Positions 1 through 64,000 of a DNA stretch of 64,000 nt are shown here, one piece after another (the stretch's first letter is position 1; each line of letters begins with the position of its first letter). Location: contig NZ_BLXY01000004.1 in NCBI RefSeq assembly GCF_014193585.1, positions 62,001 to 126,000 on the forward strand, read 5' to 3'. Origin of the DNA: Geomonas paludis (GTDB lineage Bacteria; Desulfobacterota; Desulfuromonadia; Geobacterales; Geobacteraceae). Position numbers and translations under genes: made by a program. The notes under the pieces are model-generated. The model was not told the origin of the DNA. It made no database searches and saw only the letters and a list, made by a program, of their open reading frames with translations.

Positions 1-2
1 AG

Positions 3-194
3 GTGGTGAAGGACGTAAGCGGCGTCGACTTCAAGGTCAACGAGGCGCCCCGGCGTCCCGGCGACCCGGACAGCCTGATCGCAGTGGCGGACAAGATCTG
101 CACCGTTCTTGGCTGGACCCCGTCCTACAACGACCTGCACACCATCGTCGCCGACGCGTGGCGCTGGGAACAGAAGCTTTGGCAATCCCGCTAG
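3..194 (+). CDS. galE: UDP-glucose 4-epimerase, C-terminal end (5' cut by window)
   Basis: Only the last 63 codons are present; the frame is open to the left edge, so the start lies outside the window. The peptide (VNEAPRRPGDPDSLIA, then a helix with LGWTPSYNDL and WRWEQ near the end) is the characteristic C-terminus of bacterial GalE, a short-chain dehydrogenase-fold enzyme that interconverts UDP-glucose and UDP-galactose for envelope polysaccharide. The conserved R-P-G-D-P segment lines the UDP-sugar site in this family. The yicC gene follows after 28 bases, probably in the same transcript. The catalytic domain itself cannot be seen here. Confidence 0.85.
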   Translation: MVKDVSGVDFKVNEAPRRPGDPDSLIAVADKICTVLGWTPSYNDLHTIVADAWRWEQKLWQSR

Positions 195-222
195 CCGCAA
201 AGAGCGGGGACAAGGAGAAGGC

Positions 223-1101
223 ATGATAAAAAGCATGACCGGCTATGGCAAGGGCGAGGCCGCCCACGAGGGGGGGCGCTTCGTCGTCGAGGTGCGCTGC
301 GTGAACCACCGCTACGGCGAGGTGACCGTCAAGCTCCCGCGCGTGCTGCTGCAGTTCGAGAACGAGATCAAGAAGCGGGTGGGCGAGCGGCTCGTGCGCG
401 GCAAGATCGACGTCTTCATCCAGGTGGAGAACGCGGTGGCGCTCGGCGTGCCGACCGCCAACCTGCCGCTGGCCCGCGGTTACCTGAAGGCCTTCCAGAG
501 CATCGGCGAGGCGCTGGGGCTGCACGGCGAGGTGGACCTCGCGCTGGTGGCCGCGCAGCGTGACGTGGTCACCGTGGCGGCCGAGGCCGAGGCGACCCTC
601 GAGGAGATGCCGCAGGAACTCACCTCCGCGCTGGAGGACGCCCTGCGCCGGGTGGACGAGATGCGCCTTTTCGAGGGGGAGTCGCTCTACGCCGACTTCC
701 AGAGACGCCGCGAGACCCTGACCCAGCTGATCGCCCAGGTCGCCGCACGCGCCCCGCAGGTGGTGGCCGAGTACGGCCAGCGCCTGAAGGAGCGCATCGC
801 GCAGTTGCTGGGCGATGCGTCCCTTCCCGAGGAGCGCCTGGTCCAGGAGATCGCGGTCATGGCCGACAAGTGCGACGTCACCGAGGAGCTGGTGCGCCTG
901 GAGAGCCACCTGCGCCAGTTCGACGAGACGCTGGCCAAGAGCGAGCCGGTGGGGAGAAAGCTCGACTTCCTGCTCCAGGAGATCAACCGCGAGGTGAACA
1001 CCATCGGCTCCAAGGGGAACGATGCCCAGATGGCCGCGCTGGTGGTGGAGTTGAAGGCCGAGCTGGAGAAGATCCGCGAGCAGGTGCAGAACATAGAGTA
1101 G
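223..1101 (+). CDS. yicC: YicC/YloC family endoribonuclease
   Basis: A 292-residue protein. The start ATG at 223 has an AGGAG ribosome site 7 bases upstream, and it gives the family N-terminus MIKSMTGYGKGE. The C-terminal domain (DUF1732) shows the conserved SEPVGRKLDFLLQEINRE segment and NTIGSKGND, which end nearly all YicC proteins. YicC-type proteins are reported to be endoribonucleases acting in stationary-phase RNA turnover; the substrate in this organism is unknown. It sits between galE and gmk, and the yicC-gmk-rpoZ-rel order is typical of many Proteobacteria, so co-transcription is likely. The length is normal for the family. Confidence 0.93.
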   Translation: MIKSMTGYGKGEAAHEGGRFVVEVRCVNHRYGEVTVKLPRVLLQFENEIKKRVGERLVRGKIDVFIQVENAVALGVPTANLPLARGYLKAFQSIGEALGLHGEVDLALVAAQRDVVTVAAEAEATLEEMPQELTSALEDALRRVDEMRLFEGESLYADFQRRRETLTQLIAQVAARAPQVVAEYGQRLKERIAQLLGDASLPEERLVQEIAVMADKCDVTEELVRLESHLRQFDETLAKSEPVGRKLDFLLQEINREVNTIGSKGNDAQMAALVVELKAELEKIREQVQNIE

Positions 1102-1172
1102 GTGAACTTTACAGTTTTGGGTTCCGCCTGCCTCTTTTTGTAGCGGATCCCGACAACGGCAACGGGTGAACT

Positions 1173-1781
1173 ATGAAACGAGAAGGTGTATTGTACGTGA
1201 TTTCGGCCCCTTCGGGGGCGGGCAAGACCTCGCTGTGTAAGGAAATAATTGACATCTTTCCGAACTTGCGGCATTCTGTCAGCTACACGACGCGCCCTCC
1301 CCGGAACGGAGAGGTGCACGGGCGTGATTATTTTTTTGTGGGTAAGGACGAGTTCGACCGGATGGTCGAGGCCGGGGAATTCGCAGAGTGGGCCGAGGTG
1401 CACGGCAACTTCTACGGCACGTCGCTCGCCACCCTCAAGGAATCCCGCACCGAGGGCATCGACCTTATCCTTGACATCGACTGCCAGGGTGCGCGGCAGC
1501 TGAAAGGGCGTTTCGAAGGAGGGGTCTACATCTTCGTACTCCCGCCCAGCATCGAGGAGCTCAGGCGCCGCCTGGACAACCGCTCCTCCGACTCGCAGGA
1601 AGTCATCGAGCGCCGCATCCATAACGCCTCCGGCGAGATCAAGGAAGCGCGCTGGTACGATTACATCATCGTCAACGACAAGTTTTCCGAGGCCCTGGAC
1701 CAGCTGAAAAGCGTGCTGATCGCCGAGCAGTGCCGCACCACCCGCCTTTTGCACGGCCTTTCCAGGGTCTTCACGATTTAG
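1173..1781 (+). CDS. gmk: Guanylate kinase
   Basis: A 202-residue protein. It phosphorylates GMP (and dGMP) to GDP with ATP, feeding GTP, (p)ppGpp and cyclic-di-GMP synthesis in the cytoplasm. The P-loop SAPSGAGKTSL lies at residues 11-21. The GMP-binding segment SYTTRPPRNGEVHGRDYFFV follows at about residues 37-56, and the lid region RRRLDNRSSD at about 130-139. The length matches bacterial Gmk. A 71-base gap separates it from yicC and a 29-base gap from rpoZ. Its place just before rpoZ and the (p)ppGpp synthase is the standard arrangement and links guanine nucleotide supply with stringent control. Confidence 0.97.
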   Translation: MKREGVLYVISAPSGAGKTSLCKEIIDIFPNLRHSVSYTTRPPRNGEVHGRDYFFVGKDEFDRMVEAGEFAEWAEVHGNFYGTSLATLKESRTEGIDLILDIDCQGARQLKGRFEGGVYIFVLPPSIEELRRRLDNRSSDSQEVIERRIHNASGEIKEARWYDYIIVNDKFSEALDQLKSVLIAEQCRTTRLLHGLSRVFTI

Positions 1782-1810
1782 ACGTTTAACATCACAAAGG
1801 GGATTCACTT

Positions 1811-2017
1811 ATGGCAAGGGTTACCGTAGAAGATTGCCTCGAGAAGGTGGACAACCGCTTCCTCCTGGTCATGCTCGCCTCCAAGAGGGTGAAGCAGCTG
1901 TTCAAGGGCGCGAAGCCGCTCATCGACAACAGGGCAGCGAACAAGAACGTGGTCGTCTCCCTCAGGGAAATCGCCGCCGGCAAGATCGGCTGCGAGATCG
2001 GCAAGAAAGGTCGTTAA
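1811..2017 (+). CDS. rpoZ: RNA polymerase omega subunit
   Basis: A 68-residue protein with the omega signature: [13 protein letters not shown] at the start, [16 protein letters not shown], and the [21 protein letters not shown] core that packs against the beta-prime C-terminus. It promotes RNA polymerase assembly and, in Proteobacteria, forms part of ppGpp binding site 1. The ATG at 1811 lies just after an AAAGGGG ribosome site. It is 29 bases behind gmk and is followed by a clear intrinsic terminator, so gmk-rpoZ transcription can end before the downstream (p)ppGpp synthetase gene. Confidence 0.96.
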
Positions 2018-2023
2018 CAGACG

Positions 2024-2056
2024 AAAGGGAGACGCATGAACGGTCTCCCTTTTTTT
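2024..2056 (+). terminator. Intrinsic terminator after rpoZ
   Basis: A perfect 10-bp stem (AAAGGGAGAC at 2024-2033 pairs with GTCTCCCTTT at 2043-2052) with a 9-base loop runs into an uninterrupted T tract to 2056. It begins 6 bases after the rpoZ stop and lies 82 bases before the (p)ppGpp synthetase gene. That gene probably either has its own promoter in 2057-2137 or relies on read-through. Confidence 0.85.
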
Positions 2057-2137
2057 CAAACCGGCTGGGGCTATCGGCTGACGGGGTATCTGCCCCGGTG
2101 CTGTTAGCCCCTTCTTTTTCCGCAAGAAACGGACGCG

Positions 2138-4288
2138 ATGATACGACTCAACGACATACTCGACAAGGTCTCCTCCTACAACCCGGGTGCGGATCTGGAC
2201 CTTGTGCGCAAGGCCTACGTCTTCTGCGCCAAGGTGCACCAGGGACAGACCCGGCTCTCGGGGGAGCCCTACCTGATCCACCCGATGGAGGTGGCGGGGA
2301 TCCTGGCCGACCTGAAGCTGGACCTCCCCGCCGTGGTGACCGGCCTGCTGCACGACACCGTCGAGGACACCCTGACCACGCACGAGGAGCTGGAATCGCT
2401 CTTTGGCGCCGAGGTGGCGCGCCTGGTGGACGGGGTCACCAAGATCGGCAAGATCCACTTCAAGACCAAGGAAGAGAGCCAGGCCGAGAACTTCCGCAAG
2501 ATGCTGCTTGCCATGGCCAACGACATCCGGGTTATCCTGGTGAAGCTCGCCGACCGCCTGCACAACATGCGCACCCTGCAGTACCAGCCCGAGCCCAAGC
2601 AGCGCACCATCGCCAAGGAGACGCTGGACATCTACGCCCCCATCGCCAACCGGCTCGGTATCTCCTGGGTCAAGGGGGAACTCGAGGACCTCTCCTTCCG
2701 CTACCTGGAGCCGCAGCTCTACTACGACCTGGCCGGCAAGGTGGCCAAGAAGAAGCAGGAGCGCGAGTCCTACGTCGCCACGGTCAAGGACATCATCAAG
2801 AAGCAGCTCGAGGAGCACGGCATCAAGGGTGACGTCTCCGGCCGCTCCAAGCACCTCTACTCCATCTACAAGAAGATGCAGAGCCGCAACGTCGACATCG
2901 ACGAGATCTACGACCTGATCGCGATCCGCATCTCCGTGGACGACATCCGCGAGTGCTACGAGGTGCTGGGGATCATCCATTCCACTTGGAAACCGATCCC
3001 CGGGCGCTTCAAGGACTACATCGCCATGCCCAAGGGGAACATGTACCAGTCGCTGCACACCACGGTGATCGGTCCCTACGGCGAAAGGATGGAGGTGCAG
3101 ATCCGGACCGCCGAGATGCACCGGGTCGCCGAGAGCGGCATCGCGGCACACTGGAAGTATAAGGAAGGGAAGGGGTACGACGAGAAGGAGGTCCGGCGCT
3201 TCACCTGGATCCGGCAGCTTCTGGAGTGGCAGCAGGAGCTGGACGACTCCAAGGAGTTCATGGACACGGTCAAGGTCGAGCTCTTCCCGGAGGACGTCTT
3301 CATCTTCACCCCGAAGGGGGACGTGAAGGGGTTCCCGAAAGGGTCCACGCCCATCGACTTCGCCTACTCGGTGCACACCGACGTCGGCCACCGCTGCGTC
3401 GGCGCCAAAGTGAACGGCAAGCTGGTGCCGCTTAAGTACGAGCTGAAGACGGGCGACATCGTCGAGGTGATCACCTCGCCGCACCACACCCCGAGCAAGG
3501 ACTGGCTGAAGATCGTCAAGAGCTCGCGGGCGCGCAACAAGATCCGGGCCTGGGTGAAGACCGAGGAGCGCCTGCGCAGCATCACCCTCGGCCGCGAGAT
3601 CTGCGAGAAGGACTTCCGCCGCTACTCGCTTAATTTCAGCAAGCTGCAGAAAACGGGCGAGCTGAAGAAGGTGGCCCAGGAGTTCGGCTTCCAGACCGAG
3701 GACGACCTGATGGCGTCGGTCGGGTACGGCAAGCTCTCCGCGAACCAGGTGGTGGGCAAGCTGGTCCCCGCCGACAAGATCGAGGCGGCCAAGGACCAGA
3801 AGGAAACCCGCATCGGCAAGGTGATCGGTGCGCTCAAGGGGAAATCCTCCTCCGCCATCGAGATCAACGGCGTGGAGGACGTGCTGGTGCGCTTCGGTAA
3901 GTGCTGCAATCCCCTTCCCGGCGACGAGATCACCGGCTTCATCACCCGCGGGCGCGGCGTCACCGTGCACACCGCCGACTGCCCCTTCGCCATGGCCCTG
4001 GAGCCGGAGCGGCGCATCGAGGTGGCCTGGAACAAGGGGAAAAAGAGCGCCCTGCCGGTCAAGATCCGCGTCGTGTGCAACGACGAGAAGGGGATCCTGG
4101 CCAACATCGCCACCGCCATCACCAACTGCGAGGCCAACATCTCCAGCGCCTCCATCCAGAGCACGCTGGACAAGCGGGGTGAAAACCTCTTCGAGGTGGA
4201 CGTCACCGACCTCGACCACCTGAAAAAGGTGTTCGCCGCCATCATGAAGGTGAAGGGCGTCATCAAGGTGGAACGTCTGAAGAGCTAG
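2138..4288 (+). CDS. spoT: Bifunctional (p)ppGpp synthetase/guanosine-3',5'-bis(diphosphate) 3'-pyrophosphohydrolase
   Basis: A 716-residue long RSH protein that makes and degrades the alarmone (p)ppGpp. In order it has an HD hydrolase domain with HPMEVAGIL and the intact catalytic LLHDTVEDT (about 47-76), a synthetase domain with GRFKDYIAMPKGN and MEVQIRT, a TGS domain starting at DVFIFTPKGDVKGFPKGST, the zinc-finger-like segment FGKCCNPLPGDEI, and a C-terminal ACT domain. The R-F-K-D loop is the RXKD form associated with bifunctional enzymes, as opposed to the acidic EXDD loop of synthase-only RelA. With the intact HD site this supports dual activity. It follows rpoZ, as in most relatives, and may also be called rel. 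Confidence 0.95.
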   Translation: MIRLNDILDKVSSYNPGADLDLVRKAYVFCAKVHQGQTRLSGEPYLIHPMEVAGILADLKLDLPAVVTGLLHDTVEDTLTTHEELESLFGAEVARLVDGVTKIGKIHFKTKEESQAENFRKMLLAMANDIRVILVKLADRLHNMRTLQYQPEPKQRTIAKETLDIYAPIANRLGISWVKGELEDLSFRYLEPQLYYDLAGKVAKKKQERESYVATVKDIIKKQLEEHGIKGDVSGRSKHLYSIYKKMQSRNVDIDEIYDLIAIRISVDDIRECYEVLGIIHSTWKPIPGRFKDYIAMPKGNMYQSLHTTVIGPYGERMEVQIRTAEMHRVAESGIAAHWKYKEGKGYDEKEVRRFTWIRQLLEWQQELDDSKEFMDTVKVELFPEDVFIFTPKGDVKGFPKGSTPIDFAYSVHTDVGHRCVGAKVNGKLVPLKYELKTGDIVEVITSPHHTPSKDWLKIVKSSRARNKIRAWVKTEERLRSITLGREICEKDFRRYSLNFSKLQKTGELKKVAQEFGFQTEDDLMASVGYGKLSANQVVGKLVPADKIEAAKDQKETRIGKVIGALKGKSSSAIEINGVEDVLVRFGKCCNPLPGDEITGFITRGRGVTVHTADCPFAMALEPERRIEVAWNKGKKSALPVKIRVVCNDEKGILANIATAITNCEANISSASIQSTLDKRGENLFEVDVTDLDHLKKVFAAIMKVKGVIKVERLKS

Positions 4289-4315
4289 TTGGAAAAAAAA
4301 TAGAAGGAGGAAGGC

Positions 4316-4696
4316 ATGAAGGAAATCATCAGCACCGACAACGCACCCAAGGCGATCGGCCCCTATTCCCAGGGCGTCAAGGCCGGGGGCTTTCTCTTCC
4401 TCTCCGGCGCCATCGCGCTCGACCCGGCCACCGGCGAAGTGGTGCAGGGGGGCATCGTGGCGGAAACCGAGCAGGTCATGAAGAATATCGGCGCGCTTTT
4501 GGCGGCAGCCGGCCTGGGCTTCCAGGACGTGGTCAAGACCACCATCTACCTGGCCAACATGGGGGATTTCGCTACGGTGAACGGCATCTACGGCGGCTAC
4601 TTCCAGGAGAACCCGCCGGCCCGCAGCACCGTCGAGGTGAAAGGGCTGCCGCGCGGCGTCCTGGTGGAGATAGAGGTCACCGCTCTTTGCCGTTAG
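4316..4696 (+). CDS. ridA: RidA family enamine/imine deaminase
   Basis: A 126-residue YjgF/YER057c/UK114 family protein. It hydrolyses reactive 2-aminoacrylate-type enamines released by PLP enzymes such as threonine/serine dehydratase, protecting other PLP enzymes. Visible family features are APKAIGPYSQGVKAGGFLF near the N-terminus, the segment QVMKNIGALLAAAG, and the C-terminal block PPARSTVEVKGLPRG, whose arginine binds the substrate carboxylate, followed by VLVEIEVTA. The AGGAGGAAGGC ribosome site precedes the ATG. It is 27 bases after the (p)ppGpp synthetase gene and probably in its transcript; a hairpin terminator follows. Confidence 0.95.
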   Translation: MKEIISTDNAPKAIGPYSQGVKAGGFLFLSGAIALDPATGEVVQGGIVAETEQVMKNIGALLAAAGLGFQDVVKTTIYLANMGDFATVNGIYGGYFQENPPARSTVEVKGLPRGVLVEIEVTALCR

Positions 4697-4710
4697 GGGA
4701 AGGGGCAGAC

Positions 4711-4750
4711 AAAACTAAAGCCGCGGGCGATGACTGCGCCGCGGCTTTAG
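4711..4750 (-). terminator. Terminator between convergent ridA and rpmB
   Basis: A perfect 12-bp stem (CTAAAGCCGCGG at 4715-4726, CCGCGGCTTTAG at 4739-4750) with a 12-base loop lies 20 bases past the rpmB stop. On the minus strand it runs into TTTTG, so it is best oriented for rpmB, but its position after ridA suggests it serves both convergent genes. Confidence 0.75.
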
Positions 4751-4770
4751 GGACTGTGCGGAAGATCTTC

Positions 4771-4962
4771 TTAGAGAGCCTTGGTGACGTGACCGGAGCG
4801 GATGCAGCGGGTGCAGACCTTGATGCTCCTGACGGTACCGTTTTTCACGGCCTTGATCTTCTGCAGGTTCGGGCGCCAAATTTTGCTGGTCTTGTTGTTG
4901 GCGTGGCTAACGTTGTTCCCGAAGCTAGGGCCTTTACCGCAAATCTCGCATATTCTGGACAT
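4771..4962 (-). CDS. rpmB: 50S ribosomal protein L28
   Basis: A 63-residue ribosomal protein of the large subunit. It starts [23 protein letters not shown] and carries [12 protein letters not shown] and VCTRCIRSG. Both CxxC pairs (CEIC and CTRC) are present, so this is the zinc-binding (C+) form of L28. A strong GGAGGG ribosome site lies 8 bases before the ATG. It is transcribed alone, convergent with ridA, and is not next to rpmG as it is in some other bacteria. The length is normal. Confidence 0.96.
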
Positions 4963-5067
4963 TTCTTTGTACCCTCCGGTGATTACTGAAGTCGCAATTA
5001 ATAGCAGAAAGTCGTCACGGTTGCAAGCAAAAAGTGGCGGTGTTCTTGTTTTTTCAGGTGCTAAATC

Positions 5068-5658
5068 ATGGCTTTATTGAAGGGGCTGTTCTCCCTGTTG
5101 TTGCTGATACTGATCGTACTGAGTGTTCTTTTCGTGGACTTCGTCTACAAGACCTTCTCCCTGACGCCGCGCGAGGTGAAGAGTGACGCCATCGTGGTGT
5201 TGACCGGCGGTCGCGGCCGGGTGGAGGAAGGGGTGCGGCTGTACCGGGCCGGGCAGGGGAAGAAGCTGTTCCTGATCGGCGTCGATCCTTCCGTGAAGAA
5301 GCGCGAGCTGTACCAGGGGGAAGGGGCGGGGAACGTCTACCTGGAGCAGAATTCCCGCAACACCCTGGAGAACGCCATCTACGCGCGCGACCTGATCATG
5401 AAGCACAAGGTGGGGTCCATCAAGCTGATCACCTCGCGCTACCACATGAAGCGCTCCACCATCCTGTTCCGCAACGCGCTCCCCAAGGACGTGGCCATCT
5501 ACCCGCACCCGGTCGACTCCAGTAACCTCAAAGAGGAGTGGTGGAACCATTCCGGGAGCTTCAAGCTGCTCTTCTCGGAGTTCTACAAGTACTGCATCCT
5601 GCGTTTCTTCTTCATGTTCGCGCCCGGCGAGCTGCGGCCCATTCCAGGGAACAACTAA
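5068..5658 (+). CDS. YdcF/SanA family (DUF218) membrane-anchored protein
   Basis: A 196-residue protein with one N-terminal membrane helix (about residues 6-27, rich in L/I/V) followed by a DUF218 domain. Family motifs visible are [19 protein letters not shown] (about 46-64), the conserved [15 protein letters not shown] and the [13 protein letters not shown] segment. DUF218 proteins (ElyC, SanA, YdcF) are implicated in envelope integrity and peptidoglycan or lipid-carrier metabolism; the reaction is not established. It stands alone with a divergent rpmB upstream and a large inverted repeat downstream. Family assignment is firm, function is not. Confidence 0.85.
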
Positions 5659-5669
5659 AGGCATAAACA

Positions 5670-5746
5670 AACAGGGATAAAAGGGATCAAAGGGATAAAC
5701 CAAACTGTTCTTTGGTTTTATCCCCTTTATCCCTTTTATCCCTGTT
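5670..5746. repeat. Large inverted repeat between convergent genes
   Basis: Two arms of about 35 bases (5670-5704 and 5711-5746) are near-perfect reverse complements, built from a repeated GGGATAAA-type unit around a 6-base loop. The element fills the gap between the DUF218 gene and metG, which converge here. It can fold as a long hairpin in either direction and probably works as a bidirectional terminator. It resembles the multi-copy palindromic intergenic elements of Geobacter genomes, though no second copy is seen in this window. Confidence 0.7.
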
Positions 5747-5778
5747 AAACGTTTGAAGCCTTGCTTTTCTTCGCGGTT

Positions 5779-7308
5779 TTACTCCGCCTTTTCCTCGATC
5801 CTCGGGAAGAGCGCCTCGGCTTTGGCGATGGTCGTGCCCGGCTTCAGGCCGCCCCAGGCGAGCCCTTCGGCGCTGGCTTCTTCCGGCCAACCCAGGCAGC
5901 ACAGACCCTTCTGCGCGGTCTTGGGCATGAAGGCGGAGAGCAGCGTGTAGACCACCCTCTGGCTCTCCAGCATGTAGTACATGACGGTGGAGAGACGCTC
6001 GCGCTGCTCGGGATCCTTGGCCAGGGTCCACGGGGCGGTCTCGTCGATGTACTTGTTGCCGGCGGAAATGACTTCCCAGATCGCCTGCAGCGCGCGGCTG
6101 AAGGCCATGTCCTCGATGAAGTTGTCCACCTGCCCGATCATGGCCACCGTCTTTTCCCGGTACGTCTTGTCCAGTTCGGTCTCCTCGCCCGGCGCCTGCA
6201 GCACGCCGCCGAAGTACTTGCCCAGCATGGCGGTGGAGCGGTTCAGAAGGTTCCCCAAGTCGTTGGCCAGGTCGGAGTTGATGCGGTGGATGAGCGCCTG
6301 GTGCGAGAAGTCGCCGTCCAGCCCGAAGGGGACCTCGCGCAAGAGGAAGTAGCGCACCGCGTCCACGCCGTACTTGTCGACCAGCATGTTCGGCTCGACC
6401 ACGTTCTGCAGGCTCTTGCTCATCTTCTGCCCCTCTACGGTCCACCAGCCGTGGGCGAACACCTTCTTCGGGATGGGGAGGCCGGCCGCCATCAGGAAGG
6501 TGGGCCAGTACACGGTGTGGAACCTCAGGATGTCCTTGCCGATCAGGTGCACGTCGCAGGGCCAGTACTTGCCGAAGTCGCCGCCTTCTTCGGGGTAGCC
6601 GAGCGCGGTGATGTAGTTGGTGAGCGCGTCGAACCAGACGTAGACCACGTGCTTGTCGTTGCCCGGGACCGGGATGCCCCACTGGAAGGTGGTGCGGGAC
6701 ACGGAGAGGTCACGCAAGCCCTCTTTCACGAAGGAGATGATCTCGTTCCTGCGGCTCTTGGGCTGGATGAAATCCGGGTTGGCCTCGATGTGCGCCAGCA
6801 ACTGGTCCTGGTACTTGCTCATCCTGAAGAAGTAGGACTCCTCCTTGAGCTTCTCGGTGGGACGGTTGCAGTCCGGGCACTTGTAGTCGATCAGCTGGGT
6901 CTCGGTCCAGAAGGTCTCGCACGGGGTGCAGTACCAGTCCTCGTACTCGCCCAGATAGATGTCCCCTTTCTCCATGACCCGCTCGAAGAGGACGGAAACC
7001 CCCTTCTTGTGGCGCTCTTGCGTCGTGCGGATGAAGTCGGTGTGGGAAATCTCCAGCTTCTCCCAGAGCGACTGGAAGCGCTTCATGACGCGGTCCGCCA
7101 GCTCCAGCGGGGTCTCGCCGGCGGCGGTGGCGGCCTTCTCGACCTTCTGGCCGTGCTCGTCGGTGCCGGTCAGGAAGAAGACGTCGAACCCCTTGAGCCG
7201 CTTGTAGCGGGCCAGCACGTCCGCGGCCAGGGTCGTGTACGCGTGCCCTATGTGCGGGACGTCATTTACGTAGTAGATGGGGGTGGTGACGTAAAAAGCC
7301 GGTTTCAT
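5779..7308 (-). CDS. metG: Methionyl-tRNA synthetase
   Basis: A 509-residue class I aminoacyl-tRNA synthetase charging tRNA-Met. The HIGH signature appears as DVPHIGHAY near residue 20, and the KMSKS loop as GQKMSKSLQNVV at about residue 300. A zinc knuckle (CTPCETF, then CPDC) is present in the connective domain. The C-terminal half is the anticodon-binding helix bundle. At 509 residues it is the short form: the EMAP/Trbp111-like tRNA-binding domain found in longer MetG proteins is absent, and the protein ends soon after FPRIEEKAE. The start ATG overlaps the ricT stop by 4 bases, so it is translated with the tmk-holB-ricT run. Confidence 0.96.
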   Translation of the reverse strand: MKPAFYVTTPIYYVNDVPHIGHAYTTLAADVLARYKRLKGFDVFFLTGTDEHGQKVEKAATAAGETPLELADRVMKRFQSLWEKLEISHTDFIRTTQERHKKGVSVLFERVMEKGDIYLGEYEDWYCTPCETFWTETQLIDYKCPDCNRPTEKLKEESYFFRMSKYQDQLLAHIEANPDFIQPKSRRNEIISFVKEGLRDLSVSRTTFQWGIPVPGNDKHVVYVWFDALTNYITALGYPEEGGDFGKYWPCDVHLIGKDILRFHTVYWPTFLMAAGLPIPKKVFAHGWWTVEGQKMSKSLQNVVEPNMLVDKYGVDAVRYFLLREVPFGLDGDFSHQALIHRINSDLANDLGNLLNRSTAMLGKYFGGVLQAPGEETELDKTYREKTVAMIGQVDNFIEDMAFSRALQAIWEVISAGNKYIDETAPWTLAKDPEQRERLSTVMYYMLESQRVVYTLLSAFMPKTAQKGLCCLGWPEEASAEGLAWGGLKPGTTIAKAEALFPRIEEKAE

Positions 7309-8255
7309 TGTGGTTTCTCCTTTTTTCTCTCCTTGACGTCGACGGGCCTGTTGCGGCGCTGCTTGCCGGGGCCCTGGGACTTGCCCTTGTCGCCCCCCTG
7401 CTGTTCACCTTTGCCCTGCGGCGGCTTCTTGATGCGGTCGCTGATGTTCTCGGGTGCGATGTCCTCCCCCTTGAGCGTCACCAGCGAGTCGTCCGCCGTC
7501 TTCAGCGTCACCGTCTGTTCCAGTACGTTCACCTTGACCACCTCGCCGTCGTGGCAGCCGCACTGCACCCGCTTGCCGCACTTGGGGAGCCCCTTTCTCA
7601 GCGAGCAGTAGGTGTCGAACTCGTAGGAGAGGCAGCAGAGCAGCCTGCCGCACTGCCCCGAGATCTTGCTCGGGTTGAGGGCGAGGTTCTGTTCCTTGGC
7701 CATCTTCACCGAGACCGGCTCGAACTCGCGCAGGTACGAGGAGCAGCAGAGCTCGCGGCCGCAGATGCCGATGCCGCCCACCATCTTGGACTCGTCCCTG
7801 ACGCCGATCTGGCGCATCTCGATGCGGGTGTGGAAGGCGTGGGCCAGGTCCTTGACCAGCTCGCGGAAGTCGACGCGACCGTCGGCGGTGAAGTAGAAGA
7901 TGGCCTTGGAGCCGTCGAACAGGTACTCGACCTTGACCAGCTTCATGTCCATGCCCCGTTCCTTGATCCGGGCCAGGCAGAACTTGTGCGCCTCCTTCTC
8001 CTTCGCGGTGTTGGCGGCCAGCGTCGCCAGGTCGGCGAGCTCCGCCAGACGCTGCACCGGCTTGGTCCCCTCCGGGACCAGCGCGTCGTCCACTTCGATG
8101 GGGCCTGCTACGACCTGCCCTATGCTTTTACCCCGCTCGGTCTCCACGATGACCCGGTCACCGGCCTTGACGTTGGCCTTGCCGGCGGTGAAGTCGTAGA
8201 GCTTGCCCGCGGTGGTGAATTGAATCCTTACGATCTTTGCCAAAAATGCCTCCAA
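7305..8255 (-). CDS. ricT: PSP1 domain regulatory protein RicT (YaaT-like)
   Basis: A 316-residue PSP1-domain protein. The conserved cysteine-rich core is clear: GGIGICGRELCCSSYL and QCGRLLCCLSYEFDTY, plus KCGKRVQCGC further on. In Bacillus RicT works with RicA and RicF, and the Ric complex binds Fe-S clusters and directs RNase Y-dependent mRNA maturation. No RicA/RicF partner is seen here, so the role in this organism is inferred only from family. The C-terminal 45 residues are a low-complexity Lys/Gly/Gln tail. It lies between holB and metG, the usual neighbourhood in Geobacter-like genomes, and overlaps the metG start. Confidence 0.88.
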   Translation of the reverse strand: MEAFLAKIVRIQFTTAGKLYDFTAGKANVKAGDRVIVETERGKSIGQVVAGPIEVDDALVPEGTKPVQRLAELADLATLAANTAKEKEAHKFCLARIKERGMDMKLVKVEYLFDGSKAIFYFTADGRVDFRELVKDLAHAFHTRIEMRQIGVRDESKMVGGIGICGRELCCSSYLREFEPVSVKMAKEQNLALNPSKISGQCGRLLCCLSYEFDTYCSLRKGLPKCGKRVQCGCHDGEVVKVNVLEQTVTLKTADDSLVTLKGEDIAPENISDRIKKPPQGKGEQQGGDKGKSQGPGKQRRNRPVDVKERKKEKPQ

Positions 8256-8270
8256 GAAACAGGGTAAAAC

Positions 8271-8406
8271 GAGATTGAGATTAAGACTAAGATTAAGCGT
8301 TCAATCTCGTTCTTCCTGTGGTTGCCGTATCATCCCTGCGAATGCTTCGATCTCTGGCAGGTCAGACCTTAATCTAAATCTAAATCTCAGTCTTAGCCTT
8401 AATCTG
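8271..8406. repeat. GATTAAG-type interspersed inverted repeat
   Basis: The ricT-holB gap holds two arms made of tandem GATTAAG/GATTGAG heptad-like units (8271-8297) and their reverse complement CTTAATCTAAATCT-type units (8368-8406), separated by about 70 unrelated bases. A further short hairpin (GCTCGC-GAA-GCGAGC, 8406-8420) overlaps the holB stop. The composition is far more AT-rich than the flanking genes. It looks like a dispersed intergenic repeat and may act as a hairpin in the holB-ricT-metG mRNA. Confidence 0.55.
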
Positions 8407-8419
8407 CTCGCGAAGCGAG

Positions 8420-9382
8420 CTACCGCGCCGCCAGGCGCATGAAGAAGACCTCCAGGGCCATCCTCGCGTTCACGTTGCGAACGAGCAGGCGGCGTAGCGC
8501 CACCAGTTGCTCGATCAGTTCCATGGTCACCGTCTCCGGGCAGCGCTCCGCCTCCCGGGCCACCAGGTGCGCCAGGTCCGCGTTGGCCAGGGCGTCCGGC
8601 GTGGAGCGGTAGATGAGCACATCCCGGAGAAAGGAAAGGAGCAGCTCCAGGAACCCCGGGAGACCTTCCTTGTCCGCGGCGAGCTCCTCCGCCGCTGAGA
8701 ACAGGGTGTTGATGTTCTTCAGGTTCAGCGTCAGCACCCGCTCCAGGAAAGTCACCCGTCCTTCCAGGACGCCGTCCCCGGCGATCTCGAAGGCCCGGCT
8801 CAGGCTCCCGCCGGAAAGGGTGGCCGCCACCCGTGCCGCCTCGGCCGGGAACTGGTCCCGCACCAGCCGCTCCTCGATCGTTTCCGCCGGCAGCGGCTGG
8901 AACTCCAGCGTCTGGCAGCGGGAGAGGATGGTCTGCAGCACCGCGGAGCGCTCGGAGGTGATCAGGATCATCAGCGCGTTGCCCGGCGGCTCCTCCAGGG
9001 TCTTCAGCAGGGCGTTCCCTGAGGCGAGGTTCAGTTTCTCCGCGCCGTCGATGATGCACGCTTTCTTGGGCGCCTCGAAGGGGCGGTAAGCAAGCTCCTT
9101 CTGCAGTTCCCGGACCTGATCGATCTTGATGAAGGCACCGTCGGGTTCCAGGATATGCAGGTCCGGGTGCTGTCCGCTGGCGATCTTTCTGCATGAGGAG
9201 CAGACGCCGCAGGCCTCTTCCTTGCCGCAGAAAACAGCCTGCACCATGGCCAGGGCGGTCTTTTTCTTGCCGCACCCCTCGATGCCGGAGAAGAGGTAGG
9301 CATGCGCCACCCGCTCCAGCGCGATGGAGCGCTTCAGGACGGCAATGGCGCGATCCTGTCCGATGACGTCGGAAAAGGGCAT
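8420..9382 (-). CDS. holB: DNA polymerase III delta-prime subunit
   Basis: A 320-residue clamp-loader subunit. It opens with FSDVIGQDRAIAVLKRSI, typical of the AAA+ clamp-loader family. The Walker A-like loop reads GCGKKKTAL, and a zinc module follows with cysteines in FCGKEEACGVCSSC. The sensor-1-type segment LEEPPGNALMILITSERSAVLQTILSRCQ is well conserved. Delta-prime acts as the structural stator of the loader that places the beta clamp on primed DNA. It starts at the base after the tmk stop codon, so the two are co-translated, as in many bacteria. The C-terminal collar domain is present and the length is normal. Confidence 0.93.
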   Translation of the reverse strand: MPFSDVIGQDRAIAVLKRSIALERVAHAYLFSGIEGCGKKKTALAMVQAVFCGKEEACGVCSSCRKIASGQHPDLHILEPDGAFIKIDQVRELQKELAYRPFEAPKKACIIDGAEKLNLASGNALLKTLEEPPGNALMILITSERSAVLQTILSRCQTLEFQPLPAETIEERLVRDQFPAEAARVAATLSGGSLSRAFEIAGDGVLEGRVTFLERVLTLNLKNINTLFSAAEELAADKEGLPGFLELLLSFLRDVLIYRSTPDALANADLAHLVAREAERCPETVTMELIEQLVALRRLLVRNVNARMALEVFFMRLAAR

Positions 9383-10027
9383 CTAGCGGCCACCCTGCAG
9401 CCGGCCGCTCAGGGCGGCGGTCACCAGCACCTCGGTGCGGGCCACGTCGCCGGAGCCGTCCACCACCACGAAGCGCTCGGGATAGGCCCGGGCCAGCGCC
9501 AGGTACCCCTCGCGCACCCGCTCGTGGAAACGTACCGATTCCAGCTCGAAACGCTCCTCGCGGGCGCCGCTGGTCGCCTCGATGCGGGACAGGGCCCGGG
9601 ACAGGCCGACCTGGACCGGGCAGTCGATGAGCACGGTGAGGTCCGGCTGCACCCCGCCGGTGGCCAGCGCGTTCAGCTGGCCGATCACGTCCAGGTCGAG
9701 CTCGCGGCCGTGCCCCTGGTAGGCAACGGTGGCGTCGGTGAACCGGTCGCAGAGCACCGTTTCGCCCCGCTCAAGCGCCGGGACGATCACCTCCTGAACA
9801 TGCTGGGCGCGTGCCGCCGCGTAGAGCAGCAGTTCGGCAAGCGGCGTGATGGCGCTGTTGCCGGCGTCGAGCAGGATGGCGCGCATCTGGTCCGCGATGG
9901 GGCATCCCCCCGGCTCGCGGGTGGCGACCACCTTCTCTCCGTCGGCTTCCAGGCGCTCCTTGAGGAGCCTCAACTGGGTCGTTTTACCGCACCCTTCAAC
10001 GCCTTCAAATGTAATGAAAAAGCCCAT
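9383..10027 (-). CDS. tmk: Thymidylate kinase
   Basis: A 214-residue kinase converting dTMP to dTDP. The P-loop is GVEGCGKTTQL at residues 9-19. The dTMP-binding stretch TREPGGCPIADQMRAILLD and the DRFTDATVAYQGHGRELD segment follow. The family's LID arginines (SRIEATSGAREERFE) lie at about residues 145-160. It is the first gene of the run tmk-holB-ricT-metG on the minus strand. The divergent rnc gene begins 246 bases away; that gap is AT-rich near both starts and presumably holds both promoters. Confidence 0.95.
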   Translation of the reverse strand: MGFFITFEGVEGCGKTTQLRLLKERLEADGEKVVATREPGGCPIADQMRAILLDAGNSAITPLAELLLYAAARAQHVQEVIVPALERGETVLCDRFTDATVAYQGHGRELDLDVIGQLNALATGGVQPDLTVLIDCPVQVGLSRALSRIEATSGAREERFELESVRFHERVREGYLALARAYPERFVVVDGSGDVARTEVLVTAALSGRLQGGR

Positions 10028-10273
10028 GTCTCCGGTCTCATGATCCTCTATAAAATCACTGAATTATAGGGGAGGGGTGATTATTATGCAAGATTTAAAT
10101 GCCCCCGCGAAGCCCTGTCGCGCAAGGGCTGGCCGCCACTGGCGGCGGTTTACGGGACGCCGCCGGAGCAGCTTGCTTAAGGTGTCTGGCCGCTGCCGCG
10201 GAGAACCCTATTGCCATGCCGGCACCCTTTGTCTATATTTGGCTCAAATTAAGGACAGGTACGGGTATTCATC

Positions 10274-10972
10274 ATGAACGAAAAGCAGGACGATACCCTG
10301 GCGGGCATCGAGGCGCGCATCAGGTACCGTTTCGGCAATGCCGAGTTGCTGCAAGAGGCGCTGACCCATCGCACCTACGTCAACGAGGCGGGGGGGAAGG
10401 ACAACCAGCGCCTGGAGTTCTTCGGCGACGCCGTGCTCGATTTTCTGCTCTCCGACCTTTTGCTCAAGCGCTTCCCGGAGAGCCGCGAGGGGGAGCTGAC
10501 CAAGATGCGGGCGGCGCTGGTGGACGAGGTGAGTCTGGCGCGCATCGCGGCGGAACTGGAACTGGGGGCCTCCCTGCGCCTTGGGCGCGGCGAGGAGAAA
10601 GGGGGAGGGCGGCAGAAACGGTCGCTTCTGGCCGATGCCTTCGAGGCCCTGCTCGCCGCACTCTACCTCGACGGCGGCATCGAAGCGGCGAGGCGCGTGG
10701 TGCACGAGCTGTTCGAGCCCCTGCTCGAATCCCAGGAACTGCTGTGCGGGCGGGACGCCAAGACCGACCTGCAGGAGCGGGCCAGGACCCTGCGCCGGGA
10801 GCTGCCGCGCTACCAGCTCAAAGACGCCACCGGTCCCGACCACGACCGCCGCTTCACCGTCGAGGTGTACCTGGGCGATGAACTGATGGGGGAGGGGGTG
10901 GGCAGGACCAAGAAGGAAGCCGAACAGGACGCCGCCCGCGCCGCTACCGTGCTGCTCAAGGGGGAGCAGTGA
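10274..10972 (+). CDS. rnc: Ribonuclease III
   Basis: A 232-residue double-strand-specific endoribonuclease that processes rRNA precursors and structured mRNAs. The catalytic signature RLEFFGDAVLDFLLSDLLL lies at about residues 44-62 and the second acidic motif DAFEALLAALYLDGG at about 119-133. The C-terminal dsRNA-binding domain begins at DLQERARTLRRELPRY and ends with EAEQDAARAATVLL. The start MNEKQDD at 10274 follows a GGACAGG ribosome site. Its stop overlaps the next gene's GTG start by 4 bases (GTGA), and era follows that gene, keeping the common rnc-era association with one gene in between. Confidence 0.96.
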   Translation: MNEKQDDTLAGIEARIRYRFGNAELLQEALTHRTYVNEAGGKDNQRLEFFGDAVLDFLLSDLLLKRFPESREGELTKMRAALVDEVSLARIAAELELGASLRLGRGEEKGGGRQKRSLLADAFEALLAALYLDGGIEAARRVVHELFEPLLESQELLCGRDAKTDLQERARTLRRELPRYQLKDATGPDHDRRFTVEVYLGDELMGEGVGRTKKEAEQDAARAATVLLKGEQ

Positions 10973-12021
10973 GGCCGCTGCTGGTCCCCTTTTTCATTTC
11001 CCACCAGGGGTGCCCGCACCGCTGCGTGTTCTGCAACCAGGTCCGGGTCGCGGGGGCGGCAGGAAGCCTCCCCACTGCGGCCCAACTGCTGCGTCGCATC
11101 GAGGAGTACCGCCTGGGGGCTCCGGCGCGGCAGCTGGAAGTCGCTTTTTACGGCGGCAGCTTCACCGCCATGCCGCGACGGGACCAGGAGGGGCTGCTCC
11201 TCCCCCTGCAACCGCTTCTGCGCGCCGGCGTCCTGCAGTCGGTGCGGCTCTCCACCCGCCCCGATGCGGTCGATCCGGAGACGGCGCGTTTTCTGAAACA
11301 GCACGGCGTGGCCACCGTGGAACTGGGCGTGCAGTCGCTGCACGCGGAAGTGCTCGAACTCTCCGGGCGCGGCCATGGGGCTGACGAGGTGGAGCGGTCG
11401 GTGGCGACCCTCAAGGAGGCCGGCATCGAAGTCGGCATCCAGCTCATGCCGGGACTCCCCGGCGACACACCGCAGCGCGCGCTGGATTCGCTGCACCGGG
11501 CCCTCGACCTGGCCCCCGCCTTTCTGCGCATCTACCCCACCCTGGTCATCGACGGGACCGAACTGGCGCGGCGCTACCGCGACGGAAGCTACCGCCCCCT
11601 TTCCCTTGGCGAGGCGGTGGCCCTGTGCAAGGAGATGCTGGCGGCTGCCGGGCAGGCCGGCATCCCGGTGATCCGCTTCGGTCTGCAGCCCACCTCCGAG
11701 CTCGACTCCCCCGGGGTCGTGCTGGCCGGTCCCTACCACCCCGCCTTCGGGCAGCTGGTCGAGTCCGAGCTCTGCTTCGACCGCATGTGCGCGCTGCTCA
11801 CCGGTGTCCCGCCCGGAAGCGTGGTCACCTTCGGTGCTCCGGCGGGGCGCCTTTCCGACCTGGTGGGGCAGAGAAGGGTGAACCTGCAGCGGCTGGCGGC
11901 GCGCTACGGCGTGACGGCAACCGTCCGCGAGGACGCCGCGCTCCCCCCCGGAGTGATCTCCCTGCAGTGGGACGGGCCCAGCCGGCACGCCCGCCTGTTC
12001 GAGTCGCATCCCCGCCACTAG
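10969..12021 (+). CDS. Elp3-like radical SAM protein
   Basis: A 350-residue radical SAM protein starting with GTG inside the rnc stop. The cluster-binding motif is CPHRCVFC (CX3CX2C, residues 15-22), and the SAM-binding Gly-rich segment is YGGSFTAMP. The conserved VELGVQSL and LMPGLPGDT blocks match the Elp3/HemN-like subset, but there is no acetyltransferase domain. The C-terminal part has a GPYHPAFGQLVE segment found in this family. The function is not established; an RNA or tRNA modification role would suit its place between rnc and era, but that is inference. Translational coupling with rnc is likely. Confidence 0.82.
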   Translation: MRPLLVPFFISHQGCPHRCVFCNQVRVAGAAGSLPTAAQLLRRIEEYRLGAPARQLEVAFYGGSFTAMPRRDQEGLLLPLQPLLRAGVLQSVRLSTRPDAVDPETARFLKQHGVATVELGVQSLHAEVLELSGRGHGADEVERSVATLKEAGIEVGIQLMPGLPGDTPQRALDSLHRALDLAPAFLRIYPTLVIDGTELARRYRDGSYRPLSLGEAVALCKEMLAAAGQAGIPVIRFGLQPTSELDSPGVVLAGPYHPAFGQLVESELCFDRMCALLTGVPPGSVVTFGAPAGRLSDLVGQRRVNLQRLAARYGVTATVREDAALPPGVISLQWDGPSRHARLFESHPRH

Positions 12022-12161
12022 GCACAACGCCGGTTCGAGGTATACTGTGTCGGTGCGCCTTACACCGGTGCGGATGCAAAGAACGCTTTCCTTGCCGTAT
12101 CAATTCCCGTATGTTGTAACGCTTCCATTACCGCAACAAGAGCCAGGAGGGCATTAACAAG

Positions 12162-13058
12162 ATGTCTGAAAAGATATTCCGTTCCGGTTTCGTCTCCATA
12201 GTCGGACGGCCGAACGTCGGTAAATCCACGCTGTTGAACCGCATCCTGGGTGAGAAGCTGATGATCACCTCGGACAAGCCGCAGACCACCCGCAACCAGA
12301 TCAAGGGGATCCACAACGTGCCCGACGGGCAGATCGTCTTCCTGGACACCCCCGGAATTCACCGCGCCAAGACCCGCCTGAACAAGTTCATGGTCGAGGA
12401 GGCGCTCTCCTCGGTGCAGGGGGTGGACCTGATCCTGTTCCTCGTCGACGGCGCGTTCGATCCCGAGAAAGAGGCGGGCATGATCAAGGAGGTCCTCTCC
12501 GGCGTCGAGGCGCCTGTCATCCTGGTGCTGAACAAGATCGACCTCATCCCCAAGGGGGATCTGCTGGGGCGGATGGCGGCCTACGGAGAAACCTACCCCT
12601 TCAAGGAGATCATCCCGGTGTCGGCCGCTTCCGGCGACGGCGTCGAGCAGCTGGTGCAACTGGTGCACGGACTGCTGCCCGAAGGCCCCTGCTACTTCCC
12701 GGACGACATCCTGACCGACGTGCCGGAGCGCTTCATCGTGGCCGAGATCATCCGCGAGAAGATCTTCCGCCTGACCCGCGACGAGGTCCCCTACTCGACG
12801 GCGGTGGTGGTGGACAGCTTCAAGGAGCGCGAAACCGGGGTGGTGGCGATCCAGGCGACCATCAACGTCGAGCGCGACTCGCAGAAAGGGATCATCATCG
12901 GCCGCAAGGGAGAAATGCTCAAGAAGATCGGCTCGCAGGCGCGCCAGGAGATCGAGCGGCTGCTGGACACCAAGGTGTTCCTGGAACTGTTCGTGCGGGT
13001 GAGCGGCGAGTGGAGCGACAACAGCCGCATGTTGAAAGAGTTCGGCTACGATTCGTAA
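12162..13058 (+). CDS. era: GTPase Era
   Basis: A 298-residue essential GTPase in 30S ribosome assembly that binds the 3' end of 16S rRNA. The G1 loop is [12 protein letters not shown] (residues 14-25), G2 lies in [14 protein letters not shown]3 is DTPGIH, G4 is NKID, and G5 is SAASGDG. The C-terminal KH domain is present with [18 protein letters not shown]. The ATG at 12162 is preceded by AGCCAGGAGGGC. A 140-base gap separates it from the radical SAM gene, so a separate promoter is possible. The length is normal. Confidence 0.97.
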
Positions 13059-13147
13059 CGCGGTGGCACCGGCCCCAGCCCTCCTCATGAGGAATTGCTT
13101 GCATAGCATAAGAATGTTTGATACTATAACATCGTTTTCTATTTTTT

Positions 13148-13265
13148 TGACACAAGTGTCAGCGGTGTCTTCTTTTCTCGCGTAATTTCTGCGGGTTTTC
13201 AGTATATTGATGTTTTAAAAAATAACGTATACATTAACATAGTTTTTTTTGACATACGTCATGTC
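13148..13265 (+). promoter_or_regulatory. AT-rich control region with two dyads upstream of the heptaheme cytochrome
   Basis: The 269-base era-cytochrome gap is unusually AT-rich. It holds two TTTGACA-led dyads: TGACAC-AA-GTGTCA at 13148-13161 and GACAT-ACGTC-ATGTC at 13251-13265. The second overlaps a perfect -35 hexamer TTGACA (13249-13254) that has a weak -10 (TAAGGT) 17 bases further on. The dyads look like binding sites for a dimeric regulator, perhaps of the CRP/FNR superfamily, but the regulator is unknown. The ribosome site CAAGGAGACG precedes the ATG at 13328. Confidence 0.4.
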
Positions 13266-13327
13266 GGATAGTAAGGTTCTGCACTATTTTTCTGGAACCA
13301 TACGTAAACACGCAAGGAGACGACTCT

Positions 13328-14854
13328 ATGGCATTAAGAAAGTATGCCGGCTACGCCTGGAACCTGATCAGTCTGGTCGGCATGATCCTGGCCGTCACCG
13401 CGACGGGCCTGATCATCGGCTTCCTCTCCTACGAGGGGATCACCGGCGTCGAGAAGCCCTACCTCGGCCTGATGACCTACTTCCTCTTCCCGGGCATGCT
13501 CATCGTGGGCCTCATCCTGGTCCCGCTGGGCGCTTACATCGTACGGGAAAAGAGGCGCAGGCATCCCGACGAGGACATCCCCCCGTTCCCGCGGGTGGAC
13601 TTCAACGACGCGCACAAGCGCCATCTGTTCCTCTTCTTCGTTATTGCCAGCATCGGCTTCGTGCTGGTCGTCTCCGTTGCTTCCCTGAAAGGTTACGAGT
13701 TCACCGAGTCGACCACCTTCTGCGGTGAGCTCTGCCACGTGGTCATGGAGCCCGAGCACGTCGCCTGGGCCAACTCTCCGCACGCCAAGGTGAAATGCGT
13801 CGAGTGCCACGTCGGCCCCGGCGCCGCCTGGTACGTCAAGGCAAAGATCTCCGGCATGAGGCAGCTCTACGCGGTGGCGTTCCACACCTACCCGGAAACC
13901 ATCGAAACCCCGATCGACAACCTCCGCCCGGCGCGTGATACCTGTGAGCACTGCCACTGGCCCGAGAAGTTTTACGCCGGGCGCCAGAAGGTGTTCTACC
14001 ACTACGCTCCCAACGAGGAGAACACCCCGCGCGAGATCAACATGCTGATCAACATCGGCGGGACCCCGAAGAGCGAGCACCACAGGGGCATCCACTGGCA
14101 CATCGGCCAGGAGGTCTCGTACATCGCCCTGGACAGACAGCGCTCCAACATCCCGTACATTGCGGTTAAGGAGAAGGACGGCACCGTCACCGAGTACATG
14201 GATACCGAGAAGCCGCTCTCCAAGGAAGACGTGGCCAAGGCTCAGAAGAGGGTCATGGACTGCCTCGACTGCCACAACCGTCCGGCGCACGTCTACCGTT
14301 CCCCGGGTGTGGAGATGGACGAGGCCTTCGCTGCCAGGCGGATCGACCAGGGGCTGCCGTACCTGAAAAAGACCGCCGTGGAGATGCTGACCAGGCCGTA
14401 CAAGAACAAGGAAGAGGCCAAGGCGACCATCGCCAAGGAACTCCCCGAGTACTACAACAAGAACTACCCGCAGGTTGCCAAGGACAAGGCGAAGGAACTC
14501 GCCCACGCCGTGACCGTGGTGCAGGACATCTACAACAGGAACTTCTTCCCGGCGATGAAGATCACCTGGAACACCTATCCCAACCACATCGGGCACTTCT
14601 ACAGCCCGGGATGCTTCCGCTGCCACGACGGCAAGCATAAGACCGCGTCCGGCAAGGTGATCTCCAAGGACTGCAACATGTGCCACACCGTCCTTGGCCA
14701 GAAGCAGGAGAACATCCCGGCCGGCAGCGCGCCGGTGAAACAGTTCGTCCACCCGGTCGACATCGGCGACGAGCTTTACAAGGCGAACTGCAGCGACTGC
14801 CATGCGGCAGGCGGGCAGGACGTCCCCGGCGGCGAGAAGCACGCCAAGAAGTAA
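13328..14854 (+). CDS. imcH: NapC/NirT-type inner-membrane heptaheme cytochrome c (ImcH-like)
   Basis: A 508-residue protein with three hydrophobic segments (about 11-35, 46-71 and 99-120) and a large periplasmic multiheme part. Heme sites are one CX3CH (CGELCH, residues 132-137) and six CXXCH (157, 206, 312, 429, 449, 488), seven in all. The stretch from the first heme through GPGAAWYVKAKISG is the NapC/NirT quinol-oxidising core. Three helices, about 510 residues and seven hemes match Geobacter ImcH, which passes menaquinol electrons to periplasmic cytochromes during metal reduction at higher potential. Other NapC-like paralogues share this plan, so the orthology is probable rather than proven. 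The gene is monocistronic, with its own AT-rich promoter region and terminator. Confidence 0.75.
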   Translation: MALRKYAGYAWNLISLVGMILAVTATGLIIGFLSYEGITGVEKPYLGLMTYFLFPGMLIVGLILVPLGAYIVREKRRRHPDEDIPPFPRVDFNDAHKRHLFLFFVIASIGFVLVVSVASLKGYEFTESTTFCGELCHVVMEPEHVAWANSPHAKVKCVECHVGPGAAWYVKAKISGMRQLYAVAFHTYPETIETPIDNLRPARDTCEHCHWPEKFYAGRQKVFYHYAPNEENTPREINMLINIGGTPKSEHHRGIHWHIGQEVSYIALDRQRSNIPYIAVKEKDGTVTEYMDTEKPLSKEDVAKAQKRVMDCLDCHNRPAHVYRSPGVEMDEAFAARRIDQGLPYLKKTAVEMLTRPYKNKEEAKATIAKELPEYYNKNYPQVAKDKAKELAHAVTVVQDIYNRNFFPAMKITWNTYPNHIGHFYSPGCFRCHDGKHKTASGKVISKDCNMCHTVLGQKQENIPAGSAPVKQFVHPVDIGDELYKANCSDCHAAGGQDVPGGEKHAKK

Positions 14855-14864
14855 AGCGGCAACG

Positions 14865-14897
14865 AAAAGCCCCCGGAGCAATCCGGGGGCTTTTTTT
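14865..14897 (+). terminator. Intrinsic terminator after the heptaheme cytochrome
   Basis: A perfect 13-bp stem (14865-14877 with 14882-14894, core AGCCCCCGGA/TCCGGGGGCT) with a GCAA tetraloop runs into a seven-T tract. It starts 11 bases after the stop codon and should end the cytochrome transcript efficiently. Confidence 0.9.
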
Positions 14898-14925
14898 ATC
14901 TTCACTGGGACCTGCAGGGTATGTC

Positions 14926-15034
14926 AAGGGGACTGGCTCCGCCAGGTGCCTGTCCCCTTGGTACTGGGAGAAGCTGGCTGAGCTGAAATAAGCGTTCCGC
15001 TAGAGGGCCAGGCACCTAACGGAGCCAGTCCCTT
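14926..15034. repeat. Paired REP element (BIME-like), copy 1
   Basis: Two oppositely oriented copies of a 30-base imperfect palindrome (14926-14959 and 15004-15033) flank about 44 bases of spacer. Each unit has a GGGAC...GTCCC stem with internal T-T or A-A mismatches and a tight loop, and contains CAGGCACCT and CGGAGCCAG (or their complements). Further copies occur at 37492-37526, 39746-39850, 52401-52430 and 59547-59576. The copy at 39746 has the same paired layout and a similar spacer. This is the form expected of REP sequences moved by RAYT-type transposases; no such transposase is in the window. Confidence 0.75.
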
Positions 15035-15093
15035 CTGCCGCCCCCTAGTCCCCCAAGCGGTCGGTACCATTCGCTTTTTGCACATTAACGGCG

Positions 15094-15122
15094 TTGCATC
15101 TTCATCTTAACGGTGCTATACC
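15094..15122 (+). promoter_or_regulatory. Possible promoter of the Ehr-like operon
   Basis: TTGCAT at 15094-15099 and TATACC at 15117-15122 are separated by 17 bases, 32 bases before the first gene of the complex I-like operon. Both hexamers are imperfect, so this is only a candidate sigma-70 promoter. Confidence 0.3.
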
Positions 15123-15153
15123 TTTCCCTGTTCAGCCATGGGGGTAACAGTCG

Positions 15154-15831
15154 ATGTTGATGAAGGCTTCAGAAGTGGCCGCGCTGCTGCACCAGGACGA
15201 GAGCACGGTCCTCAAGTGGATCAAGAAGGAAAAGCTCCCCGCCACCCTGGTGCACGGCACCTACCAGATCAACCGGGTCGACCTCCTGGAATGGGCTACG
15301 GAGCATGGCATCAAGGTGCCCCCCGAACTCTTCGAGGCGGTGCAGGCGGACCTGGACCTTCCCTCCCTGGCCCAGGCGCTGGAAGCCGGCGGGATCCACT
15401 GCGGAGTGCCCGGAGACGACAAGCTCTCCGTGCTGCGCAACGTGGTCAACCTGCTGCAACTTCCGCCGCAGGTGGACCCGGAGTTCCTGCTCCAGGTGCT
15501 CCTGGCCCGCGAGGCGCTGGGCACCACCGCCGTCGGCGACGGTATCGCCATCCCCCACGTCCGCAATCCCATCCTGCTGCAGACCAAGCCGAAGCCTGCG
15601 GTCTCACTGTGCTTCCTGGACCACCCCATCGACTTCGGGGCCCTGGACGGCATCCCGGTGCGCATCCTGTTCCTGATCACCAGCCCCACCGTCAAGGTGC
15701 ACCTGCACCTCCTGTCCCGGCTCGCCTATGCCCTGCACGACAGTGGATTCCGGGGCATCCTCAACAATGCCTGTGACCCCGCGGCCATCATGGATGCCGC
15801 CCGGCGCTGCGAGCGCGGCAAGAGGAGCTGA
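15154..15831 (+). CDS. Helix-turn-helix / PTS EIIA (PtsN-like) fusion protein
   Basis: A 225-residue cytoplasmic protein in two parts. Residues 3-50 are an excisionase/MerR-like helix-turn-helix (KASEVAALLHQDESTVLKWIKKEKLPA). Residues about 85-220 are a PTS IIA domain of the nitrogen/fructose type, with the phosphorylatable histidine intact in GDGIAIPHVRNP (His135). The protein could therefore receive phosphate from HPr/NPr and bind DNA or a partner. It is 3 bases ahead of a HyfB-like subunit gene, so it is probably co-expressed with and may regulate the complex. Two in-frame ATGs (15154, 15160) compete as starts. No PTS permease is nearby, favouring a regulatory rather than a transport role. 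Confidence 0.75.
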   Translation: MLMKASEVAALLHQDESTVLKWIKKEKLPATLVHGTYQINRVDLLEWATEHGIKVPPELFEAVQADLDLPSLAQALEAGGIHCGVPGDDKLSVLRNVVNLLQLPPQVDPEFLLQVLLAREALGTTAVGDGIAIPHVRNPILLQTKPKPAVSLCFLDHPIDFGALDGIPVRILFLITSPTVKVHLHLLSRLAYALHDSGFRGILNNACDPAAIMDAARRCERGKRS

Positions 15832-15834
15832 TTT

Positions 15835-17841
15835 ATGACCTTCTCCGGCGAGCCTGCGACTTCTCTTGGACTGTTGTTGCTCGCCGTTTGCTGCCAGGCT
15901 GCGTCCGGGCTGCCGCTGCTGCTCTCCCGGGGCTCGAGCCTTGCCCAACGCGCCGGTGTCGCCCTCATGGTCACGGCATCCGTGGCCGGCTGTGCCGGCG
16001 CCCTCGGCGCCGTCTTCTTTCCCGTCACCGGTACCTGGCTCCTTCCCGCCGGGCTGCCGTTCGGCGGACTGGAGATGGGCGTCGACGCGCTCTCCGCGCT
16101 CTTCCTGCTCCCCATCTTCATCGTCACCGGCTGCTGCGCCGTCTACGGCGCCGGCTACTGGCCGGTGGCGCGGCACCCGGAACACGGCGGCAAGCTCGCC
16201 TTCTTCCTCGGCCTCTTGTCCGCGGCCCTCACCGTGGTGCTGGTGGCCAGGAGCACCATGCTCTTTTTGATGGGGTGGGAGGTGATGGCCCTGGCCGCCT
16301 ACTTCGCCCTCACCACCGAGGACGAAAAGCACGAGGTGCGCGAGGCGGGGGTGCTCTACCTGATCACGGCCCACCTGGGCGCCCTGGCGCTCTTTGCCAC
16401 CTTCTCGCTTCTCAACGCCGCCACCGGCGCCTACCTTTTCCCCGCCCCCGGCTCCCTCTCTGCCGCGGGCCCCATGGCCACGGCCATTTTCCTGACCGCC
16501 CTGTTCGGCTTCGGGATGAAGGCCGGCGTCATGCCGCTGCACATCTGGCTCCCCTCGGCGCACGCCAACGCCCCCAGCCACGTCTCCGCGATTCTCTCCG
16601 GCGTGGTGCTGAAGACCGGGATCTACGGGATGATGCGCGTCTTCTGCGCCTTTGCCGACCCGCCGCTTTGGTGGGGCGCCCTGGTGCTGGTGCTGGGATG
16701 CATCTCCGCCGTGCTCGGGGTCGCCTACGCCATCGGGCAGCACGACCTGAAGCGGCTTCTGGCCTACCACAGCATCGAGAACATCGGCATCATCCTCATG
16801 GGTATCGGCATGGCGCTCATCGGCGCCAACCAGGGGTGGGAGGCGCTGGTCGCGCTCGGGGTGGCGGGGGCGCTCTTGCACGTCGTCAACCACGCCCTGT
16901 TCAAGGCGCTGCTCTTTCTTTCCGCCGGTTCCGTCATCCATGCCACCGGCACCAGGGAAATCGACCTGCTCGGCGGCGTGGCGCGCCGGTTGCCCAGGAC
17001 GGCGCTGTTTTTCCTGGTAGGTGCCGTCGCCATCTGCGGCCTTCCCCCCTTGAACGGCTTCGTCAGCGAACTGATGATTTACCTGGGTGCCTTCAACTCC
17101 ATCGAGGCGGCCGTCGGCCTGGGGCCGTCGCTCCCCGCGCTGGCGGCGCCGGTGCTGGCGCTGGTGGGGGGGCTTGCCGTCGCCTGCTTCGTGAAGGTGT
17201 ACGGGGTGGTCTTCCTGGGGGCGCCGCGCGCTGCGGAACACGAAGCCGGGCATGAGGCGGGTGCCGGGATGCTGGTCCCGATGGGGGTACTGGCCGCGTG
17301 CTGCGCCCTGATCGGACTGGCGCCGGGGGGGCTGGTCCCGGTCCTGAACGGCGCCCTGCGCGGGTACGGCGCTACGCCCGAGCTGCAGCAGGGGATCGCG
17401 AGCCTGGTCCCCTTCGGCTGGATCTCGATCATTGGGGCGGGATTGATACTGCTGTTGGCGCTGCTCTGGGTCTTCTTCGCCAGGGGAGCCACCCGTCTGC
17501 CGGTGCCGGTCGCGCCGACCTGGGGCTGCGGCTACCTGAGGCCCACGCCGCGCATGCAGTACACCGCCTCTTCGTTCGGGGCCATCCTGGTCGGGTGGTT
17601 CGCGCTGCTGCTCCGTCCCGAGCGGCACCGGGAAGAGGTGAGGGGGCTTTTCCCGGGGCGCGCCAGTCACGAGAGTCACCTTCCCGAGACGGTGCTGGAG
17701 AAAGGCTATCTCCCGTTTCTGGAGTACCTGTTCGAGAAGGCCCAGCCGGTGCGGCGCCTGCAGCACGGCAAGCTGAACATCTACATCTTCTACACCTTCG
17801 TGACGCTGGTGCTGCTGCTGGCCATTACCAGCGGGCAGTAG
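15835..17841 (+). CDS. HyfB/NuoL-like proton-translocating membrane subunit (copy 1)
   Basis: A 668-residue polytopic membrane protein of the complex I antiporter-like family, closest in character to hydrogenase-4 subunit B. The ion-pathway residues are kept: Glu149 in FLMGWEVMAL, Lys229 in GFGMKAGVMPLH, the SAHANAPSH loop, Lys260 in VVLKTGIYG, and Lys357 in HALFKALLF. The C-terminal extension with PTWGCGYLRPTPRMQYT and RRLQHGKLNIYI is typical of HyfB/HycC. It is 3 bases behind the HTH-EIIA gene. Unusually it is separated from the other subunit genes by an oppositely oriented three-gene quinone module; a second paralogue lies beyond that module. Confidence 0.85.
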   Translation: MTFSGEPATSLGLLLLAVCCQAASGLPLLLSRGSSLAQRAGVALMVTASVAGCAGALGAVFFPVTGTWLLPAGLPFGGLEMGVDALSALFLLPIFIVTGCCAVYGAGYWPVARHPEHGGKLAFFLGLLSAALTVVLVARSTMLFLMGWEVMALAAYFALTTEDEKHEVREAGVLYLITAHLGALALFATFSLLNAATGAYLFPAPGSLSAAGPMATAIFLTALFGFGMKAGVMPLHIWLPSAHANAPSHVSAILSGVVLKTGIYGMMRVFCAFADPPLWWGALVLVLGCISAVLGVAYAIGQHDLKRLLAYHSIENIGIILMGIGMALIGANQGWEALVALGVAGALLHVVNHALFKALLFLSAGSVIHATGTREIDLLGGVARRLPRTALFFLVGAVAICGLPPLNGFVSELMIYLGAFNSIEAAVGLGPSLPALAAPVLALVGGLAVACFVKVYGVVFLGAPRAAEHEAGHEAGAGMLVPMGVLAACCALIGLAPGGLVPVLNGALRGYGATPELQQGIASLVPFGWISIIGAGLILLLALLWVFFARGATRLPVPVAPTWGCGYLRPTPRMQYTASSFGAILVGWFALLLRPERHREEVRGLFPGRASHESHLPETVLEKGYLPFLEYLFEKAQPVRRLQHGKLNIYIFYTFVTLVLLLAITSGQ

Positions 17842-17853
17842 CGTGATGCAAAG

Positions 17854-17944
17854 AAAGGCGGGCGAATAGTTATTCGCCCCTACAGATGTCGCCGTCGTGC
17901 AAGGCCGGGGACCTGTAGGGGCGAATGATCATTCGCCCGCCTTT
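17854..17944. repeat. GGGCGAAT-type inverted repeat
   Basis: Perfect 14-base outer arms (AAAGGCGGGCGAAT at 17854-17867 and ATTCGCCCGCCTTT at 17931-17944) enclose inner GGCGAAT-ATTCGCCCCTACAG motifs and a GC-rich loop; GTTTTT follows on the plus strand. It lies between the convergent HyfB copy 1 and NrfD genes and could terminate both. A half copy occurs at 23330-23357. The remaining bases to 18063 are repeat-like C-rich sequence with no gene visible. Confidence 0.6.
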
Positions 17945-18063
17945 GTTTTTCGTAGCGCCTGTTCCCCTCACCCCCAGCCCCTCTTCCACCTGCGCCAAGG
18001 CTACGGTGGACATGCCCGGAGGGCGAGGGGGGCAACGTAGAACGTAGAACGTCCTTCGCCTTT

Positions 18064-19311
18064 CTAATGCGTCTCCTTGAACACCGGCATCACCTTGTTC
18101 AGCAGGTAAAAGAGGCAGAAGGGGACCCCGGCGACGATGAGGGCGCCGACGAGGCCTTCCTTCAGCGTTTCCATGTTGTCCGGCCACAGCGGCAGCACGT
18201 AGTGCATGAACCCGGAGAAGGACGAGGAGAAGGCCTGCCCGCCGATGACGACGTTCCAGCGCATCATGAACACGCCCAATAGCACCAGCACGGTCCCCAC
18301 CATGGCCCTCCGGATGGTCAGCCCGGGGATCAGGAACAGCACGAAGGGGACCAGGTTCCCCAACCCGTACTGCACCACGAAGATGTTCACGAAGTCCCGC
18401 TCGTAGATGACGCTCCTCAGGATGTCCCACGACTTCACCGCCGTATAACCCCTGAATATCAGGTCCAAAAGCTCCAGCGTGATGGCCGCCACCATGAACA
18501 TGAGCAGGTAGCGCGAGGTCATGGCCACCACGTGGGCCTCGGCGCTCTTCAACTCCTCCATGGAGGGGAGCTCGGGGTGGGCGAGCCTGCGCCGACGCGA
18601 CAGTTGCTTCCGTATCTCCATGGTGAGGATGTAGGTCAGGATGCACAGGGCGATGCCGGAAACGACCGCGGAACAGATGAAGATGACCGGCATGAGCGGG
18701 GTCATCCACAGGGCGTTGGCCTTGACCGAACCGAAGATGAAACCCGCGTAACCGTGCAGGAAGCAGGCGACCGGGATGCCGGCGGCGGCAAGCTTCTTGA
18801 CCGCCCGCTCGTCGGCCTCGAGCGCCTCGTGCGAGATGTCCCAGGCCCCCAGCGTCAGCACGCTGAACAGGAGGTACTGTCCCTGCTGCAGGGCGTTCCG
18901 TCCCTCGATGCTCTTCAGCGCGAGCGCGGTCTCCACGAAGTGCTTGCGGAACACGAACCAGAGCTCGGAAGCGACGATCATGCCGTAGGTGCTGAACACG
19001 ATGCCGAAGGCCGCGATGGCGGAGGTGAAATGCGGCGTCAGCATCACCTCGATGCCGCGCAGCGGCTGCTGCAGGTGCATCATTAGCGGCAGCATGGCGA
19101 CCGGCAGCAGCGCGAAGGAAAACACCAGCGAGAAACGCGCGATCTCCTTCAACTGCTTCACCCCGAAGACGTGGTACAGCGAGGAGAGTACGAAGGCGCC
19201 GGCCACGAGGCCGGTCATGAACGGGTACATGACGATCTGGATGGTCCAGTAGATGTACTCGTTGGGGTAGGTGAAAAACTCCTTTATGGTCCAGGCTTCT
19301 CCGTGCACCAT
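18064..19311 (-). CDS. NrfD/PsrC/HybB-type quinone-interacting membrane subunit
   Basis: A 415-residue integral membrane protein with about nine or ten helices. Features of the NrfD/HybB family are seen: the N-terminal YWTIQIVMYPFMTGLVAGAFV helix, and later ARFSLVFSFALLPVAMLPL and the PFVLFLIPGL segment. These subunits bind menaquinone and pass electrons to or from a periplasmic ferredoxin-like partner, with no heme of their own. It is the last gene of a minus-strand trio (cytochrome, ferredoxin, NrfD), 2 bases after the ferredoxin gene. Together they resemble the modules found in Nrf, Qrc and related quinone:cytochrome oxidoreductases. The direction of electron flow cannot be told from sequence. 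Confidence 0.85.
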   Translation of the reverse strand: MVHGEAWTIKEFFTYPNEYIYWTIQIVMYPFMTGLVAGAFVLSSLYHVFGVKQLKEIARFSLVFSFALLPVAMLPLMMHLQQPLRGIEVMLTPHFTSAIAAFGIVFSTYGMIVASELWFVFRKHFVETALALKSIEGRNALQQGQYLLFSVLTLGAWDISHEALEADERAVKKLAAAGIPVACFLHGYAGFIFGSVKANALWMTPLMPVIFICSAVVSGIALCILTYILTMEIRKQLSRRRRLAHPELPSMEELKSAEAHVVAMTSRYLLMFMVAAITLELLDLIFRGYTAVKSWDILRSVIYERDFVNIFVVQYGLGNLVPFVLFLIPGLTIRRAMVGTVLVLLGVFMMRWNVVIGGQAFSSSFSGFMHYVLPLWPDNMETLKEGLVGALIVAGVPFCLFYLLNKVMPVFKETH

Positions 19312-19313
19312 GG

Positions 19314-20096
19314 CTATTTCACCTCCTTGGAAAGGCCGAGGTAGAAGACCTGCGGCTTGGTGCCGTACTCTTCCTTGAGCACGTTGACGCGCTCGGTCAT
19401 GATGATCCTGGTCACCGGGTCGTCGGGGTCCCTCAGGTTACCCACCCGGCGCGCACCGAAGGCGCAACTGTCGACGCAGGCGGTCTGCATCCCCTTGGTG
19501 ATGCGGTGGTAGCAGAAGTTGCACTTCTCGGCGACGTGGAACACGGGATGGAAGAAGCGCACCCCGTAGGGGCACCCCATGATGCAGTAGCCGCAGCCGA
19601 TGCACCACTTCCGGTCCACCAGCACCACGCCGTCCGCCGTCTGGTAGGTGGCCCCCACCGGACAGACCTGGACGCAGGGCGGGTTGTCGCACTGGTTGCA
19701 GAGCTTGGGAACGAAGAAGGCCTTGTCGATGTCCTCGTCCTTGATCTCTTCGAGTTTGCCGTGCCCGATGTCGATCCCCTTGTTGGGGAAGCCGTCGCGC
19801 GCTCCCTTGGGGGAGTCGATGTGGGTCTTGCCGTCCGTGGTCACCACGTAGCGCTCCACCCAGGTGCGGGTGACGTTGGCGTCGTAGGGGACCTCGTTCT
19901 CCACCTTGCACCCCTTGACGCAGAAGCCGCACCCCACGCATTTGCGGGTATCGACCAGGAAGACCCAGCGCGGCCCCTTCTGGTCCTTCTCGGCCAGCAA
20001 CCGCTTGGGATCGAAAAGCTCCAGGCAGGAGAGCGGGATCGCAAGCCCACCCGCGATGAGCAGGGATTTCTTGCAGAAGGATCGTCTCGAAATCAT
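19314..20096 (-). CDS. Exported 4x[4Fe-4S] ferredoxin subunit (NrfC/HybA/DmsB-like)
   Basis: A 260-residue protein with a twin-arginine signal (MISRRSFCKKSLLIAGGLA). Sixteen cluster cysteines are arranged as CVGCGFCVKGC, CNQCDNPPCVQVC, CIGCGYCIMGC and CNFCYHRITKGMQTACVDSC, the standard four-cluster wire of NrfC/DmsB-type subunits. It would carry electrons in the periplasm between the NrfD subunit and the cytochrome. The ATG at 20096 overlaps the cytochrome stop by 4 bases and fits both the TAT signal and the coupling; longer upstream readings would add an unrelated cytochrome-overlapping tail. Folded, cofactor-loaded export by TAT is expected. Confidence 0.88.
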   Translation of the reverse strand: MISRRSFCKKSLLIAGGLAIPLSCLELFDPKRLLAEKDQKGPRWVFLVDTRKCVGCGFCVKGCKVENEVPYDANVTRTWVERYVVTTDGKTHIDSPKGARDGFPNKGIDIGHGKLEEIKDEDIDKAFFVPKLCNQCDNPPCVQVCPVGATYQTADGVVLVDRKWCIGCGYCIMGCPYGVRFFHPVFHVAEKCNFCYHRITKGMQTACVDSCAFGARRVGNLRDPDDPVTRIIMTERVNVLKEEYGTKPQVFYLGLSKEVK

Positions 20097-20569
20097 CTCT
20101 TGTGCCCCTCCTTCCTGGGATCGTGCGGCCAGTGGCAGGTAACGCAGTCCAGGCCGGCGTTGTGGGTTTTGGGGTCGATCCCCTTCATGATGCCTCGGCC
20201 GCTGTTGGGGTAGGGGAGGCGGGTGTGGCAGCGGGCGCAGAGTTCGCGGCTGCGATCGACGGTCAGGGAGTGCGGATCCTTGGGGTGATCCAGGGCGGGG
20301 CCGTGGCAGTTCTCGCAGTTGATGTTGCGGTGCGGCGATTCCTTCATCTCCTCGTACTTGTCGGGGTGGCAATCCTTGCAGTGCGCCGCCGTCTTGTACT
20401 TCACCGGCATATCCTTCCACTGCTGCTCGTTGCCGGCGCGGTGCCAGCCGTACATGTACCCCCTGGCGCCGATCCCGAAATCGGCGGGGACCAGGACCTT
20501 GCGCGCCACCAGCACCAGGGCGATCACCACCAGCACCACCAATAGCGGCCGCCAAACATGACTCTTCAC
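20093..20569 (-). CDS. Membrane-anchored tetraheme cytochrome c
   Basis: A 158-residue protein starting with GTG at 20569, chosen because a strong AAAGGAGGGAGG ribosome site lies directly upstream and because it leads straight into a single anchor helix (WRPLLVVLVVIALVLVA). The periplasmic part carries four CXXCH motifs: CKDCH, CENCH, CARCH and CVTCH. It is the first gene of the minus-strand trio with the ferredoxin and NrfD proteins and is translationally coupled to the ferredoxin gene. By analogy with other NrfD modules it is the electron exit or entry point to soluble periplasmic cytochromes. No close named homologue is recognised. Confidence 0.82.
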   Translation of the reverse strand: MKSHVWRPLLVVLVVIALVLVARKVLVPADFGIGARGYMYGWHRAGNEQQWKDMPVKYKTAAHCKDCHPDKYEEMKESPHRNINCENCHGPALDHPKDPHSLTVDRSRELCARCHTRLPYPNSGRGIMKGIDPKTHNAGLDCVTCHWPHDPRKEGHKR

Positions 20570-20680
20570 AGCCTCCCTCCTTTCGACCTGCAGTAACGAT
20601 TTTCGACAGCGCCGGGAAAACTGCGGCAACTGTCCCATTTCCTACCTGACTAGCTATGACCTTCCGCCACGATGCCCATC

Positions 20681-20792
20681 TCCCTCTCCCCCCGGGAGAG
20701 GGCTGGGGTGAGGGCGCTGCAATAGGCAATGATCCCGCTTCGTGGCATCTCCCTCACCCGCCCTTCGGGCACCCTCTCCCAGAGGGAGAGGG
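20681..20792. repeat. CCCTCTCCC-type palindromic repeat, copy 1
   Basis: An element bounded by CCCTCTCCCCCCGGGAGAGGG and the complementary GGGAGAGGG side at 20780-20792, with internal GGTGAGGG and CCCTCACCC arms, fills the gap between divergent transcripts. Related copies are at 23137-23290, 27932-28050 and 55316-55431. It can fold into a branched hairpin. From 20793 to 20949 an AT-rich stretch contains a GGCACC/GGTGCC hairpin; no gene is seen in 20570-21153. Confidence 0.65.
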
Positions 20793-20949
20793 CATTAGCG
20801 GAAGATTGTAGCTAATCAGGATTTCCTATAACGATGTTCGAAACAAAAAGGAGCACGAGTTTAATGATAACGGCACCCCGCTTGAAAACAAGGTGCCTAG
20901 GCGGTATTGTTGTTTTATCCGCCCCGCTAGTGACATTAAAAATCTTTTT

Positions 20950-20978
20950 TTGACAAATCTATTTTCAGGGAGTATGGT
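20950..20978 (+). promoter_or_regulatory. Candidate sigma-70 promoter for the second Ehr gene block
   Basis: A perfect TTGACA (20950-20955), a 17-base spacer and TATGGT (20973-20978) lie about 175 bases upstream of the second HyfB-like gene, in an AT-rich patch. If used, the 5' untranslated leader would be about 170 bases. It would let the second block be expressed independently of the HTH-EIIA/HyfB copy 1 pair. Confidence 0.5.
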
Positions 20979-21153
20979 TGGTTCCCTGTCGCCCCCCGTA
21001 AACAGTATCGACACGTAGTCGCTACAGTTGAAGGGAAAAGCGGCAGCTGTGGCAGCCTTGCTCCCCTTCCGCACCGCCGGCATCCCCGGTTGCGCTGGAG
21101 GTTGAAACTCGATGGGCAGATGACGATCCGTTCCTGGTTCGAAAGGGTGGGTT

Positions 21154-23130
21154 ATGTTGTTTTTTGACATGATGCGGGACCCGGCTTCCCTGGTCCTTTG
21201 CGCTATAGCTCTAGCCGGCTGTTCCGGGCTTCCCGGTCTCGTGTTGCGAGACGGCACGCTCGGACAACGGCTGGCCTCGGTGGCCGCGCTCGCAAGCTCT
21301 CTCCTCGCGCTACCGTCTCTTCTCTACCTGCTGCTCGGGGGAGGAGAAGCAAGCTTCCTCCTGAACTGGAACCTCCCCTTCGGCCCCTGCCAAGTCGCCC
21401 TCGACCCTCTCTCTCTATTCTTCCTGATCCCCATCTTTTTGGTGTTCCCCGCTGGCTCCCTTTACGCCCTCGGTTACTGGCCCGCCGCCTCGCACAGCTC
21501 CCAAAGAAGCGTCACCTTTTTCTACGGTTTGCTCGCCTGCGCCATGGCGCTGGTGGTGGTTTCGCGCAACGGCGCCCTGTTCATGATGGCGTGGGAAACG
21601 ATGGCGCTGTCGGGCTATTTCCTGTTGGTTGCGGAGCACCGCGAGGGTGAGGTGCGCGGCGCCGGGACGGTCTATCTGGTGGCGAGCCACCTGGGAGGGG
21701 CGGCGCTGCTGGTCCTGTTCGCCTCGCTGTTCATGATCACCGGCGGCTTCGGCTTCCCCGCGGCCGGCTCGCTTGCCGTCGGCGCGGGCCTTGCGGCGAC
21801 GCTGTTCTGGCTCGCCCTGGCCGGCTTCGGCTCCAAGGCCGGACTCATGCCGCTGCACCTGTGGCTCCCGTCTGCTCACGCCAACGCCCCGAGCCACGTC
21901 TCCGCGCTCCTCTCCGGCGTCATGCTGAAGATCGGGGTCTACGGCATCCTGCGCGTGATCTCGTTCTTCCCGGAGCGCCCGCTCTGGTGGGGCGGCGTGC
22001 TCACCGGCGCGGGGCTCGCCTCGGCGGTGTTGGGGATCTGCGTCGCCTCCGCGCAAAAGGACATCAAGCGTCTCTTGGCCTACAGCAGCATCGAGAACCT
22101 GGGCATCATCTGCGCCGGTATCGGCATGTTCCTGCTGGGGCAGGGGAGCGGCAACGACCGCCTCGCCTTCCTGGGGCTGGCCGGAGCGCTCTTCCACGTG
22201 CTGAACCACGTCGTCTTCAAGCCGCTGCTCTTCTTCTGCGCCGGGAGCGTCATGCACGCCGCCGGCACCCGCGACCTGGACCGCATGGGCGGGCTGGCGC
22301 GCCGGCTTCCGTTCACCGCCTTCTTCACCCTGTGCGGCGCGGTCGCCATCTGCGGCCTCCCCCCCTTCAACGGCTTCGCCAGCGAGATGCTCCTCTACCT
22401 CGGCTTCTTCGGCGAGGCCCGCGCGGGCCAGCCCTTCGTCGCCCTGGGCGCCCCGGTGCTGGCCCTGGTGGGGGGCGTCGCGGTGATCTCCTTCGTGAAG
22501 CTCTACGGCATCGCCTTTCTGGGGGAGCCGCGCACCGCCGAGGCTGCCGGCGCCCACGAGGCGGCCGGGACCATGCTGGCCCCCATCGCCCTCCTGGCCT
22601 GCCTCGCCCTCACCGGCGGGCTTTTCCCCCAGCTCTTCCTGGCCCTGGTGCAACCCGCCATCCGCGGGCTCGCCCCTGACCTGGCCCCCGCGGCCGTCCT
22701 CCCCATCGCGCCGGTCTGGTTCGCCGTGGCGGGTGGGAGCGTCATCTGCATGGCGGCCATCCTGTTCCTGTTCCTGCGCGCCAAGACCAGCGGCGGCGCT
22801 GCATCCGCCCCCACTTGGGGCTGCGGTTATCTTTGCCCGTCGCCGCGCATCCAGTACACCGGCAGCTCGTTCGGCGCCTTCTTCTCCTCGCTTTCGGGCC
22901 CCTTGATCCGGACCCGCATCAGCGTGGGGCAGGTGGCCGGCCTTACCCCGGCGGCGGTGCGGTTGAGCTACCATCCCGAGGAGACCCTGCTGCACCGGGT
23001 GGTGCTGCCGGTCCTGAGCGTCGCCGGGACCGTCTGCGCCTTCGTCAGGCGCCTGCAGCACGGTGAGGTGCAGATCTATATTCTCTATATCTTCGTGACG
23101 CTGATGCTATTGCTGTTGTGGGTGCATTAG
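21154..23130 (+). CDS. HyfB/NuoL-like proton-translocating membrane subunit (copy 2)
   Basis: A 658-residue paralogue of the HyfB-like protein at 15835. It keeps Glu148 (MMAWETMAL), Lys228 (GFGSKAGLMPLH), the SAHANAPSH loop, Lys259 (VMLKIGVYG) and the C-terminal PTWGCGYLCPSPRIQYT and RRLQHGEVQIYI blocks. Copies 1 and 2 are colinear along their length, suggesting duplication followed by divergence. The start is uncertain: ATG at 21154 or at 21169. It begins the main subunit run HyfB-C-E-F-G-I, but a 267-base gap rich in palindromic repeats separates it from the HyfC-like gene. Confidence 0.85.
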   Translation: MLFFDMMRDPASLVLCAIALAGCSGLPGLVLRDGTLGQRLASVAALASSLLALPSLLYLLLGGGEASFLLNWNLPFGPCQVALDPLSLFFLIPIFLVFPAGSLYALGYWPAASHSSQRSVTFFYGLLACAMALVVVSRNGALFMMAWETMALSGYFLLVAEHREGEVRGAGTVYLVASHLGGAALLVLFASLFMITGGFGFPAAGSLAVGAGLAATLFWLALAGFGSKAGLMPLHLWLPSAHANAPSHVSALLSGVMLKIGVYGILRVISFFPERPLWWGGVLTGAGLASAVLGICVASAQKDIKRLLAYSSIENLGIICAGIGMFLLGQGSGNDRLAFLGLAGALFHVLNHVVFKPLLFFCAGSVMHAAGTRDLDRMGGLARRLPFTAFFTLCGAVAICGLPPFNGFASEMLLYLGFFGEARAGQPFVALGAPVLALVGGVAVISFVKLYGIAFLGEPRTAEAAGAHEAAGTMLAPIALLACLALTGGLFPQLFLALVQPAIRGLAPDLAPAAVLPIAPVWFAVAGGSVICMAAILFLFLRAKTSGGAASAPTWGCGYLCPSPRIQYTGSSFGAFFSSLSGPLIRTRISVGQVAGLTPAAVRLSYHPEETLLHRVVLPVLSVAGTVCAFVRRLQHGEVQIYILYIFVTLMLLLLWVH

Positions 23131-23136
23131 ACGCGG

Positions 23137-23290
23137 TTCCCCCTCGCCCTCCGGGAGAGGGTGGCCGAAGGCCGGGCCTGCGCGCCGTAGCGCTTCGGTC
23201 CGCGAAGGCGGGTGAGGGAGACGCCAGGAGGGAAGACCTCGCCGATAGCAGCGCCCTCACCCCGACCCTCTCCCGGGGGGAGAGGGAGAT
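23137..23290. repeat. CCCTCTCCC-type palindromic repeat, copy 2 (inside the operon)
   Basis: The copy starts 7 bases after the HyfB copy 2 stop codon. It has CCCTCCGGGAGAGGG and GGCGGGTGAGGG on one side and CCCTCACCCCGACCCTCTCCC on the other. It lies within what should be one transcript, between two subunit genes of the same complex. Confidence 0.65.
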
Positions 23291-23329
23291 TGGGACAGAG
23301 GGCAGCGAGAACGATGCCGGGAAAGGACA

Positions 23330-23357
23330 GGGCGAATGATTATTCGCCCCTACAGGT
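23330..23357. repeat. GGGCGAAT-type half repeat
   Basis: GGGCGAAT-GATT-ATTCGCCC plus CTACAGG matches the inner arms of the element at 17854-17944. It is a self-complementary hairpin located 40 bases before the HyfC-like start. Confidence 0.55.
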
Positions 23358-23397
23358 TGGACATGATCTACCCGGGATTTGAGCACAGGAGTCGGAC

Positions 23398-24306
23398 ATG
23401 ATCGACACAATCTTCCACGTGGTGCTGGTGCTGGCCATGCCGCCGCTGTTGCTGGGGGTGATCGGCAAGACCAAGGCGGCCTTCGCCGGGCGGGTGGGCG
23501 CTCCCTTCCTGCAGCCCTACTACGACATGGGGCGGCTCATGAAGAAAGGGATCGTCCTCTCCGACAGCACCACCTGGATCTTCAGCGCCGGGCCGGTGGT
23601 GACCCTCGCCGCCACCCTGTTCGCCGCGCTCCTGGTGCCGCTGGGGAAACACCCCGCCCCGATCTCCTTCGAGGGGGACATGATCCTGTTCGCCTACCTC
23701 TTCGCCCTGGGGCGCTTCTTCACCACCACGGCGGCGCTGGATACCGCCTCCAGCTTCGAGGGGATGGGGGCGGCCCGCGAGGTGAGCTTCTCCTGCCTGG
23801 CCGAGCCGACGCTCTTCTTCGCCCTGATCACCCTGACCAGGCTCTCCGGGACCATGAGCCTCACCCCCATGCTGCAGCACGTGACGCTCCCGGTCTGGAT
23901 GGGGACCGGCGCCTCGCTCATCCTGCTGCTGGCCGGACTGTTCGTGGTGCTTTTGGCGGAGAACTGCCGCATCCCCTTCGACGACCCCAACACCCACCTG
24001 GAGCTCACCATGATCCACGAGGTGATGGTGCTGGACCACAGCGGTCCCTACTTCTGCTGCGTCCTCTACGGCGCCGCGCTGAAGCTCTACCTCCTGGGCG
24101 CGCTCTTCGTGAACATCGCGCTCCCCTTCGCCTCGGGCAACGCCTACGTTGACTGGGTGGTCTTCGCGGCCGGCATGCTGCTCCTGGCCGTGGCCATCGG
24201 GGTGGTGGAGTCGGTGATGGCGCGCCTGAGGCTGATCCGCGTGCCGCAGTTGCTGGTGGCGGCGTTGATCCTGACCGCATTCTCCCTGGTCCTGGTTGTG
24301 AGGTGA
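23398..24306 (+). CDS. HyfC/NuoH-like membrane subunit
   Basis: A 302-residue membrane protein of the complex I subunit 1/HycD-HyfC family, which links the hydrophilic arm and quinone-like cavity to the ion-pumping subunits. Diagnostic segments are GRVGAPFLQPYYDMGRLMKKG near the N-terminus and ENCRIPFDDPNTHLELTMIHEVM, the acidic loop typical of group-4 hydrogenase-type members. ACAGGAG precedes the ATG. It is followed after 4 bases by the HyfE-like gene. Its similarity to hydrogenase-type rather than NADH-type NuoH fits the rest of the cluster. Confidence 0.88.
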   Translation: MIDTIFHVVLVLAMPPLLLGVIGKTKAAFAGRVGAPFLQPYYDMGRLMKKGIVLSDSTTWIFSAGPVVTLAATLFAALLVPLGKHPAPISFEGDMILFAYLFALGRFFTTTAALDTASSFEGMGAAREVSFSCLAEPTLFFALITLTRLSGTMSLTPMLQHVTLPVWMGTGASLILLLAGLFVVLLAENCRIPFDDPNTHLELTMIHEVMVLDHSGPYFCCVLYGAALKLYLLGALFVNIALPFASGNAYVDWVVFAAGMLLLAVAIGVVESVMARLRLIRVPQLLVAALILTAFSLVLVVR

Positions 24307-24310
24307 CCCT

Positions 24311-24952
24311 ATGAATTCGCTGGCCGACCAGCTGCTGGTTCTCTGTCTCTTGATCAACTTCGCCGTCCTGGGCACCAGCCGGCTCGCCTTCTCGGTGCGC
24401 TGCGTCGCGGTGCAGGGGGTGCTGCTCGGGACGCTGCCGGCGCTGGTGCATCCCTTCTCCTGGCACGTCAGCTTCATCGTGGTGAGCATCATCCTGGTGA
24501 AGGGGGCGCTGATCCCGGCCCTGATCATCCGGGCCATCAAGAAGGCGGAGATCGAGCGTGAATTCTCGCCTTTCATCGGCTACATCCCCTCGCTGGTGCT
24601 GGGGGCGCTCTTCACCTCGCTCGCCTTCATCTTCGCCGCCAAGCTCCCGCTCGCGCCCGAGCACGAGGGGCTCCTGATCGTGCCGGCTGCCGCCGCGACC
24701 CTCATGAGCGGCTTCCTGGTGCTCATGGGGAGGCGCAAGGCGATCTCGCAGGTGCTGGGCTACCTGCTCATGGAGAACGGCATCTTCCTGTTCGGCCTGC
24801 TCCTGGCCGACGCCATGCCGGTCATGGTGGAGGCGGGGGCGCTCCTCGACCTCCTGGTCGGCATCTTCGTCATGGGGATCGTCATCAACCACATCAGCCG
24901 CGAGTTCTCGAGCATCGACACCTCGAGACTCTCCGCGCTGAGGGAGGAATAG
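24311..24952 (+). CDS. HyfE-like membrane subunit (NuoK-related)
   Basis: A 213-residue membrane protein with about six helices, matching hydrogenase-4 component E in length and features (SLVLGALFTSLAFIFAAKLPL, the conserved GRRKAISQVLGYLLMENGIFLFG block near residues 140-162, and a conserved Glu in LMENGIFLF). The C-terminal half corresponds to NuoK of complex I, whose helix glutamates take part in proton transfer. It is tightly packed (4-base gaps on both sides) between the HyfC-like and HyfF-like genes, so translation is probably coupled. Confidence 0.85.
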   Translation: MNSLADQLLVLCLLINFAVLGTSRLAFSVRCVAVQGVLLGTLPALVHPFSWHVSFIVVSIILVKGALIPALIIRAIKKAEIEREFSPFIGYIPSLVLGALFTSLAFIFAAKLPLAPEHEGLLIVPAAAATLMSGFLVLMGRRKAISQVLGYLLMENGIFLFGLLLADAMPVMVEAGALLDLLVGIFVMGIVINHISREFSSIDTSRLSALREE

Positions 24953-24956
24953 CGAC

Positions 24957-26390
24957 ATGATGTGGGCCCTGGTCCTGCTTCCGCTTCTTGGCGCCGCGCT
25001 TTCCTGGCTCGTCCCGGACAACCGCCGGCGCGTCTGGGTGCTCCCCGTCTTCTCCCTGGCGCAGCTCGGGGTGAGCGCCGCGCTCCTGGTCAACACGCCG
25101 CCCCCCTCCCCGGCGGGATGGATCTGGCTCGATCCCCTGGGCAAGCTCGTGCTCATGGCCAACAGCGTGCTCTTCACCGTCTGCTCGCTGTACGCGGTCG
25201 GCTACCTGAGCTACCGCCTGAAGCGCCCGAACCGGGTGCTGTGCGCCTCGCTGCTGGTCTGCCTCGCCGCGACCTCCCTGGTGGTGATCTCGCAGCACCT
25301 GGGGCTTTTGTGGATCGCGCTGGAGGCCACCACGCTGACCATGGCGCCGCTCATCTACTTCAACCACAACGCCCGCTCCATCGAGGCCACCTGGAAGTAC
25401 CTGCTGATCTGCTCGGTCGGTATCGCCATTGCCCTTTTGGGGCTCTTCTTCCTGGCTTACTCCACCATCGTGGCCAAGCAGGAGGTGAGCCTCTTGCTCC
25501 CCTCCCTGATCCGCGACGCCGCCGCACTCCATCCGGGGTGGCGCCATGCCGCCTTCATCTTCCTGCTGGTCGGCTTCGGCTCCAAGATGGGGCTTGCCCC
25601 CCTGCACACCTGGAAGCCCGACGCCTACGGCGAGGCCCCGGGGCTGGTGGGGGCGCTCCTTGCCGGCGGGCTGGTCAACTGCGCCCTCCTGGCGCTGCTG
25701 CGGGTGTACCAGGTGGCGGCGGCCTCGAGCGAAGGGGCGCTCTTCCAGCAGGTGCTCCTCGCCATGGGACTGGTCTCCATGGCCTTCGCCGCCGTCTTCA
25801 TGGCGCGCCAGAGCGACTTCAAGAGGATGCTCGCCTATTCCAGCGTCGAGCACGTCGGCATCATCGCCGTGGCGCTCGGGCTGGGCAAGGGGGCGCTCTT
25901 CGCGGGCCTTTTGCACATGATCAACAACTCCCTCACCAAGGGGGTGCTCTTTCTCTCCTGCGGCAACATCCACCGCGCCTTCAATTCCAAGAGCACCCAG
26001 TTCGTGCGCGGCGCCCTGCGGCGCACCCCCTGGTCGGCGGCGCTCTTCCTGGCCGCTTTCCTGGCCATCACCGGGTCGCCCCCCTTCGCCCCCTTCGTCA
26101 GCGAGTTCCTGATCGTCTCCTCCGCCTTCGGGCAGGGGAACCACTGGACCGGCGCTCTGTTCCTCCTCTTCCTGGCGCTCATCTTCATCGGCATGGCCTC
26201 CACCGTGCTTCCGGTGGTCCTGGGCGAGGTACCGCCGGACCTGGAGCGGACCCGCTACCGGGATGCCGCGCCCACCGTCTTGCCCCCCCTGGCGCTGATG
26301 GGGCTCGTGCTGGTGCTGGGGGTGTGGATCCCGACGCCTTTGCAGGACCTCCTGCACGAGGCGGCGCGGCTTTTGGGAGGTGAGGCATGA
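24957..26390 (+). CDS. HyfF/NuoN-like proton-translocating membrane subunit
   Basis: A 477-residue antiporter-like protein with about fourteen helices, similar to hydrogenase-4 subunit F. Key charged residues are present: Glu123 in WIALEATTLTMAP, Lys210 in GFGSKMGLAPLHTW, and a later lysine in NNSLTKGVLFLSCGNIH. It is the third such subunit of this complex with the two HyfB-like proteins, so three potential ion channels are encoded. Its stop overlaps the start of the large-subunit gene by 4 bases. Confidence 0.88.
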   Translation: MMWALVLLPLLGAALSWLVPDNRRRVWVLPVFSLAQLGVSAALLVNTPPPSPAGWIWLDPLGKLVLMANSVLFTVCSLYAVGYLSYRLKRPNRVLCASLLVCLAATSLVVISQHLGLLWIALEATTLTMAPLIYFNHNARSIEATWKYLLICSVGIAIALLGLFFLAYSTIVAKQEVSLLLPSLIRDAAALHPGWRHAAFIFLLVGFGSKMGLAPLHTWKPDAYGEAPGLVGALLAGGLVNCALLALLRVYQVAAASSEGALFQQVLLAMGLVSMAFAAVFMARQSDFKRMLAYSSVEHVGIIAVALGLGKGALFAGLLHMINNSLTKGVLFLSCGNIHRAFNSKSTQFVRGALRRTPWSAALFLAAFLAITGSPPFAPFVSEFLIVSSAFGQGNHWTGALFLLFLALIFIGMASTVLPVVLGEVPPDLERTRYRDAAPTVLPPLALMGLVLVLGVWIPTPLQDLLHEAARLLGGEA

Positions 26391-27898
26391 GCCCGGCCCT
26401 GGTCTTCACCCAGAACGGCGGCGTGCTGCCGCGCCGCGAGATTCCGCGCCACGCGCCCGAGCGCTTCGCCCAGGCGCTCCTCTCCGCCCTTGCCGGCGGC
26501 TGGCGGGTGGTATCCTACTTCGGCATGCAGGAGGAGGACGGCATCTGCCTGTACTGCCTCCTTTCCTTCAAGAGCCACGCCTCCATAGGCGTCATGAGCA
26601 CGCAGGTCACCGGCAAGAGCTTCTACTCGCTGGTCTCCGAGGCGCCCCAACTGCACCTCTTCGAGCGCGAGATCGCCGAGCAGTTCTACCTGAACCTGGA
26701 GGGGCACCCCTGGCCCAAGCCGGTCCGCTTCGCCCCGGCGCTCGGCTCCCTCCCCGGGGAAACCCCCGCGTCCCCCCCCACCGTCGGCGTCATGGACTTC
26801 TACCGGGTGGAGGGGGAGGAGGTGCACGAGGTGGCGGTGGGGCCGGTGCACGCCGGCATCATCGAGCCGGGACATTTCCGCTTCCAGTGCTTCGGCGAGG
26901 AGGTGATGCACCTCGAGATCTCGCTCGGCTACCAGCACCGCGGCGTCGAGCGCATGATGCAGGGGCGCCCGGGCGAGCGGATGCGCAAGCTGATGGAGAC
27001 CGTGGCGGGGGACACGACTATCGGCCACGGCACCGCCTACGCCATGATCGTCGAGGCGCTTTCCGAGACGCGGGTGCCGGCCCGGGCCCAGGCGGTGCGC
27101 GGCATCGCCCTGGAACTGGAGCGGCTGGCCAACCACACCGGCGACCTGGGCGCCATCGCCGGGGACGTGGGCTACCTCCCCACCGCGTCGTTTTGCGGCA
27201 GGATACGCGGCGACTTCCTCAACATGACCGCGGGGATCTGCGGCAGCCGTTTCGGCCGCGACCTGGTACTGCCGGGGGGCGTCCGCTTCGACCTCGATGG
27301 CGCGGAGGCGCGCCGGCTTGCCGACCGGATCAAGGTGGCCCGAGATGAGGTGCATAACGCGGTCGATCTCCTTTGGGATACCCCCTCGGTAATGGCGAGG
27401 CTGGAGGGGACCGGCGTGGTGAGCGAGCAGACCGCCATCGAACTGGGGCTGGTGGGGCCGGCGGCGCGTGCCAGCGGCCTCAACCGGGACATCCGGCGCG
27501 ACCACCCCTTCGGCATCTACAGCATGAGCCAGATCCCGGTGGAGACCGCCAAGAGCGGCGACGTCTACGCGAGGACCCTGGTGCGCTGGCTGGAGATCGA
27601 GAAGTCACTCGACTTCATCGAGGAGCAGCTCTCCCAGTTGCCCGGCGTCAACGTGGCCAACCCGGTGCGCGAGGTGGCGGGGGACCAGCTGGCGGTGGCG
27701 CTCACCGAAGGGTGGCGCGGCGAGATCTGCCACGTGGCGCTTACCGACCAGCGGGGCAACTTCCAGCGCTACAAGGTGACCGATCCCTCCTTCCACAACT
27801 GGACCGGTCTCGCCCTGGCGCTGCGCGGAGGGCAAATTTCCGACTTCCCGCTGTGCAACAAGAGCTTCAACCTTTCCTACTGCGGGTTCGACCTCTAG
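26387..27898 (+). CDS. HyfG/NuoCD-like large subunit lacking NiFe ligands (Ehr type)
   Basis: A 503-residue protein fusing a NuoC-like domain (about 1-130) to a NuoD/hydrogenase-large-subunit domain. The landmark GYQHRGVERMM is present at 181-191. Where a hydrogenase has its first RxCGxC pair the sequence reads VAGDT (206-210), and where the C-terminal DPCxxC pair should be it reads NLSYCGFDL and stops. None of the four nickel-iron cysteines is in place, and there is no C-terminal processing extension. This defines the Ehr group, related to complex I and group-4 hydrogenases but without a NiFe site. What it reacts with is unknown. It is translationally coupled to the HyfF-like gene. Confidence 0.88.
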   Translation: MSPALVFTQNGGVLPRREIPRHAPERFAQALLSALAGGWRVVSYFGMQEEDGICLYCLLSFKSHASIGVMSTQVTGKSFYSLVSEAPQLHLFEREIAEQFYLNLEGHPWPKPVRFAPALGSLPGETPASPPTVGVMDFYRVEGEEVHEVAVGPVHAGIIEPGHFRFQCFGEEVMHLEISLGYQHRGVERMMQGRPGERMRKLMETVAGDTTIGHGTAYAMIVEALSETRVPARAQAVRGIALELERLANHTGDLGAIAGDVGYLPTASFCGRIRGDFLNMTAGICGSRFGRDLVLPGGVRFDLDGAEARRLADRIKVARDEVHNAVDLLWDTPSVMARLEGTGVVSEQTAIELGLVGPAARASGLNRDIRRDHPFGIYSMSQIPVETAKSGDVYARTLVRWLEIEKSLDFIEEQLSQLPGVNVANPVREVAGDQLAVALTEGWRGEICHVALTDQRGNFQRYKVTDPSFHNWTGLALALRGGQISDFPLCNKSFNLSYCGFDL

Positions 27899-27931
27899 CC
27901 TCTACGGGCGTCTCGGAAGGGGCAACACCCA

Positions 27932-28050
27932 TTCCCTCTCCCTCCGGGAGAGGGTGCCCGAAGGGCGGGTGAGGGTGTTGCTGCGGAGTGCCGCCCGTCC
28001 GCCCTATGGCAAAGCCCTCACCCCGACCCTCTCCCAGGGGGAGAGGGGGA
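27932..28050. repeat. CCCTCTCCC-type palindromic repeat, copy 3 (inside the operon)
   Basis: The arms CCCTCTCCCTCCGGGAGAGGG (27935-27955) with GGCGGGTGAGGG, and CCCTCACCCCGACCCTCTCCC ending at 28035, lie between the large- and small-subunit genes. A short tandem duplication (GGATGGACC units, 28048-28098) follows. Confidence 0.65.
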
Positions 28051-28133
28051 TGGACCAGGGAGTGAAAGGGACGGACCAGGGGAGAGGGGGATGGACCGGC
28101 TGGTGTTCGTCATTTGAAAACAGGAGTCGCATC

Positions 28134-28892
28134 ATGATCAAGGCCATCCTCGCCCGCATCAAGCAGGGGCACCGCACCATGGCGTACCCGAAAGAGCCGC
28201 TGCCGCTGCCGGAGCGCTTCCGCGGCTACCCGGAGCTGAAACGCTCGCTCTGCCCCCCCGATTGCCGTCTCTGCGCCGACGCCTGTCCGGTGGGGGCGGT
28301 GGCGTGCGGCCAGGGGCTCTCGGTCGACCTCGGCAAGTGCCTGTTCTGCGCGGAGTGCGCCGAGGCCTGCCCGAAAGGGGCCATCACCTACGGCAACGAC
28401 GCCCGCCTGGCGGTGAACCGGCGCGAGGACCTGGTAGTGCGGGAAGGGGAGGAGCGCAGACTGGCGCAGGCGCTGGACCAAAAGATGCTGGCCCTGTTCG
28501 GCCGCTCGCTCAAGTTCCGCTCCGTGGTCGCCGGCGGCTGCAACGCCTGCGAGGCGGACAGCAACGTCCTCTCCACCATCGGCTGGGACATGGGGCGCTT
28601 CGGGCTGCAGTTCGTGGCCAGCCCGCGCCATGCCGACGCCCTCTGGGTCACCGGCCCGGTCACCGAGAACATGCGCGAGGCGCTTTTGCAGACCTACCAG
28701 GCCATTCCGGCCCCCAAGCTGGTGGTTGCCTGCGGCGCCTGCGCCATCAACGGCGGCCCCTTCATCGGTTCACCCGCGGCTCACGACGGGGTGGACGGCC
28801 TGCTGCCGGTCGATCTCTACATCCCGGGGTGCCCGCCCCACCCGGTGACCATCCTCGACGGACTGTTGCGCCTGCTAAACCGCATGGGCTGA
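28134..28892 (+). CDS. Ferredoxin-NuoB-like small subunit (HyfI-like)
   Basis: A 252-residue protein. The N-terminal part is a two-cluster ferredoxin (C40PPDCRLCADACP, first spacing CX3C, then CLFCAECAEACP at 69-80). The C-terminal part is the NuoB/hydrogenase small-subunit fold with GGCNACEADSN, VVACGACAINGG and IPGCPPHPVTIL supplying the cluster nearest the large subunit. The ATG at 28134 has CAGGAG upstream and yields the natural N-terminus; an upstream in-frame extension is only translated repeat. Fusion of what are HyfH- and HyfI-like functions in one chain is compact. It ends the Ehr-like operon, after a 235-base repeat-filled gap. Confidence 0.87.
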   Translation: MIKAILARIKQGHRTMAYPKEPLPLPERFRGYPELKRSLCPPDCRLCADACPVGAVACGQGLSVDLGKCLFCAECAEACPKGAITYGNDARLAVNRREDLVVREGEERRLAQALDQKMLALFGRSLKFRSVVAGGCNACEADSNVLSTIGWDMGRFGLQFVASPRHADALWVTGPVTENMREALLQTYQAIPAPKLVVACGACAINGGPFIGSPAAHDGVDGLLPVDLYIPGCPPHPVTILDGLLRLLNRMG

Positions 28893-28992
28893 AACGGCCG
28901 GCTCTGAAAAGGCTTGCACTCCTGCGCTGTTTTCGGTTATTCAGGAAGTTGCCGCTTCTTTCGCAGTTCCGTACCCGTTGCAGCGAGTCGCC

Positions 28993-31533
28993 ATGAACGA
29001 TGCGCACATGAGCCATGCGCCGATTGCATCACCCCCCACGCCCCATTCCTCCCGCCCGGATAACGTCCGGGTCTGGAGCGTCACACTCCTCGCCTTTTTG
29101 CTGGGCCTGTTCCTGTCCGGCTCCGTCATCCTCTTGTATGAGACCAAGCGCCAGGACGCCCGGCGCCAGCAGGTCACCGGCCTCACCGTCAAGGCCGCCC
29201 ACGACATCCAGGAACAACTGAACCGCTCCATTTCCTCGACCTACGCCCTGGCGGCCGTGATCCGGCAGGGCAACGGCAGGATCGACAACTTCCAGGAACT
29301 GGCCCGGGAGATGCTCGAGCTCTATCCGGGCCTCTCCGCCCTGCAGCTGGTCCCCGGCGGCGTCATCGCCGAGATCTATCCCCTGCAGGGCAATGAGAAG
29401 GCCATCGGGCTGAACCTTCTGGACAAGGCCAACGCCAACAAGGAGGCCCTGGAGGCGTTGCGCCACGGTTCCCTCACCCTGGCGGGGCCCTTCGAACTGA
29501 TCCAGGGGGGGCTGGCGCTCATGGGGCGACTCCCGGTGTACGTGAAGGGGGCCGAAGGTCAAAAGCGCTTCTGGGGCTTCACCGCGGCCATGATCAGGCT
29601 GGAGAGCTTCTTCGACACGGTGCAACTGCAAAGAGCGCTGGGCGGCGAATTCAACTACCGCATCTCCAGGATCAAGCCCGATACCGGGACCCGCGACATG
29701 TTCTGGAAACACGGCGGTGACCTGTCCCGGCCGGTGAGCCAGAAGATCGTGCTCCCCAACGGCGAATGGACCCTCTCGGTGGAACCGGTGGGGGGATGGT
29801 ACCAGTGGCGGGTGCTCCTTGGGGAAGGGGGACTGGTGCTGGTGCTGAGCACCCTGGCCGCGCTGACCGCCTACTGGCTTACGCACCAGCCCATCGTGCT
29901 GCGCCGCATGGTGGAGGACAGGACCCGCGAGCTTTGCGATATCAATGACAGGCTCAAGACCGAGGTGGTCGAGCGCAGGCACGCCGAGGAGGCGCTGCAG
30001 GCCTCGGAGCTGAAGCTGCGCTCCATCTTCGCCTCGCTCACCGAGGTGATCCTGGTGCTGGACGCCGAGGGGCGCTACCTGGAGATCGCACCGACCAGCA
30101 CCAAGAGGCTGTACCTCCCCCCCGAGGAGTTGGTCGGCAAGAAGATTCCCGACGTTTTCCCCAAGGAACAGGCGGACTTCTTCATCGACACCATCCAGAA
30201 GGCGCTCGCCGCCGGGAGGACCGTCACCGTCGACTACGCCCTCAACATAGAGGGGGACGACGTCTGGTTCACCGGCAACGTCACCCCCATGCCCGGCGGG
30301 CGGGTGATCTGGTCCGCCCACGACATCACCGAGCGCAAGAGGGCCGAAGAGGAGCGGCTGAAGCTGGAGAAGCAGATGCTGCACGCCCAGAAGCTGGAGA
30401 GCCTGGGGGTGCTGGCCGGCGGCATCGCTCACGACTTCAACAACATACTCACCGTCATCGTCGGCAACACCGACCTTGCCCTGATGCGGCTCACCCCCGA
30501 CTCCCCCGTGACCGAGAACCTGCGCCGCATCGAGATGGCGGCGGCGCGGGCCTCCGACCTGGCGCACCAGATGCTCGCCTACTCCGGCAAAGGGCATTTC
30601 ATCACCGAGGAACTGGACCTGAACCGCCTGGTGGAGGAGATGGGGCACATGCTGAGCGTCTCCATTTCCAAGAAGGCGCAACTGGTCTACGACCTGGGTC
30701 GCCCCCTGCCGGCGGTAACCGCCGATGCCACCCAAATCCGTCAGGTGCTGATGAACCTGGTCATCAACGCCTCCGAGGCGATCGGCGATGAGAGCGGGAC
30801 CATCACCATCTCGACCGGCAGCGTGGAGTGCACCGCGCCCCACCCCGGCGGCGGGTGGCTCTCCGACGCGCTCCAACCCGGGCTCTACGCCTACGTCAAG
30901 GTGTCCGACACCGGTTGCGGCATGGACCGCGACACCATGGCCAAGATCTTCGAGCCCTTCTTCACCACCAAGTTCACCGGGAGGGGGCTGGGGATGGCGG
31001 CGGTACTGGGCATCGTGCGCGGCCACCTGGGCGCGATCCGCATCGAGAGCGAGCCGGGGCGGGGGAGCACCTTCACGGTGGTGCTTCCCGCAGGGGACGC
31101 GCCGGTGCAGTTCCTGCACGCGGAGGGCGCACCCGGGGAAAGCTGGCGCGGCAGCGGGACCGTCCTGTTGATCGACGACGAGGACACCATCCGGGCCCTC
31201 GGCAGGGACATGCTGGGCGAACTGGGCTTTGACGTGGTGACGGCCGCCGACGGGCGGGAGGGGATGGAGATCTTTCGCCGCCGCAACGACATCGACCTGG
31301 TGCTGCTCGACCTGACCATGCCGCAGATGGACGGGGAACAGTGCCTGGCGGAACTGCGGCGCATGGACCCGCGGGTCAGGGTGGTCATGTCCAGCGGGTT
31401 CAGCGAGCACGAGGTCTCCCGCAAGTTCCTGGGCAAAGGAATCTCGGGCTTCGTCCAGAAACCATACAAGCTCTCGGCGTTGCGCGAGGTTCTCTCCTCG
31501 CTGAACTGGGAGAGCTCCCGCAAGCTCCGTTAA
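28993..31533 (+). CDS. CHASE-PAS hybrid sensor histidine kinase with receiver domain
   Basis: An 846-residue inner-membrane kinase. In order: a membrane helix (about 20-45), a periplasmic CHASE sensor (LNRSISSTYALAAVI to FWGFTAAMIRLESFF), a second helix (VLVLSTLAALTAYWL), a PAS domain, a HisKA box with phospho-acceptor GGIAHDFNNILT, a HATPase domain (NLVINASEAIG, DTGCGMD, GRGLGMAA) and a C-terminal receiver (LLIDDEDTIR, LLDLTMP, a final Lys in VQKPYK). The HDFNN box marks the HisKA-4-like kinases common in Geobacter. The ATG at 28993 is preferred over an upstream TTG. It follows the Ehr-like operon by 100 bases; whether it regulates it is unknown. Confidence 0.85.
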   Translation: MNDAHMSHAPIASPPTPHSSRPDNVRVWSVTLLAFLLGLFLSGSVILLYETKRQDARRQQVTGLTVKAAHDIQEQLNRSISSTYALAAVIRQGNGRIDNFQELAREMLELYPGLSALQLVPGGVIAEIYPLQGNEKAIGLNLLDKANANKEALEALRHGSLTLAGPFELIQGGLALMGRLPVYVKGAEGQKRFWGFTAAMIRLESFFDTVQLQRALGGEFNYRISRIKPDTGTRDMFWKHGGDLSRPVSQKIVLPNGEWTLSVEPVGGWYQWRVLLGEGGLVLVLSTLAALTAYWLTHQPIVLRRMVEDRTRELCDINDRLKTEVVERRHAEEALQASELKLRSIFASLTEVILVLDAEGRYLEIAPTSTKRLYLPPEELVGKKIPDVFPKEQADFFIDTIQKALAAGRTVTVDYALNIEGDDVWFTGNVTPMPGGRVIWSAHDITERKRAEEERLKLEKQMLHAQKLESLGVLAGGIAHDFNNILTVIVGNTDLALMRLTPDSPVTENLRRIEMAAARASDLAHQMLAYSGKGHFITEELDLNRLVEEMGHMLSVSISKKAQLVYDLGRPLPAVTADATQIRQVLMNLVINASEAIGDESGTITISTGSVECTAPHPGGGWLSDALQPGLYAYVKVSDTGCGMDRDTMAKIFEPFFTTKFTGRGLGMAAVLGIVRGHLGAIRIESEPGRGSTFTVVLPAGDAPVQFLHAEGAPGESWRGSGTVLLIDDEDTIRALGRDMLGELGFDVVTAADGREGMEIFRRRNDIDLVLLDLTMPQMDGEQCLAELRRMDPRVRVVMSSGFSEHEVSRKFLGKGISGFVQKPYKLSALREVLSSLNWESSRKLR

Positions 31534-31603
31534 TCCTCTTGTCAACGCGTCTTTCTTTGAGTAGTATCCGGGCTTTGCCATAAACTACCGAGCGAGGCAT
31601 GTC

Positions 31604-32332
31604 ATGAAGCTTTCTTTCTTCCGATCCCTTTTGCGGATGCTCCCCTTGTTGCTGCTGCTTGCCGTCGCCGGCTGCGGCGAGGTCGACTGGTTCCCGCAGT
31701 ACGTGAGACAGCCGACCTCTCCGGACCCCTTCTCCTTTGCGGCCGTCACCGGCACTGACAAGGGTGCGGACGTTACCTCCGCGGAAATCACGGTCGCCGG
31801 TCTGACCGCGGCCAGCAGTCCCATCAGCATCAGCGGCACAACCGATAGCAAGTACACCATCAATGGCAGCACCCCGACCAGTAGCGCAGGGACGGTGAAA
31901 AACGGAGACAAGGTCACGGTGACCCACAAGGCTGCGGCCACCCTGGGGACCTCGACCAAGAGTACGCTGACCATCGGGGACCAGAGCGCCGACTTCATCA
32001 GCACCACGCGTTTCGTCGATACTCCGAGCTTTTCTTTGACCGTGCTGCAGCCGGCGCCGTTCCGTCAGGCCATGGCGACCATCACCAGTGTCGACGGGGC
32101 CATCGGCACGCACGTGATCAGCATCAAGGACTCCGTCAACTCCGGCTTGGCCCAGTACGGGATCAGTGATAACGACGTAATTCCGACCAACTTCGCCACC
32201 GTCACCCAAACGATTCCGTTCCTGAATAACCGGAGGATCTTTATCCGCAACAGGTCCGATATCGTTGATGCAGGCGCCGTTACCACGCTGACCATCGACG
32301 GCGCCGATTTCGTGGTGAAGCTGACCCCGTAA
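31604..32332 (+). CDS. Secreted lipoprotein with Ig-like repeat, unknown function
   Basis: A 242-residue protein with a lipoprotein signal (LLLLLAVAGC, lipobox cysteine at 24). The mature part contains a Thr/Ser/Gly-rich module (PDPFSFAAVTGTDKGADVTSA, then TVKNGDKVTVTHKAAATLGTSTKSTLTIG) of the beta-sandwich type repeated in many large Geobacter surface proteins; here one copy is seen. The C-terminal half (from FVDTPSFSLTV) is unrecognised. Expected location is the outer or inner membrane facing the periplasm. It appears monocistronic. Confidence 0.65.
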   Translation: MKLSFFRSLLRMLPLLLLLAVAGCGEVDWFPQYVRQPTSPDPFSFAAVTGTDKGADVTSAEITVAGLTAASSPISISGTTDSKYTINGSTPTSSAGTVKNGDKVTVTHKAAATLGTSTKSTLTIGDQSADFISTTRFVDTPSFSLTVLQPAPFRQAMATITSVDGAIGTHVISIKDSVNSGLAQYGISDNDVIPTNFATVTQTIPFLNNRRIFIRNRSDIVDAGAVTTLTIDGADFVVKLTP

Positions 32333-32462
32333 CAGAGGGGGCACGGTCAAAAGCCGAAAATTTAAATAGCTTGCATTGTCACAGCCAAGCTGCTAATGTG
32401 GCCAAGGTCCGGAATGAACCGGACAATAAAACAAGCAGAAAGCATGGAGAAGGTAAAAGTAA

Positions 32463-32663
32463 ATGGTTAACGGTACTGTAAAGTGGTTCAACGACAGCAA
32501 GGGGTTTGGTTTCATCGAGCAGGAGAATGGCGACGACGTGTTCGTTCACTTCTCCGCCATCACCGGCGACGGGTTCAAATCCCTGGCTGAAGGCGATAGC
32601 GTCACCTTCGAAGTAGTAAAGGGCCCCAAAGGGCTGCAGGCGGCCAACGTCTCCCGCGTCTAA
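32463..32663 (+). CDS. cspA: Cold-shock domain protein
   Basis: A 66-residue CspA-family RNA/DNA chaperone. RNP-1 (KGFGFIEQ) and RNP-2 (VFVHFSAI) motifs are intact, and [12 protein letters not shown] is the usual start. These proteins bind single-stranded nucleic acid and melt mRNA structure. The gene is monocistronic with a leader of over 100 bases holding a perfect GTCCGG/CCGGAC hairpin (32407-32424), which might contribute to post-transcriptional control as in other csp genes. An intrinsic terminator follows. Several csp paralogues usually exist in one genome, so the letter is generic. Confidence 0.92.
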
Positions 32664-32690
32664 AAAGGTTTCCCCAACGCTGTAATGAGA

Positions 32691-32720
32691 AGTCCCGGAG
32701 CAATCCGGGGCTTTTTTTTT
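32691..32720 (+). terminator. Intrinsic terminator after the cold-shock gene
   Basis: A nine-pair stem with one T-G pair (AGTCCCGGA at 32691-32699 and TCCGGGGCT at 32704-32712), with a GCAA loop, is followed by a nine-T tract. It starts 28 bases after the stop codon. Confidence 0.9.
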
Positions 32721-32840
32721 GCCTCCTTCCCGACCGCTGTCCCCCCGTCCCGCCGCGCTGGCACTGGTGCCGTCCGTTGACAACCTCTCCCCCTATGATA
32801 TCCATTATTGGTCAAATTTAATCTAACGGGAGGCGCTTTC

Positions 32841-32975
32841 ATGAAAATCACCAGGAGGACGAGGTATTGCTGCATTGCAGTCATCGTGGCCGGGATCGCG
32901 GTAGTCGGGCACGTGGTAGCCAAAGACCGTGCCATGACGTCCTATCACCAGGGCGTGCCCCAGACCGAGCACTAG
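32841..32975 (+). CDS. Small single-helix membrane or secreted protein, 44 aa
   Basis: A short reading frame with a good ribosome site (ACGGGAGGCG, about 8 bases before the ATG). The product is basic at the N-terminus (MKITRRTRY), then has one hydrophobic segment (CCIAVIVAGIAVVG) and a polar tail ending QTEH. This is the layout of a signal peptide or a single-pass membrane micro-protein. Function is unknown. It lies between the csp terminator and the PilZ gene, 82 bases ahead of the latter. Coding potential rests on the ribosome site and the amphipathic plan only. Confidence 0.5.
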   Translation: MKITRRTRYCCIAVIVAGIAVVGHVVAKDRAMTSYHQGVPQTEH

Positions 32976-33057
32976 AGAGGACCACAGGCAGACGTGAACG
33001 CCGGTGTCCGGGGCTCCTTCCCGGGCACCGGCCTGGTAAAGAGGGCGGGCTGACGTC

Positions 33058-33750
33058 ATGGAAGATACCAGGATACTGATGGTGGTGCGCGAGCCGGAGG
33101 CGAGGTCGGCCTACGAGCAGATCCTGGACCGGATCGGGGTCAGCTACCACACCGCCGGCGACTTCAACGAGGTGCTGCGCATGACCGTGCAGTCGGCCTA
33201 CAACGGGCTGCTGGTCGACATCCTGACCCTGGTGCGCTGCTCCAAGGAAGAAAAGAGCATCGCCTACGATTGCATCAACTTCTACCCGACGTTACGCATC
33301 AAGTGGGACGCCAGGCTGCAGAGCATCACCCTGGGCCCGCAGGAAAACTCCCCCGCCGCGGCCGACACCGACGCCGCACTCGCCCGCTTCGTCCAGGACC
33401 GCTGCGGCACCTTCTCCGCCCGTTGCCTCAGGCGCTTCGCCAGGAAGGACAGCTACCTGAGCCTGCTGCTGTCCGCCCGCGACGGCCTCCCCGGCGCCGT
33501 CACGGTCAAGACCTTCACCGTCAACATCTCCCAGGGCGGCGCCTTCGTGCATACCACCCACCCCTTCGCCAAGGCCGACCGCGTCTGGCTCAGCTTCCCG
33601 GAGCTCACCGGCGAACCGGCCATCGAGGCCGGCGTCTGCTGGAGCATTCCCTGGGGCGGGTGCCGCAGCATCCCGGGCATCGGCGTCATGTTCGACCAGG
33701 GACTGTCCCCGCGCCAGGTCGAGTGGCTCAAGCAGGTCGCCCCCAACTGA
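33058..33750 (+). CDS. PilZ-domain protein with receiver-like N-terminus
   Basis: A 230-residue protein. The C-terminal part (about 120-225) is a PilZ domain: a basic LRRFARKDSYLSL start supplying the RxxxR-type arginines, then NISQGG, matching the (D/N)xSxxG part of the cyclic-di-GMP site, and the closing GIGVMFDQ. The N-terminal 100 residues (ILMVVREPEARSAYEQIL, LLVDILTLV) look like a response-regulator fold lacking the normal acidic pocket. It is probably a cyclic-di-GMP effector. No operon partner is evident; the downstream hybrid kinase begins 186 bases later on the same strand. Confidence 0.72.
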   Translation: MEDTRILMVVREPEARSAYEQILDRIGVSYHTAGDFNEVLRMTVQSAYNGLLVDILTLVRCSKEEKSIAYDCINFYPTLRIKWDARLQSITLGPQENSPAAADTDAALARFVQDRCGTFSARCLRRFARKDSYLSLLLSARDGLPGAVTVKTFTVNISQGGAFVHTTHPFAKADRVWLSFPELTGEPAIEAGVCWSIPWGGCRSIPGIGVMFDQGLSPRQVEWLKQVAPN

Positions 33751-33936
33751 ACCCGTGCTGCCGCAGCGTTGTCCAACTCCTTCCAGCTCTCCCCCGCCCG
33801 CGAGGGAAGGGGGCTTTTGGTGGCGGGCATTTGCCGCTAAAGAATCCGCTGCTGATGCCGACTAATGAGCTAAGGATTAGCTAGCTCCCGGGATGCAGCA
33901 CTGCCACGCTGCGCCCCCGGCACCACGGGAAACTCG

Positions 33937-36432
33937 ATGATCAACCGGCTGCGCGACCTCTCCATTCGACGAAAACTGATAGCAATGCTGCTTTTCACCA
34001 ACGCGGTGGTGCTGGCGCTGGTCTCGGCGGCGTTCGTGGTGAACGAGGCGAACCGCTTCCGTAGCGAAATGCAGACCGAGCTCACGGCGCTCGCGGAGAT
34101 CATCGGCAACAACAGTTCCGCCGCGGTGGCCTTCAACGACCGTCAGGCCGCCGGGGAAACCCTGGCCGCCCTGCGCGCCAAGCCCTACATTCGCACCGCC
34201 CTCATCGTGATGCAGGACGACACGGTCCTGGTCCGCTACCTGGCGCCGGGGAGTCCTGCTCATCCGCTTCCCTTTGCCGTCGTCGCGGGGGACCGGGTCA
34301 GCATCGACCCGTTCCGCTTCCGCGAGGCCTTGCAGCGTTCCCGCTCCCCACTGGCCGTAGGCGAAGACATCTACGGCGTGCACCGCATCCTGCTGGACAG
34401 CCAGCAGATCGGCACCGTGGTATTGCAGTCCGACCCCCGCGAGTTCACCGACCGGCTGGCGCGCTTCTTCCTCCTGGTGACCGGGGTGATGCTGAGCGCC
34501 CTGCTCCTGGTGTACTTCCTCGCGACACGGCTGCAGCGGCTCATCTCGGCTCCCATCACCCACCTGGCGCAGGTGATCAAGGCGGTGTCGGCGGAGAAGA
34601 ACTACTTCATGCGCGCGGAAAAGCAGGGCAACGACGAACTGGGGACGCTGATCGAGGGGTTCAACGAGATGCTGGTCCAGATCCAGCGGCGCGACCAGCA
34701 GCTGGAGGCGCAGCGACAGGAGCTCGAGGGGGAGGTGCAGCGCCGCACGGCGCAGCTGTCTGCCGCCAACCGCGAGCTGAACCAGACCGTGGCCGAGCTG
34801 CTGCTCTCCAAGGAGGCGGCCGAGGCCGCGAGCCTTGCCAAGTCCCAGTTCCTGGCCAACATGAGCCACGAGATCCGGACCCCGATGAACGGCGTGCTGG
34901 GGATGACCAGGGTGCTCCTGGAAAGCGGGCTGGCCGGCGAGCAGCGCCGCTTCGCCGAGGCGGTCTGGAATTCCGGCGAGTCCCTGTTGTCCATCATCAA
35001 CGACATCCTGGACTTCTCCAAGATCGAGGCGGGGCGCATGGAGCTCGAGCCGGCGCCCTTCGACCTGCACGACATCCTGGGCGGGGTGCTGGAGATGTTT
35101 GCCGCGGTGGCGCAACGCAAGGGGGTCGATATCTCGTTGCACCTCGACCCGGACCTGCCGCGCTACGTGGTGGGGGACCCGGTTCGCCTGCGCCAGGTCC
35201 TGGTGAACCTTTTGGGCAACGCGGTCAAGTTCACCAGCCGCGGCGAGGTGCGTCTGACCGCGCTACCGCTGGCGGAGCAGGGGGAAGGGTGGTTGAAGGT
35301 CGAGGTGGCGGACACCGGGATCGGCATCCGCCCCGAGGCGCAGGCGCACATCTTCGAGAGCTTCTCCCAGGCCGACTACTCGACCACGAGGACGTTCGGC
35401 GGCACCGGCCTCGGCCTGGCCATCTCACGGCAACTGGCCCAGTTGATGGAAGGGGAGCTGGGCCTTGCCAGCGAGTACGGCGTCGGCTCCACCTTCTGGT
35501 TCAGCGTCAGGCTGCAAGTGCTCACGGAAGTACCGGAATGCCTGGCGCAGCAGTCGGCCCCGCAGGAGGGGGGAGCAAAGCCCTGCTTCGACGCACTGGT
35601 GCTGGTGGCGGAGGACAACCCGGTCAACCAGGACGTGGTGCGGCACATGCTGGGGCAACTGTCCTGCGACGTGGAAATCGTGGCCAACGGAGAGCTGGCG
35701 GTCGCCGCCTCGGCAGAGGGGAGGTATCACCTGGTCTTCATGGATTGCCAGATGCCGCACATGGACGGTTTCGCAGCCACCCGCGCCATCCGGGACCGGG
35801 AGGAGAGCGAAGGGAGGGGACGCCTGCCGATAGTGGCCCTCACCGCCAATGCGCTCACCGGCGACCGCGAGCTCTGTCTCGCCGCCGGCATGGACGACTA
35901 CCTGAGCAAACCCTTCGACTGTCGGCAACTGGCCGAGGTGCTGTTGCGCTGGATCCCGGAGCGGGCCAAGAGCTGCCCCGACAGCGGCAACCCGTCCCAA
36001 CCCGCTGCCGCCGCCGGGCAGGGTGCTGAAGAGGCGGAGCCGGAACAGGAGCAGTCGTCGCCGCACGGAGCGCCAGTGCAGGGGGATGCGCCGGAGGGGG
36101 ACCTTCCCGTGTTCGACCGGGACGGGCTGGTGCAGCGGGTGGGAGATGAAGAGTTCGTGGAGATGTTCGTGGAGAAATACCTGGAAAGCACCGACAGGCT
36201 GATGAAGCTTTTGCGGCAGGCGGTCGAGGCGGAGGATTATGCGGAGGTGCGCCTGCAGGCCCATAGCATCAAGGGAGCGGCCGCCAGCATCGGGGCCGAG
36301 GTGATGCGCGCCGTGGCCTTCAGGATGGAGCAGTCGGCGCAACTGGAACCGGAGCGTTCCGGCCTGACGGAACTGTTCGGGGCGCTGGAGCAGGCTTTGA
36401 CGGATTTCAGGCGGGTCGCCGCGCCGCTCTAA
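33937..36432 (+). CDS. BarA-like hybrid histidine kinase (HAMP-HisKA-HATPase-REC-Hpt)
   Basis: An 831-residue membrane sensor. It has helix 1 (about 12-34), a periplasmic sensor of about 130 residues, helix 2 (about 173-196), a HAMP linker and coiled coil, HisKA with [14 protein letters not shown], HATPase with [14 protein letters not shown] and FGGTGLGLA, a receiver ([26 protein letters not shown]) and a C-terminal Hpt domain with its own histidine in [11 protein letters not shown]. The layout allows a full His-Asp-His phosphorelay within one chain, so a separate response regulator is expected elsewhere. Its stop codon overlaps that of convergent murB by 3 bases. Confidence 0.88.
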
Positions 36433-37394
36433 ATGACCACACCGAGGGGGCTCACCTCCTCCTTGAGCACCACCCCCAGCTTAACCTGCACTTCTTTCCG
36501 CACCAGCCTCGCCAGTTGCACCATTTCCGTTGCGGTGGCCGATCCCGTGTTGACCAGGTAGTTGGCATGTCTGTGGCTCACCGCCGCTCCCCCGACCTTC
36601 AGGTTGCGCAGCCCGGCCTGGTCGATGAGCCAGCCGGCGGGGATGCGGCATTCCCGGCAGCGCACCCCCTGTTCGTCCTCGAACTTCCTGATCAGTGCCG
36701 CGTCGTCCACCACCGGGTTCATGAAGAAGGAGCCGGCGCTCTGGTCGCAGGAGAGCTGTTTCGCTTCCCGCTTCGCCAGCGTCTGCGTCACCTTGGCGGA
36801 GACCTCCTCCGGGTCCCCCGGGGCGAGCGCCAGCAGCGCGCCTACCACGATCAGGCCGGGGTCCCGCTTGAAGCGGCTGTCCCGGTAGCCGAAGGCGCAC
36901 TGGTCGCGGCGCAGCGTCACCACCTTCAGCGTCGCGGCGTCGAGCGCGGAGACCGTCGCCAGGACGTCGCCGATGGCGCCCCCGTAGGCGCCGGCGTTGC
37001 CCCGGACCGCGCCTCCCACGGTGCCCGGGATGCCCGCCAGCGACTCCAGGCCGGAAAGGCCCCATGCCACCGTGCGGTGCACCAGGGCGGTCAGGTCGTA
37101 ACCCGCCTGCACCTGGACCATGCCGCCGGAGCGGGTGACCCGGTTCATCAGCAGCCGGATGGCGACGCCCGGAAAGCCGTCGTCGCTGATCAGCAGGTTG
37201 CTCCCCCCGCCCAGGATGCAGAAGGGGAGGTGCATCTCCCGGGCGAAGCGCAGGGCTTGCTGGAGTTCGCGCTGGGTGTGGGCGCCGATGAGGAAGCGGG
37301 CCGGGCCGCCGATGCGGAAAGAGGTAAACGGCGCCAGCGGCACGTTCTCTGCGATGTCGAGGGGGGACTCTGTGTGGCTGTTGGCATTTGGCAT
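36429..37394 (-). CDS. murB: UDP-N-acetylenolpyruvoylglucosamine reductase
   Basis: A 321-residue FAD enzyme reducing UDP-GlcNAc-enolpyruvate to UDP-MurNAc in peptidoglycan synthesis. Visible features are [19 protein letters not shown], the FAD-binding [38 protein letters not shown] and the serine-bearing [10 protein letters not shown] near the C-terminus. The start at 37394 (MPNANSH) is chosen because a promoter ends directly in front of it; upstream in-frame codons would lie within that promoter. No ribosome site is seen, so it may be leaderless. It is not in a mur-fts cluster, unlike in many bacteria. Confidence 0.92.
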
Positions 37395-37401
37395 AGCGGA
37401 T

Positions 37402-37429
37402 ATGATACACGAGTTACTTGGAATGCCAA
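37402..37429 (-). promoter_or_regulatory. murB promoter, possibly leaderless
   Basis: On the minus strand TTGGCA (37424-37429), a 16-base spacer and TATCAT (37402-37407) form a good sigma-70 promoter. Only 7 bases separate the -10 hexamer from the murB ATG, so transcription would start at or within a base or two of the ATG. Confidence 0.55.
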
Positions 37430-37491
37430 ATAGGTGGTGAGGATGCTGACCAGTCGGACCAGTCTGTGATGGGAGGGGAGGTGAGAGGCGC

Positions 37492-37526
37492 AAAGGGGAC
37501 AGGCACCTGGCGGAGCCAGTCCCCTT
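37492..37526. repeat. REP element, single unit
   Basis: One unit of the family at 14926-15034 (GGGGACAGGCACCTGG then CGGAGCCAGTCCCC), followed by a six-T run on the plus strand. It lies 7 bases beyond the chemoreceptor stop codon. Confidence 0.75.
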
Positions 37527-37533
37527 TTTTCAG

Positions 37534-39228
37534 TTACAGCCTGAAGCGCTGCACCATCTCCTGCATCTCGCCGGAGAGCATGGAGAGCCGGTCGGAGGCT
37601 GCGGAAATCTCCCGGGCGCCACTGGCGCTTTGCTGCACGGTGCCGGAAATCTGGTGGATGTTGTTGGTGATCTCCTGGGTGGTGGCGGTCTGCTCCTCGG
37701 CCGCGGTGACGATCTGGTTGATCTGGCTGGTCACCTCGTTGATCTGGGCCAGGATGTCTTCCAATGCCTCCCCGGAGCGGGCCGCCTCGCCGGTGCCGCG
37801 GGTCACTTCCTCGACACCCTCTTCCATGGCGCGCACGGCCAGCTTGGTCTCCTGCTGGATGTTCTTGATCATGGTGCCGATCTCGCGGGTGGCCTTGGTG
37901 GTGCGCTCGGCCAAGGCACGGACCTCGTCGGCAACGACGGCGAAACCGCGCCCCTGCTCGCCGGCACGCGCCGCCTCGATGGCCGCGTTCAACGCCAACA
38001 GGTTGGTCTGGTCCGCGATGTCCTCGATGGTGGCCACGATCTCCCCGATCTGGTCGCTGCGGGTCCCCAACTGCTCGACAACACCGGCGGAACTGCGCAC
38101 GTGGTCGGCGATTCTGTTCATCCCCTGAACCGTTTCCCTGACGATGGCGGCGCCGCTTTGCGCCGAGTTGCTGGCTTGGCCGGAGCTGCCCGCGGCCAGG
38201 TGGCAGTTGCGGGAGATGTCGTTGCTGGTGCAGGACATCTCTTCGCTGGCAACGGCCACCGTCTCGGCCTGGCTCACCACCGCGCCCGCGTCGTCCGCCA
38301 TGCAGCGGGCGTTGGCGTTGAGCTCCGCGGCGGCGGCGGAGACGTCCAGGGCGCTGCGGTTCACCTTCTCCATCACCTCGCGCAGCCCTTCGACCATGCG
38401 CCGCATCGCCTCGTAGATGCCGGTCCTGCCGGCCTCCAGCCGCACGGTCAGGTCGCCCGCGGCCACCTGCTGGGCGATCTCCTCCAGCTCCTCCGGCTCG
38501 GTGCCGATATGCGCGATCAGTCTGCGCACCACCAGGATGGCGGCAACGCAGATGACCGCCAGGATCACCACGGTAAGCGCTACCACCAGGTACACGTCCT
38601 TGAGGATCAGCTGCTTGTTGGCGTCGGCCGCCTTCTGCACCTGGAGGTCCAGGTCATCCACGTAGGAGCCGGTGCCGATGATCCAGTCGAAGGGGGGGAA
38701 GTAGAGGGAGTAGCCGCGTTTGGCAACGGCCACGTCGCTCCCGGGGCGCGGGAAGTGGTAGTCGGTGAAGCCGCCCCCCGCCTGCTTCCCGTTCTTGATG
38801 ATCTCCTGGATCAGGTATTTACCCTTGGCGTCCTGGAGGTTCATGCGGTTCTTGCCCTCGGCGGGTTTCCCCAGCAACACCACGTTGGTGCCGTCGGAGG
38901 TGTCGGCCCAGAAGTAGCCATCCTTGCCGAACTTGAGTCCGCGGAGCAGGTTCGCCCCCTGCTTCTTCGCCTCCTCCAAGGTCATCTCGCCCTTTTGCTG
39001 CCGGTCGCTGATCTCCTGCAGCAGGCTGACCGCGGTCTGTACCTCGGCCTTGGCGAGCAGGTCCGAGTTGGCGTACAGGGATTCGCGGTAGGACTCGTTG
39101 AACCTGGTGGTGAGGTCATAGAACTGCTTCATCACTGTCAGACCGGTGGGGGCTCCCAGTACGCAGCAGCTCACCAGGACCAATAGCAGGATCTTGGTTT
39201 GGAAGGATAATCTGTTTTTCTGAATCAT
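37534..39228 (-). CDS. Methyl-accepting chemotaxis protein with single Cache sensor
   Basis: A 564-residue transmembrane chemoreceptor. Helix 1 is at about 12-32. The periplasmic part is an sCache domain ([19 protein letters not shown], then [12 protein letters not shown] and [14 protein letters not shown]), usually binding small organic acids. Helix 2 at about 214-236 is followed by a HAMP domain and the signalling hairpin with the tip [19 protein letters not shown]. There is no CheR/CheB-binding pentapeptide at the C-terminus (ends MVQRFRL). The ligand is unknown. A sigma-28-like promoter is 53 bases upstream, matching its chemotaxis role. Confidence 0.93.
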
Positions 39229-39280
39229 GTGCGTTTCCTCATGCTAAGGCGCCGTTGCCTTGTTCTTTCCGTCGCCATTC

Positions 39281-39307
39281 CTATCGGCACTTTCGTCGAC
39301 AGATTGA
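39281..39307 (-). promoter_or_regulatory. Sigma-28 (FliA)-like promoter of the chemoreceptor gene
   Basis: On the minus strand GCCGATAG (39281-39288) matches the sigma-28 -10 consensus GCCGATAA at seven of eight positions. A TCAA -35 core (39304-39307) lies 15 bases upstream, the correct distance for TAAA. The ATG is 52 bases downstream of the -10. Confidence 0.5.
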
Positions 39308-39389
39308 GGAATTTCTGCAGCCAGACAGCTTTCAGCGCAGTTTCACTGTCTGTGCATAAAAAGACTCAAGTCGCGCGCAACCGTGGCGA

Positions 39390-39579
39390 TATAGGTGACA
39401 GCGTTGACATGGAGGGGATGCCGGGGCACAGAAGTGCGCAGGCCGGGCTAGGGCCGGACCTGTGCCAGAACGGCGCCACAGGCAACGCTGTTCCCTTCTG
39501 CCATGTGATCGGTGCTTTCTGGCGGCCGATACCGATGAGAGTTGCACCGGGGGTACCTGCGAGGGTACCCCTCTTTTTT
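39390..39579 (+). ncRNA. Candidate structured small RNA with terminator
   Basis: No convincing protein is encoded between the chemoreceptor start and 39853. The plus strand has nested perfect complements: CAGCGTTG (39399-39406) with CAACGCTG (39483-39490), GGCACAG (39425-39431) with CTGTGCC (39460-39466), and CCGG (39443) with CCGG (39454). A second domain offers CGGTGC/GCACCG (39510/39544) or the competing ATCGGT/ACCGAT. It ends in an intrinsic terminator. It does not match any riboswitch or 6S/SRP pattern I know, and no plus-strand gene follows for 1.7 kb, so a free small RNA is more likely than a leader. Confidence 0.3.
39550..39579 (+). terminator. Orphan plus-strand terminator
   Basis: A perfect 8-bp stem (GGGGTACC at 39550-39557, GGTACCCC at 39564-39571) with a 6-base loop is followed by TCTTTTTTA. 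No coding gene precedes it on this strand, so it implies a non-coding plus-strand transcript. Confidence 0.65.
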
Positions 39580-39621
39580 AATCATAATTCTGAAAAGTTG
39601 CTGAATAAGGGGAGTTTCCTG

Positions 39622-39734
39622 GTTTCCAAGCTCCAGCTTGGGAACCCCATATGGCGCAAAGCTCCAGCTATGTATCCGAGAAGCTGGAGCTTCTGAAAGG
39701 CTTTGCGTTCCCAAGGCGGACCTTGGGAACGAGA
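39622..39734. repeat. GTTCCCAAG-type palindromic element
   Basis: Outer TTCCAAGCTCCAGCTTGGGAACC-like and GCGTTCCCAAGG...CCTTGGGAAC motifs surround an inner hairpin with AAGCTCCAGCT (39659-39669) paired to AGCTGGAGCTT, and GCGCAAAG paired to CTTTGCG. It sits directly before a paired REP element. No gene is visible here. Confidence 0.55.
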
Positions 39735-39745
39735 TCAAAGGGGAG

Positions 39746-39850
39746 GGGACTGGCTCCGCGAGGTGCCTGTCCCCTTAGGCTGGAGAAGATGGCTGGGTCC
39801 AAAAGAGCGTCCCGCTAAAGGGACAGGCACCTGACGGAGCCAGTCCCTTG
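39746..39850. repeat. Paired REP element (BIME-like), copy 2
   Basis: Inverted REP units at 39746-39777 and 39819-39850 have a spacer similar to that of copy 1 (both contain a GGAGAAG...TGGCTG block and a GCGT-CCGCTA-type block). The element ends 3 bases before the stop codon of the DUF1343 gene. Confidence 0.75.
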
Positions 39851-39853
39851 GGC

Positions 39854-41095
39854 TTAGTAGAGCAGGTACGGCTTGCGCTGCTCCAGGAAGCGCTTCACCC
39901 CGGGTGTCCAGCGCGCCTCGATGGCGGCCGCGGTCTCACCGGCCTGCAGTCCCTTGCGCAGTTCGGGCGAGCCCGCCATGTCGTCGATGCCGCCGCGGAA
40001 GAACTGGGGGCGGCTCTTCTCCGGCAGCGCCGCCTGCAGCGCGGCCATGAGCGCCACCCCGGTCTGCACCGGCTCGACCTTGCGGTAGTCGGTGATCTCG
40101 ATGCTCACCCCCGCCACCGCGCGGTCACGGTACTTGGGCGCGCTGGAGATACCGGGGAGCCGAATGGGCGTGAACTGCAGCGGGTCGAAACGCAGTCCCG
40201 GGAGCTGCTCCCCGTTCAGGCGCAGGGCGAGGGCTGTGGCGTCGATCCCGGGCCACCCTGCGATCTGGAAGGGCCTCGTGCTGCCGCGCCCTTCGGAGGC
40301 GCCGGTACCCTCGAGGAGCCCGGTGCCGGGGTAGAGCAGCACCGATTCGATGGCGGCCAGGTTGGGGCTGGTCGCCACCCAGGTCAGCCCGGTGTCCTGC
40401 CAGCGCATGTCCCGCTGCCACCCCTGCATGCGCACCACGCGCAACTCCAGCCTGCCCAGGTCCGGGAGCATCCCCTCGCCCTTGATCATCCCGGCCAGTT
40501 CCCCTACCGTCATGCCGTGCGCCAGCGGGATCGGGTAGAGCGAGGTGAAGCTCCCCGGGATCTTCTCCCTCACGAACCCGGCGACGTACTCCCCCCCCAG
40601 CGGGTTGGGGCGGTCCAGCACCATAAACGGGATGCCGGCCTCGGCCGCGGCCTGCATGGCCAGCCCCATGGTGGAGATGTAGGTGTAAAAGCGCGCCCCC
40701 GCGTCCTGGATGTCGAACACCATCAGGTCGATCCCCTTCAGGTCGTCCGGGCGCGGCTTCTTCCCTGCGCCGTAGAGGCTCTTGACCGGAATGGGCGCCG
40801 CGTCGTCGTCGGCCAGCTTGACGCCGTCCTCGGCGTTCCCCTTGAGGCCGTGCTCGGGAGAGAAGATCAGCGCGGGCTTGACCCCCTTCTGCTCCATCAG
40901 CGCCAGGAGGTGGGTACCCCCCACCATGGCGGACTGGTTGGTGATCAGGGCGAAGCGTTTTCCCTGCAGCGGCAGGAATCCCTGCTCGCTCAGGACCTCC
41001 GCACCGGTCTTGACGATCTCGGCGCGGCACAGGCCGGGGAACAACAGGAACAGCATCAGGGTTAGTGCGACAACGGAGGGTGCAACTCGAATCAC
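39854..41095 (-). CDS. DUF1343 family secreted protein, NamZ-like exo-beta-N-acetylmuramidase
   Basis: A 413-residue protein. The GTG at 41095 is preferred: it is preceded by AGAAGGCGG and leads straight into a signal peptide (VVALTLMLFLLFPGLCRA). Family blocks are RFALITNQSA, FSPEHGLKG, DLMVFDIQDAGARFYTYISTM, VLDRPNPLGG, GWPGIDA and the C-terminal PGVKRFLEQRKPYLLY. DUF1343 includes NamZ, which removes terminal MurNAc from peptidoglycan fragments; the role here is inferred from family. An in-frame ATG at 41164 would give a longer N-terminus. A paired REP element abuts the 3' end. Confidence 0.85.
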   Translation of the reverse strand: MIRVAPSVVALTLMLFLLFPGLCRAEIVKTGAEVLSEQGFLPLQGKRFALITNQSAMVGGTHLLALMEQKGVKPALIFSPEHGLKGNAEDGVKLADDDAAPIPVKSLYGAGKKPRPDDLKGIDLMVFDIQDAGARFYTYISTMGLAMQAAAEAGIPFMVLDRPNPLGGEYVAGFVREKIPGSFTSLYPIPLAHGMTVGELAGMIKGEGMLPDLGRLELRVVRMQGWQRDMRWQDTGLTWVATSPNLAAIESVLLYPGTGLLEGTGASEGRGSTRPFQIAGWPGIDATALALRLNGEQLPGLRFDPLQFTPIRLPGISSAPKYRDRAVAGVSIEITDYRKVEPVQTGVALMAALQAALPEKSRPQFFRGGIDDMAGSPELRKGLQAGETAAAIEARWTPGVKRFLEQRKPYLLY

Positions 41096-41253
41096 GATGA
41101 ACCGCCTTCTGGTTGAGATGATGGCAGAGCTTACCCCACAGGTTTCCGTGAAGGCAAGCCCCATGCGGCTTTTCGGTGAGATGGATCACACTGCCGCATA
41201 GTCCGGCGCCTTTCCATTGGCGTGTTCTCGTGAGCATACAGTAAAAATAACCC

Positions 41254-41282
41254 TTGTCTTATTGGTGCTTTTGAAATAGATT
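41254..41282 (+). promoter_or_regulatory. Candidate promoter of the hexaheme cytochrome operon
   Basis: TTGTCT (41254-41259), a 17-base spacer and TAGATT (41277-41282) lie in an AT-rich patch 63 bases before the first cytochrome gene. Both hexamers match at four of six positions. Confidence 0.35.
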
Positions 41283-41345
41283 GTTCACATTTGCCGATGA
41301 TAATCATGTCTTCCCAGCTGTCAGGGATGACCGGGAGGGAGTGCT

Positions 41346-42140
41346 ATGAAAAGACTTTTTCTGGCTTGTCTGATCCTGTTGTGCGGCGCCGGCGTGCTCT
41401 TCGGGGCCGGGACCAAGAAGAAGAAACCGCTGCCGCAGGACTTCGGGAGCGTGACCATCAACAACTTCTCCCAGCAGGCCGGCATGCCGCCGGTCGTCTT
41501 CGACCACTGGGTGCACCGCAAGAACTACACCTGCCGCCTGTGCCACGTCGACATCGGCTTCGGCATGACCGCCAACTCCACCCAGGTCCGCGCCGCCGAC
41601 AACAGCAAGCGCTTCTTCTGCGGCGTCTGCCACAACGGCACCTCCACCATCAACAAGGTCAAGATCTTCGACTCCTGCGCCACCAGTTACAACAGGGAGG
41701 AGTACAAGCGCTGCGTGAAGTGCCACGCCCTGGAGAAGGACCCGGCCAAGGAAGAGGCCTTCTACCGTTTCCAGGAGAAGATGCCGCGCGAAACCTTCGG
41801 TAACGGCATCAACTGGGAGAAGGCCGAGGAAACCGGCCAGCTCAAGCTGATCGACTCGCTGGAGGGGGTCTCCTTCAAGAAGAGCTCGATGAAGGTGCAA
41901 AAGGACTTCGCCCTGAAGGGGAAGGTGGAGGGCATGCCGGACATCATCTTCTCCCACGCCAAGCACACCGTCTGGAACGGTTGCGAGGTCTGCCACCCCG
42001 ACATCTTCGTGGGGATCAAGAAGGGGGCCACCAAGTACTCCATGATCGACCTGTTCGACGGCAAGTACTGCGGCGTCTGCCACGACAAGGTCGCCTTCCC
42101 GCAGAGCGACTGCAAGCGCTGCCATTCCAAGCCGGTCTAG
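41346..42140 (+). CDS. Periplasmic hexaheme cytochrome c (c7/c3-like), copy 1
   Basis: A 264-residue secreted protein with an N-terminal signal (MKRLFLACLILLCGAGVLFGAG). It has six CXXCH sites: CRLCH, CGVCH, CVKCH, CEVCH, CGVCH and CKRCH. The block FDHWVHRKNYTCRLCHVDIGFGM near the start and SHAKHTVWNGCEVCHPDIF later show two c7-like triheme units, with conserved axial histidines before each first heme. Likely location is periplasm or outer surface. It is followed by a small secreted protein and a paralogous cytochrome (42481), all closely spaced and probably one operon. No Geobacter named cytochrome is recognised with certainty. Confidence 0.85.
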   Translation: MKRLFLACLILLCGAGVLFGAGTKKKKPLPQDFGSVTINNFSQQAGMPPVVFDHWVHRKNYTCRLCHVDIGFGMTANSTQVRAADNSKRFFCGVCHNGTSTINKVKIFDSCATSYNREEYKRCVKCHALEKDPAKEEAFYRFQEKMPRETFGNGINWEKAEETGQLKLIDSLEGVSFKKSSMKVQKDFALKGKVEGMPDIIFSHAKHTVWNGCEVCHPDIFVGIKKGATKYSMIDLFDGKYCGVCHDKVAFPQSDCKRCHSKPV

Positions 42141-42149
42141 GGGAGAGCC

Positions 42150-42452
42150 ATGACTTTGCCAAAGATGAAAGGCGTGATCGCTGCCGCGCTGCTGGCGCTG
42201 GCCCTGGCCCAGCCGCTGTGGGCCGAGGAGTCCTGGCAGGCGACCTTCGACGAAACCTGCTCCAAGAGCAACCAGGCCATGACCATGTCGGTGCAGGAAC
42301 TGCGCGACCTCCTGGCCAAGTGCGACGCGCTGCAGAAAGTGATCGAGACCCAGGAAGAGTCGGTGCGCAAGGTGTACCTGAAGCGGCTTTCGCTGTGCCG
42401 GAACCTGTACGCGTACATGCTGGAGTACAAGCAGAGCAACCAGGCCAAGTAG
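42150..42452 (+). CDS. Small periplasmic protein between paralogous cytochromes
   Basis: A 100-residue protein with a signal peptide (IAAALLALALAQPLWA, cleavage before EESW). The mature part of about 75 residues is mostly helical and carries three cysteines (in DETCSK, LAKCDA and LSLCRN), two or three of which could form a disulphide. There is no CXXCH. It starts 9 bases after the first cytochrome stop and ends 28 bases before the second. It may be an accessory or assembly factor of the cytochromes; this is inference from position. No family is recognised. Confidence 0.7.
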   Translation: MTLPKMKGVIAAALLALALAQPLWAEESWQATFDETCSKSNQAMTMSVQELRDLLAKCDALQKVIETQEESVRKVYLKRLSLCRNLYAYMLEYKQSNQAK

Positions 42453-42480
42453 ACCTGCCCGGGAAGAGGGGAGTGCCAGG

Positions 42481-43311
42481 ATGGAATCGGGGGTGGTGCG
42501 GAAGGCTGTGAGAATGCTGTTGCGTGTTGTGCCGGTGGTTCTGCTGGTGCTCGCCATGAGTTCCGGCGGGGACGCCATGGACCGCAGCGAGCTCGCCAAG
42601 GTGCTGAAGACCATCCCCCCCAACGGCCCCTTCGCCAGGTTCGGCAACGTCACCATGCGCATGCGCACCAAGCAGGCCGGCATGGAGCCGGTGGTCTTCC
42701 CGCACTGGGTGCACCGCAAGAACTACACCTGCCGGGTCTGTCACCTGGAGCTCAACTTCGGGATGAAGCGCGGCGACACCGGTATCACGCGCGCCCAGTA
42801 CACCAAGGGGAAATTTTGCGGCGTCTGCCACAACGGCACCGTCGCCTTCGGCGTGCAGACGGCGGACAAGCAGTGCCACCGCTGTCACATGGAGAACACC
42901 AAGGAGCTCGACAAGCGCTTCGAGGAGTTCGCCGAGGGGCTGCCCATGTCAAGTTTCGGCAACGGCATCGACTGGGCCGCCGCCTACCGCGACGGGAGCA
43001 TCCGCCCCACCAACTCGATCGGCGCCGAAATCACCATTCCCTTCCCCGAGAAGCTCAAGCAGCCGCTCAAGCTGGGGACCGCCTCGCCCAGAAGCGACGT
43101 GAGCTTCTCCCACCAGGAACATTTCGCCGAGCTGGACTGCTCCAGCTGCCACCCCGACATCTTCAACATCAAGGTGAAGTCGACCACCGCCTTCACCATG
43201 GACACCAACATCTACGGCAACTTCTGCGGCGCCTGCCACATGCTGGTCGCCTTCCCCATGAACGACTGCAAGCGCTGCCACAAGGGGATGAGCAACAGCT
43301 TCGCCATGTAG
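42481..43311 (+). CDS. Periplasmic hexaheme cytochrome c (c7/c3-like), copy 2
   Basis: A 276-residue paralogue of the protein at 41346. Six CXXCH sites: CRVCH, CGVCH, CHRCH, CSSCH, CGACH and CKRCH. It shares the marks AGMEPVVFPHWVHRKNYTCRVCH, FCGVCHNGT, the SFGNGIDW motif, CHPDIFNIK and VAFPMNDCKRCH with copy 1. The N-terminal signal (VVPVVLLVLAMSSG) follows a short basic stretch. The tandem arrangement with a small protein between suggests duplication of an ancestral cytochrome. It is the last gene of the operon, meeting the convergent peptidase gene 12 bases on. Confidence 0.85.
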   Translation: MESGVVRKAVRMLLRVVPVVLLVLAMSSGGDAMDRSELAKVLKTIPPNGPFARFGNVTMRMRTKQAGMEPVVFPHWVHRKNYTCRVCHLELNFGMKRGDTGITRAQYTKGKFCGVCHNGTVAFGVQTADKQCHRCHMENTKELDKRFEEFAEGLPMSSFGNGIDWAAAYRDGSIRPTNSIGAEITIPFPEKLKQPLKLGTASPRSDVSFSHQEHFAELDCSSCHPDIFNIKVKSTTAFTMDTNIYGNFCGACHMLVAFPMNDCKRCHKGMSNSFAM

Positions 43312-43323
43312 GCCCCTTCCCGG

Positions 43324-44529
43324 TCAGCACCCCACCCAGCTCGCCTGCCGGTCGAAGCAGTTCAGCGCCCCCCTGCGCTCCAGGGTGAGCCCGGCGTACT
43401 GGTCCATCCCCAGGCACAGCGCCGCGTAGATCCTCGCCGCCGCCAGCACTTCCGGGAAGCTGACCTGCTCCTCCGGGGTGTGGGAGATCTCCAGCGCGCC
43501 CGGGCCCAGGATGAGCGGCCGGCACCCCGCCGCGTGGAAGAGGTTGCCGTCGGAATGGGAGCGGAAGGCCTCGAACTTCAGGGTGAGCCCGAGGCTCTGG
43601 TAGATATGCTCCAGGATGCGGGCCAGCTGGTTGTCGGTGCCCAGGTTGTACCCGGGGGAGGCGAAGTCGAAGGCCAGCGAGAGGTCGAGCCCCGGTACGA
43701 ACTGCTCCGCCCCGGCGGTGATGCGGCGGATGGCCTGCTCCACGGACGTCGGGTCGCGCTCGGGGGGGAGGTGCAGGTCGATCCACGCCTCGCAGCGGTC
43801 CGGCACCACGAACCCCTTCTGGGAGGAACGCATCTCCCTGATCGAGTAGACGATTTCGGACTCTCCCCGCTTGAACAGGGTGTCCTTGCCCAGGTGCAAA
43901 AGCACGCGCAGCATGGACTCCACCGCGTTGTGCCCAAGCTCCGGCAGGGAAGAGTGGCTGCGCACCCCGCGGGTGACGAAGCCCGCCTCCAGGTAGCCGT
44001 AGTGCGCGAAGCAGGCGGAGAGCCCGGTGGGCTCGCCGATCACGGCCCAGGGCGCCCGGTTGTCCTGCAGGAAGGCGGCGCTGCCGTCCCCGTTCTCCTC
44101 CTCGCCCACCACCAAAAGGAGGCCGACGCTCGGGCGCCGCGCCGGTTTGAGCGCCTGGGCCAGGGCGAGCCAGGTCTCCACCATGGCGGCGCACCCCCCC
44201 TTCATGTCCGCGCTCCCCAGCCCCCGGACCATCTCCCCATCCTCCCGCGCCCCGAATTCCTCCAGGTCCCAGGCGGGGACGGTGTCCACGTGCCCCACCA
44301 GGTACAGCTTCGGTTCGTCCTCACCCATGGTGACGCGCAGGTTGTAGCGCTCCTCCTCGACCTCCTGGCGCTCGACCGAAAAGCCGGCGCGGGAGAGGAG
44401 GTCCTCCAGGTAGAGCTGGATGTCCTCCTCCTTCCCGGAGGGGGAATAGATGTCGATCAGGTCGGTGAGTATCCCCTTGAGCCGCGCCGGATCGATGGCG
44501 GCCATGACCTCTTCCAGTCGGCCGCTCAT
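43324..44529 (-). CDS. M20 family metallopeptidase/deacylase (ArgE/DapE-like)
   Basis: A 401-residue dinuclear-zinc hydrolase. Metal-site motifs are LYLVGHVDTVP (His and Asp), GLGSADMKGG (bridging Asp) and VVGEEENGDG (catalytic and ligand Glu). The C-terminal ligand lies in EISHTPEEQVSF. A dimerisation lid domain is present between about 180 and 290. These enzymes remove acyl groups or C-terminal residues from amino acid derivatives (N-acetylornithine, succinyl-DAP, peptides); the exact substrate is not clear. Its ATG overlaps the stop of the GNAT acetyltransferase gene by 4 bases, suggesting a paired acylation and deacylation role. Confidence 0.85.
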   Translation of the reverse strand: MSGRLEEVMAAIDPARLKGILTDLIDIYSPSGKEEDIQLYLEDLLSRAGFSVERQEVEEERYNLRVTMGEDEPKLYLVGHVDTVPAWDLEEFGAREDGEMVRGLGSADMKGGCAAMVETWLALAQALKPARRPSVGLLLVVGEEENGDGSAAFLQDNRAPWAVIGEPTGLSACFAHYGYLEAGFVTRGVRSHSSLPELGHNAVESMLRVLLHLGKDTLFKRGESEIVYSIREMRSSQKGFVVPDRCEAWIDLHLPPERDPTSVEQAIRRITAGAEQFVPGLDLSLAFDFASPGYNLGTDNQLARILEHIYQSLGLTLKFEAFRSHSDGNLFHAAGCRPLILGPGALEISHTPEEQVSFPEVLAAARIYAALCLGMDQYAGLTLERRGALNCFDRQASWVGC

Positions 44530-45038
44530 GGCTTTTTCACCGCCTTTTTCTTGTGCCGCTTGGAGAGGTTGAGCGTCATGTAGAGATGCTCCTGCACGTT
44601 GTCGAAACCGTGCTTCTTGAAGAACCGGATGGCCGGCTCGTTGTCGGCCGAGGTGTCGATGATGATCATGCGTACCCCCTGTTCCTTGAAGCGCCTTTTC
44701 AGTTCCTTGAAGAGCCTGGCGCCGACCTGCATCTTCTGCAACTCGCGGCGCACCCCGAGCCAGACCAGGTAGCCGTACTTCCAGGGCGAGTGATGCTTCT
44801 TCACCGTGGTCCCCAGGGCGAAGCCGAGGATGCGCTCCTCGTGCTCGGCCACGATGCACAGTTCGTTGTCGGAGTTGAACAGCGTGGTGATCTCGTACTC
44901 GTCCCAGGTGCGGTAGAGGCTTTGCGAGTACTCCGCGGTGAAGACCTCCTCCCCGATGTGGAACACCTCCGGCAGGTCCTCGATGATCATCTGCCGGATG
45001 CGGGGGGCCTCCTCCTCGTGCGGGTCGTTGTGCGGCAT
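44526..45038 (-). CDS. GNAT family N-acetyltransferase
   Basis: A 170-residue acetyltransferase: IRQMIIEDLPEVFHIGEEVF opens the fold, and the acetyl-CoA-binding motif A is LGVRRELQKMQVGARLFKELKRRFKEQG (about 94-121), with a Gln-x-x-Gly-Ala variant of the usual R/Q-x-x-G-x-G/A loop. Motif B (NEPAIRFFKKHGFD) follows. The C-terminus is strongly basic (KRHKKKAVKKP). The substrate is unknown; RimI-like and amino-acid acetylating enzymes share this fold. It is translationally coupled to the downstream M20 hydrolase and has its own extended -10 promoter. Confidence 0.85.
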   Translation of the reverse strand: MPHNDPHEEEAPRIRQMIIEDLPEVFHIGEEVFTAEYSQSLYRTWDEYEITTLFNSDNELCIVAEHEERILGFALGTTVKKHHSPWKYGYLVWLGVRRELQKMQVGARLFKELKRRFKEQGVRMIIIDTSADNEPAIRFFKKHGFDNVQEHLYMTLNLSKRHKKKAVKKP

Positions 45039-45076
45039 GACCTACCTCGTGAACGGCATATTTGACTGCTGCTGAC

Positions 45077-45085
45077 ATTATAACA
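45077..45085 (-). promoter_or_regulatory. Extended -10 promoter of the GNAT-M20 pair
   Basis: On the minus strand TGTTATAAT gives a perfect TATAAT with an upstream TGN extension, 39 bases before the ATG; no good -35 is seen. The rest of the gap to 45437 holds no gene that I can support and probably contains the tamA promoter. Confidence 0.5.
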
Positions 45086-45437
45086 GAGTTGCGAGGCGAC
45101 AGACTGTGATAGCCGTGCGCGCTTGTGACAAGGAGGATGGGGAGACCGGAAACGGCAACGGTTTCGCCCTAGCAGAAAAGCGTGCCGGGAGGTGTGTGAC
45201 TGTGTAAGTTCAACAGTGGTGGTGCTTATCCAGCTCCGGCGCCGGCGGGACGCTCACAGGCAAAACACCGGCTGTCATGGTTTTGACTCACCATCGGGCT
45301 CTGCCTGCCGGATATTGTCTGCAAAAGCACAACATCGCGTATCGGCATGGTAAACTTCATGGGTTTCCATCCTGGCATGGTTAGATCCTTCCCATGTTCA
45401 GTTGCCTTCTGCCGCCATGACTGGGGGCGGAGCAACG

Positions 45438-47228
45438 ATGCATCGAACCTGGAGCCGCATGTCCCGAATCGTTGCTACATACCTGCGTCTCGCCCTGAGT
45501 CTTACCTGGCTCTTCTGTGTTGCCGCGCCGGCCCTTGCCGCGGACCCGGTGGAGGTCGTGGTCGCCGGCGTCGAGGGGGACGCGCAGGACAACGTGCGCC
45601 GGGCGCTCGAATTGCCGCACGGTCTGGTGCGCGACGGCAAGGTGGACCGGCTCTGGCTGGAGCGCTTCGCACGGCAGGCGCCGGAAAAGGCGCGGGTGGC
45701 CCTGCAGCCCTACGGCTTCTACCGGGCCAAGGCCACCGCGACGGTGCGGGAAGGGACGGGGGGCAAGACCCTCGTGGAGGTGGCGGTCGATCCCGGGGAA
45801 CCGGTGCGCGTGGTCGAGGTCGACCTGAAGCTCGAAGGGGAAGGGGCGCAGTTAAAGCAACTGCGGCGCCTGGCCGCCTCCTTCCCGCTTGCCCAGGGGC
45901 AGGTGCTGTTGCAGCCCGACTACGAGCGGGCCAAGAGCGCGCTGCAGTCGCAGGCCCAGACCCTGGGCTACCTGGACGCCGGCTTTCCCCGCCACGAGAT
46001 CCGCATCTCCCCCGATCTCGCTACTGCCCGCATCCACCTCACCCTCGATACCGGGGGGCGCTATTACTTCGACGGCACCCACATCGAGGGCGGTTCCGAC
46101 TACCCGGAGGTCTACCTGAAACGGTTCATCGCCTTCAAGGAGGGGGACCCGTTCTCCTACGCCAAGCTCGGGGAGACCCAGCTCAACTTCGCCAACTCGG
46201 AGCGCTTCCGGCAGGTGGTGGTGACGCCGCAGCGCGAGGAGGCCAAGGAGCACAAGGTGCCGGTCCTGGTGCGGCTCACCGCCGTGCCCCGCCGCACGCT
46301 GCGGCCGGGCGTCGGCTACGGTACCGATACCGGCGGCCGGTTTTCGGTGCACTACCGCGACCTGAACCTCGCCCACGAGGGGAACGATCTCGACCTGAGC
46401 CTGTACATGGCGGAGCGCCTGCAGGGCTTTGCCGGACGCTACACCATGCCCAGCGCCAGCGACCTCCGGAGCTCGACCTCGATCCAGCTCAACCTGCAGC
46501 GCGAAACCGTTTCCACCTATCAAAGCCGGCTGGCCGCCGTGGAATTCGACCGCAACTTCGGCCTGGGGCGCGGCGAGGTCGCCACCCCCTACCTGAAGAT
46601 CCAGCAGGAAAACTACAAGGTGGCCAACGTGAGCTCGCAGTCCCGGCTGGTGCTGCCGGGTTTCCGCTTTTCCAAGGACCGCTTCAACGACCTGGTCCGC
46701 CCGACCAGCGGCTACCGCGTTTCGCTCGACCTGCGCGGCGCCCACCAGTACTTCGGTTCGGATACCGGCCTGGTCCAGGGCATCGGCAACGCCAGCGTGC
46801 TGATCCCCATCCCCGGGCGCCTGACCTTCCACGCCCGCGCCAACACGGGGTACAGCATCCTGACCGATCCGCTGGCGGAGCTTCCCCCCTCGATCCGCTT
46901 CTTCGCCGGCGGCGACCAGAGCGTGCGCGGCTACGCCTACCAGAGCCTCGGCCCCAGGGACGCGGCCGGCAGGGTGGTGGGGGGGAAACACCTGCTGGTG
47001 GGGAGCCTGGAGCTGGAGCGGGCCCTGTTCAAGAACTGGGGTGTCTCCATCTTCGACGACATCGGCAACGCCTTCAACGAGTTCGGCAACGTGGACCTGA
47101 AGCAGGGGGTGGGGGTCGGCGCCCACTACTACACCCCCGTGGGGGGGCTGAACCTGTACCTGGCCCATCCGCTCGCGCCCAACTCGCCGCCGATCCGCAT
47201 CCATTTCACCGTGGGGTTTGAATTTTGA
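45438..47228 (+). CDS. tamA: TamA-like Omp85 outer-membrane assembly factor
   Basis: A 596-residue outer-membrane protein. The ATG at 45438, with GGAGC upstream, gives a signal peptide ending APALAADP. Residues about 25-270 form POTRA-like repeats (VEVVVAGVEGDAQDNVRRAL, then GGRYYFDGTHIEG and AYAKLGETQ-type segments). The rest is a 16-strand Omp85 barrel with the conserved FFAGGDQSVRGYAYQSLGP, the VRGF-like lid motif, and a final strand ending IRIHFTVGFEF. TamA works with TamB in envelope assembly and lipid or autotransporter handling. tamB overlaps its stop by 4 bases, confirming the pair. Confidence 0.9.
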   Translation: MHRTWSRMSRIVATYLRLALSLTWLFCVAAPALAADPVEVVVAGVEGDAQDNVRRALELPHGLVRDGKVDRLWLERFARQAPEKARVALQPYGFYRAKATATVREGTGGKTLVEVAVDPGEPVRVVEVDLKLEGEGAQLKQLRRLAASFPLAQGQVLLQPDYERAKSALQSQAQTLGYLDAGFPRHEIRISPDLATARIHLTLDTGGRYYFDGTHIEGGSDYPEVYLKRFIAFKEGDPFSYAKLGETQLNFANSERFRQVVVTPQREEAKEHKVPVLVRLTAVPRRTLRPGVGYGTDTGGRFSVHYRDLNLAHEGNDLDLSLYMAERLQGFAGRYTMPSASDLRSSTSIQLNLQRETVSTYQSRLAAVEFDRNFGLGRGEVATPYLKIQQENYKVANVSSQSRLVLPGFRFSKDRFNDLVRPTSGYRVSLDLRGAHQYFGSDTGLVQGIGNASVLIPIPGRLTFHARANTGYSILTDPLAELPPSIRFFAGGDQSVRGYAYQSLGPRDAAGRVVGGKHLLVGSLELERALFKNWGVSIFDDIGNAFNEFGNVDLKQGVGVGAHYYTPVGGLNLYLAHPLAPNSPPIRIHFTVGFEF

Positions 47229-50200
47229 AGCGGCTTGCGCTCTACATAGGGCTCCCCCTGCTGGGGCTGGTGGTCGTCCCGGCCGCCGGGCTGTTCTGGC
47301 TGCTGGATACCAGTTCGGGCGCCCGATTCGCCGTCACCACCCTGGTGGGGCTATCCGGCGCCAAGGTTTCGGTGCGCCAGGTCGAGGGGCGGCTCTGGGA
47401 CCGGCTGCGGCTGACGGGCGTGCGCCTCGACCGCCCCAAGGTGGTGCTGCAGCTCGAGCGCCTGGATCTTTCCTGGGAGCCCGTGCGTCTGTTGCACGGC
47501 AAGCTCCTGGTGCACGACCTCTCCCTCACCGCGCTGCGCATCCAGGACGATACCCCGCTGGTCGCCAAGACCCCGGAACTGCGCTGGCCGCAGGTGAGCG
47601 AAAGGCTGCGCCGCCTGGAGGCGCGGGTGGAGCACTTCAGCCTGAAGGGGATGAGCTACCGCCACTTCCAGGGGGAGCCCTTCCTGCTGAGCGAGCTGGC
47701 GGCGGGGCTCACCCTGCGTGACGGCGTGCTCACCGTCTCGGGGGGGAGCCTCGCCGAGGCCCGGGGGACCGCCTCGGTCGAACTGACCGCCGGGCTGGTG
47801 CGTCCCTCGCTGCGCCTTGACCTGCGCCTCGCCCCGTCGCAGCCGGTCGCGGACCTGGACGCGGTCTCGGTGCAGGCGCGCCTCGAGCCGGGACGGGATC
47901 CCGAGCAGCTGGCGGGGCCGATCGCAGTTGCCGGCAGCCGCCGTGGCAGACGGCACCTGGAGCTGACCAGTGAGCTGGGCATCACCCGGACCGGCTTCAA
48001 TTTCCGGCACTTCCGGTTGCTGCGCCCCGACCGTCCGGGGACCCTCACCGGCAACGGCAGCATGACCCTCACCAAGGACGAACCGCTCTTCGCGCTCGCC
48101 CTGCACGCCGACCACCTCGACCTGGAGCGGGAGCTCAAGCACCCCGCCCTCCTTAACGGCGACCTCACCTTCTCCGGGAGCCCGTCCCGCTACCTGGGCA
48201 CCTTCAATCTCACCAACCAGGGGCCCGGGTGGGAGAGCATGGGGCTTGCGGCGCGTTACCGCGGCGACAAGAACGGCATGCGCCTGGACCCGCTCTCCGG
48301 CAAGTGGCTCCAGGGGAGCGTGCGCGGCGCGCTGGACGTGGACTGGAGCAAAGGCTGGCGGGTGAGCGGGAAACTGTCCGGGCGGGGGCTGGACCCGGAA
48401 GCGCTGGCCGCTGATTGGCAAGGGGTGGTGAACCTTGACCTCACCGGGGTGGTGGGGCAGCAGGAGGGCGGGCCGGTACGCGGCAGCGTGCAGGCGCGGC
48501 TTCTGGACAGCAGGCTCAAGGGGCACGACCTGACCGGCGAGGTGGAGGGGAGTTTTGCCGGCGCCAAGCTGGCGGTTAAGCGCCTGCTGCTGGCGGGTAA
48601 AGGGTTCCGGTTCCAAGGGCACGGCGAGCCCGACCGGCGCTTTGATTTTGCCGCCGACGTGACCGACCTCTCCGGGCTGGTCCCGGGGAGCGCCGGCGCC
48701 GTCGCAGCGGACGGCTGGCTGCGCTGGCGCGAAGGGATGCTTTCCGGTGCGGCTGCCGCCAGGGGACACGGCCTGGCGGTGGGCGGGGTCCGCGCCGGCA
48801 CGGTCGAACTGCAGGCAAGCCTCGGGGAGGGAAAGGATTTCCCCGTGTCCCTGCGCGGGACGGCGAGCGCGCTGCGGGCCGGCCAGCTCGCGGTGGACGC
48901 CGCCTCCTTCGCCCTGCGCGGCACCTCCAGGCGGCACACCCTGGCGGCGCAGCTCACCTCGAGTGTGGCCGAGGTCGATCTCGCCGCCTCGGGCGGCTAT
49001 GCCGACGGCGTCTGGCGCGGCGAGCTTTCCCGCTTCTCAGGCACCGACGGCGTGGCGCCCTTCGCACTCGCCGCACCGGCGCGGCTCACCATCGGGCAGG
49101 GGCGCTTCAGCACCACGCCCCTGATCATCGACGGCGCCCCCGGCGAGCGGCTGGAACTGGCCGGGCACCTGGAGCGCGACCGCTCGGGCGCCTTTACCGG
49201 CAGCTGGAGCGGGCTCAACCTGGCCCGCGCCGACGTCTGGCTCCCCAAGGGGGACCTCTCCGGCGCCTCTTCCGGCAGCTTCGACCTGCGCCTTGCCCCC
49301 GGGGGGCGGGCCACCGTCACGGCACGCGCCGAGGCGAGCGGGGCCGTGGTCGCCGACGGCAAACGGGTAGGGCTGGAGCGTTTCCAGGCCACCCTGCAGG
49401 GAGGGGCGCAGGGGATTGACGCCGCGGTCGATCTCGCGCTGGAAAAGGGTGAGGGGAGCGCCCGTCTCACCTTCCGTTCCGGGGAGCCCGCCCGCCTCGC
49501 CGCCCCCGCGCGCGGCGACCTCGCCCTCACCTGGTCCGACCTGGACCTGGCGCTTTTGCGCCCCTACCTCTCCCCCGATCTCGCCCTCGACGGGAGACTT
49601 GCCGGCGAGGTGAAGGGGCGGCTGCTGCCGGGGCGGCGCATGGATCTCTCCGGCAACACCGCCCTCTCCGGCGGCCGGGTACTGTGGCGGGCCAAGGGGG
49701 ACGAGTTCGACGCCTCCATCGACCGCGCCGAGCTCTCCTTCGAGCGGCGCGACACCGGCAAGGCGGGGGGCGAGCTGGTGCTGCACGGCAGCGCCGATGC
49801 CACCGGGGCCTACCGCTCCCAGGGCGAGAAGGTGATCGGCAGCCAGTTCACCCTGCGCGTCGACGCCGACCGCACCGGGACCCGCGCCGCCGCCGATCTC
49901 TGGCTGGACACCGGCGGCAGCCTTCAGGCCGCCCTCGCTTCCGACTCCCCCGCCGGGAGCGCCCTTCCCGAGACCGGGGACTTCAGCGTTCAGTGGAGCG
50001 ACATCAAGCCCGCCCTGTTGCGCCCGTGGCTCCCGGGTACGGTCAACATCCAGGGGGAACTGCACGGCAGCGCCAAGGGGAGGCTCCTCCCCGGCAAGCG
50101 GCTGGAGATGGCGGGCGAGGCCGGCTTCTCGCAGGGGAGCGCCCAGTGGCAGGGCGGTACCGGCGAGGCCAGCGCCGCCGTCCGCTCGGCCCTGCTCAAC

Positions 50201-51673
50201 TTCGCCTGGCGCGGCGAAACCCTGACCGGCAACCTCGATCTTTCCCTCGCCGACTACGGGCAGGCCAAAGGCCATTTCCTCCTCCCCATCCCGGCCCGGC
50301 TGCCGGTGACTCCCAACCCGGCAGGCGCGGTCGAGGGGAGCCTGTCCGGCACGCTGCAGGAGCACGGCTTCCTCAACACCTTCTTCCCCGGGCTGGTGCA
50401 GGAGACCCGCGGCACGCTCAGCGTCGACCTCAAGGCCGGCGGGACCTGGGGTGACCCGCTGCTGACCGGGACCCTGGAGATCGCCGATGCCGGCGCCTAT
50501 CTCCCCAGCGCCGGGATCACGCTCACCGGGGTACAGCTCCTGGCGCGCCTGGAACGTGACCAGATGCGCATCGAACGGCTCCGGGCACTCTCCGGCGGCG
50601 GCGAACTGGTGGGCAACCTGCTGATGCGGCTCAAGGGGTGGCAGGTGCAGGATTACCAGGGGACCCTGAGCGGGCAGCGGTTCCAGACCGTGTACCTGCC
50701 CGAGCTCACCATGTACACCTCGCCCCAGCTGACCATCGCCGGTGACGCCGGAAAGGCCACCATCAACGGCGAGATCGGCGTCCCCGAGATGCTCATCTCC
50801 GGGTCACCGGCGCAGCACGTGGTCGCCCCCAGCGAGGACGTGGTTTTCGAGGGGGCTCCCCCCAAGGGTAAGGAGACCGCCATCCCGCTGCTCGTGGAGG
50901 GGAGGGTGAAGGTGGTGCTCGGCGACAAGGTGCGGGTGGAGGCGTCCGGCATCGACGCCCAGCTGGGCGGCAGCATGGACCTGGTGCTGAACGGGATCGA
51001 CAAGATCGAGAGCTCCGGGGAGATCAAGGTGATCAAGGGGCGCTACCGCGCCTACGGCATGAACCTGGAGATCGTGCGCGGGCGGATTTACTACGTGAAC
51101 GACCCGGTGACCCGTCCCACGCTCGACGTGCTGGCCCTGCGCACCGTGGGGGACGTCAAGGCGGGGGTGACGGTGGGGGGCTTCCTGAACGCGCCGGTGG
51201 TGAAGCTCTACTCCGAGCCCGCCATGCCCGAGGTGGACATCCTCGCCTACATGGTGCTCGGTCATCCCATGGGGACCAGCAACGAGCAGGGCGGGGCTCT
51301 CGCCACCGCGGCCGCCGGTCTCTTCTCTTTCGGCAAGTCCGAGTCGCTGCAGGACCAGATCAAGGACCGGCTCGGCCTGAGCACGCTGGGGCTGGAGCAG
51401 GTCGACACCACGACCACCGGCCGCATGGGGTACAAGGAGATCGCCACCACCCCGACCGGCGCCATTTCCGCCAAGACCCCCACCGCAGGCGAGTCCGTCT
51501 TCTCGGTCGGCAAGTACCTGACCCCGGAGCTCTACTTAAGCTACGGCCGGTCCCTGATTACCGGTCAGAACCTGTTCCGGCTGCGCTACGACATCTTCAA
51601 GCGCATGCAGATCGAGACCCAGAGCGGCTCCGAATCCGGCGTCGACGTCTACTACAAGCTGGAGTTCAGGTAA
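47225..51673 (+). CDS. tamB: TamB-like translocation/assembly and lipid-transport protein
   Basis: A 1482-residue protein, the largest in the window. It starts with TTG inside the tamA stop. One N-terminal membrane helix (LALYIGLPLLGLVVVPAAGLFWLL) anchors it in the inner membrane. The middle is a long series of beta-rich AsmA/TamB repeats (recurring LSGxxxGxLKGRLLPGRRxxxxG patterns, for example at ARLLDS, GEVKGRLLPGRR and GSAKGRLLPGKR). The C-terminal DUF490 domain includes GRIYYVNDPVTRPTLDVLALR and DILAYMVLGHPM. TamB forms a hydrophobic groove bridging the periplasm for phospholipid transport and works with TamA. Confidence 0.9.
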   Translation: MKRLALYIGLPLLGLVVVPAAGLFWLLDTSSGARFAVTTLVGLSGAKVSVRQVEGRLWDRLRLTGVRLDRPKVVLQLERLDLSWEPVRLLHGKLLVHDLSLTALRIQDDTPLVAKTPELRWPQVSERLRRLEARVEHFSLKGMSYRHFQGEPFLLSELAAGLTLRDGVLTVSGGSLAEARGTASVELTAGLVRPSLRLDLRLAPSQPVADLDAVSVQARLEPGRDPEQLAGPIAVAGSRRGRRHLELTSELGITRTGFNFRHFRLLRPDRPGTLTGNGSMTLTKDEPLFALALHADHLDLERELKHPALLNGDLTFSGSPSRYLGTFNLTNQGPGWESMGLAARYRGDKNGMRLDPLSGKWLQGSVRGALDVDWSKGWRVSGKLSGRGLDPEALAADWQGVVNLDLTGVVGQQEGGPVRGSVQARLLDSRLKGHDLTGEVEGSFAGAKLAVKRLLLAGKGFRFQGHGEPDRRFDFAADVTDLSGLVPGSAGAVAADGWLRWREGMLSGAAAARGHGLAVGGVRAGTVELQASLGEGKDFPVSLRGTASALRAGQLAVDAASFALRGTSRRHTLAAQLTSSVAEVDLAASGGYADGVWRGELSRFSGTDGVAPFALAAPARLTIGQGRFSTTPLIIDGAPGERLELAGHLERDRSGAFTGSWSGLNLARADVWLPKGDLSGASSGSFDLRLAPGGRATVTARAEASGAVVADGKRVGLERFQATLQGGAQGIDAAVDLALEKGEGSARLTFRSGEPARLAAPARGDLALTWSDLDLALLRPYLSPDLALDGRLAGEVKGRLLPGRRMDLSGNTALSGGRVLWRAKGDEFDASIDRAELSFERRDTGKAGGELVLHGSADATGAYRSQGEKVIGSQFTLRVDADRTGTRAAADLWLDTGGSLQAALASDSPAGSALPETGDFSVQWSDIKPALLRPWLPGTVNIQGELHGSAKGRLLPGKRLEMAGEAGFSQGSAQWQGGTGEASAAVRSALLNFAWRGETLTGNLDLSLADYGQAKGHFLLPIPARLPVTPNPAGAVEGSLSGTLQEHGFLNTFFPGLVQETRGTLSVDLKAGGTWGDPLLTGTLEIADAGAYLPSAGITLTGVQLLARLERDQMRIERLRALSGGGELVGNLLMRLKGWQVQDYQGTLSGQRFQTVYLPELTMYTSPQLTIAGDAGKATINGEIGVPEMLISGSPAQHVVAPSEDVVFEGAPPKGKETAIPLLVEGRVKVVLGDKVRVEASGIDAQLGGSMDLVLNGIDKIESSGEIKVIKGRYRAYGMNLEIVRGRIYYVNDPVTRPTLDVLALRTVGDVKAGVTVGGFLNAPVVKLYSEPAMPEVDILAYMVLGHPMGTSNEQGGALATAAAGLFSFGKSESLQDQIKDRLGLSTLGLEQVDTTTTGRMGYKEIATTPTGAISAKTPTAGESVFSVGKYLTPELYLSYGRSLITGQNLFRLRYDIFKRMQIETQSGSESGVDVYYKLEFR

Positions 51674-51705
51674 TCGGGCGGCCACCCCTCGTCTTCCATT
51701 AATGG

Positions 51706-51734
51706 TTGACGCACGTAATTGTTGTAATTACAAT
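51706..51734 (+). promoter_or_regulatory. mazEF promoter with palindromic operator
   Basis: TTGACG (51706-51711), a 17-base spacer and TACAAT (51729-51734) form a strong sigma-70 promoter 25 bases before mazE. The perfect palindrome TTGTAATTACAA (51722-51733) overlaps the -10, and a larger GTAATT/AATTAC dyad surrounds it. This is the expected kind of site for MazE-dependent autoregulation. Confidence 0.65.
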
Positions 51735-51759
51735 GTAGCCACAAAGGTGGAGGGCAGCT

Positions 51760-52008
51760 ATGAGGACGAATATCATCCGTATCGGAAATTCCCAGGGAAT
51801 CCGCATCCCCAAGGTTCTTCTGGAGCAAAGCCGTGTCGGGACGGAAGTCGATGTTGAAGTAGAAGACGGCATGATCGTCATACGATCTGCATCCCGTCCG
51901 CGGGATGGATGGACAGAAAAGTTCCGGCTTATGGCTGAACAGGGTGATGATAAGCTCGTGGACGAAGGTGTCCAGACCGAGTGGGACAAGGACGAGTGGG
52001 AATGGTAG
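51760..52008 (+). CDS. mazE: MazE-type antitoxin (AbrB/SpoVT fold)
   Basis: An 82-residue protein with the swapped-hairpin DNA-binding domain at its N-terminus: MRTNIIRIGNSQGIRIPKVLLEQ, typical of MazE. The acidic C-terminal tail (DKLVDEGVQTEWDKDEWEW) is the unfolded toxin-binding segment. It would neutralise MazF and repress its own operon. The operon promoter carries a matching palindrome. The gene overlaps the toxin gene by 7 bases. Confidence 0.9.
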   Translation: MRTNIIRIGNSQGIRIPKVLLEQSRVGTEVDVEVEDGMIVIRSASRPRDGWTEKFRLMAEQGDDKLVDEGVQTEWDKDEWEW

Positions 52009-52325
52009 CCAAGCGCTTCGAGGTTTATCTAGTCAACCTGGATCCGACGGTAGGGAGAGAGATTCGTAAATCCAGGCCGTGTCTTATCATCTCCCCTGAC
52101 GAAATGAACAAGTACTTGGGAACCGTGATCGTCGCCCCGATGACAACTAAGGGGAGGGATTATCCGACGCGGGTTTCGTGTTCCTTTCGCGGCAAGGATG
52201 GCCAAGTGGTCCTTGACCAGATCCGAACCATAGATAAATCCCGACTGGTCGAAAAGCAGGGGCGGTTGGCAAAGGACGCTCAGGATCAGGTTCTGGCCAT
52301 CCTTGCCGATATGTTCGCCCCGTAA
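52002..52325 (+). CDS. mazF: MazF/PemK-type mRNA interferase toxin
   Basis: A 107-residue toxin with the PemK/MazF fold: EVYLVNLDPTVGREIRKSRPCLIISPDEMN at the start, VIVAPMTTKG and the active-site region KDGQVVLDQIRTIDKSRLV, with the conserved Asp-Gln-Ile-Arg and Ser/Thr segment. It cleaves RNA at short sequence motifs. The ATG at 52002 (MVAKRFEV) overlaps the antitoxin stop codon, so translation is coupled; upstream GTGGGAC could act as a weak ribosome site. The length fits MazF. A strong terminator follows. Confidence 0.9.
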   Translation: MVAKRFEVYLVNLDPTVGREIRKSRPCLIISPDEMNKYLGTVIVAPMTTKGRDYPTRVSCSFRGKDGQVVLDQIRTIDKSRLVEKQGRLAKDAQDQVLAILADMFAP

Positions 52326-52351
52326 CCCCCGCCGATTTAACCGGCAAAAAG

Positions 52352-52381
52352 AAGGGGCGGCCAGTTATGGCCGCCCCTTTT
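52352..52381 (+). terminator. Terminator after mazF
   Basis: A perfect 12-bp stem (AAGGGGCGGCCA at 52352-52363 with TGGCCGCCCCTT at 52368-52379) with a GTTA loop and a short T run. The upstream A-rich side (GCAAAAAG) gives a T run on the minus strand, so it may also terminate the convergent hydrolase gene. Confidence 0.8.
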
Positions 52382-52400
52382 GCGTCAATTCTGCACGTAG

Positions 52401-52430
52401 AGGGACAGGCACCTAACGGAGCCAGTCCCT
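52401..52430. repeat. REP element, single unit
   Basis: AGGGACAGGCACCT followed by AACGGAGCCAGTCCCT matches one unit of the family at 14926-15034, 7 bases beyond the stop codon of the metallo-hydrolase gene. Confidence 0.75.
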
Positions 52431-52437
52431 TCGGTCG

Positions 52438-53343
52438 CTACTTCTTGGCGAGGTAGCGGCTCTTCACGTTGTAGCTCACCATCCACTCGGCCATGGTGCG
52501 CTTGGGGAGGGTCTTCAACAGTTCGGCGCTGATGGCGTCGGCGTCGCTTGTCTGCGCCGCCAGTTCGGTCGCTTTCTTGTCGAAGAGCTGGATGTACTCC
52601 TTCATATCCCGCAGGTCCTTCTTGCCGGAAAGGGGACCGTGACCGGGAACGACCTTGTCCACGTCCATGGCCAGCAGCGCGTCTATGGTCCGGATCCAGC
52701 CGGTGAAGTCGCCGTCGGCCAGGAAGGGGTGAAAGTCGGTGAAGAGGATGTCGCCGGCAAAGAGGATCTTTTTCGCGGGCAGGTAGACCACCAGGCTCCC
52801 CGCGGTGTGGGAGGGTGCGGCCCGCATCAGGCGCACCTCCTCGCCCCCCAGATCGAGCAGCATCTCGTTGCTGAAGGCGAGGGTGGGGAGGGCGATTTCG
52901 GTCCCCGCCATGTCCTCGGGCTTAAGGCCGTAATTCGCGGCCCTCTGCAAAAGTCCTGCGCCGTTGGCGGCGAGGTAGGTGCGGTCGGCCTCATGGGAGA
53001 TGACGGTCGCGCCCAGCTTCGCGAAGACGCAGTTCCCCAGCGCGTGGTCGAGGTGGGTGTGGGTGTTCACCACGTACCTGATCGGCTTGTCGGTGACCTT
53101 GCGGATGTCGGCCAGGAAGCGCTGTCCTTCCTTGGCGGAGATGAGCGTGTCGATCACCAGCACGCCCTCCTTGCCGATGACGATGCCGGCATTGGCGGCG
53201 AAACTGTGACCCGGGGAGGCGTCGTTGCTCCCCACGTAGGAGTAGACGTTGTCGGCGAGCTTGGTGAGCTCGGCGCAGGCGGCCTGTGCCAGCAGCAGGG
53301 TGAAAGCCAGGACGAGTGTGGTCAGTACGGCGGTCTTCCTCAT
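52438..53343 (-). CDS. Exported MBL-fold metallo-hydrolase
   Basis: A 301-residue metallo-beta-lactamase-fold protein with a signal peptide (TTLVLAFTLLLAQAACA). The zinc motif is NTHTHLDHALGN, with further ligands in APSHTAGSLVVYLP, FAGDILFTDFHP and PGHGPLSG. Such periplasmic members act on varied esters and thioesters; the substrate is unknown. The ATG at 53343 is preceded by AAAAAGGAGAATGC. The transglutaminase-like gene ends 14 bases upstream, so the two are probably one operon. Confidence 0.82.
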   Translation of the reverse strand: MRKTAVLTTLVLAFTLLLAQAACAELTKLADNVYSYVGSNDASPGHSFAANAGIVIGKEGVLVIDTLISAKEGQRFLADIRKVTDKPIRYVVNTHTHLDHALGNCVFAKLGATVISHEADRTYLAANGAGLLQRAANYGLKPEDMAGTEIALPTLAFSNEMLLDLGGEEVRLMRAAPSHTAGSLVVYLPAKKILFAGDILFTDFHPFLADGDFTGWIRTIDALLAMDVDKVVPGHGPLSGKKDLRDMKEYIQLFDKKATELAAQTSDADAISAELLKTLPKRTMAEWMVSYNVKSRYLAKK

Positions 53344-53357
53344 TGCATTCTCCTTTT

Positions 53358-53963
53358 TCAGAAAGTGATGGTTTCGGAGTTGTAACTGCCGACCAGTTCG
53401 ATGTCGGGGAGGTTGTGGTACACCTCGGCGATGGTCCGGTGCGTGGTGAGCGCCCGGACCACGAGCGGCAGCGGCTCGGGCCAGATTTCGGGCAGGTCGG
53501 CTTCCAGGCGCTCGCTGATCGGGAAGGCAAGACGCTCGTCGGGGGGCGCGAACTGCGCGTCGATGCCGGGCTTGTTGCCGCGGGGATCGACCCGGTACCA
53601 GCCGTGGTCCGGCAGCCAGACGGCGTTCAGGCCGTGCAGGCAGTACGGCGGGCCGCCGTCGTGCAGGGACAGGCGCTGGTAGCACAACCCGGCGGGGATG
53701 CCGTTGGCGCGCAGCAGGGCGGCCAGCAGGTGGCTCTTGGCATAGCAGTAGCCGGTGCCGTGCTCGAGGACCTCGGAGGCGCGGCAGGTCACCGGGTCCA
53801 ACTGGTAGTCCCAACTGTGTTTGATCCGATCGCGGACAAACTCGAAGCAGCGTCGTGCTATCACGGTCTTGTTAAGTTCACCGGCCGACAGGCTCTGCGC
53901 CTTGTCGACTACGGCCGGATGTCGCCAATCGATATACTCCGTGGCCTCCAGGTACTGTTCCAT
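53358..53963 (-). CDS. Transglutaminase-like cysteine protease-fold protein
   Basis: A 201-residue cytoplasmic protein of the transglutaminase-core superfamily. The presumed catalytic triad is Cys73 in EHGTGYCYAKSHLLAALLRANGIPAG, His110 in YCLHGLNAVW and Asp126 in GWYRVDPRGN. The N-terminal helices (AGELNKTVIARRCFEFVRDRIKHS) match the family. There is no signal peptide. Bacterial members act as amidases or peptidases more often than as crosslinkers; the substrate is unknown. The MFS gene ends 25 bases upstream. Confidence 0.8.
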   Translation of the reverse strand: MEQYLEATEYIDWRHPAVVDKAQSLSAGELNKTVIARRCFEFVRDRIKHSWDYQLDPVTCRASEVLEHGTGYCYAKSHLLAALLRANGIPAGLCYQRLSLHDGGPPYCLHGLNAVWLPDHGWYRVDPRGNKPGIDAQFAPPDERLAFPISERLEADLPEIWPEPLPLVVRALTTHRTIAEVYHNLPDIELVGSYNSETITF

Positions 53964-53988
53964 GCTCCATCCTTCCTGTCTGTGGCTG

Positions 53989-55215
53989 TTACTGATCCTT
54001 TCCTGCCAGACTCAACATGGTATCACGGTATATATAAGAGAAAAGTACTGTCAGCACAAAAGTGACGGCACCGGCCGTGAAAAAGCCGGTGGCGAAGTCC
54101 GCGGCTTTGATGACCATGCCCATGGTGGCTGAACTGAGCATCATGCCGAGGTAGATACAGCTGTTGTACAGCCCCAGCCCGAGTCCCCGCTGCCTGGGGG
54201 GCATCACGACCACCACCAGCGCGCTCAGGGCGGTGAACCCGATCCCCATGCCGGCCCCGAGGACGCAGGCGCAGACGAGCAGCGTCCCCATGCCGTGCGC
54301 CAGGCCGACGGCGCCCACGGCGTGCGCGCAGAGCACGAGGCCGATGCCGGACATGAGTCCCCGGTCCACCCGGTCGCTCAGGTGCCCGAACGGGATGCGC
54401 AGCAGCACGTTCACCAGGGCCTGCGCCGCGAAGATGACGCCGATCTGCCCCACGTTGAGACCGAGGGCGCGGGCGTGCAGGGGGAGAAACGAGATGAACA
54501 TGCCGAACCCGAAGCAGCCCCCGAGCGTCCCCACCAGCGCCGCCAGGAGGCGACGGTTGGAGAGGATGCCGGACGGAACCTCTTCGGCGTGCTCGTCGTG
54601 GGGCTGCTCCTCCTCGCGGGGCAGCAAGGAGAGTACGGCGACCAGGGCGGCCACGATGAGGCCCCCGGAAACGAAGAAGACTTCCCTGATCCCGAGCGCC
54701 TTGCCGAACCATCCGCCGCTGGCGGGCCCGAAGGTCATGGCGAGGTAGACCGCCGTGGTGTACCAGCTGTAGGCGCGCCCGACGTGGGAGCGCGGCACGA
54801 CGCGGGCCACGGATGACATCATGGTGGGGGTGAAAGCGGAGAGCCCCATGCCGAAGACGAGATAGACGGCGCCCAAAAGAAGCGGCGTATAGCAGAAGGG
54901 GATGATCAGGGAGGCGCAGCTCATCAGGGCGAGGCCGGTGATGAGGACGGGCCTGATGCCGATCCGGTCCGAGAGGAGTCCCGACGGTACGGCGAGGATG
55001 CCGGCGGAAAGCATGAAGGCGGCGTTGATGAGCCCGATCTGGGCGGTGCCGGCGCCGATGCTGCTGGCCAGAAGCGGCAGCACCGGGATGCGCATGTAGG
55101 CACCGAGGAAACAGATGAAGCCGATGACGCAGCAGGTCAGCACCTGCACGCTCTGGCGGTGATTGGGGGGGCGGAACTGTCCGGTAAGGTTGATGTCGTG
55201 ATCGGCGTCGCTCAT
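53989..55215 (-). CDS. MFS transporter
   Basis: A 408-residue major facilitator with about twelve helices. The loop 2-3 motif A is present as GLLSDRIGIRPV (about 77-88) and again in the second half as GHLSDRVDRGLM, with a gate segment TPTMMSSVARVVPRSHVGRAYSWYT. The N-terminus (MSDADHDINLTGQFRPPNHR) is soluble. The substrate is unknown; the shape matches drug/sugar-efflux-type MFS. It starts the minus-strand run with the transglutaminase-like and MBL genes. Confidence 0.85.
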   Translation of the reverse strand: MSDADHDINLTGQFRPPNHRQSVQVLTCCVIGFICFLGAYMRIPVLPLLASSIGAGTAQIGLINAAFMLSAGILAVPSGLLSDRIGIRPVLITGLALMSCASLIIPFCYTPLLLGAVYLVFGMGLSAFTPTMMSSVARVVPRSHVGRAYSWYTTAVYLAMTFGPASGGWFGKALGIREVFFVSGGLIVAALVAVLSLLPREEEQPHDEHAEEVPSGILSNRRLLAALVGTLGGCFGFGMFISFLPLHARALGLNVGQIGVIFAAQALVNVLLRIPFGHLSDRVDRGLMSGIGLVLCAHAVGAVGLAHGMGTLLVCACVLGAGMGIGFTALSALVVVVMPPRQRGLGLGLYNSCIYLGMMLSSATMGMVIKAADFATGFFTAGAVTFVLTVLFSYIYRDTMLSLAGKDQ

Positions 55216-55315
55216 GGTCCGGCCAAGCTAGCCGCAACGGTGAGCGCTGTCAATATTAAAGCTGATTTCCGCACGAGGCAGACGAGGCAGGACGCCTCCA
55301 GCACCGTAGGTCCAC

Positions 55316-55431
55316 ATTCCCTCTTCCCCCGGGATAGGGCCAGGGTGAGGGCGTTGCCATGGGCAACATGACCGCAGCCGGCAGAGCCCTCACCCGCCCT
55401 TCGGGCACCCTCTCCCGGAGGGAGAGGGGGA
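55316..55431. repeat. CCCTCTCCC-type palindromic repeat, copy 4
   Basis: CTTCCCCCGGGATAGGGCCAGGGTGAGGG on the left pairs with CCCTCACCCGCCCTTCGGGCACCCTCTCCCGGAGGG-type sequence on the right. It lies between the MFS start and the end of the next minus-strand gene. Confidence 0.65.
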
Positions 55432-55454
55432 AGGGGGAGACTGCTGGGCAGCCG

Positions 55455-55928
55455 TTACAGCTCGATCTCTTCGATCTTGCGGAACAGCCGGCCGCCGCTT
55501 TCCTCGATGAAATGGAGCACCTGCAGGTTCAGCGGCACGCCGGGGAAGTCGCCGCAGTCCCTGAAGTCGGTGCGCAGGCCGTAGCACCTTTTCCCGATCC
55601 CGGCGCCGTAGCCCAACTCCGCCACCGTGCCGCTGTCCGGCTCGGTGCCGTCCAGGACCGCCAGTACCACGTCGCTCCCCTTGAGTCCCCGCGCGTTGAC
55701 CGCGCCGGTGAAGCGGGCCGCCTCCCGGATGGCCCGTGCCCGCTCGCCACCATCCTCGACGGACATGGCCTCTTCGATCCGCTGCGCCACTTCCTCCTGC
55801 TCCCAGGGGTCGAAGACGCTGCAGCCCAGGCGGTCCAGGCGCTCCTTGATCCGCTCGCGGTACGGGTTGTTCTCGCGGCTGAAGCCCAGGGGGGAGGCGA
55901 GGTAGACGGTGGCTCGTTTCTCGGTCAT
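55455..55928 (-). CDS. Nucleoside 2-deoxyribosyltransferase-like protein
   Basis: A 157-residue protein with the family marks: TVYLASPLGFSRENNPY at the N-terminus, GCSVFDPWE, DVVLAVLDGTEPDSGTVAELGYGAGIGKRCYGLRTDFR. The Asp-Gly-x-x-x-Asp-x-Gly-Thr motif with the later Glu is the nucleoside-binding and catalytic segment. These enzymes swap bases on 2'-deoxynucleosides in salvage or hydrolyse modified nucleotides. The ATG at 55928 follows ATGGAG and removes an unsupported upstream extension. It is apparently monocistronic. Confidence 0.82.
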   Translation of the reverse strand: MTEKRATVYLASPLGFSRENNPYRERIKERLDRLGCSVFDPWEQEEVAQRIEEAMSVEDGGERARAIREAARFTGAVNARGLKGSDVVLAVLDGTEPDSGTVAELGYGAGIGKRCYGLRTDFRDCGDFPGVPLNLQVLHFIEESGGRLFRKIEEIEL

Positions 55929-56020
55929 GGCAATCTCCATCTGCGGCTGCGCCGGGGTGGCTTCGGGTGATCCAGGCAAGGGTAGTGAGAATATAGGTCG
56001 AGGCGTGGGGGATGTAAATG

Positions 56021-56051
56021 AAAAAGGGCCCCCGACATGACACCGGGGGCC
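56021..56051 (-). terminator. Terminator of the TonB-like/secreted-protein operon
   Basis: On the minus strand GGCCCCCG (56044-56051 side) pairs with CGGGGGCC (56027-56034 side) in an 8-bp stem followed by CTTTTT. It lies about 60 bases beyond the stop of the gene at 56110. Confidence 0.75.
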
Positions 56052-56109
56052 AAATCCGTCGCAGGGGACCCAAAGCGACGGAAGGAGGACGTTGCACCTG
56101 CCTGGCTCT

Positions 56110-56811
56110 TTACTGGGGCGAGAGACCGACCTGAATCGTTCCGCGCTCCAGGCTGACCACGAAGGCGACTTTCTTGTACTGCACCTTGCACTCTCCCGGA
56201 GAGGGGACCCGCGACCAGGCAGTGTTGTCGTTTAAGAGGGCGCGCAGTTCCGCGCTGTCCGTCTGCACTGCAAAGTCGGGGGGCGCGCCGTCGTCGTAGC
56301 TCGCGGTAATCCGGACCTTGGCGCCGGCGAGCCGCTCCCGCTCGGCGGCGGCGAGTTTCCCTTCCAGCACCTGGCGCATGGCGAACCCGGCGACCTGGAG
56401 GTAGCGGCGCGTGTTGTACATCATCTGCTGCGCATGCCAGGCCCCGGCGAAGGCACGGCTGATTTCCGGCGCCACCTGCGCCTGCTGCGGCTGTACCTCG
56501 CCGGCAGCAGGCCCGGCTGCGGCCACCTGTGCCGCTTCCGGCTCCGCCTTTACGGCCTCGGCGGCAGGCACCCGCGCCGGCTCCGGCTCCACCTCGCCCC
56601 TCTCGGGCGCGTCATGCTGCAGGGCGGCCGGCTCGACGGGCGCTTCGACCCGCGCGACCGGAGCCGTCTCGTGCGCGGCAGCATCGATGCTCGCCAGGTC
56701 GACGTAGAGCACGGGCGGCCTGACCGCCGGCCTGGCCTCGCTGTAGCACCAGACGGCTGCGCCGAGCGCCAGGTGCAGCAGTGCCGATATGAGCAGAGGG
56801 GTTGATTTCAT
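56110..56811 (-). CDS. TonB-like single-pass protein with Pro/Ala/Glu-rich linker
   Basis: A 233-residue protein. A short N-terminal membrane helix (LLISALLHLALGAAVWC) is followed by about 80 residues rich in Pro, Ala, Glu and Val (VARVEAPVEPAALQHDAPERGEVEPEP and on). A folded C-terminal domain from about 120 contains GAKVRITASYDDGAPPDFAVQTDSAELR and VAFVVSLERGTIQVGL. The layout resembles TonB/TolA-type proteins, but ExbB/ExbD are absent nearby and the C-terminal domain is not recognised as TonB. It is 54 bases downstream of the 564-aa secreted protein gene. Confidence 0.65.
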   Translation of the reverse strand: MKSTPLLISALLHLALGAAVWCYSEARPAVRPPVLYVDLASIDAAAHETAPVARVEAPVEPAALQHDAPERGEVEPEPARVPAAEAVKAEPEAAQVAAAGPAAGEVQPQQAQVAPEISRAFAGAWHAQQMMYNTRRYLQVAGFAMRQVLEGKLAAAERERLAGAKVRITASYDDGAPPDFAVQTDSAELRALLNDNTAWSRVPSPGECKVQYKKVAFVVSLERGTIQVGLSPQ

Positions 56812-56865
56812 GGTCGTACCCGAGTGGCGCCCTTCCCCCGCGGAGCAGGGCAGGGCGCCACATCC

Positions 56866-58560
56866 CTAGTTGGCGTTGGGCTGCAGCATCAGCTTGATGA
56901 TGGCCTTCTTCTCGGCGGAGCTTGCCGGGGCGCCGCCGGCCTTGGTGGCGATGATCTTACCCTCGATGATGCCGAGCCGGGTCATGAAATTGGAAGCCGC
57001 CTGCATCCGCTGTTCCTGGGTCGGCTGGTTGTTGTTGTCCCAGATGGAATTCCTGGCCATGTCCACGACGTTCACGTCCTGCTGGATGGCGAGGTAGGCG
57101 TTGAAGGCCGTGGACGGGGTGTCGAAGGTGCTGCGCTGCGAGGTCCAGGTGCCGCCGTGACCGGTGCAGCTCTGCTGGTCCCAGTACTGGGTATTGGAGC
57201 AGGAGCCGAGCCATTGCTGCATCATGGGCGGAATCGGCGTGGTGTCCCGGGTGTAGCTGATGCTGCCGCCCCCCTGGATCAGGTTCAGCATCCAGTTCAC
57301 CATGACCACCTGCTGGATGGGCCAGTTGACCTGGGTCTGCGGCCCGATGTAGTTGGTCCCGAAGTCGGGCGGGAGCATGATGCCGGGGAAGGCGCTCATG
57401 ATGGTCGCCTTCAGCGCCGCGATGTCGCCGTTACTGGCGGCGATGGCGTTCTGGAAGGTGGTCCAGGCGTTCTGGAAGACGGTATTGATCGCCTGCTGTA
57501 CCGTTTCGGCATCGGTGCCGGGGTGCGCGGCCAGGTAGGCGGCGGGATCGCGGAAGAAGTCGCCGTAGGTTGCGTCCACGCTCGCGGTCGAAGCTGCCAT
57601 GGCCTGGGCGGCAGCGATGAAGGTGGCGACCTGTGCGCCGCTGGCCTGCAGGGTGTTGAGCGCGTTGGTGTAGTCGGTGACCATCTTCACCATGCTGATC
57701 TTGCGGTTGAAGGTGGACATGGACTGGTCGATGGAGTCACGCAGGTTGGTGGAGATACCGCCGGGGCCGCTGAACAGGCCGGTGGCATCGGCGGCGGCGC
57801 CCGCCGCCTCGTGGGCGTTGGTGATCTGTTCCAGTTCCACGTCGGCGCAGGCCGCGGCGTTCATGAAGACGTCGGCCATGAGGCCGCCTGCCTTCTGGGT
57901 CTCGCTGGTTTCCGTGGCGGTGCTGCCGCTTTGCACGGCGGCGTAGTACCCCTTGGTGAAGTCGCGCAGGGTGGACTTGGTGCTGTCCGGGTTGTAGATG
58001 AGACACCCCTTGAGGGCGGCGAGCTTGGCGTCGGAGACGCCGTTGGCCAAAAGGTATGACTCGAAGCCGCCCTGGCCCTTGATGGCGCCCTGGCCAAGGG
58101 CCGCCAGCTTGAGCAGGTCGCCCGCCTGCATATCGGGGGAGCGCAGCAGCGTCAGGAGATAGGCGGCCAGGATGGGGTCGTCGGTGCCGGCAAGCTCCGC
58201 GGCCTTCAGGAAGGTGGCGGCCTGGACCGTGGCCAGGTCGTTGATGCCGAGCTGGTTCACGTCACCGTCGGGAGGCGCGGGAGCGACGCCCTGGCGCACG
58301 ATGGCGCCTCCGGCGTCCTTGATGGTAAAGGCGATGAAGTTGACCTCGGCGTTGGTGGGGAGGGTGGTCAGGGTGAAGGTAAGTTTCCCGTCCGCGTCCG
58401 TTACCGCAGGCTTGGTCTCGATGGTGGCCAGGGTGCCGTCGCTTTTGAGCTTGCTGGTGGTGATGGTGTAGTTGCTGCTGGCGGTGAGGGCGAAACAGGT
58501 GCCGGCCCCGAAGCTGAGCAGGGTGGCGGCGGCAAGTATGGAGCTGGAAATTTTTTTCAT
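56866..58560 (-). CDS. Large secreted protein of unknown function
   Basis: A 564-residue protein with a signal peptide (MKKISSSILAAATLLSFGAGTCFA). The start is supported by an AAAGGAGATC ribosome site. The first 70 mature residues are beta-like (SSNYTITTSKLKSDGTLATIET, TFTLTTLPTNAEVNFIAFTIKDA), the rest mainly helical with Ala/Gln/Asn-rich stretches. Four cysteines occur in CADV, GSCSN and QSCTG segments, apart from the one in the signal. The C-terminus (PASSAEKKAIIKLML) is helical. No family is recognised. It lies 26 bases after a small lipoprotein gene and before the TonB-like gene. Confidence 0.7.
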   Translation of the reverse strand: MKKISSSILAAATLLSFGAGTCFALTASSNYTITTSKLKSDGTLATIETKPAVTDADGKLTFTLTTLPTNAEVNFIAFTIKDAGGAIVRQGVAPAPPDGDVNQLGINDLATVQAATFLKAAELAGTDDPILAAYLLTLLRSPDMQAGDLLKLAALGQGAIKGQGGFESYLLANGVSDAKLAALKGCLIYNPDSTKSTLRDFTKGYYAAVQSGSTATETSETQKAGGLMADVFMNAAACADVELEQITNAHEAAGAAADATGLFSGPGGISTNLRDSIDQSMSTFNRKISMVKMVTDYTNALNTLQASGAQVATFIAAAQAMAASTASVDATYGDFFRDPAAYLAAHPGTDAETVQQAINTVFQNAWTTFQNAIAASNGDIAALKATIMSAFPGIMLPPDFGTNYIGPQTQVNWPIQQVVMVNWMLNLIQGGGSISYTRDTTPIPPMMQQWLGSCSNTQYWDQQSCTGHGGTWTSQRSTFDTPSTAFNAYLAIQQDVNVVDMARNSIWDNNNQPTQEQRMQAASNFMTRLGIIEGKIIATKAGGAPASSAEKKAIIKLMLQPNAN

Positions 58561-58586
58561 GGTTCGATCTCCTTTGTGGGGTCCGG

Positions 58587-58721
58587 CTACTTGGCGCTGC
58601 CCTGGATGGTGCCCTTCGCTCCGCCACCCGGGTTTTGCTGCGTGCCGCCACCGCCGCATCCTGCCAAACAAAGGACCAACACTGTCATCGCTGCCACCGC
58701 CAAAGTCATTGATTTCTTCAT
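58587..58721 (-). CDS. Small lipoprotein, 44 aa
   Basis: The reading frame encodes MKKSMTLAVAAMTVLVLCLAGC, a textbook lipoprotein signal with lipobox LAGC, and a 22-residue Gly-rich mature tail (GGGG, NPGGGAKGTIQGSAK). A strong CAGGAGGAG ribosome site is 5 bases before the ATG. It heads the operon with the 564-aa secreted and TonB-like proteins and has a sigma-54-like promoter upstream. It is small enough to be missed by routine gene finders, but signal, ribosome site and position support it. Confidence 0.75.
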   Translation of the reverse strand: MKKSMTLAVAAMTVLVLCLAGCGGGGTQQNPGGGAKGTIQGSAK

Positions 58722-58788
58722 AAAACTCCTCCTGTGTGTTTTAACCGCTGGTGGACCAGTTGATCGGCAAGTATCGATACCGGCTTAC

Positions 58789-58804
58789 AGCAGTTTGCAT
58801 GCCA
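58789..58804 (-). promoter_or_regulatory. Sigma-54-like promoter of the lipoprotein operon
   Basis: On the minus strand TGGCATGCAAACTGCT has the GG and GC dinucleotides exactly 10 bases apart and agrees with the TGGCAC-N5-TTGCT consensus except at two positions. It lies 68 bases before the lipoprotein ATG. No enhancer-binding regulator is adjacent. The surrounding 58722-58993 region has no gene that I can support. Confidence 0.4.
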
Positions 58805-58993
58805 TTCCCCAACTCCTCGGAAAACATAGAAAATTCTTTAGTCCGTAAAAAAATTTCTTGTGCAGGCTTTGAACAGGCAGTGAAAAATTAGTACAGCGGG
58901 GGCGGAATAGAGAGAGACGCATGACTGGAGTGAGACAGTGGCGGGGACGACGGAGATGCAGGAATGACTGTGGGGGGAGGGGGTGGCCTGGTG

Positions 58994-59030
58994 CCGCGGC
59001 CTCAAGTAGCGGAAGGTATCGAGGCCGCGG
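58994..59030 (-). terminator. Hairpin without T tract after the gene at 59043
   Basis: A perfect 10-bp stem (CCGCGGCCTC at 58994-59003 and GAGGCCGCGG at 59021-59030) with a 17-base loop lies 12 bases beyond the stop codon. Neither strand shows a T tract, so termination efficiency is uncertain. Confidence 0.4.
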
Positions 59031-59042
59031 GCGCTGCCGGGG

Positions 59043-59459
59043 TCAGCGCTTCGACTCGTGGCTGCTGTCGTAGACCCTGGCGCCGCGGATGCGCTGGTCG
59101 CCGATCTTGTTTTCCAGGTCGTGCCGCTCGACCTTGTTGTTGACCACGAGCTCCTCGTACCCCATGTAGCCCGCCTTGGCCAGGTCGGCGACGATCTGTA
59201 CGAACTGCTCCTTGTCCTGCGGGGAGAGCTTATGGAAGGCGTCGAAGCGGTTGGACGCGCCCAGGTTGAAGAAGCTGTCCACGGCGCTGAAGACGTCCTG
59301 GGAGGTGGAGATGTTGACCAGGTCGGCATCGGCTGCCGAACTTTCTTCGCTGCCGGCAGGCATAGAGGCGGCGGCAACCGGGCTCTTCTCTTTGACCGCG
59401 TCCTTTCCCTTGGCAGACTCCAGTATCATCGCCCTGTATGCCGAGAGTGCTGAGATCAT
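59043..59459 (-). CDS. Conserved-looking hypothetical protein, 138 aa
   Basis: A 138-residue soluble protein. The ribosome site CAGGAGGTG lies 6 bases before the ATG. The N-terminal third is low complexity (KGKDAVKEKSPVAAASMPAGSEESSAADADLVN). The rest is a compact helical region, DVFSAVDSFFNLGASNRFDAFHKLSPQDKEQFVQIVADLAKAGYMGYEEL, followed by a charged tail (VERHDLENKIGDQRIRGARVYD). No signal peptide or membrane segment is seen. I do not recognise the family. The gene stands alone between the lipoprotein operon and the M23 operon. Confidence 0.65.
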   Translation of the reverse strand: MISALSAYRAMILESAKGKDAVKEKSPVAAASMPAGSEESSAADADLVNISTSQDVFSAVDSFFNLGASNRFDAFHKLSPQDKEQFVQIVADLAKAGYMGYEELVVNNKVERHDLENKIGDQRIRGARVYDSSHESKR

Positions 59460-59546
59460 CGGGACACCTCCTGTGTGTGCTGTGTCGAGCAGTATTCTAC
59501 CCGATAGTCACCACAAACCTCCAGAGAAAGTATCACCCAGTTCAAG

Positions 59547-59576
59547 GGGGACAGGCACCTGGCGGAGCCAGTCCCC
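59547..59576. repeat. REP element, single unit
   Basis: GGGGACAGGCACCT followed by GGCGGAGCCAGTCCCC matches the family at 14926-15034. Its last base is the first base of the M23 peptidase stop codon complement, so it directly abuts the gene end. Confidence 0.75.
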
Positions 59577-60331
59577 TATTTCGCCTTTGACAGTGTCCGG
59601 TAGGGATCGATGGGCACGGGGAGGCCGCTGGCCACCGAGAGCAGGGTCAGGTGCAGGTGCGTGGGCGATCTTTTCTTGTAGGCGTTGAGGCCGGTCCGGC
59701 CCACCTCGGCGATGAGGTCGCCGGGGCGCACCAGGTCCCCCACCGCCACGTGCAGGGCGGCGTTGTGCGCGTAGTAGACCAGCGACTGCGTGGCCGGGTC
59801 GAGGATCCAGAGGTATTTGCCGCCGCGCAGGCGGCTGCCGGGCTGCCACTCTCTCTCCGCGGCGACCACCACGCCGCCGGTCACGGAGAGCACCTGGACC
59901 GGTTTCCCGGTGCGGTCGTCGAGACCGGTCTGCCCCTTGTCGCGGATGAAGATGTCGTGCGAGGGGTGCCCGCTGTGCCGGTTGCCGGCGAAGTAGTCGT
60001 AGCCCCCCAACTGGTAGCCGTTGCCGCGCCCTCCGATGGCCCGGTGGTCGTACCCCTTGAGGGGAAAGCACCAGGTCTCGGCCGGGTACTCCGCGGCTCC
60101 CGCCTCCCGGTACTCCCGCGCCAGGGCCTGGACCAGTTCCCGAAAGCGTTCCCGGGCCTCGGCCTTGCCCACCTGGTTGTCCCGGATGCGCGTGTTGAGC
60201 GTGTTGAACTCCACGGCTAGGGCGCGCAGCGCTTGCGTGTCGGCGCCCCGCGCGTCCGGAGCGGGCGCGGACAACAGCAGCACGGTGATGAAGAGTAGGG
60301 CCAGGTGCCGGCAAAAAAGAAGAGGGATCAT
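59576..60331 (-). CDS. M23-family metallopeptidase (lysostaphin/LytM fold), secreted
   Basis: A 251-residue protein with a signal peptide (LALLFITVLLLSAPAPDARGA). Residues about 30-80 form a helical segment, followed by a peptidase M23 domain: the zinc motif is in GHPSHDIFIRD (HxxxD type), and the second histidine pair in SPTHLHLTLL. LVYYAHNAALHVAVGDLVRPGDLIAEVGRTG is the conserved core. The zinc ligands appear intact, so it may cleave peptidoglycan cross-bridges. It is the last gene of the six-gene minus-strand operon and is 18 bases behind the protease gene. Confidence 0.82.
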   Translation of the reverse strand: MIPLLFCRHLALLFITVLLLSAPAPDARGADTQALRALAVEFNTLNTRIRDNQVGKAEARERFRELVQALAREYREAGAAEYPAETWCFPLKGYDHRAIGGRGNGYQLGGYDYFAGNRHSGHPSHDIFIRDKGQTGLDDRTGKPVQVLSVTGGVVVAAEREWQPGSRLRGGKYLWILDPATQSLVYYAHNAALHVAVGDLVRPGDLIAEVGRTGLNAYKKRSPTHLHLTLLSVASGLPVPIDPYRTLSKAK

Positions 60332-60349
60332 TGATAGTCGGTGCTGCGG

Positions 60350-61051
60350 TCAGGGAATCCAGTTGATGGTTTGCGTGTTGAAGTCGATGGTGTACTTGAG
60401 GCCCGCCAGAAAGCTCATGCCCAGCAGCCCGTCGCCGAACTCGCCGCGTCCCTGGCGCACCACGACCGCCTCCTGGTTCGATCTCCTCACCGGCCCCACC
60501 TCCATCTGGCTCAGGATGACCTTGCGCGCGTTCATCACCCTGCCGCCGACCACGCCAATGCGGACGTTGCTCGATTCCTGCAGCTGCAGCCGCTCCGCGA
60601 TGGCCGGGGAAATCACCGAGGAGGTCGCTCCGGTGTCGAGGAGCAGCATGGCGTCGGTCTGGACGGAGCCGTTACTGAGCCGGACCGGCACGAAGACCTG
60701 CCGTCCCGCAATCAACACCCGCGTGGTGAGCGCCCTGGTGCGCGCCTCCTGGGCAGCCCGCCGGGCCTGGGCCTGGCGCTGCAGGGACTGCTCCTGTTCC
60801 TGGCGCTGCGCCATCTCCCGCTCTTCCCGGTCCCGTTGCTGCATCCGGGCGCGCTCCTCGGGGGGAAGGTCGTCGTACTGATCCTTGCGCACCAGCACCT
60901 TCCTGCGGTACTCGCGGGGGATCTTGGCGGCGTCGTCCACGAAATGCATGGTGCCGTTTTTGTCCTGGTAGGAATAGAACTCGGCACCCGCCTGGAGCGG
61001 GCACAGGAGGGGGGGCAGCAGTAGCGCGGCGAGCGCGGGGCGCAGCTTCAT
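60350..61051 (-). CDS. Periplasmic retropepsin-like aspartyl protease
   Basis: A 233-residue protein with a signal peptide (ALAALLLPPLLCPLQAGA). Residues about 24-55 are a DUF4124-like segment (FYSYQDKNGTMHFVDDAAKIP). A Gln/Arg/Glu-rich coiled coil (about 63-108) follows, then a retroviral-type aspartyl protease domain with the active-site triad Asp139-Thr140-Gly141 in MLLLDTGATSSVIS and the later DGLLGMSFLAG. One chain supplies one DTG, so a dimer is expected. The substrate is unknown. Its start abuts the stop of the upstream gene. Confidence 0.82.
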   Translation of the reverse strand: MKLRPALAALLLPPLLCPLQAGAEFYSYQDKNGTMHFVDDAAKIPREYRRKVLVRKDQYDDLPPEERARMQQRDREEREMAQRQEQEQSLQRQAQARRAAQEARTRALTTRVLIAGRQVFVPVRLSNGSVQTDAMLLLDTGATSSVISPAIAERLQLQESSNVRIGVVGGRVMNARKVILSQMEVGPVRRSNQEAVVVRQGRGEFGDGLLGMSFLAGLKYTIDFNTQTINWIP

Positions 61052-61711
61052 CTACTTCTGTCCCTTGGGCGGGGCCAAGAGGTTCTGGCGCACCTTGTAG
61101 GGATCCAACGCGGGCTCGCCCAGTTCCTTCTTCTCCTCGTTGATCAGCCTGGTCAGGTTCTTCTGTTTGCCCAGGTTCTCCAACTGGTCCGGCAGCGCCG
61201 GCAGGTTCCTCAGCCGCTCGTCCTTGGTGGCGAGCCTCGGCAGTTCGACGATGCCGGCGCCGCGCAGCCTGATCTTGTACTTGCCGCTCAGCACCGGGTC
61301 GTACCAGGGGGAGAGCTCGCGCTCGGCGGTCGTCTTGGCGGTGAAGTGGTTCTTGAGGGGGAGCTGGACGGCGGCGTAGCCGGGCTTGTAGATCAGGAAG
61401 CCGGTGCGGTCCTGCCGGGTGAAGGGCTGCGCCAGGATGGTCGTGTACGAGGGGATGTGGAACTTCCCTTCCTTGTCGGTGAGCGCCTCCTTGATGTTGA
61501 TCACCGTGGAGGACTGCCCCTTCCCGGCGCCCATCGACCTCTTATTGTAGATGGCGACCACCACCGCCCCTTCCACCGGCTGCTTGTTCTCCAGGTCCAG
61601 CACCTGGCCGTCGAAGGCCGGTTCGTGGTAGACCGGCCACATGGCGTGCGAAGCCGTGGCCGAGAGGCAGAGCAGGGAAATCAGCGCGAGTACCAGCCTA
61701 ACCATGTGCAT
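61052..61711 (-). CDS. Secreted protein with carboxypeptidase-regulatory-like domain
   Basis: A 219-residue protein with a signal peptide (MVRLVLALISLLCLSATASHA). The mature N-terminus is a beta-sandwich: FDGQVLDLENKQPVEGAVVVAIYNK and DKEGKFHIP match the carboxypeptidase-regulatory-like (transthyretin-like) fold. The C-terminal half (ERLRNLPALPDQLENL, NEEKKELGEP) is helical and unrecognised. The ATG at 61711, with GAGGTACGC before it, is preferred over a second ATG two codons on. It is probably a periplasmic or surface binding domain. It sits in the operon between the small membrane protein and the aspartyl protease. Confidence 0.7.
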   Translation of the reverse strand: MHMVRLVLALISLLCLSATASHAMWPVYHEPAFDGQVLDLENKQPVEGAVVVAIYNKRSMGAGKGQSSTVINIKEALTDKEGKFHIPSYTTILAQPFTRQDRTGFLIYKPGYAAVQLPLKNHFTAKTTAERELSPWYDPVLSGKYKIRLRGAGIVELPRLATKDERLRNLPALPDQLENLGKQKNLTRLINEEKKELGEPALDPYKVRQNLLAPPKGQK

Positions 61712-61728
61712 TGCGTACCTCGTTGTGC

Positions 61729-62061
61729 TCAGTGGAACAGTGCGAATACGAGCCAGCCCGCGGCGAGGAGAACCGGCGGGCACAACACGTCGGGAATCAG
61801 GTCTTTCCAGCGCTGCCAGGCCCCGGCGGAAGGGTCCCGCTGCCAGGCGAAGAGCGCGAGCAACAGCGCCGCCACCCAGAGCAGGAAGAACAGCATCAGG
61901 CTGAGCCCCACGATGCTGTTCCAGAACGCGAACCTCTCCAGGTCGCCCAGCCCGCTCTTGTCCATGGCGGCGTCGGCCTGCCAGGCGGCGGTGAGCGACG
62001 TTGCGGCACAGGCCAGTTGCGCCGCCGCCAGCAGCAGTTTCAGGCGCCGCAGCGTGATCAT
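61729..62061 (-). CDS. Small membrane protein of unknown function
   Basis: A 110-residue protein with three hydrophobic segments (RLKLLLAAAQLACAATSLTA, FWNSIVGLSLMLFFLLWVAALLLALFAW and VLCPPVLLAAGWLVFALF), the middle one long enough to be two helices. The ATG at 62061 overlaps the DUF819 stop by 4 bases, fixing the start. No family is recognised. It may be an accessory subunit of the DUF819 permease, an inference from translational coupling only. Confidence 0.65.
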   Translation of the reverse strand: MITLRRLKLLLAAAQLACAATSLTAAWQADAAMDKSGLGDLERFAFWNSIVGLSLMLFFLLWVAALLLALFAWQRDPSAGAWQRWKDLIPDVLCPPVLLAAGWLVFALFH

Positions 62062-63227
62062 GCCGCGAAGAGGCGGCACAGCTGCGCCGCCAGGATGCCG
62101 AGCCAGGTCCCCACGATGTTGCCCAGGATGGCCAGCAAAAGCCCCACCGACGCCAGGCCCGGATGGTACACCTCGGCCACGACCGGCGCCGAGGCGACAC
62201 CCCCCACGTTGGCCTGGCTGGCGGCGGCCACCAGGAACATGGGCGCCTTCAAAAGCCGCGCCCCGACCAGCAGGAAGACGGCATGGACGGCGACGATCAA
62301 GAGCCCGGCGGCGATGAGCACCAGCGCCGAGCCGATGCTGGCGACCGAGGCCTTGGCGCCGATGGCGGTCAGCACGAAATAGAGCAGGTCGTAGCCGGTG
62401 CGGGAGGCCCCGGCGCGCTCCAGTTTGCGCACCGGCGAGAAGGAGAGCGCTATCCCGAGCAGGGTGACGAGCATGATGGTCCAGGTGTAGCGGGTGATCA
62501 CGTCCGGGACCTGCGGCAACAGCCCTGCCGCCAGGTGCGCCAGAGCCCCGCCGGCCAGCGCGATGGCCAGCGAGCCGGCGATGCCGCCCGGCGTCCTGCG
62601 CCCGCCCTTTTGGGCCAGGTGCTGCGCCGCCTGTTCACCCAGGTGCTCCAGCACCCCGCGCTCGGAACGGTTCCAGCGGTCGAAGGCCGGCTGCAGCCCG
62701 ACGATGGCGATCATGAACCCCATCCAGAGGTAGGGGACCACGGTGTCCACGATGACCATGGGCGCGAACACCGCGTCGGGGATGGCGAGCGCCTCCTTGA
62801 CCGCGATCATGTTGGCGCTCCCCCCGGTCCACGACCCGGACAAGGCGCCGAAGCCGGACCAGAACTGCGCCCCGATCACCGGGCGGAACAGGGCGAAGGA
62901 GATCCCGGCGCCGGCGATGATGCCGGCCGCGCCGATGAAGAACATGGCCAGCGCCGTCGGCCCGAGCCTCAGGATCGCCTTCACGTCCACCGGCAGCAGC
63001 AACAGCACCAGGCTCGCCGGCAAAAGCCAGGTCCGGATCAGGGCGTAGACCGGGCTGTCGGTGGCGATGATGCCGAAGGTCGCCGCCAGCATGGGGAGGA
63101 AGTAGATCCAGAACACCGCGGGCAACAGGTCGAAGTAGCGCGCGGTGCGCTCGTGGCGCGACAGCCACAGCACCAGGGCCTCGATGGACAGCAGCGAGGC
63201 GACGATGAGCAGCGGGTGGCTGATCAT
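62058..63227 (-). CDS. DUF819 family permease
   Basis: A 389-residue membrane protein with about ten to twelve helices. Family features are the GALSGSWTGGSANMIAVKEAL loop, VVPYLWMGFMIAIVG and the C-terminal ASQANVGGVASAPVVAEVYHPGLASVGLLLAILGN. DUF819 proteins are predicted transporters often paired with muropeptide dipeptide epimerases, which is the case here: its ATG overlaps the epimerase stop by 4 bases. Uptake of cell-wall peptides is the natural hypothesis, not shown by sequence. Confidence 0.82.
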   Translation of the reverse strand: MISHPLLIVASLLSIEALVLWLSRHERTARYFDLLPAVFWIYFLPMLAATFGIIATDSPVYALIRTWLLPASLVLLLLPVDVKAILRLGPTALAMFFIGAAGIIAGAGISFALFRPVIGAQFWSGFGALSGSWTGGSANMIAVKEALAIPDAVFAPMVIVDTVVPYLWMGFMIAIVGLQPAFDRWNRSERGVLEHLGEQAAQHLAQKGGRRTPGGIAGSLAIALAGGALAHLAAGLLPQVPDVITRYTWTIMLVTLLGIALSFSPVRKLERAGASRTGYDLLYFVLTAIGAKASVASIGSALVLIAAGLLIVAVHAVFLLVGARLLKAPMFLVAAASQANVGGVASAPVVAEVYHPGLASVGLLLAILGNIVGTWLGILAAQLCRLFAA

Positions 63228-64000
63228 GGCAGCTCGGGCACGACCCCGATGCCGCTCCCCGCCCCGGTCAGGTCGAACCTGCCGCTGTCGTCCAGGTAGG
63301 GGGAACGCGACAGCTCGCCCTTCAGGAAGAAGGTGGTGTCGAGGTCGATGAAGTCGAAGCACCCCAATGCCGCGGCGAAGTGGGCCGAGGCGGTGATGGC
63401 CAGGGCGCTCTCCATCATGGCCCCCAGCATGAGGCGCTTGCCGTTGGCGGCGGCCAGCCGGGCGATCTCGGCCCCTTCGAGGATGCCGCTTTTCATGAAC
63501 TTGATGTTGATGGCGGAGACCGCGTTGGTCTCGACGGCGCGCCGCGCCGCGGCCAGCGAGCCGACGCTCTCGTCGGCGCAGACCAGGGTGCCGCTTCCCT
63601 CCAGGGCCGCGGTGATCTCGGCAAGCCCCTCCCAGTCCTGTTTCGGGACCGGCTGCTCCAGAAGCACCGGGCGCGCCTCATGGCCGTCGAGCCGGTCCAG
63701 GAAGGCGAGCATGCGCTGCGCGTTGAAGGCCATGTTGGCGTCGAGGATGAGCTCGCACCCCGGCGCCATTTCCCGCACCGCCAGGATGCGCTGCAGGTCC
63801 TCTTCCTCGTCCCTGCCGATCTTGATCTTGAAGGAGGTGAAGCCGCGCTCCGCGAACAGCTTGGCCGTGGCCCGGGCCTCCGCCACCGTGCCGATGACGA
63901 CGGTGATGTCGGTTTTGAAGGAAAGCTGCGGCATGGGCGCGACCGGTGCGAACAACCGGTAGAACGGGATGCCCTGGACCCGGGCGGAGAGGTCGAGCAG
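63224..64000 (-). CDS. Dipeptide (L-Ala-D/L-Glu-type) epimerase, N-terminus cut by window
   Basis: The frame is open to the right edge, so only the C-terminal 258 residues or so are present. It is an enolase-superfamily barrel with the muconate-lactonizing/dipeptide-epimerase marks: catalytic lysines in FTSFKIKIGRD, metal ligands in ELILDANMAF, VLLEQPVP and LVCADESV, and the second lysine in INIKFMKSG. Such enzymes epimerise L-Ala-D-Glu from murein to L-Ala-L-Glu for recycling. The downstream DUF819 permease is coupled to it. Specificity for other dipeptides cannot be excluded. Confidence 0.85.
   Translation of the reverse strand: MLDLSARVQGIPFYRLFAPVAPMPQLSFKTDITVVIGTVAEARATAKLFAERGFTSFKIKIGRDEEEDLQRILAVREMAPGCELILDANMAFNAQRMLAFLDRLDGHEARPVLLEQPVPKQDWEGLAEITAALEGSGTLVCADESVGSLAAARRAVETNAVSAINIKFMKSGILEGAEIARLAAANGKRLMLGAMMESALAITASAHFAAALGCFDFIDLDTTFFLKGELSRSPYLDDSGRFDLTGAGSGIGVVPELP

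Follow-up and report, generated by a model that had tools for sequence, protein, structure and literature searches.

The window analysed here, a stretch of 64,000 nucleotides from the 5.1 Mb genome of Geomonas paludis, carries between positions 15154 and 28892 a gene cluster in the order HTH-EIIA gene, ehrA2, cbcUTS (minus strand), ehrA1, ehrB, ehrC, ehrD, ehrL and ehrS:

15154..15831, plus strand: HTH-EIIA gene, 225 aa (HTH_17 and PTS EIIA type 2, PtsN-like; Pfam PF12728, PF00359)
15835..17841, plus strand: EhrA2, second HyfB/NuoL-like antiporter subunit (PF00361; hydrogenase 4 subunit B model at 5e-173, below the curated cut-off)
18064-20638, minus strand: cbcUTS operon, between the two ehrA genes
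21154..23130, plus strand: EhrA1, HyfB/NuoL-like antiporter subunit (PF00361; hydrogenase 4 subunit B model at 8e-167, below the curated cut-off)
23398..24306, plus strand: EhrB, HycD/HyfC/NuoH-like subunit (PF00146)
24311..24952, plus strand: EhrC, HyfE-like subunit (hydrogenase 4 membrane subunit model at 8.5e-23, below the curated cut-off)
24957..26390, plus strand: EhrD, HyfF-like antiporter subunit (PF00361; hydrogenase 4 subunit F model at 7e-99, below the curated cut-off)
26387..27898, plus strand: EhrL, large subunit, intact open reading frame of 503 aa
28134..28892, plus strand: EhrS, ferredoxin-like part and NuoB/HycG-like small subunit, 252 aa (PF01058, PF00037)

The presence in one cluster of antiporter, NuoH-like and HyfE-like membrane subunits and of an Fe-S small subunit is what characterizes Ehr complexes, of which this one is almost certainly a member. 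Ehr complexes are widespread, and the literature consulted calls their role unknown. EhrL fuses a HycE-type N-terminal part to a NuoD/HycE-like part; its gene overlaps ehrD by 4 bases, and ehrA2 starts 3 bases past the HTH-EIIA gene. An earlier, sequence-only reading of the window had reported a complete complex with intact membrane and Fe-S subunits. All of these are indeed intact open reading frames and the parts it described hold, but the second ehrA gene (15835-17841) and the HTH-EIIA gene (15154-15831) had been overlooked. The Ehr proteins of the Geobacteraceae relative G. sulfurreducens (GSU0739-0745; EhrA-1, EhrC, EhrL and EhrS), which we liken to those of the window by their published names (PMC7894505, PMC8691401), are of the same subunit types, whereas the genus of the window has cbcSTU between its two ehrA genes. 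A multihaem NrfH-like cytochrome with 6 CxxCH motifs is encoded upstream of the HTH-EIIA gene (13328-14854), and palindrome-like repeats of the type CCCTCTCCC/GGGAGAGGG occur at 20682-20800, 23145-23290, 27930-28090 and 55408-55428, two of these groups falling in the ehrA1-ehrB and ehrL-ehrS gaps of the operon.

The residues of the membrane arm are largely those of formate hydrogenlyase-type relatives. EhrB keeps seven of the nine E-channel residues of HycD named in PMC9474812, the changes in the window being E199 to N and E201 to H. EhrA1 has every HycC residue checked except for a Lys in place of HycC L208, as in HyfB; EhrA2 keeps HycC E135, H222, K239, K336 and E391, also has K at 208, and shows as its sole further change relative to EhrA1 a Glu for D354. 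EhrD departs from HycC at H222, H332 and D354 and has Asn at 239, as does HyfF.

The sequence-only reading had further claimed that the large subunit retains the scaffold GYQHRGVERMM and has lost all four NiFe cysteines, with VAGDT (27002-27016) and NLSYCGFDL (27869-27895) in their stead. These motifs are correctly placed, at EhrL residues 181-191, 206-210 and 495-503, respectively. When EhrL is aligned to the E. coli proteins HycE and HyfG and to the group 4 hydrogenase of its own genome, HycE C241, C244, C531 and C534 come to stand opposite A207, T210, S497 and G500. No CxxC pair falls at the ligand positions, leaving EhrL without the two NiFe-holding CxxC pairs of group 4 [NiFe] hydrogenases. 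The true group 4 hydrogenase of the genome (L002/L119) has both pairs (CSLC and DPCIAC), so that the loss is not organism-wide. Alignment A2 comprises 26 rows (18 NKS-type Ehr, three of the FGLS type, three hydrogenases and two Nuo), and all of its NKS-type rows are free of Cys at the four positions. Alignment A4 contains the window and 79 of 80 named loci, L150 being left out for a frame break; the named loci were picked by searching for the peptides HAG[IV]IEPG and [SP]DFPL[CN]NK and keeping the best 80 of 571, a choice that in part selects for residues 155-162 and 485-492 and represents distant Ehr poorly. Among its 80 rows (best 80 of 571), Cys is found at 207 in one (L142) and at 210, 497 and 500 in none. 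L142 and L088, the latter outside A4, carry a lone Cys at the first ligand position, CGDT for AGDT, the other three being absent.

The consistency of this absence across Ehr rows, together with an ehrL dN/dS of 0.07-0.25 relative to eight loci of the same genus, indicative of purifying selection, excludes both chance and decay into a pseudogene. A displaced CxxC was rejected, C490 and C499 being neither pair-spaced nor conserved throughout, as was a general catalytic role for C499, which lies one residue ahead of the fourth ligand position, outside any CxxC, and gives way to Ser or Ala in other Ehr. As judged from the alignments, the ligands are truly lost, and with them any hydrogenase activity. 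That Ehr complexes lack the NiFe ligands and have an unexplained role is already in print (PMC6349859 among other sources), as the sequence-only reading had stated. We drew in addition on PMC10284858, PMC10432482 and PMC12342949; the consulted part of PMC8076601 yielded no mention of Ehr.

The place of the ligands is taken by a pocket of residues found in Ehr only (D209, W443, N491-K492-S493, N495, S497-Y498, G500 and D502-L503), near-invariant in the 80 EhrL of A4 (best 80 of 571), which represent many phyla. The stretches of EhrL concerned, with counts from the same 80 rows, are the following:

26864..26875, plus strand: E160-P-G-H163, beta1-beta2 loop; E160 (80/80) equates to HycE E193, the hydrogenase proton gate
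27002..27016, plus strand: V206-A-G-D-T210, first CxxC position, usually [AS]GD[TS]
27713..27718, plus strand: W443-R444, canopy Arg kept and hydrogenase Pro replaced by Trp (W in 79/80)
27857..27895, plus strand: N491-KSFNLSYCGFD-L503, second CxxC position; N495 occupies the site of the canopy Asp (HycE D529)

Invariant in A4 (best 80 of 571) are G208, D209, N491, K492, S493, S497, Y498, G500 and D502, and N495, like W443, is found in 79 rows and C499 in 78; position 207 is Ala in 75, Ser in 4 and Cys in 1, and position 210 Thr in 71, Ser in 6, Ala in 2 and Val in 1. Ten of the 13 columns from N491 to L503 are invariant (hypergeometric P 2.5e-6), as are 8 of the 13 C-terminal columns (P 7e-5) in A3, an alignment of 17 rows whose loci came from profile or protein searches without peptide patterns. 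In A2, D209 is present in 18/18 Ehr against T, S, I or L in the others, W443 in 18/18 NKS-type Ehr against P in the remaining 8 rows, and N495 in 18/18 Ehr against the canopy D in hydrogenases and Nuo and G in the FGLS type; all 18 have G500 at the fourth ligand position, and at 497 Ser is found in 17 and Ala in the remaining one. Given that the canopy Asp is reported to be strictly conserved across hydrogenases and complex I (PMC9474812), its replacement by Asn suggests that proton chemistry may differ in Ehr, a point against the mechanism favoured below. The proton-path residues E160, H250, R361, E403 and R444, as deduced from the roles of HycE residues (PMC9474812), are kept in 18/18 Ehr. 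All 79 EhrL of the named loci (best 80 of 571) terminate in DL-stop at the mature end and hence lack a hydrogenase-type C-terminal extension. EhrL endings other than DL were also seen, DQ in L049 and DR in the second EhrL of L174. An AlphaFold model of EhrL (pLDDT 91.3, pTM 0.92, with lowest confidence in the beta1-beta2 loop at 154-158 and at the C-terminus) found its best Foldseek match in HycE (7z0s_E; TM 0.88 by query), which by sequence and fold is the closest solved structure. A description of this pocket was not met in the open-access literature searched, and may exist in subscription papers. What had been four missing cysteines is now a defined set of residues for mutation. In sequence terms, D209, H214, S497 and C499 are at the former ligand positions or next to them, and might be thought to hold another metal centre; no known metal motif was seen, however, some rows have Asn or Gly in place of H214, and C499 varies among Ehr types as described above, making such a centre most improbable.

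Quinones were also considered as substrates. Nqo4 His38 and Tyr87 correspond to EhrL I159 and G208 (in one alignment the Tyr lies in a two-residue insert beside D209), and in no alignment does EhrL have this quinone-binding pair of complex I (NuoD), for which reason a complex I-type quinone site was rejected. With the NiFe ligands and the quinone His/Tyr both absent, the complex is not a hydrogenase, nor is it a quinone reductase of the complex I type. Ehr could still be a ferredoxin:menaquinone oxidoreductase whose quinone site is made of new residues, as the pocket coincides with the location of the quinone head group in complex I (PMC7684303), fold and membrane arm are complex I-like, and a menaquinol-linked cbcSTU operon lies within the cluster in the genus of the window. 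The cbc genes of the window fit the make-up of Cbc4 (a c-type cytochrome, an Fe-S protein and a membrane subunit; PMC11434368). Yet the insertion recurs in just five other ehr neighbourhoods among the loci examined (L034-L037 and L150), and in other Geobacterales among these loci the HTH-EIIA, ehrA2 and ehrA1 genes adjoin or diverge. Two menaquinone markers, PF02621 (futalosine route) and menB, were searched for in 50 of the 65 Ehr genomes first chosen; 32 had one of them (PF02621 in 23, menB above cut-off in 9 others), but 18 genomes of unstated completeness, including those of Rectinema subterraneum and a Treponema MAG, had neither above cut-off, several of them giving weak, sub-cut-off crotonase-like matches. 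Ehr genomes devoid of menaquinone markers were not met in the literature searched. With His38 and Tyr87 replaced, we regard the menaquinone reading as distinctly unlikely, and the evidence presented here counts against a complex I-type quinone role for Ehr.

E. coli Hyc and Hyf share with the window Ehr their subunit types, proton-path residues and proximal-cluster spacing, but have both CxxC pairs, the canopy Asp and a C-terminal extension, none of which is found in Ehr, where in addition Trp replaces the canopy Pro. The P. furiosus MBS resembles Ehr in being hydrogenase-derived with a degenerate NiFe site; it has two of the four Cys left, no proton Glu, a three-Cys proximal cluster and a three-residue deletion (PMC7684303), whereas the window Ehr has no Cys at a ligand position, keeps the Glu, has four proximal Cys and lacks the deletion. 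The two Cys and three-Cys cluster that mark MBS are thus not those of the window complex. Complex I NuoD/NuoB is similar to Ehr in the absence of the four NiFe Cys, in fold and in end position, and differs from it in having the quinone His and Tyr, in the His for which Ehr has a Glu loop, and in branching separately; the canopy Arg of Ehr is Lys in the two Nuo rows of the same genome, and the adjacent CC of NuoB at cluster N2 is C136-x-x-C139 in EhrS. Ehr is a hydrogenase-4/FHL-like relative of complex I in which the [NiFe] ligands have been replaced by a strictly conserved polar pocket.

An IQ-TREE phylogeny (LG+C20, 58 rows, rooted by choice on NuoD) groups the 32 NKS-type Ehr in a single clade (99/95) nested among group 4 hydrogenases; the FGLS type joins them at 100/100, also inside the hydrogenases, and Nuo, the chosen root, stands apart from Ehr and hydrogenases (100/100). 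The fork placing E. coli HycE/HyfG beside Ehr has 88/70, and the forks adjacent to FHL-like proteins and to HycE/HyfG have bootstraps of only 87-88. Among the results that would refute it, the sequence-only reading had named a complex standing nearer to the active hydrogenases of group 4; the tree does show this relationship, and the ligand loss stands nonetheless. The topology fits a single loss of the ligands, no later than the base of the NKS-type clade. NKS-type Ehr as one clade within group 4 hydrogenases was not met in the literature searched.

The nearest relatives of EhrL among the matches listed include named Geobacter and Geomonas records, the best-listed named one being from Geomonas limicola (Geobacteraceae; 73% identity, among the best 80 of 571). 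EhrL-like matches at E 1e-146 or better were found in 52 of the 58 genomes of the relatives search, that of the window included, the six without being G019, G021, G029, G031, G034 and G047. In a set of 297 genomes from the phylum, matches at E 1e-60 or better occur in 66, four of which (G121, G141, G159 and G329) score at the level of the Cys-less FGLS type, FGLS being read in three. This second Cys-less large subunit, seen in the phylum genomes at L110, L111, L112 and L113 and ending in ASFGLSNAECDR or similar, keeps E160, the canopy Pro and in most cases the Arg, is without D209, W443, K492 and N495, and joins Ehr at 100/100. Ehr paralogues of the NKSFNQSYSG/NKSVNGSYSG types were also seen (L116, L102-L107, L114, L115, L117, L108, L109 and L040), whose small subunit is without the ferredoxin part (13 rows); in some Geobacterales genomes both Ehr types are present.

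EhrS carries two 4Fe-4S ferredoxin motifs and the proximal ligands C136, C139, C203 and C233 at hydrogenase spacing, and aligns without gaps to MbhJ and HycG from the CxxC onward. The mechanism that we tentatively favour, at rather less than an even chance, is that of an ion pump linked to ferredoxin that uses a different proton-coupled acceptor, its main rival being a non-catalytic gate (see below). Electrons, presumably from reduced ferredoxin, would enter at the ferredoxin-like part of EhrS and reach the remodelled EhrL pocket by way of the hydrogenase-type proximal [4Fe-4S] cluster. A small acceptor would be reduced there; for want of NiFe it would not be a proton, nor would it be a quinone bound in the complex I manner. 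Protons would arrive by the kept hydrogenase path (E160, H250, R361, E403 and R444), and the reaction would power ion transport by EhrB and the antiporter subunits EhrA1, EhrA2 and EhrD. In favour of this mechanism are the ligand loss with its Ehr-only residues, the single NKS-type clade inside group 4 hydrogenases, the retained proton path, E-channel and antiporter residues, the hydrogenase spacing of the proximal ligands, the purifying selection on ehrL, and the higher level of the G. sulfurreducens Ehr proteins on formate cited below. The sequence-only reading had the complex likely working with something other than H2; the catalytic pocket that it took for granted is called into question by the EhrS variants described below. 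All eight ferredoxin-part cysteines are present in 94 of the 131 EhrS rows and the part is missing in 13; such incompleteness counts against the ferredoxin mechanism.

Is there a dedicated enzyme partner? Beyond the Ehr genes and HTH-EIIA, no gene family occurred in at least 4 of the 80 loci (best 80 of 571) in a search of ORFs of at least 100 aa (E 1e-10, 60% coverage) that excluded those overlapping matches to window genes, kinases and cbc included; because of these thresholds and exclusions, neighbours that are divergent or encode kinases may have escaped notice. The lack of a recurring catalytic partner fits a diffusible donor such as ferredoxin. It also weighs against Ehr being part of a formate-oxidizing system, whether FDH-Ehr or formate hydrogenlyase-like, as may be suggested by the finding that the G. 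sulfurreducens Ehr proteins are produced, reaching higher levels on formate than under hydrogen-containing conditions (PMC7894505), and by FDH genes having been proposed as partners in Saganbacteria and Margulisbacteria (PMC6349859). As no H2 release is possible by known chemistry where NiFe is absent, we consider a role in formate oxidation very unlikely.

Among the 131 EhrS rows, of which L181 (frame break), L200 and the second copy of L174 (both incomplete) went unscored, 124 of 128 retain all four proximal ligands. The other four have lost two or more (states in the order of the four ligands):

L136, Planctomycetales, 9516-10322: EhrS with N/E/E/W, CNAC/C/C becoming NAAE/E/W
L178, Verrucomicrobiia, 9485-10351: EhrS with S/E/E/W, CNAC/C/C becoming SGAE/E/W
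L159, Opitutae, 5008-5973: EhrS with D/V/C/W, CNAC/C/C becoming DGSV/C/W
L170, Opitutaceae, 9334-10284: EhrS with C/A/C/W, CNAC/C/C becoming CGAA/C/W

Each loss is accompanied by a change of PGCPP to PGWPP. A survey of 30 Verrucomicrobiota loci revealed a fifth such EhrS, L252, whose S/E/E/W is shared with L178's own genome, so that this state has persisted; 27 of the 30 keep the fourth ligand, with Cys at every other readable position (seven have an unread position), and one, L266, was unreadable and left unscored because of a wrong ORF. An EhrS tree computed without the ligand columns, in which few forks are resolved, places L136 apart from the Verrucomicrobiota trio and so needs two changes. 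The EhrL pockets of these four loci differ only at 205, 210 and 211, the first and last of which vary in intact EhrL relatives too, and EhrL is single at E 1e-40 in the genomes of L136, L178 and L159, whereas that of L170 has a second EhrL at 38% identity. EhrS devoid of proximal ligands was not met in the open-access literature searched; subscription papers may hold it.

An active-site pocket fed with electrons should have relaxed in such loci, and that it is unchanged or nearly so counts against the ferredoxin mechanism; nothing else speaks as strongly as these variants against reading the pocket simply as a new active site, and they offer a natural route to ask whether Ehr needs electrons at all, a question relevant to the evolution of complex I-type coupling from hydrogenases. 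In the rival reading the pocket would be a plug and no active site: W443 and K492, together with the invariant C-terminus, would fill the NiFe cavity and serve as a proton or conformational gate. Ehr would then transport ions in the manner of Mrp, sensing redox state or, in some lineages, doing without redox altogether. The loss of proximal ligands on two branches of the EhrS tree beside a nearly unchanged pocket in EhrL, which is single-copy in three of the four genomes at the cut used, argues for such a gate, as do the complete antiporter arm and the lack of a recurring enzyme partner reported above. Its weakness is that the great majority of scorable EhrS keep all four ligands and that the proton-path residues match those of catalytic relatives, in view of which we hold the gate to be somewhat unlikely.

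The HTH-EIIA protein, which retains the phospho-His motif GIAIPH, hints at how Ehr is controlled. Among the matches listed from the 297 phylum genomes, 31 of 33 two-domain homologues of at least 45% identity lie within 13 kb of ehrL, while of the other two one is on a contig other than that of its ehrL fragment and one sits at the end of a contig, its genome giving no Ehr match; among these matches a homologue is present in 31 of 66 Ehr-positive versus 1 of 231 Ehr-negative genomes. Gene calling based on GC3 overlooked EhrL in 12 of 58 loci; the neighbourhood counts given here therefore come from tblastn and HMM searches of the 80 named loci (best 80 of 571), of which 43 and 42, respectively, have HTH-EIIA, loci shortened upstream being scored as misses. 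The genome has one HPr, and the gene probably couples expression to the phosphorylation state of PTS-Ntr. The fuller scenario of a gate pocket in a former hydrogenase turned phosphotransfer-controlled ion transporter, some Planctomycetota and Verrucomicrobiota having already shed the last electron carrier but kept the other parts of the machine, strikes us as unlikely. The HTH-EIIA/ehr link was not met in the open-access literature searched, and subscription papers may hold it. The gene accompanies ehr clusters across phyla, and in some Verrucomicrobiota loci (e.g. L161 and L174) a divergent form of it lies between ehrA and ehrB.
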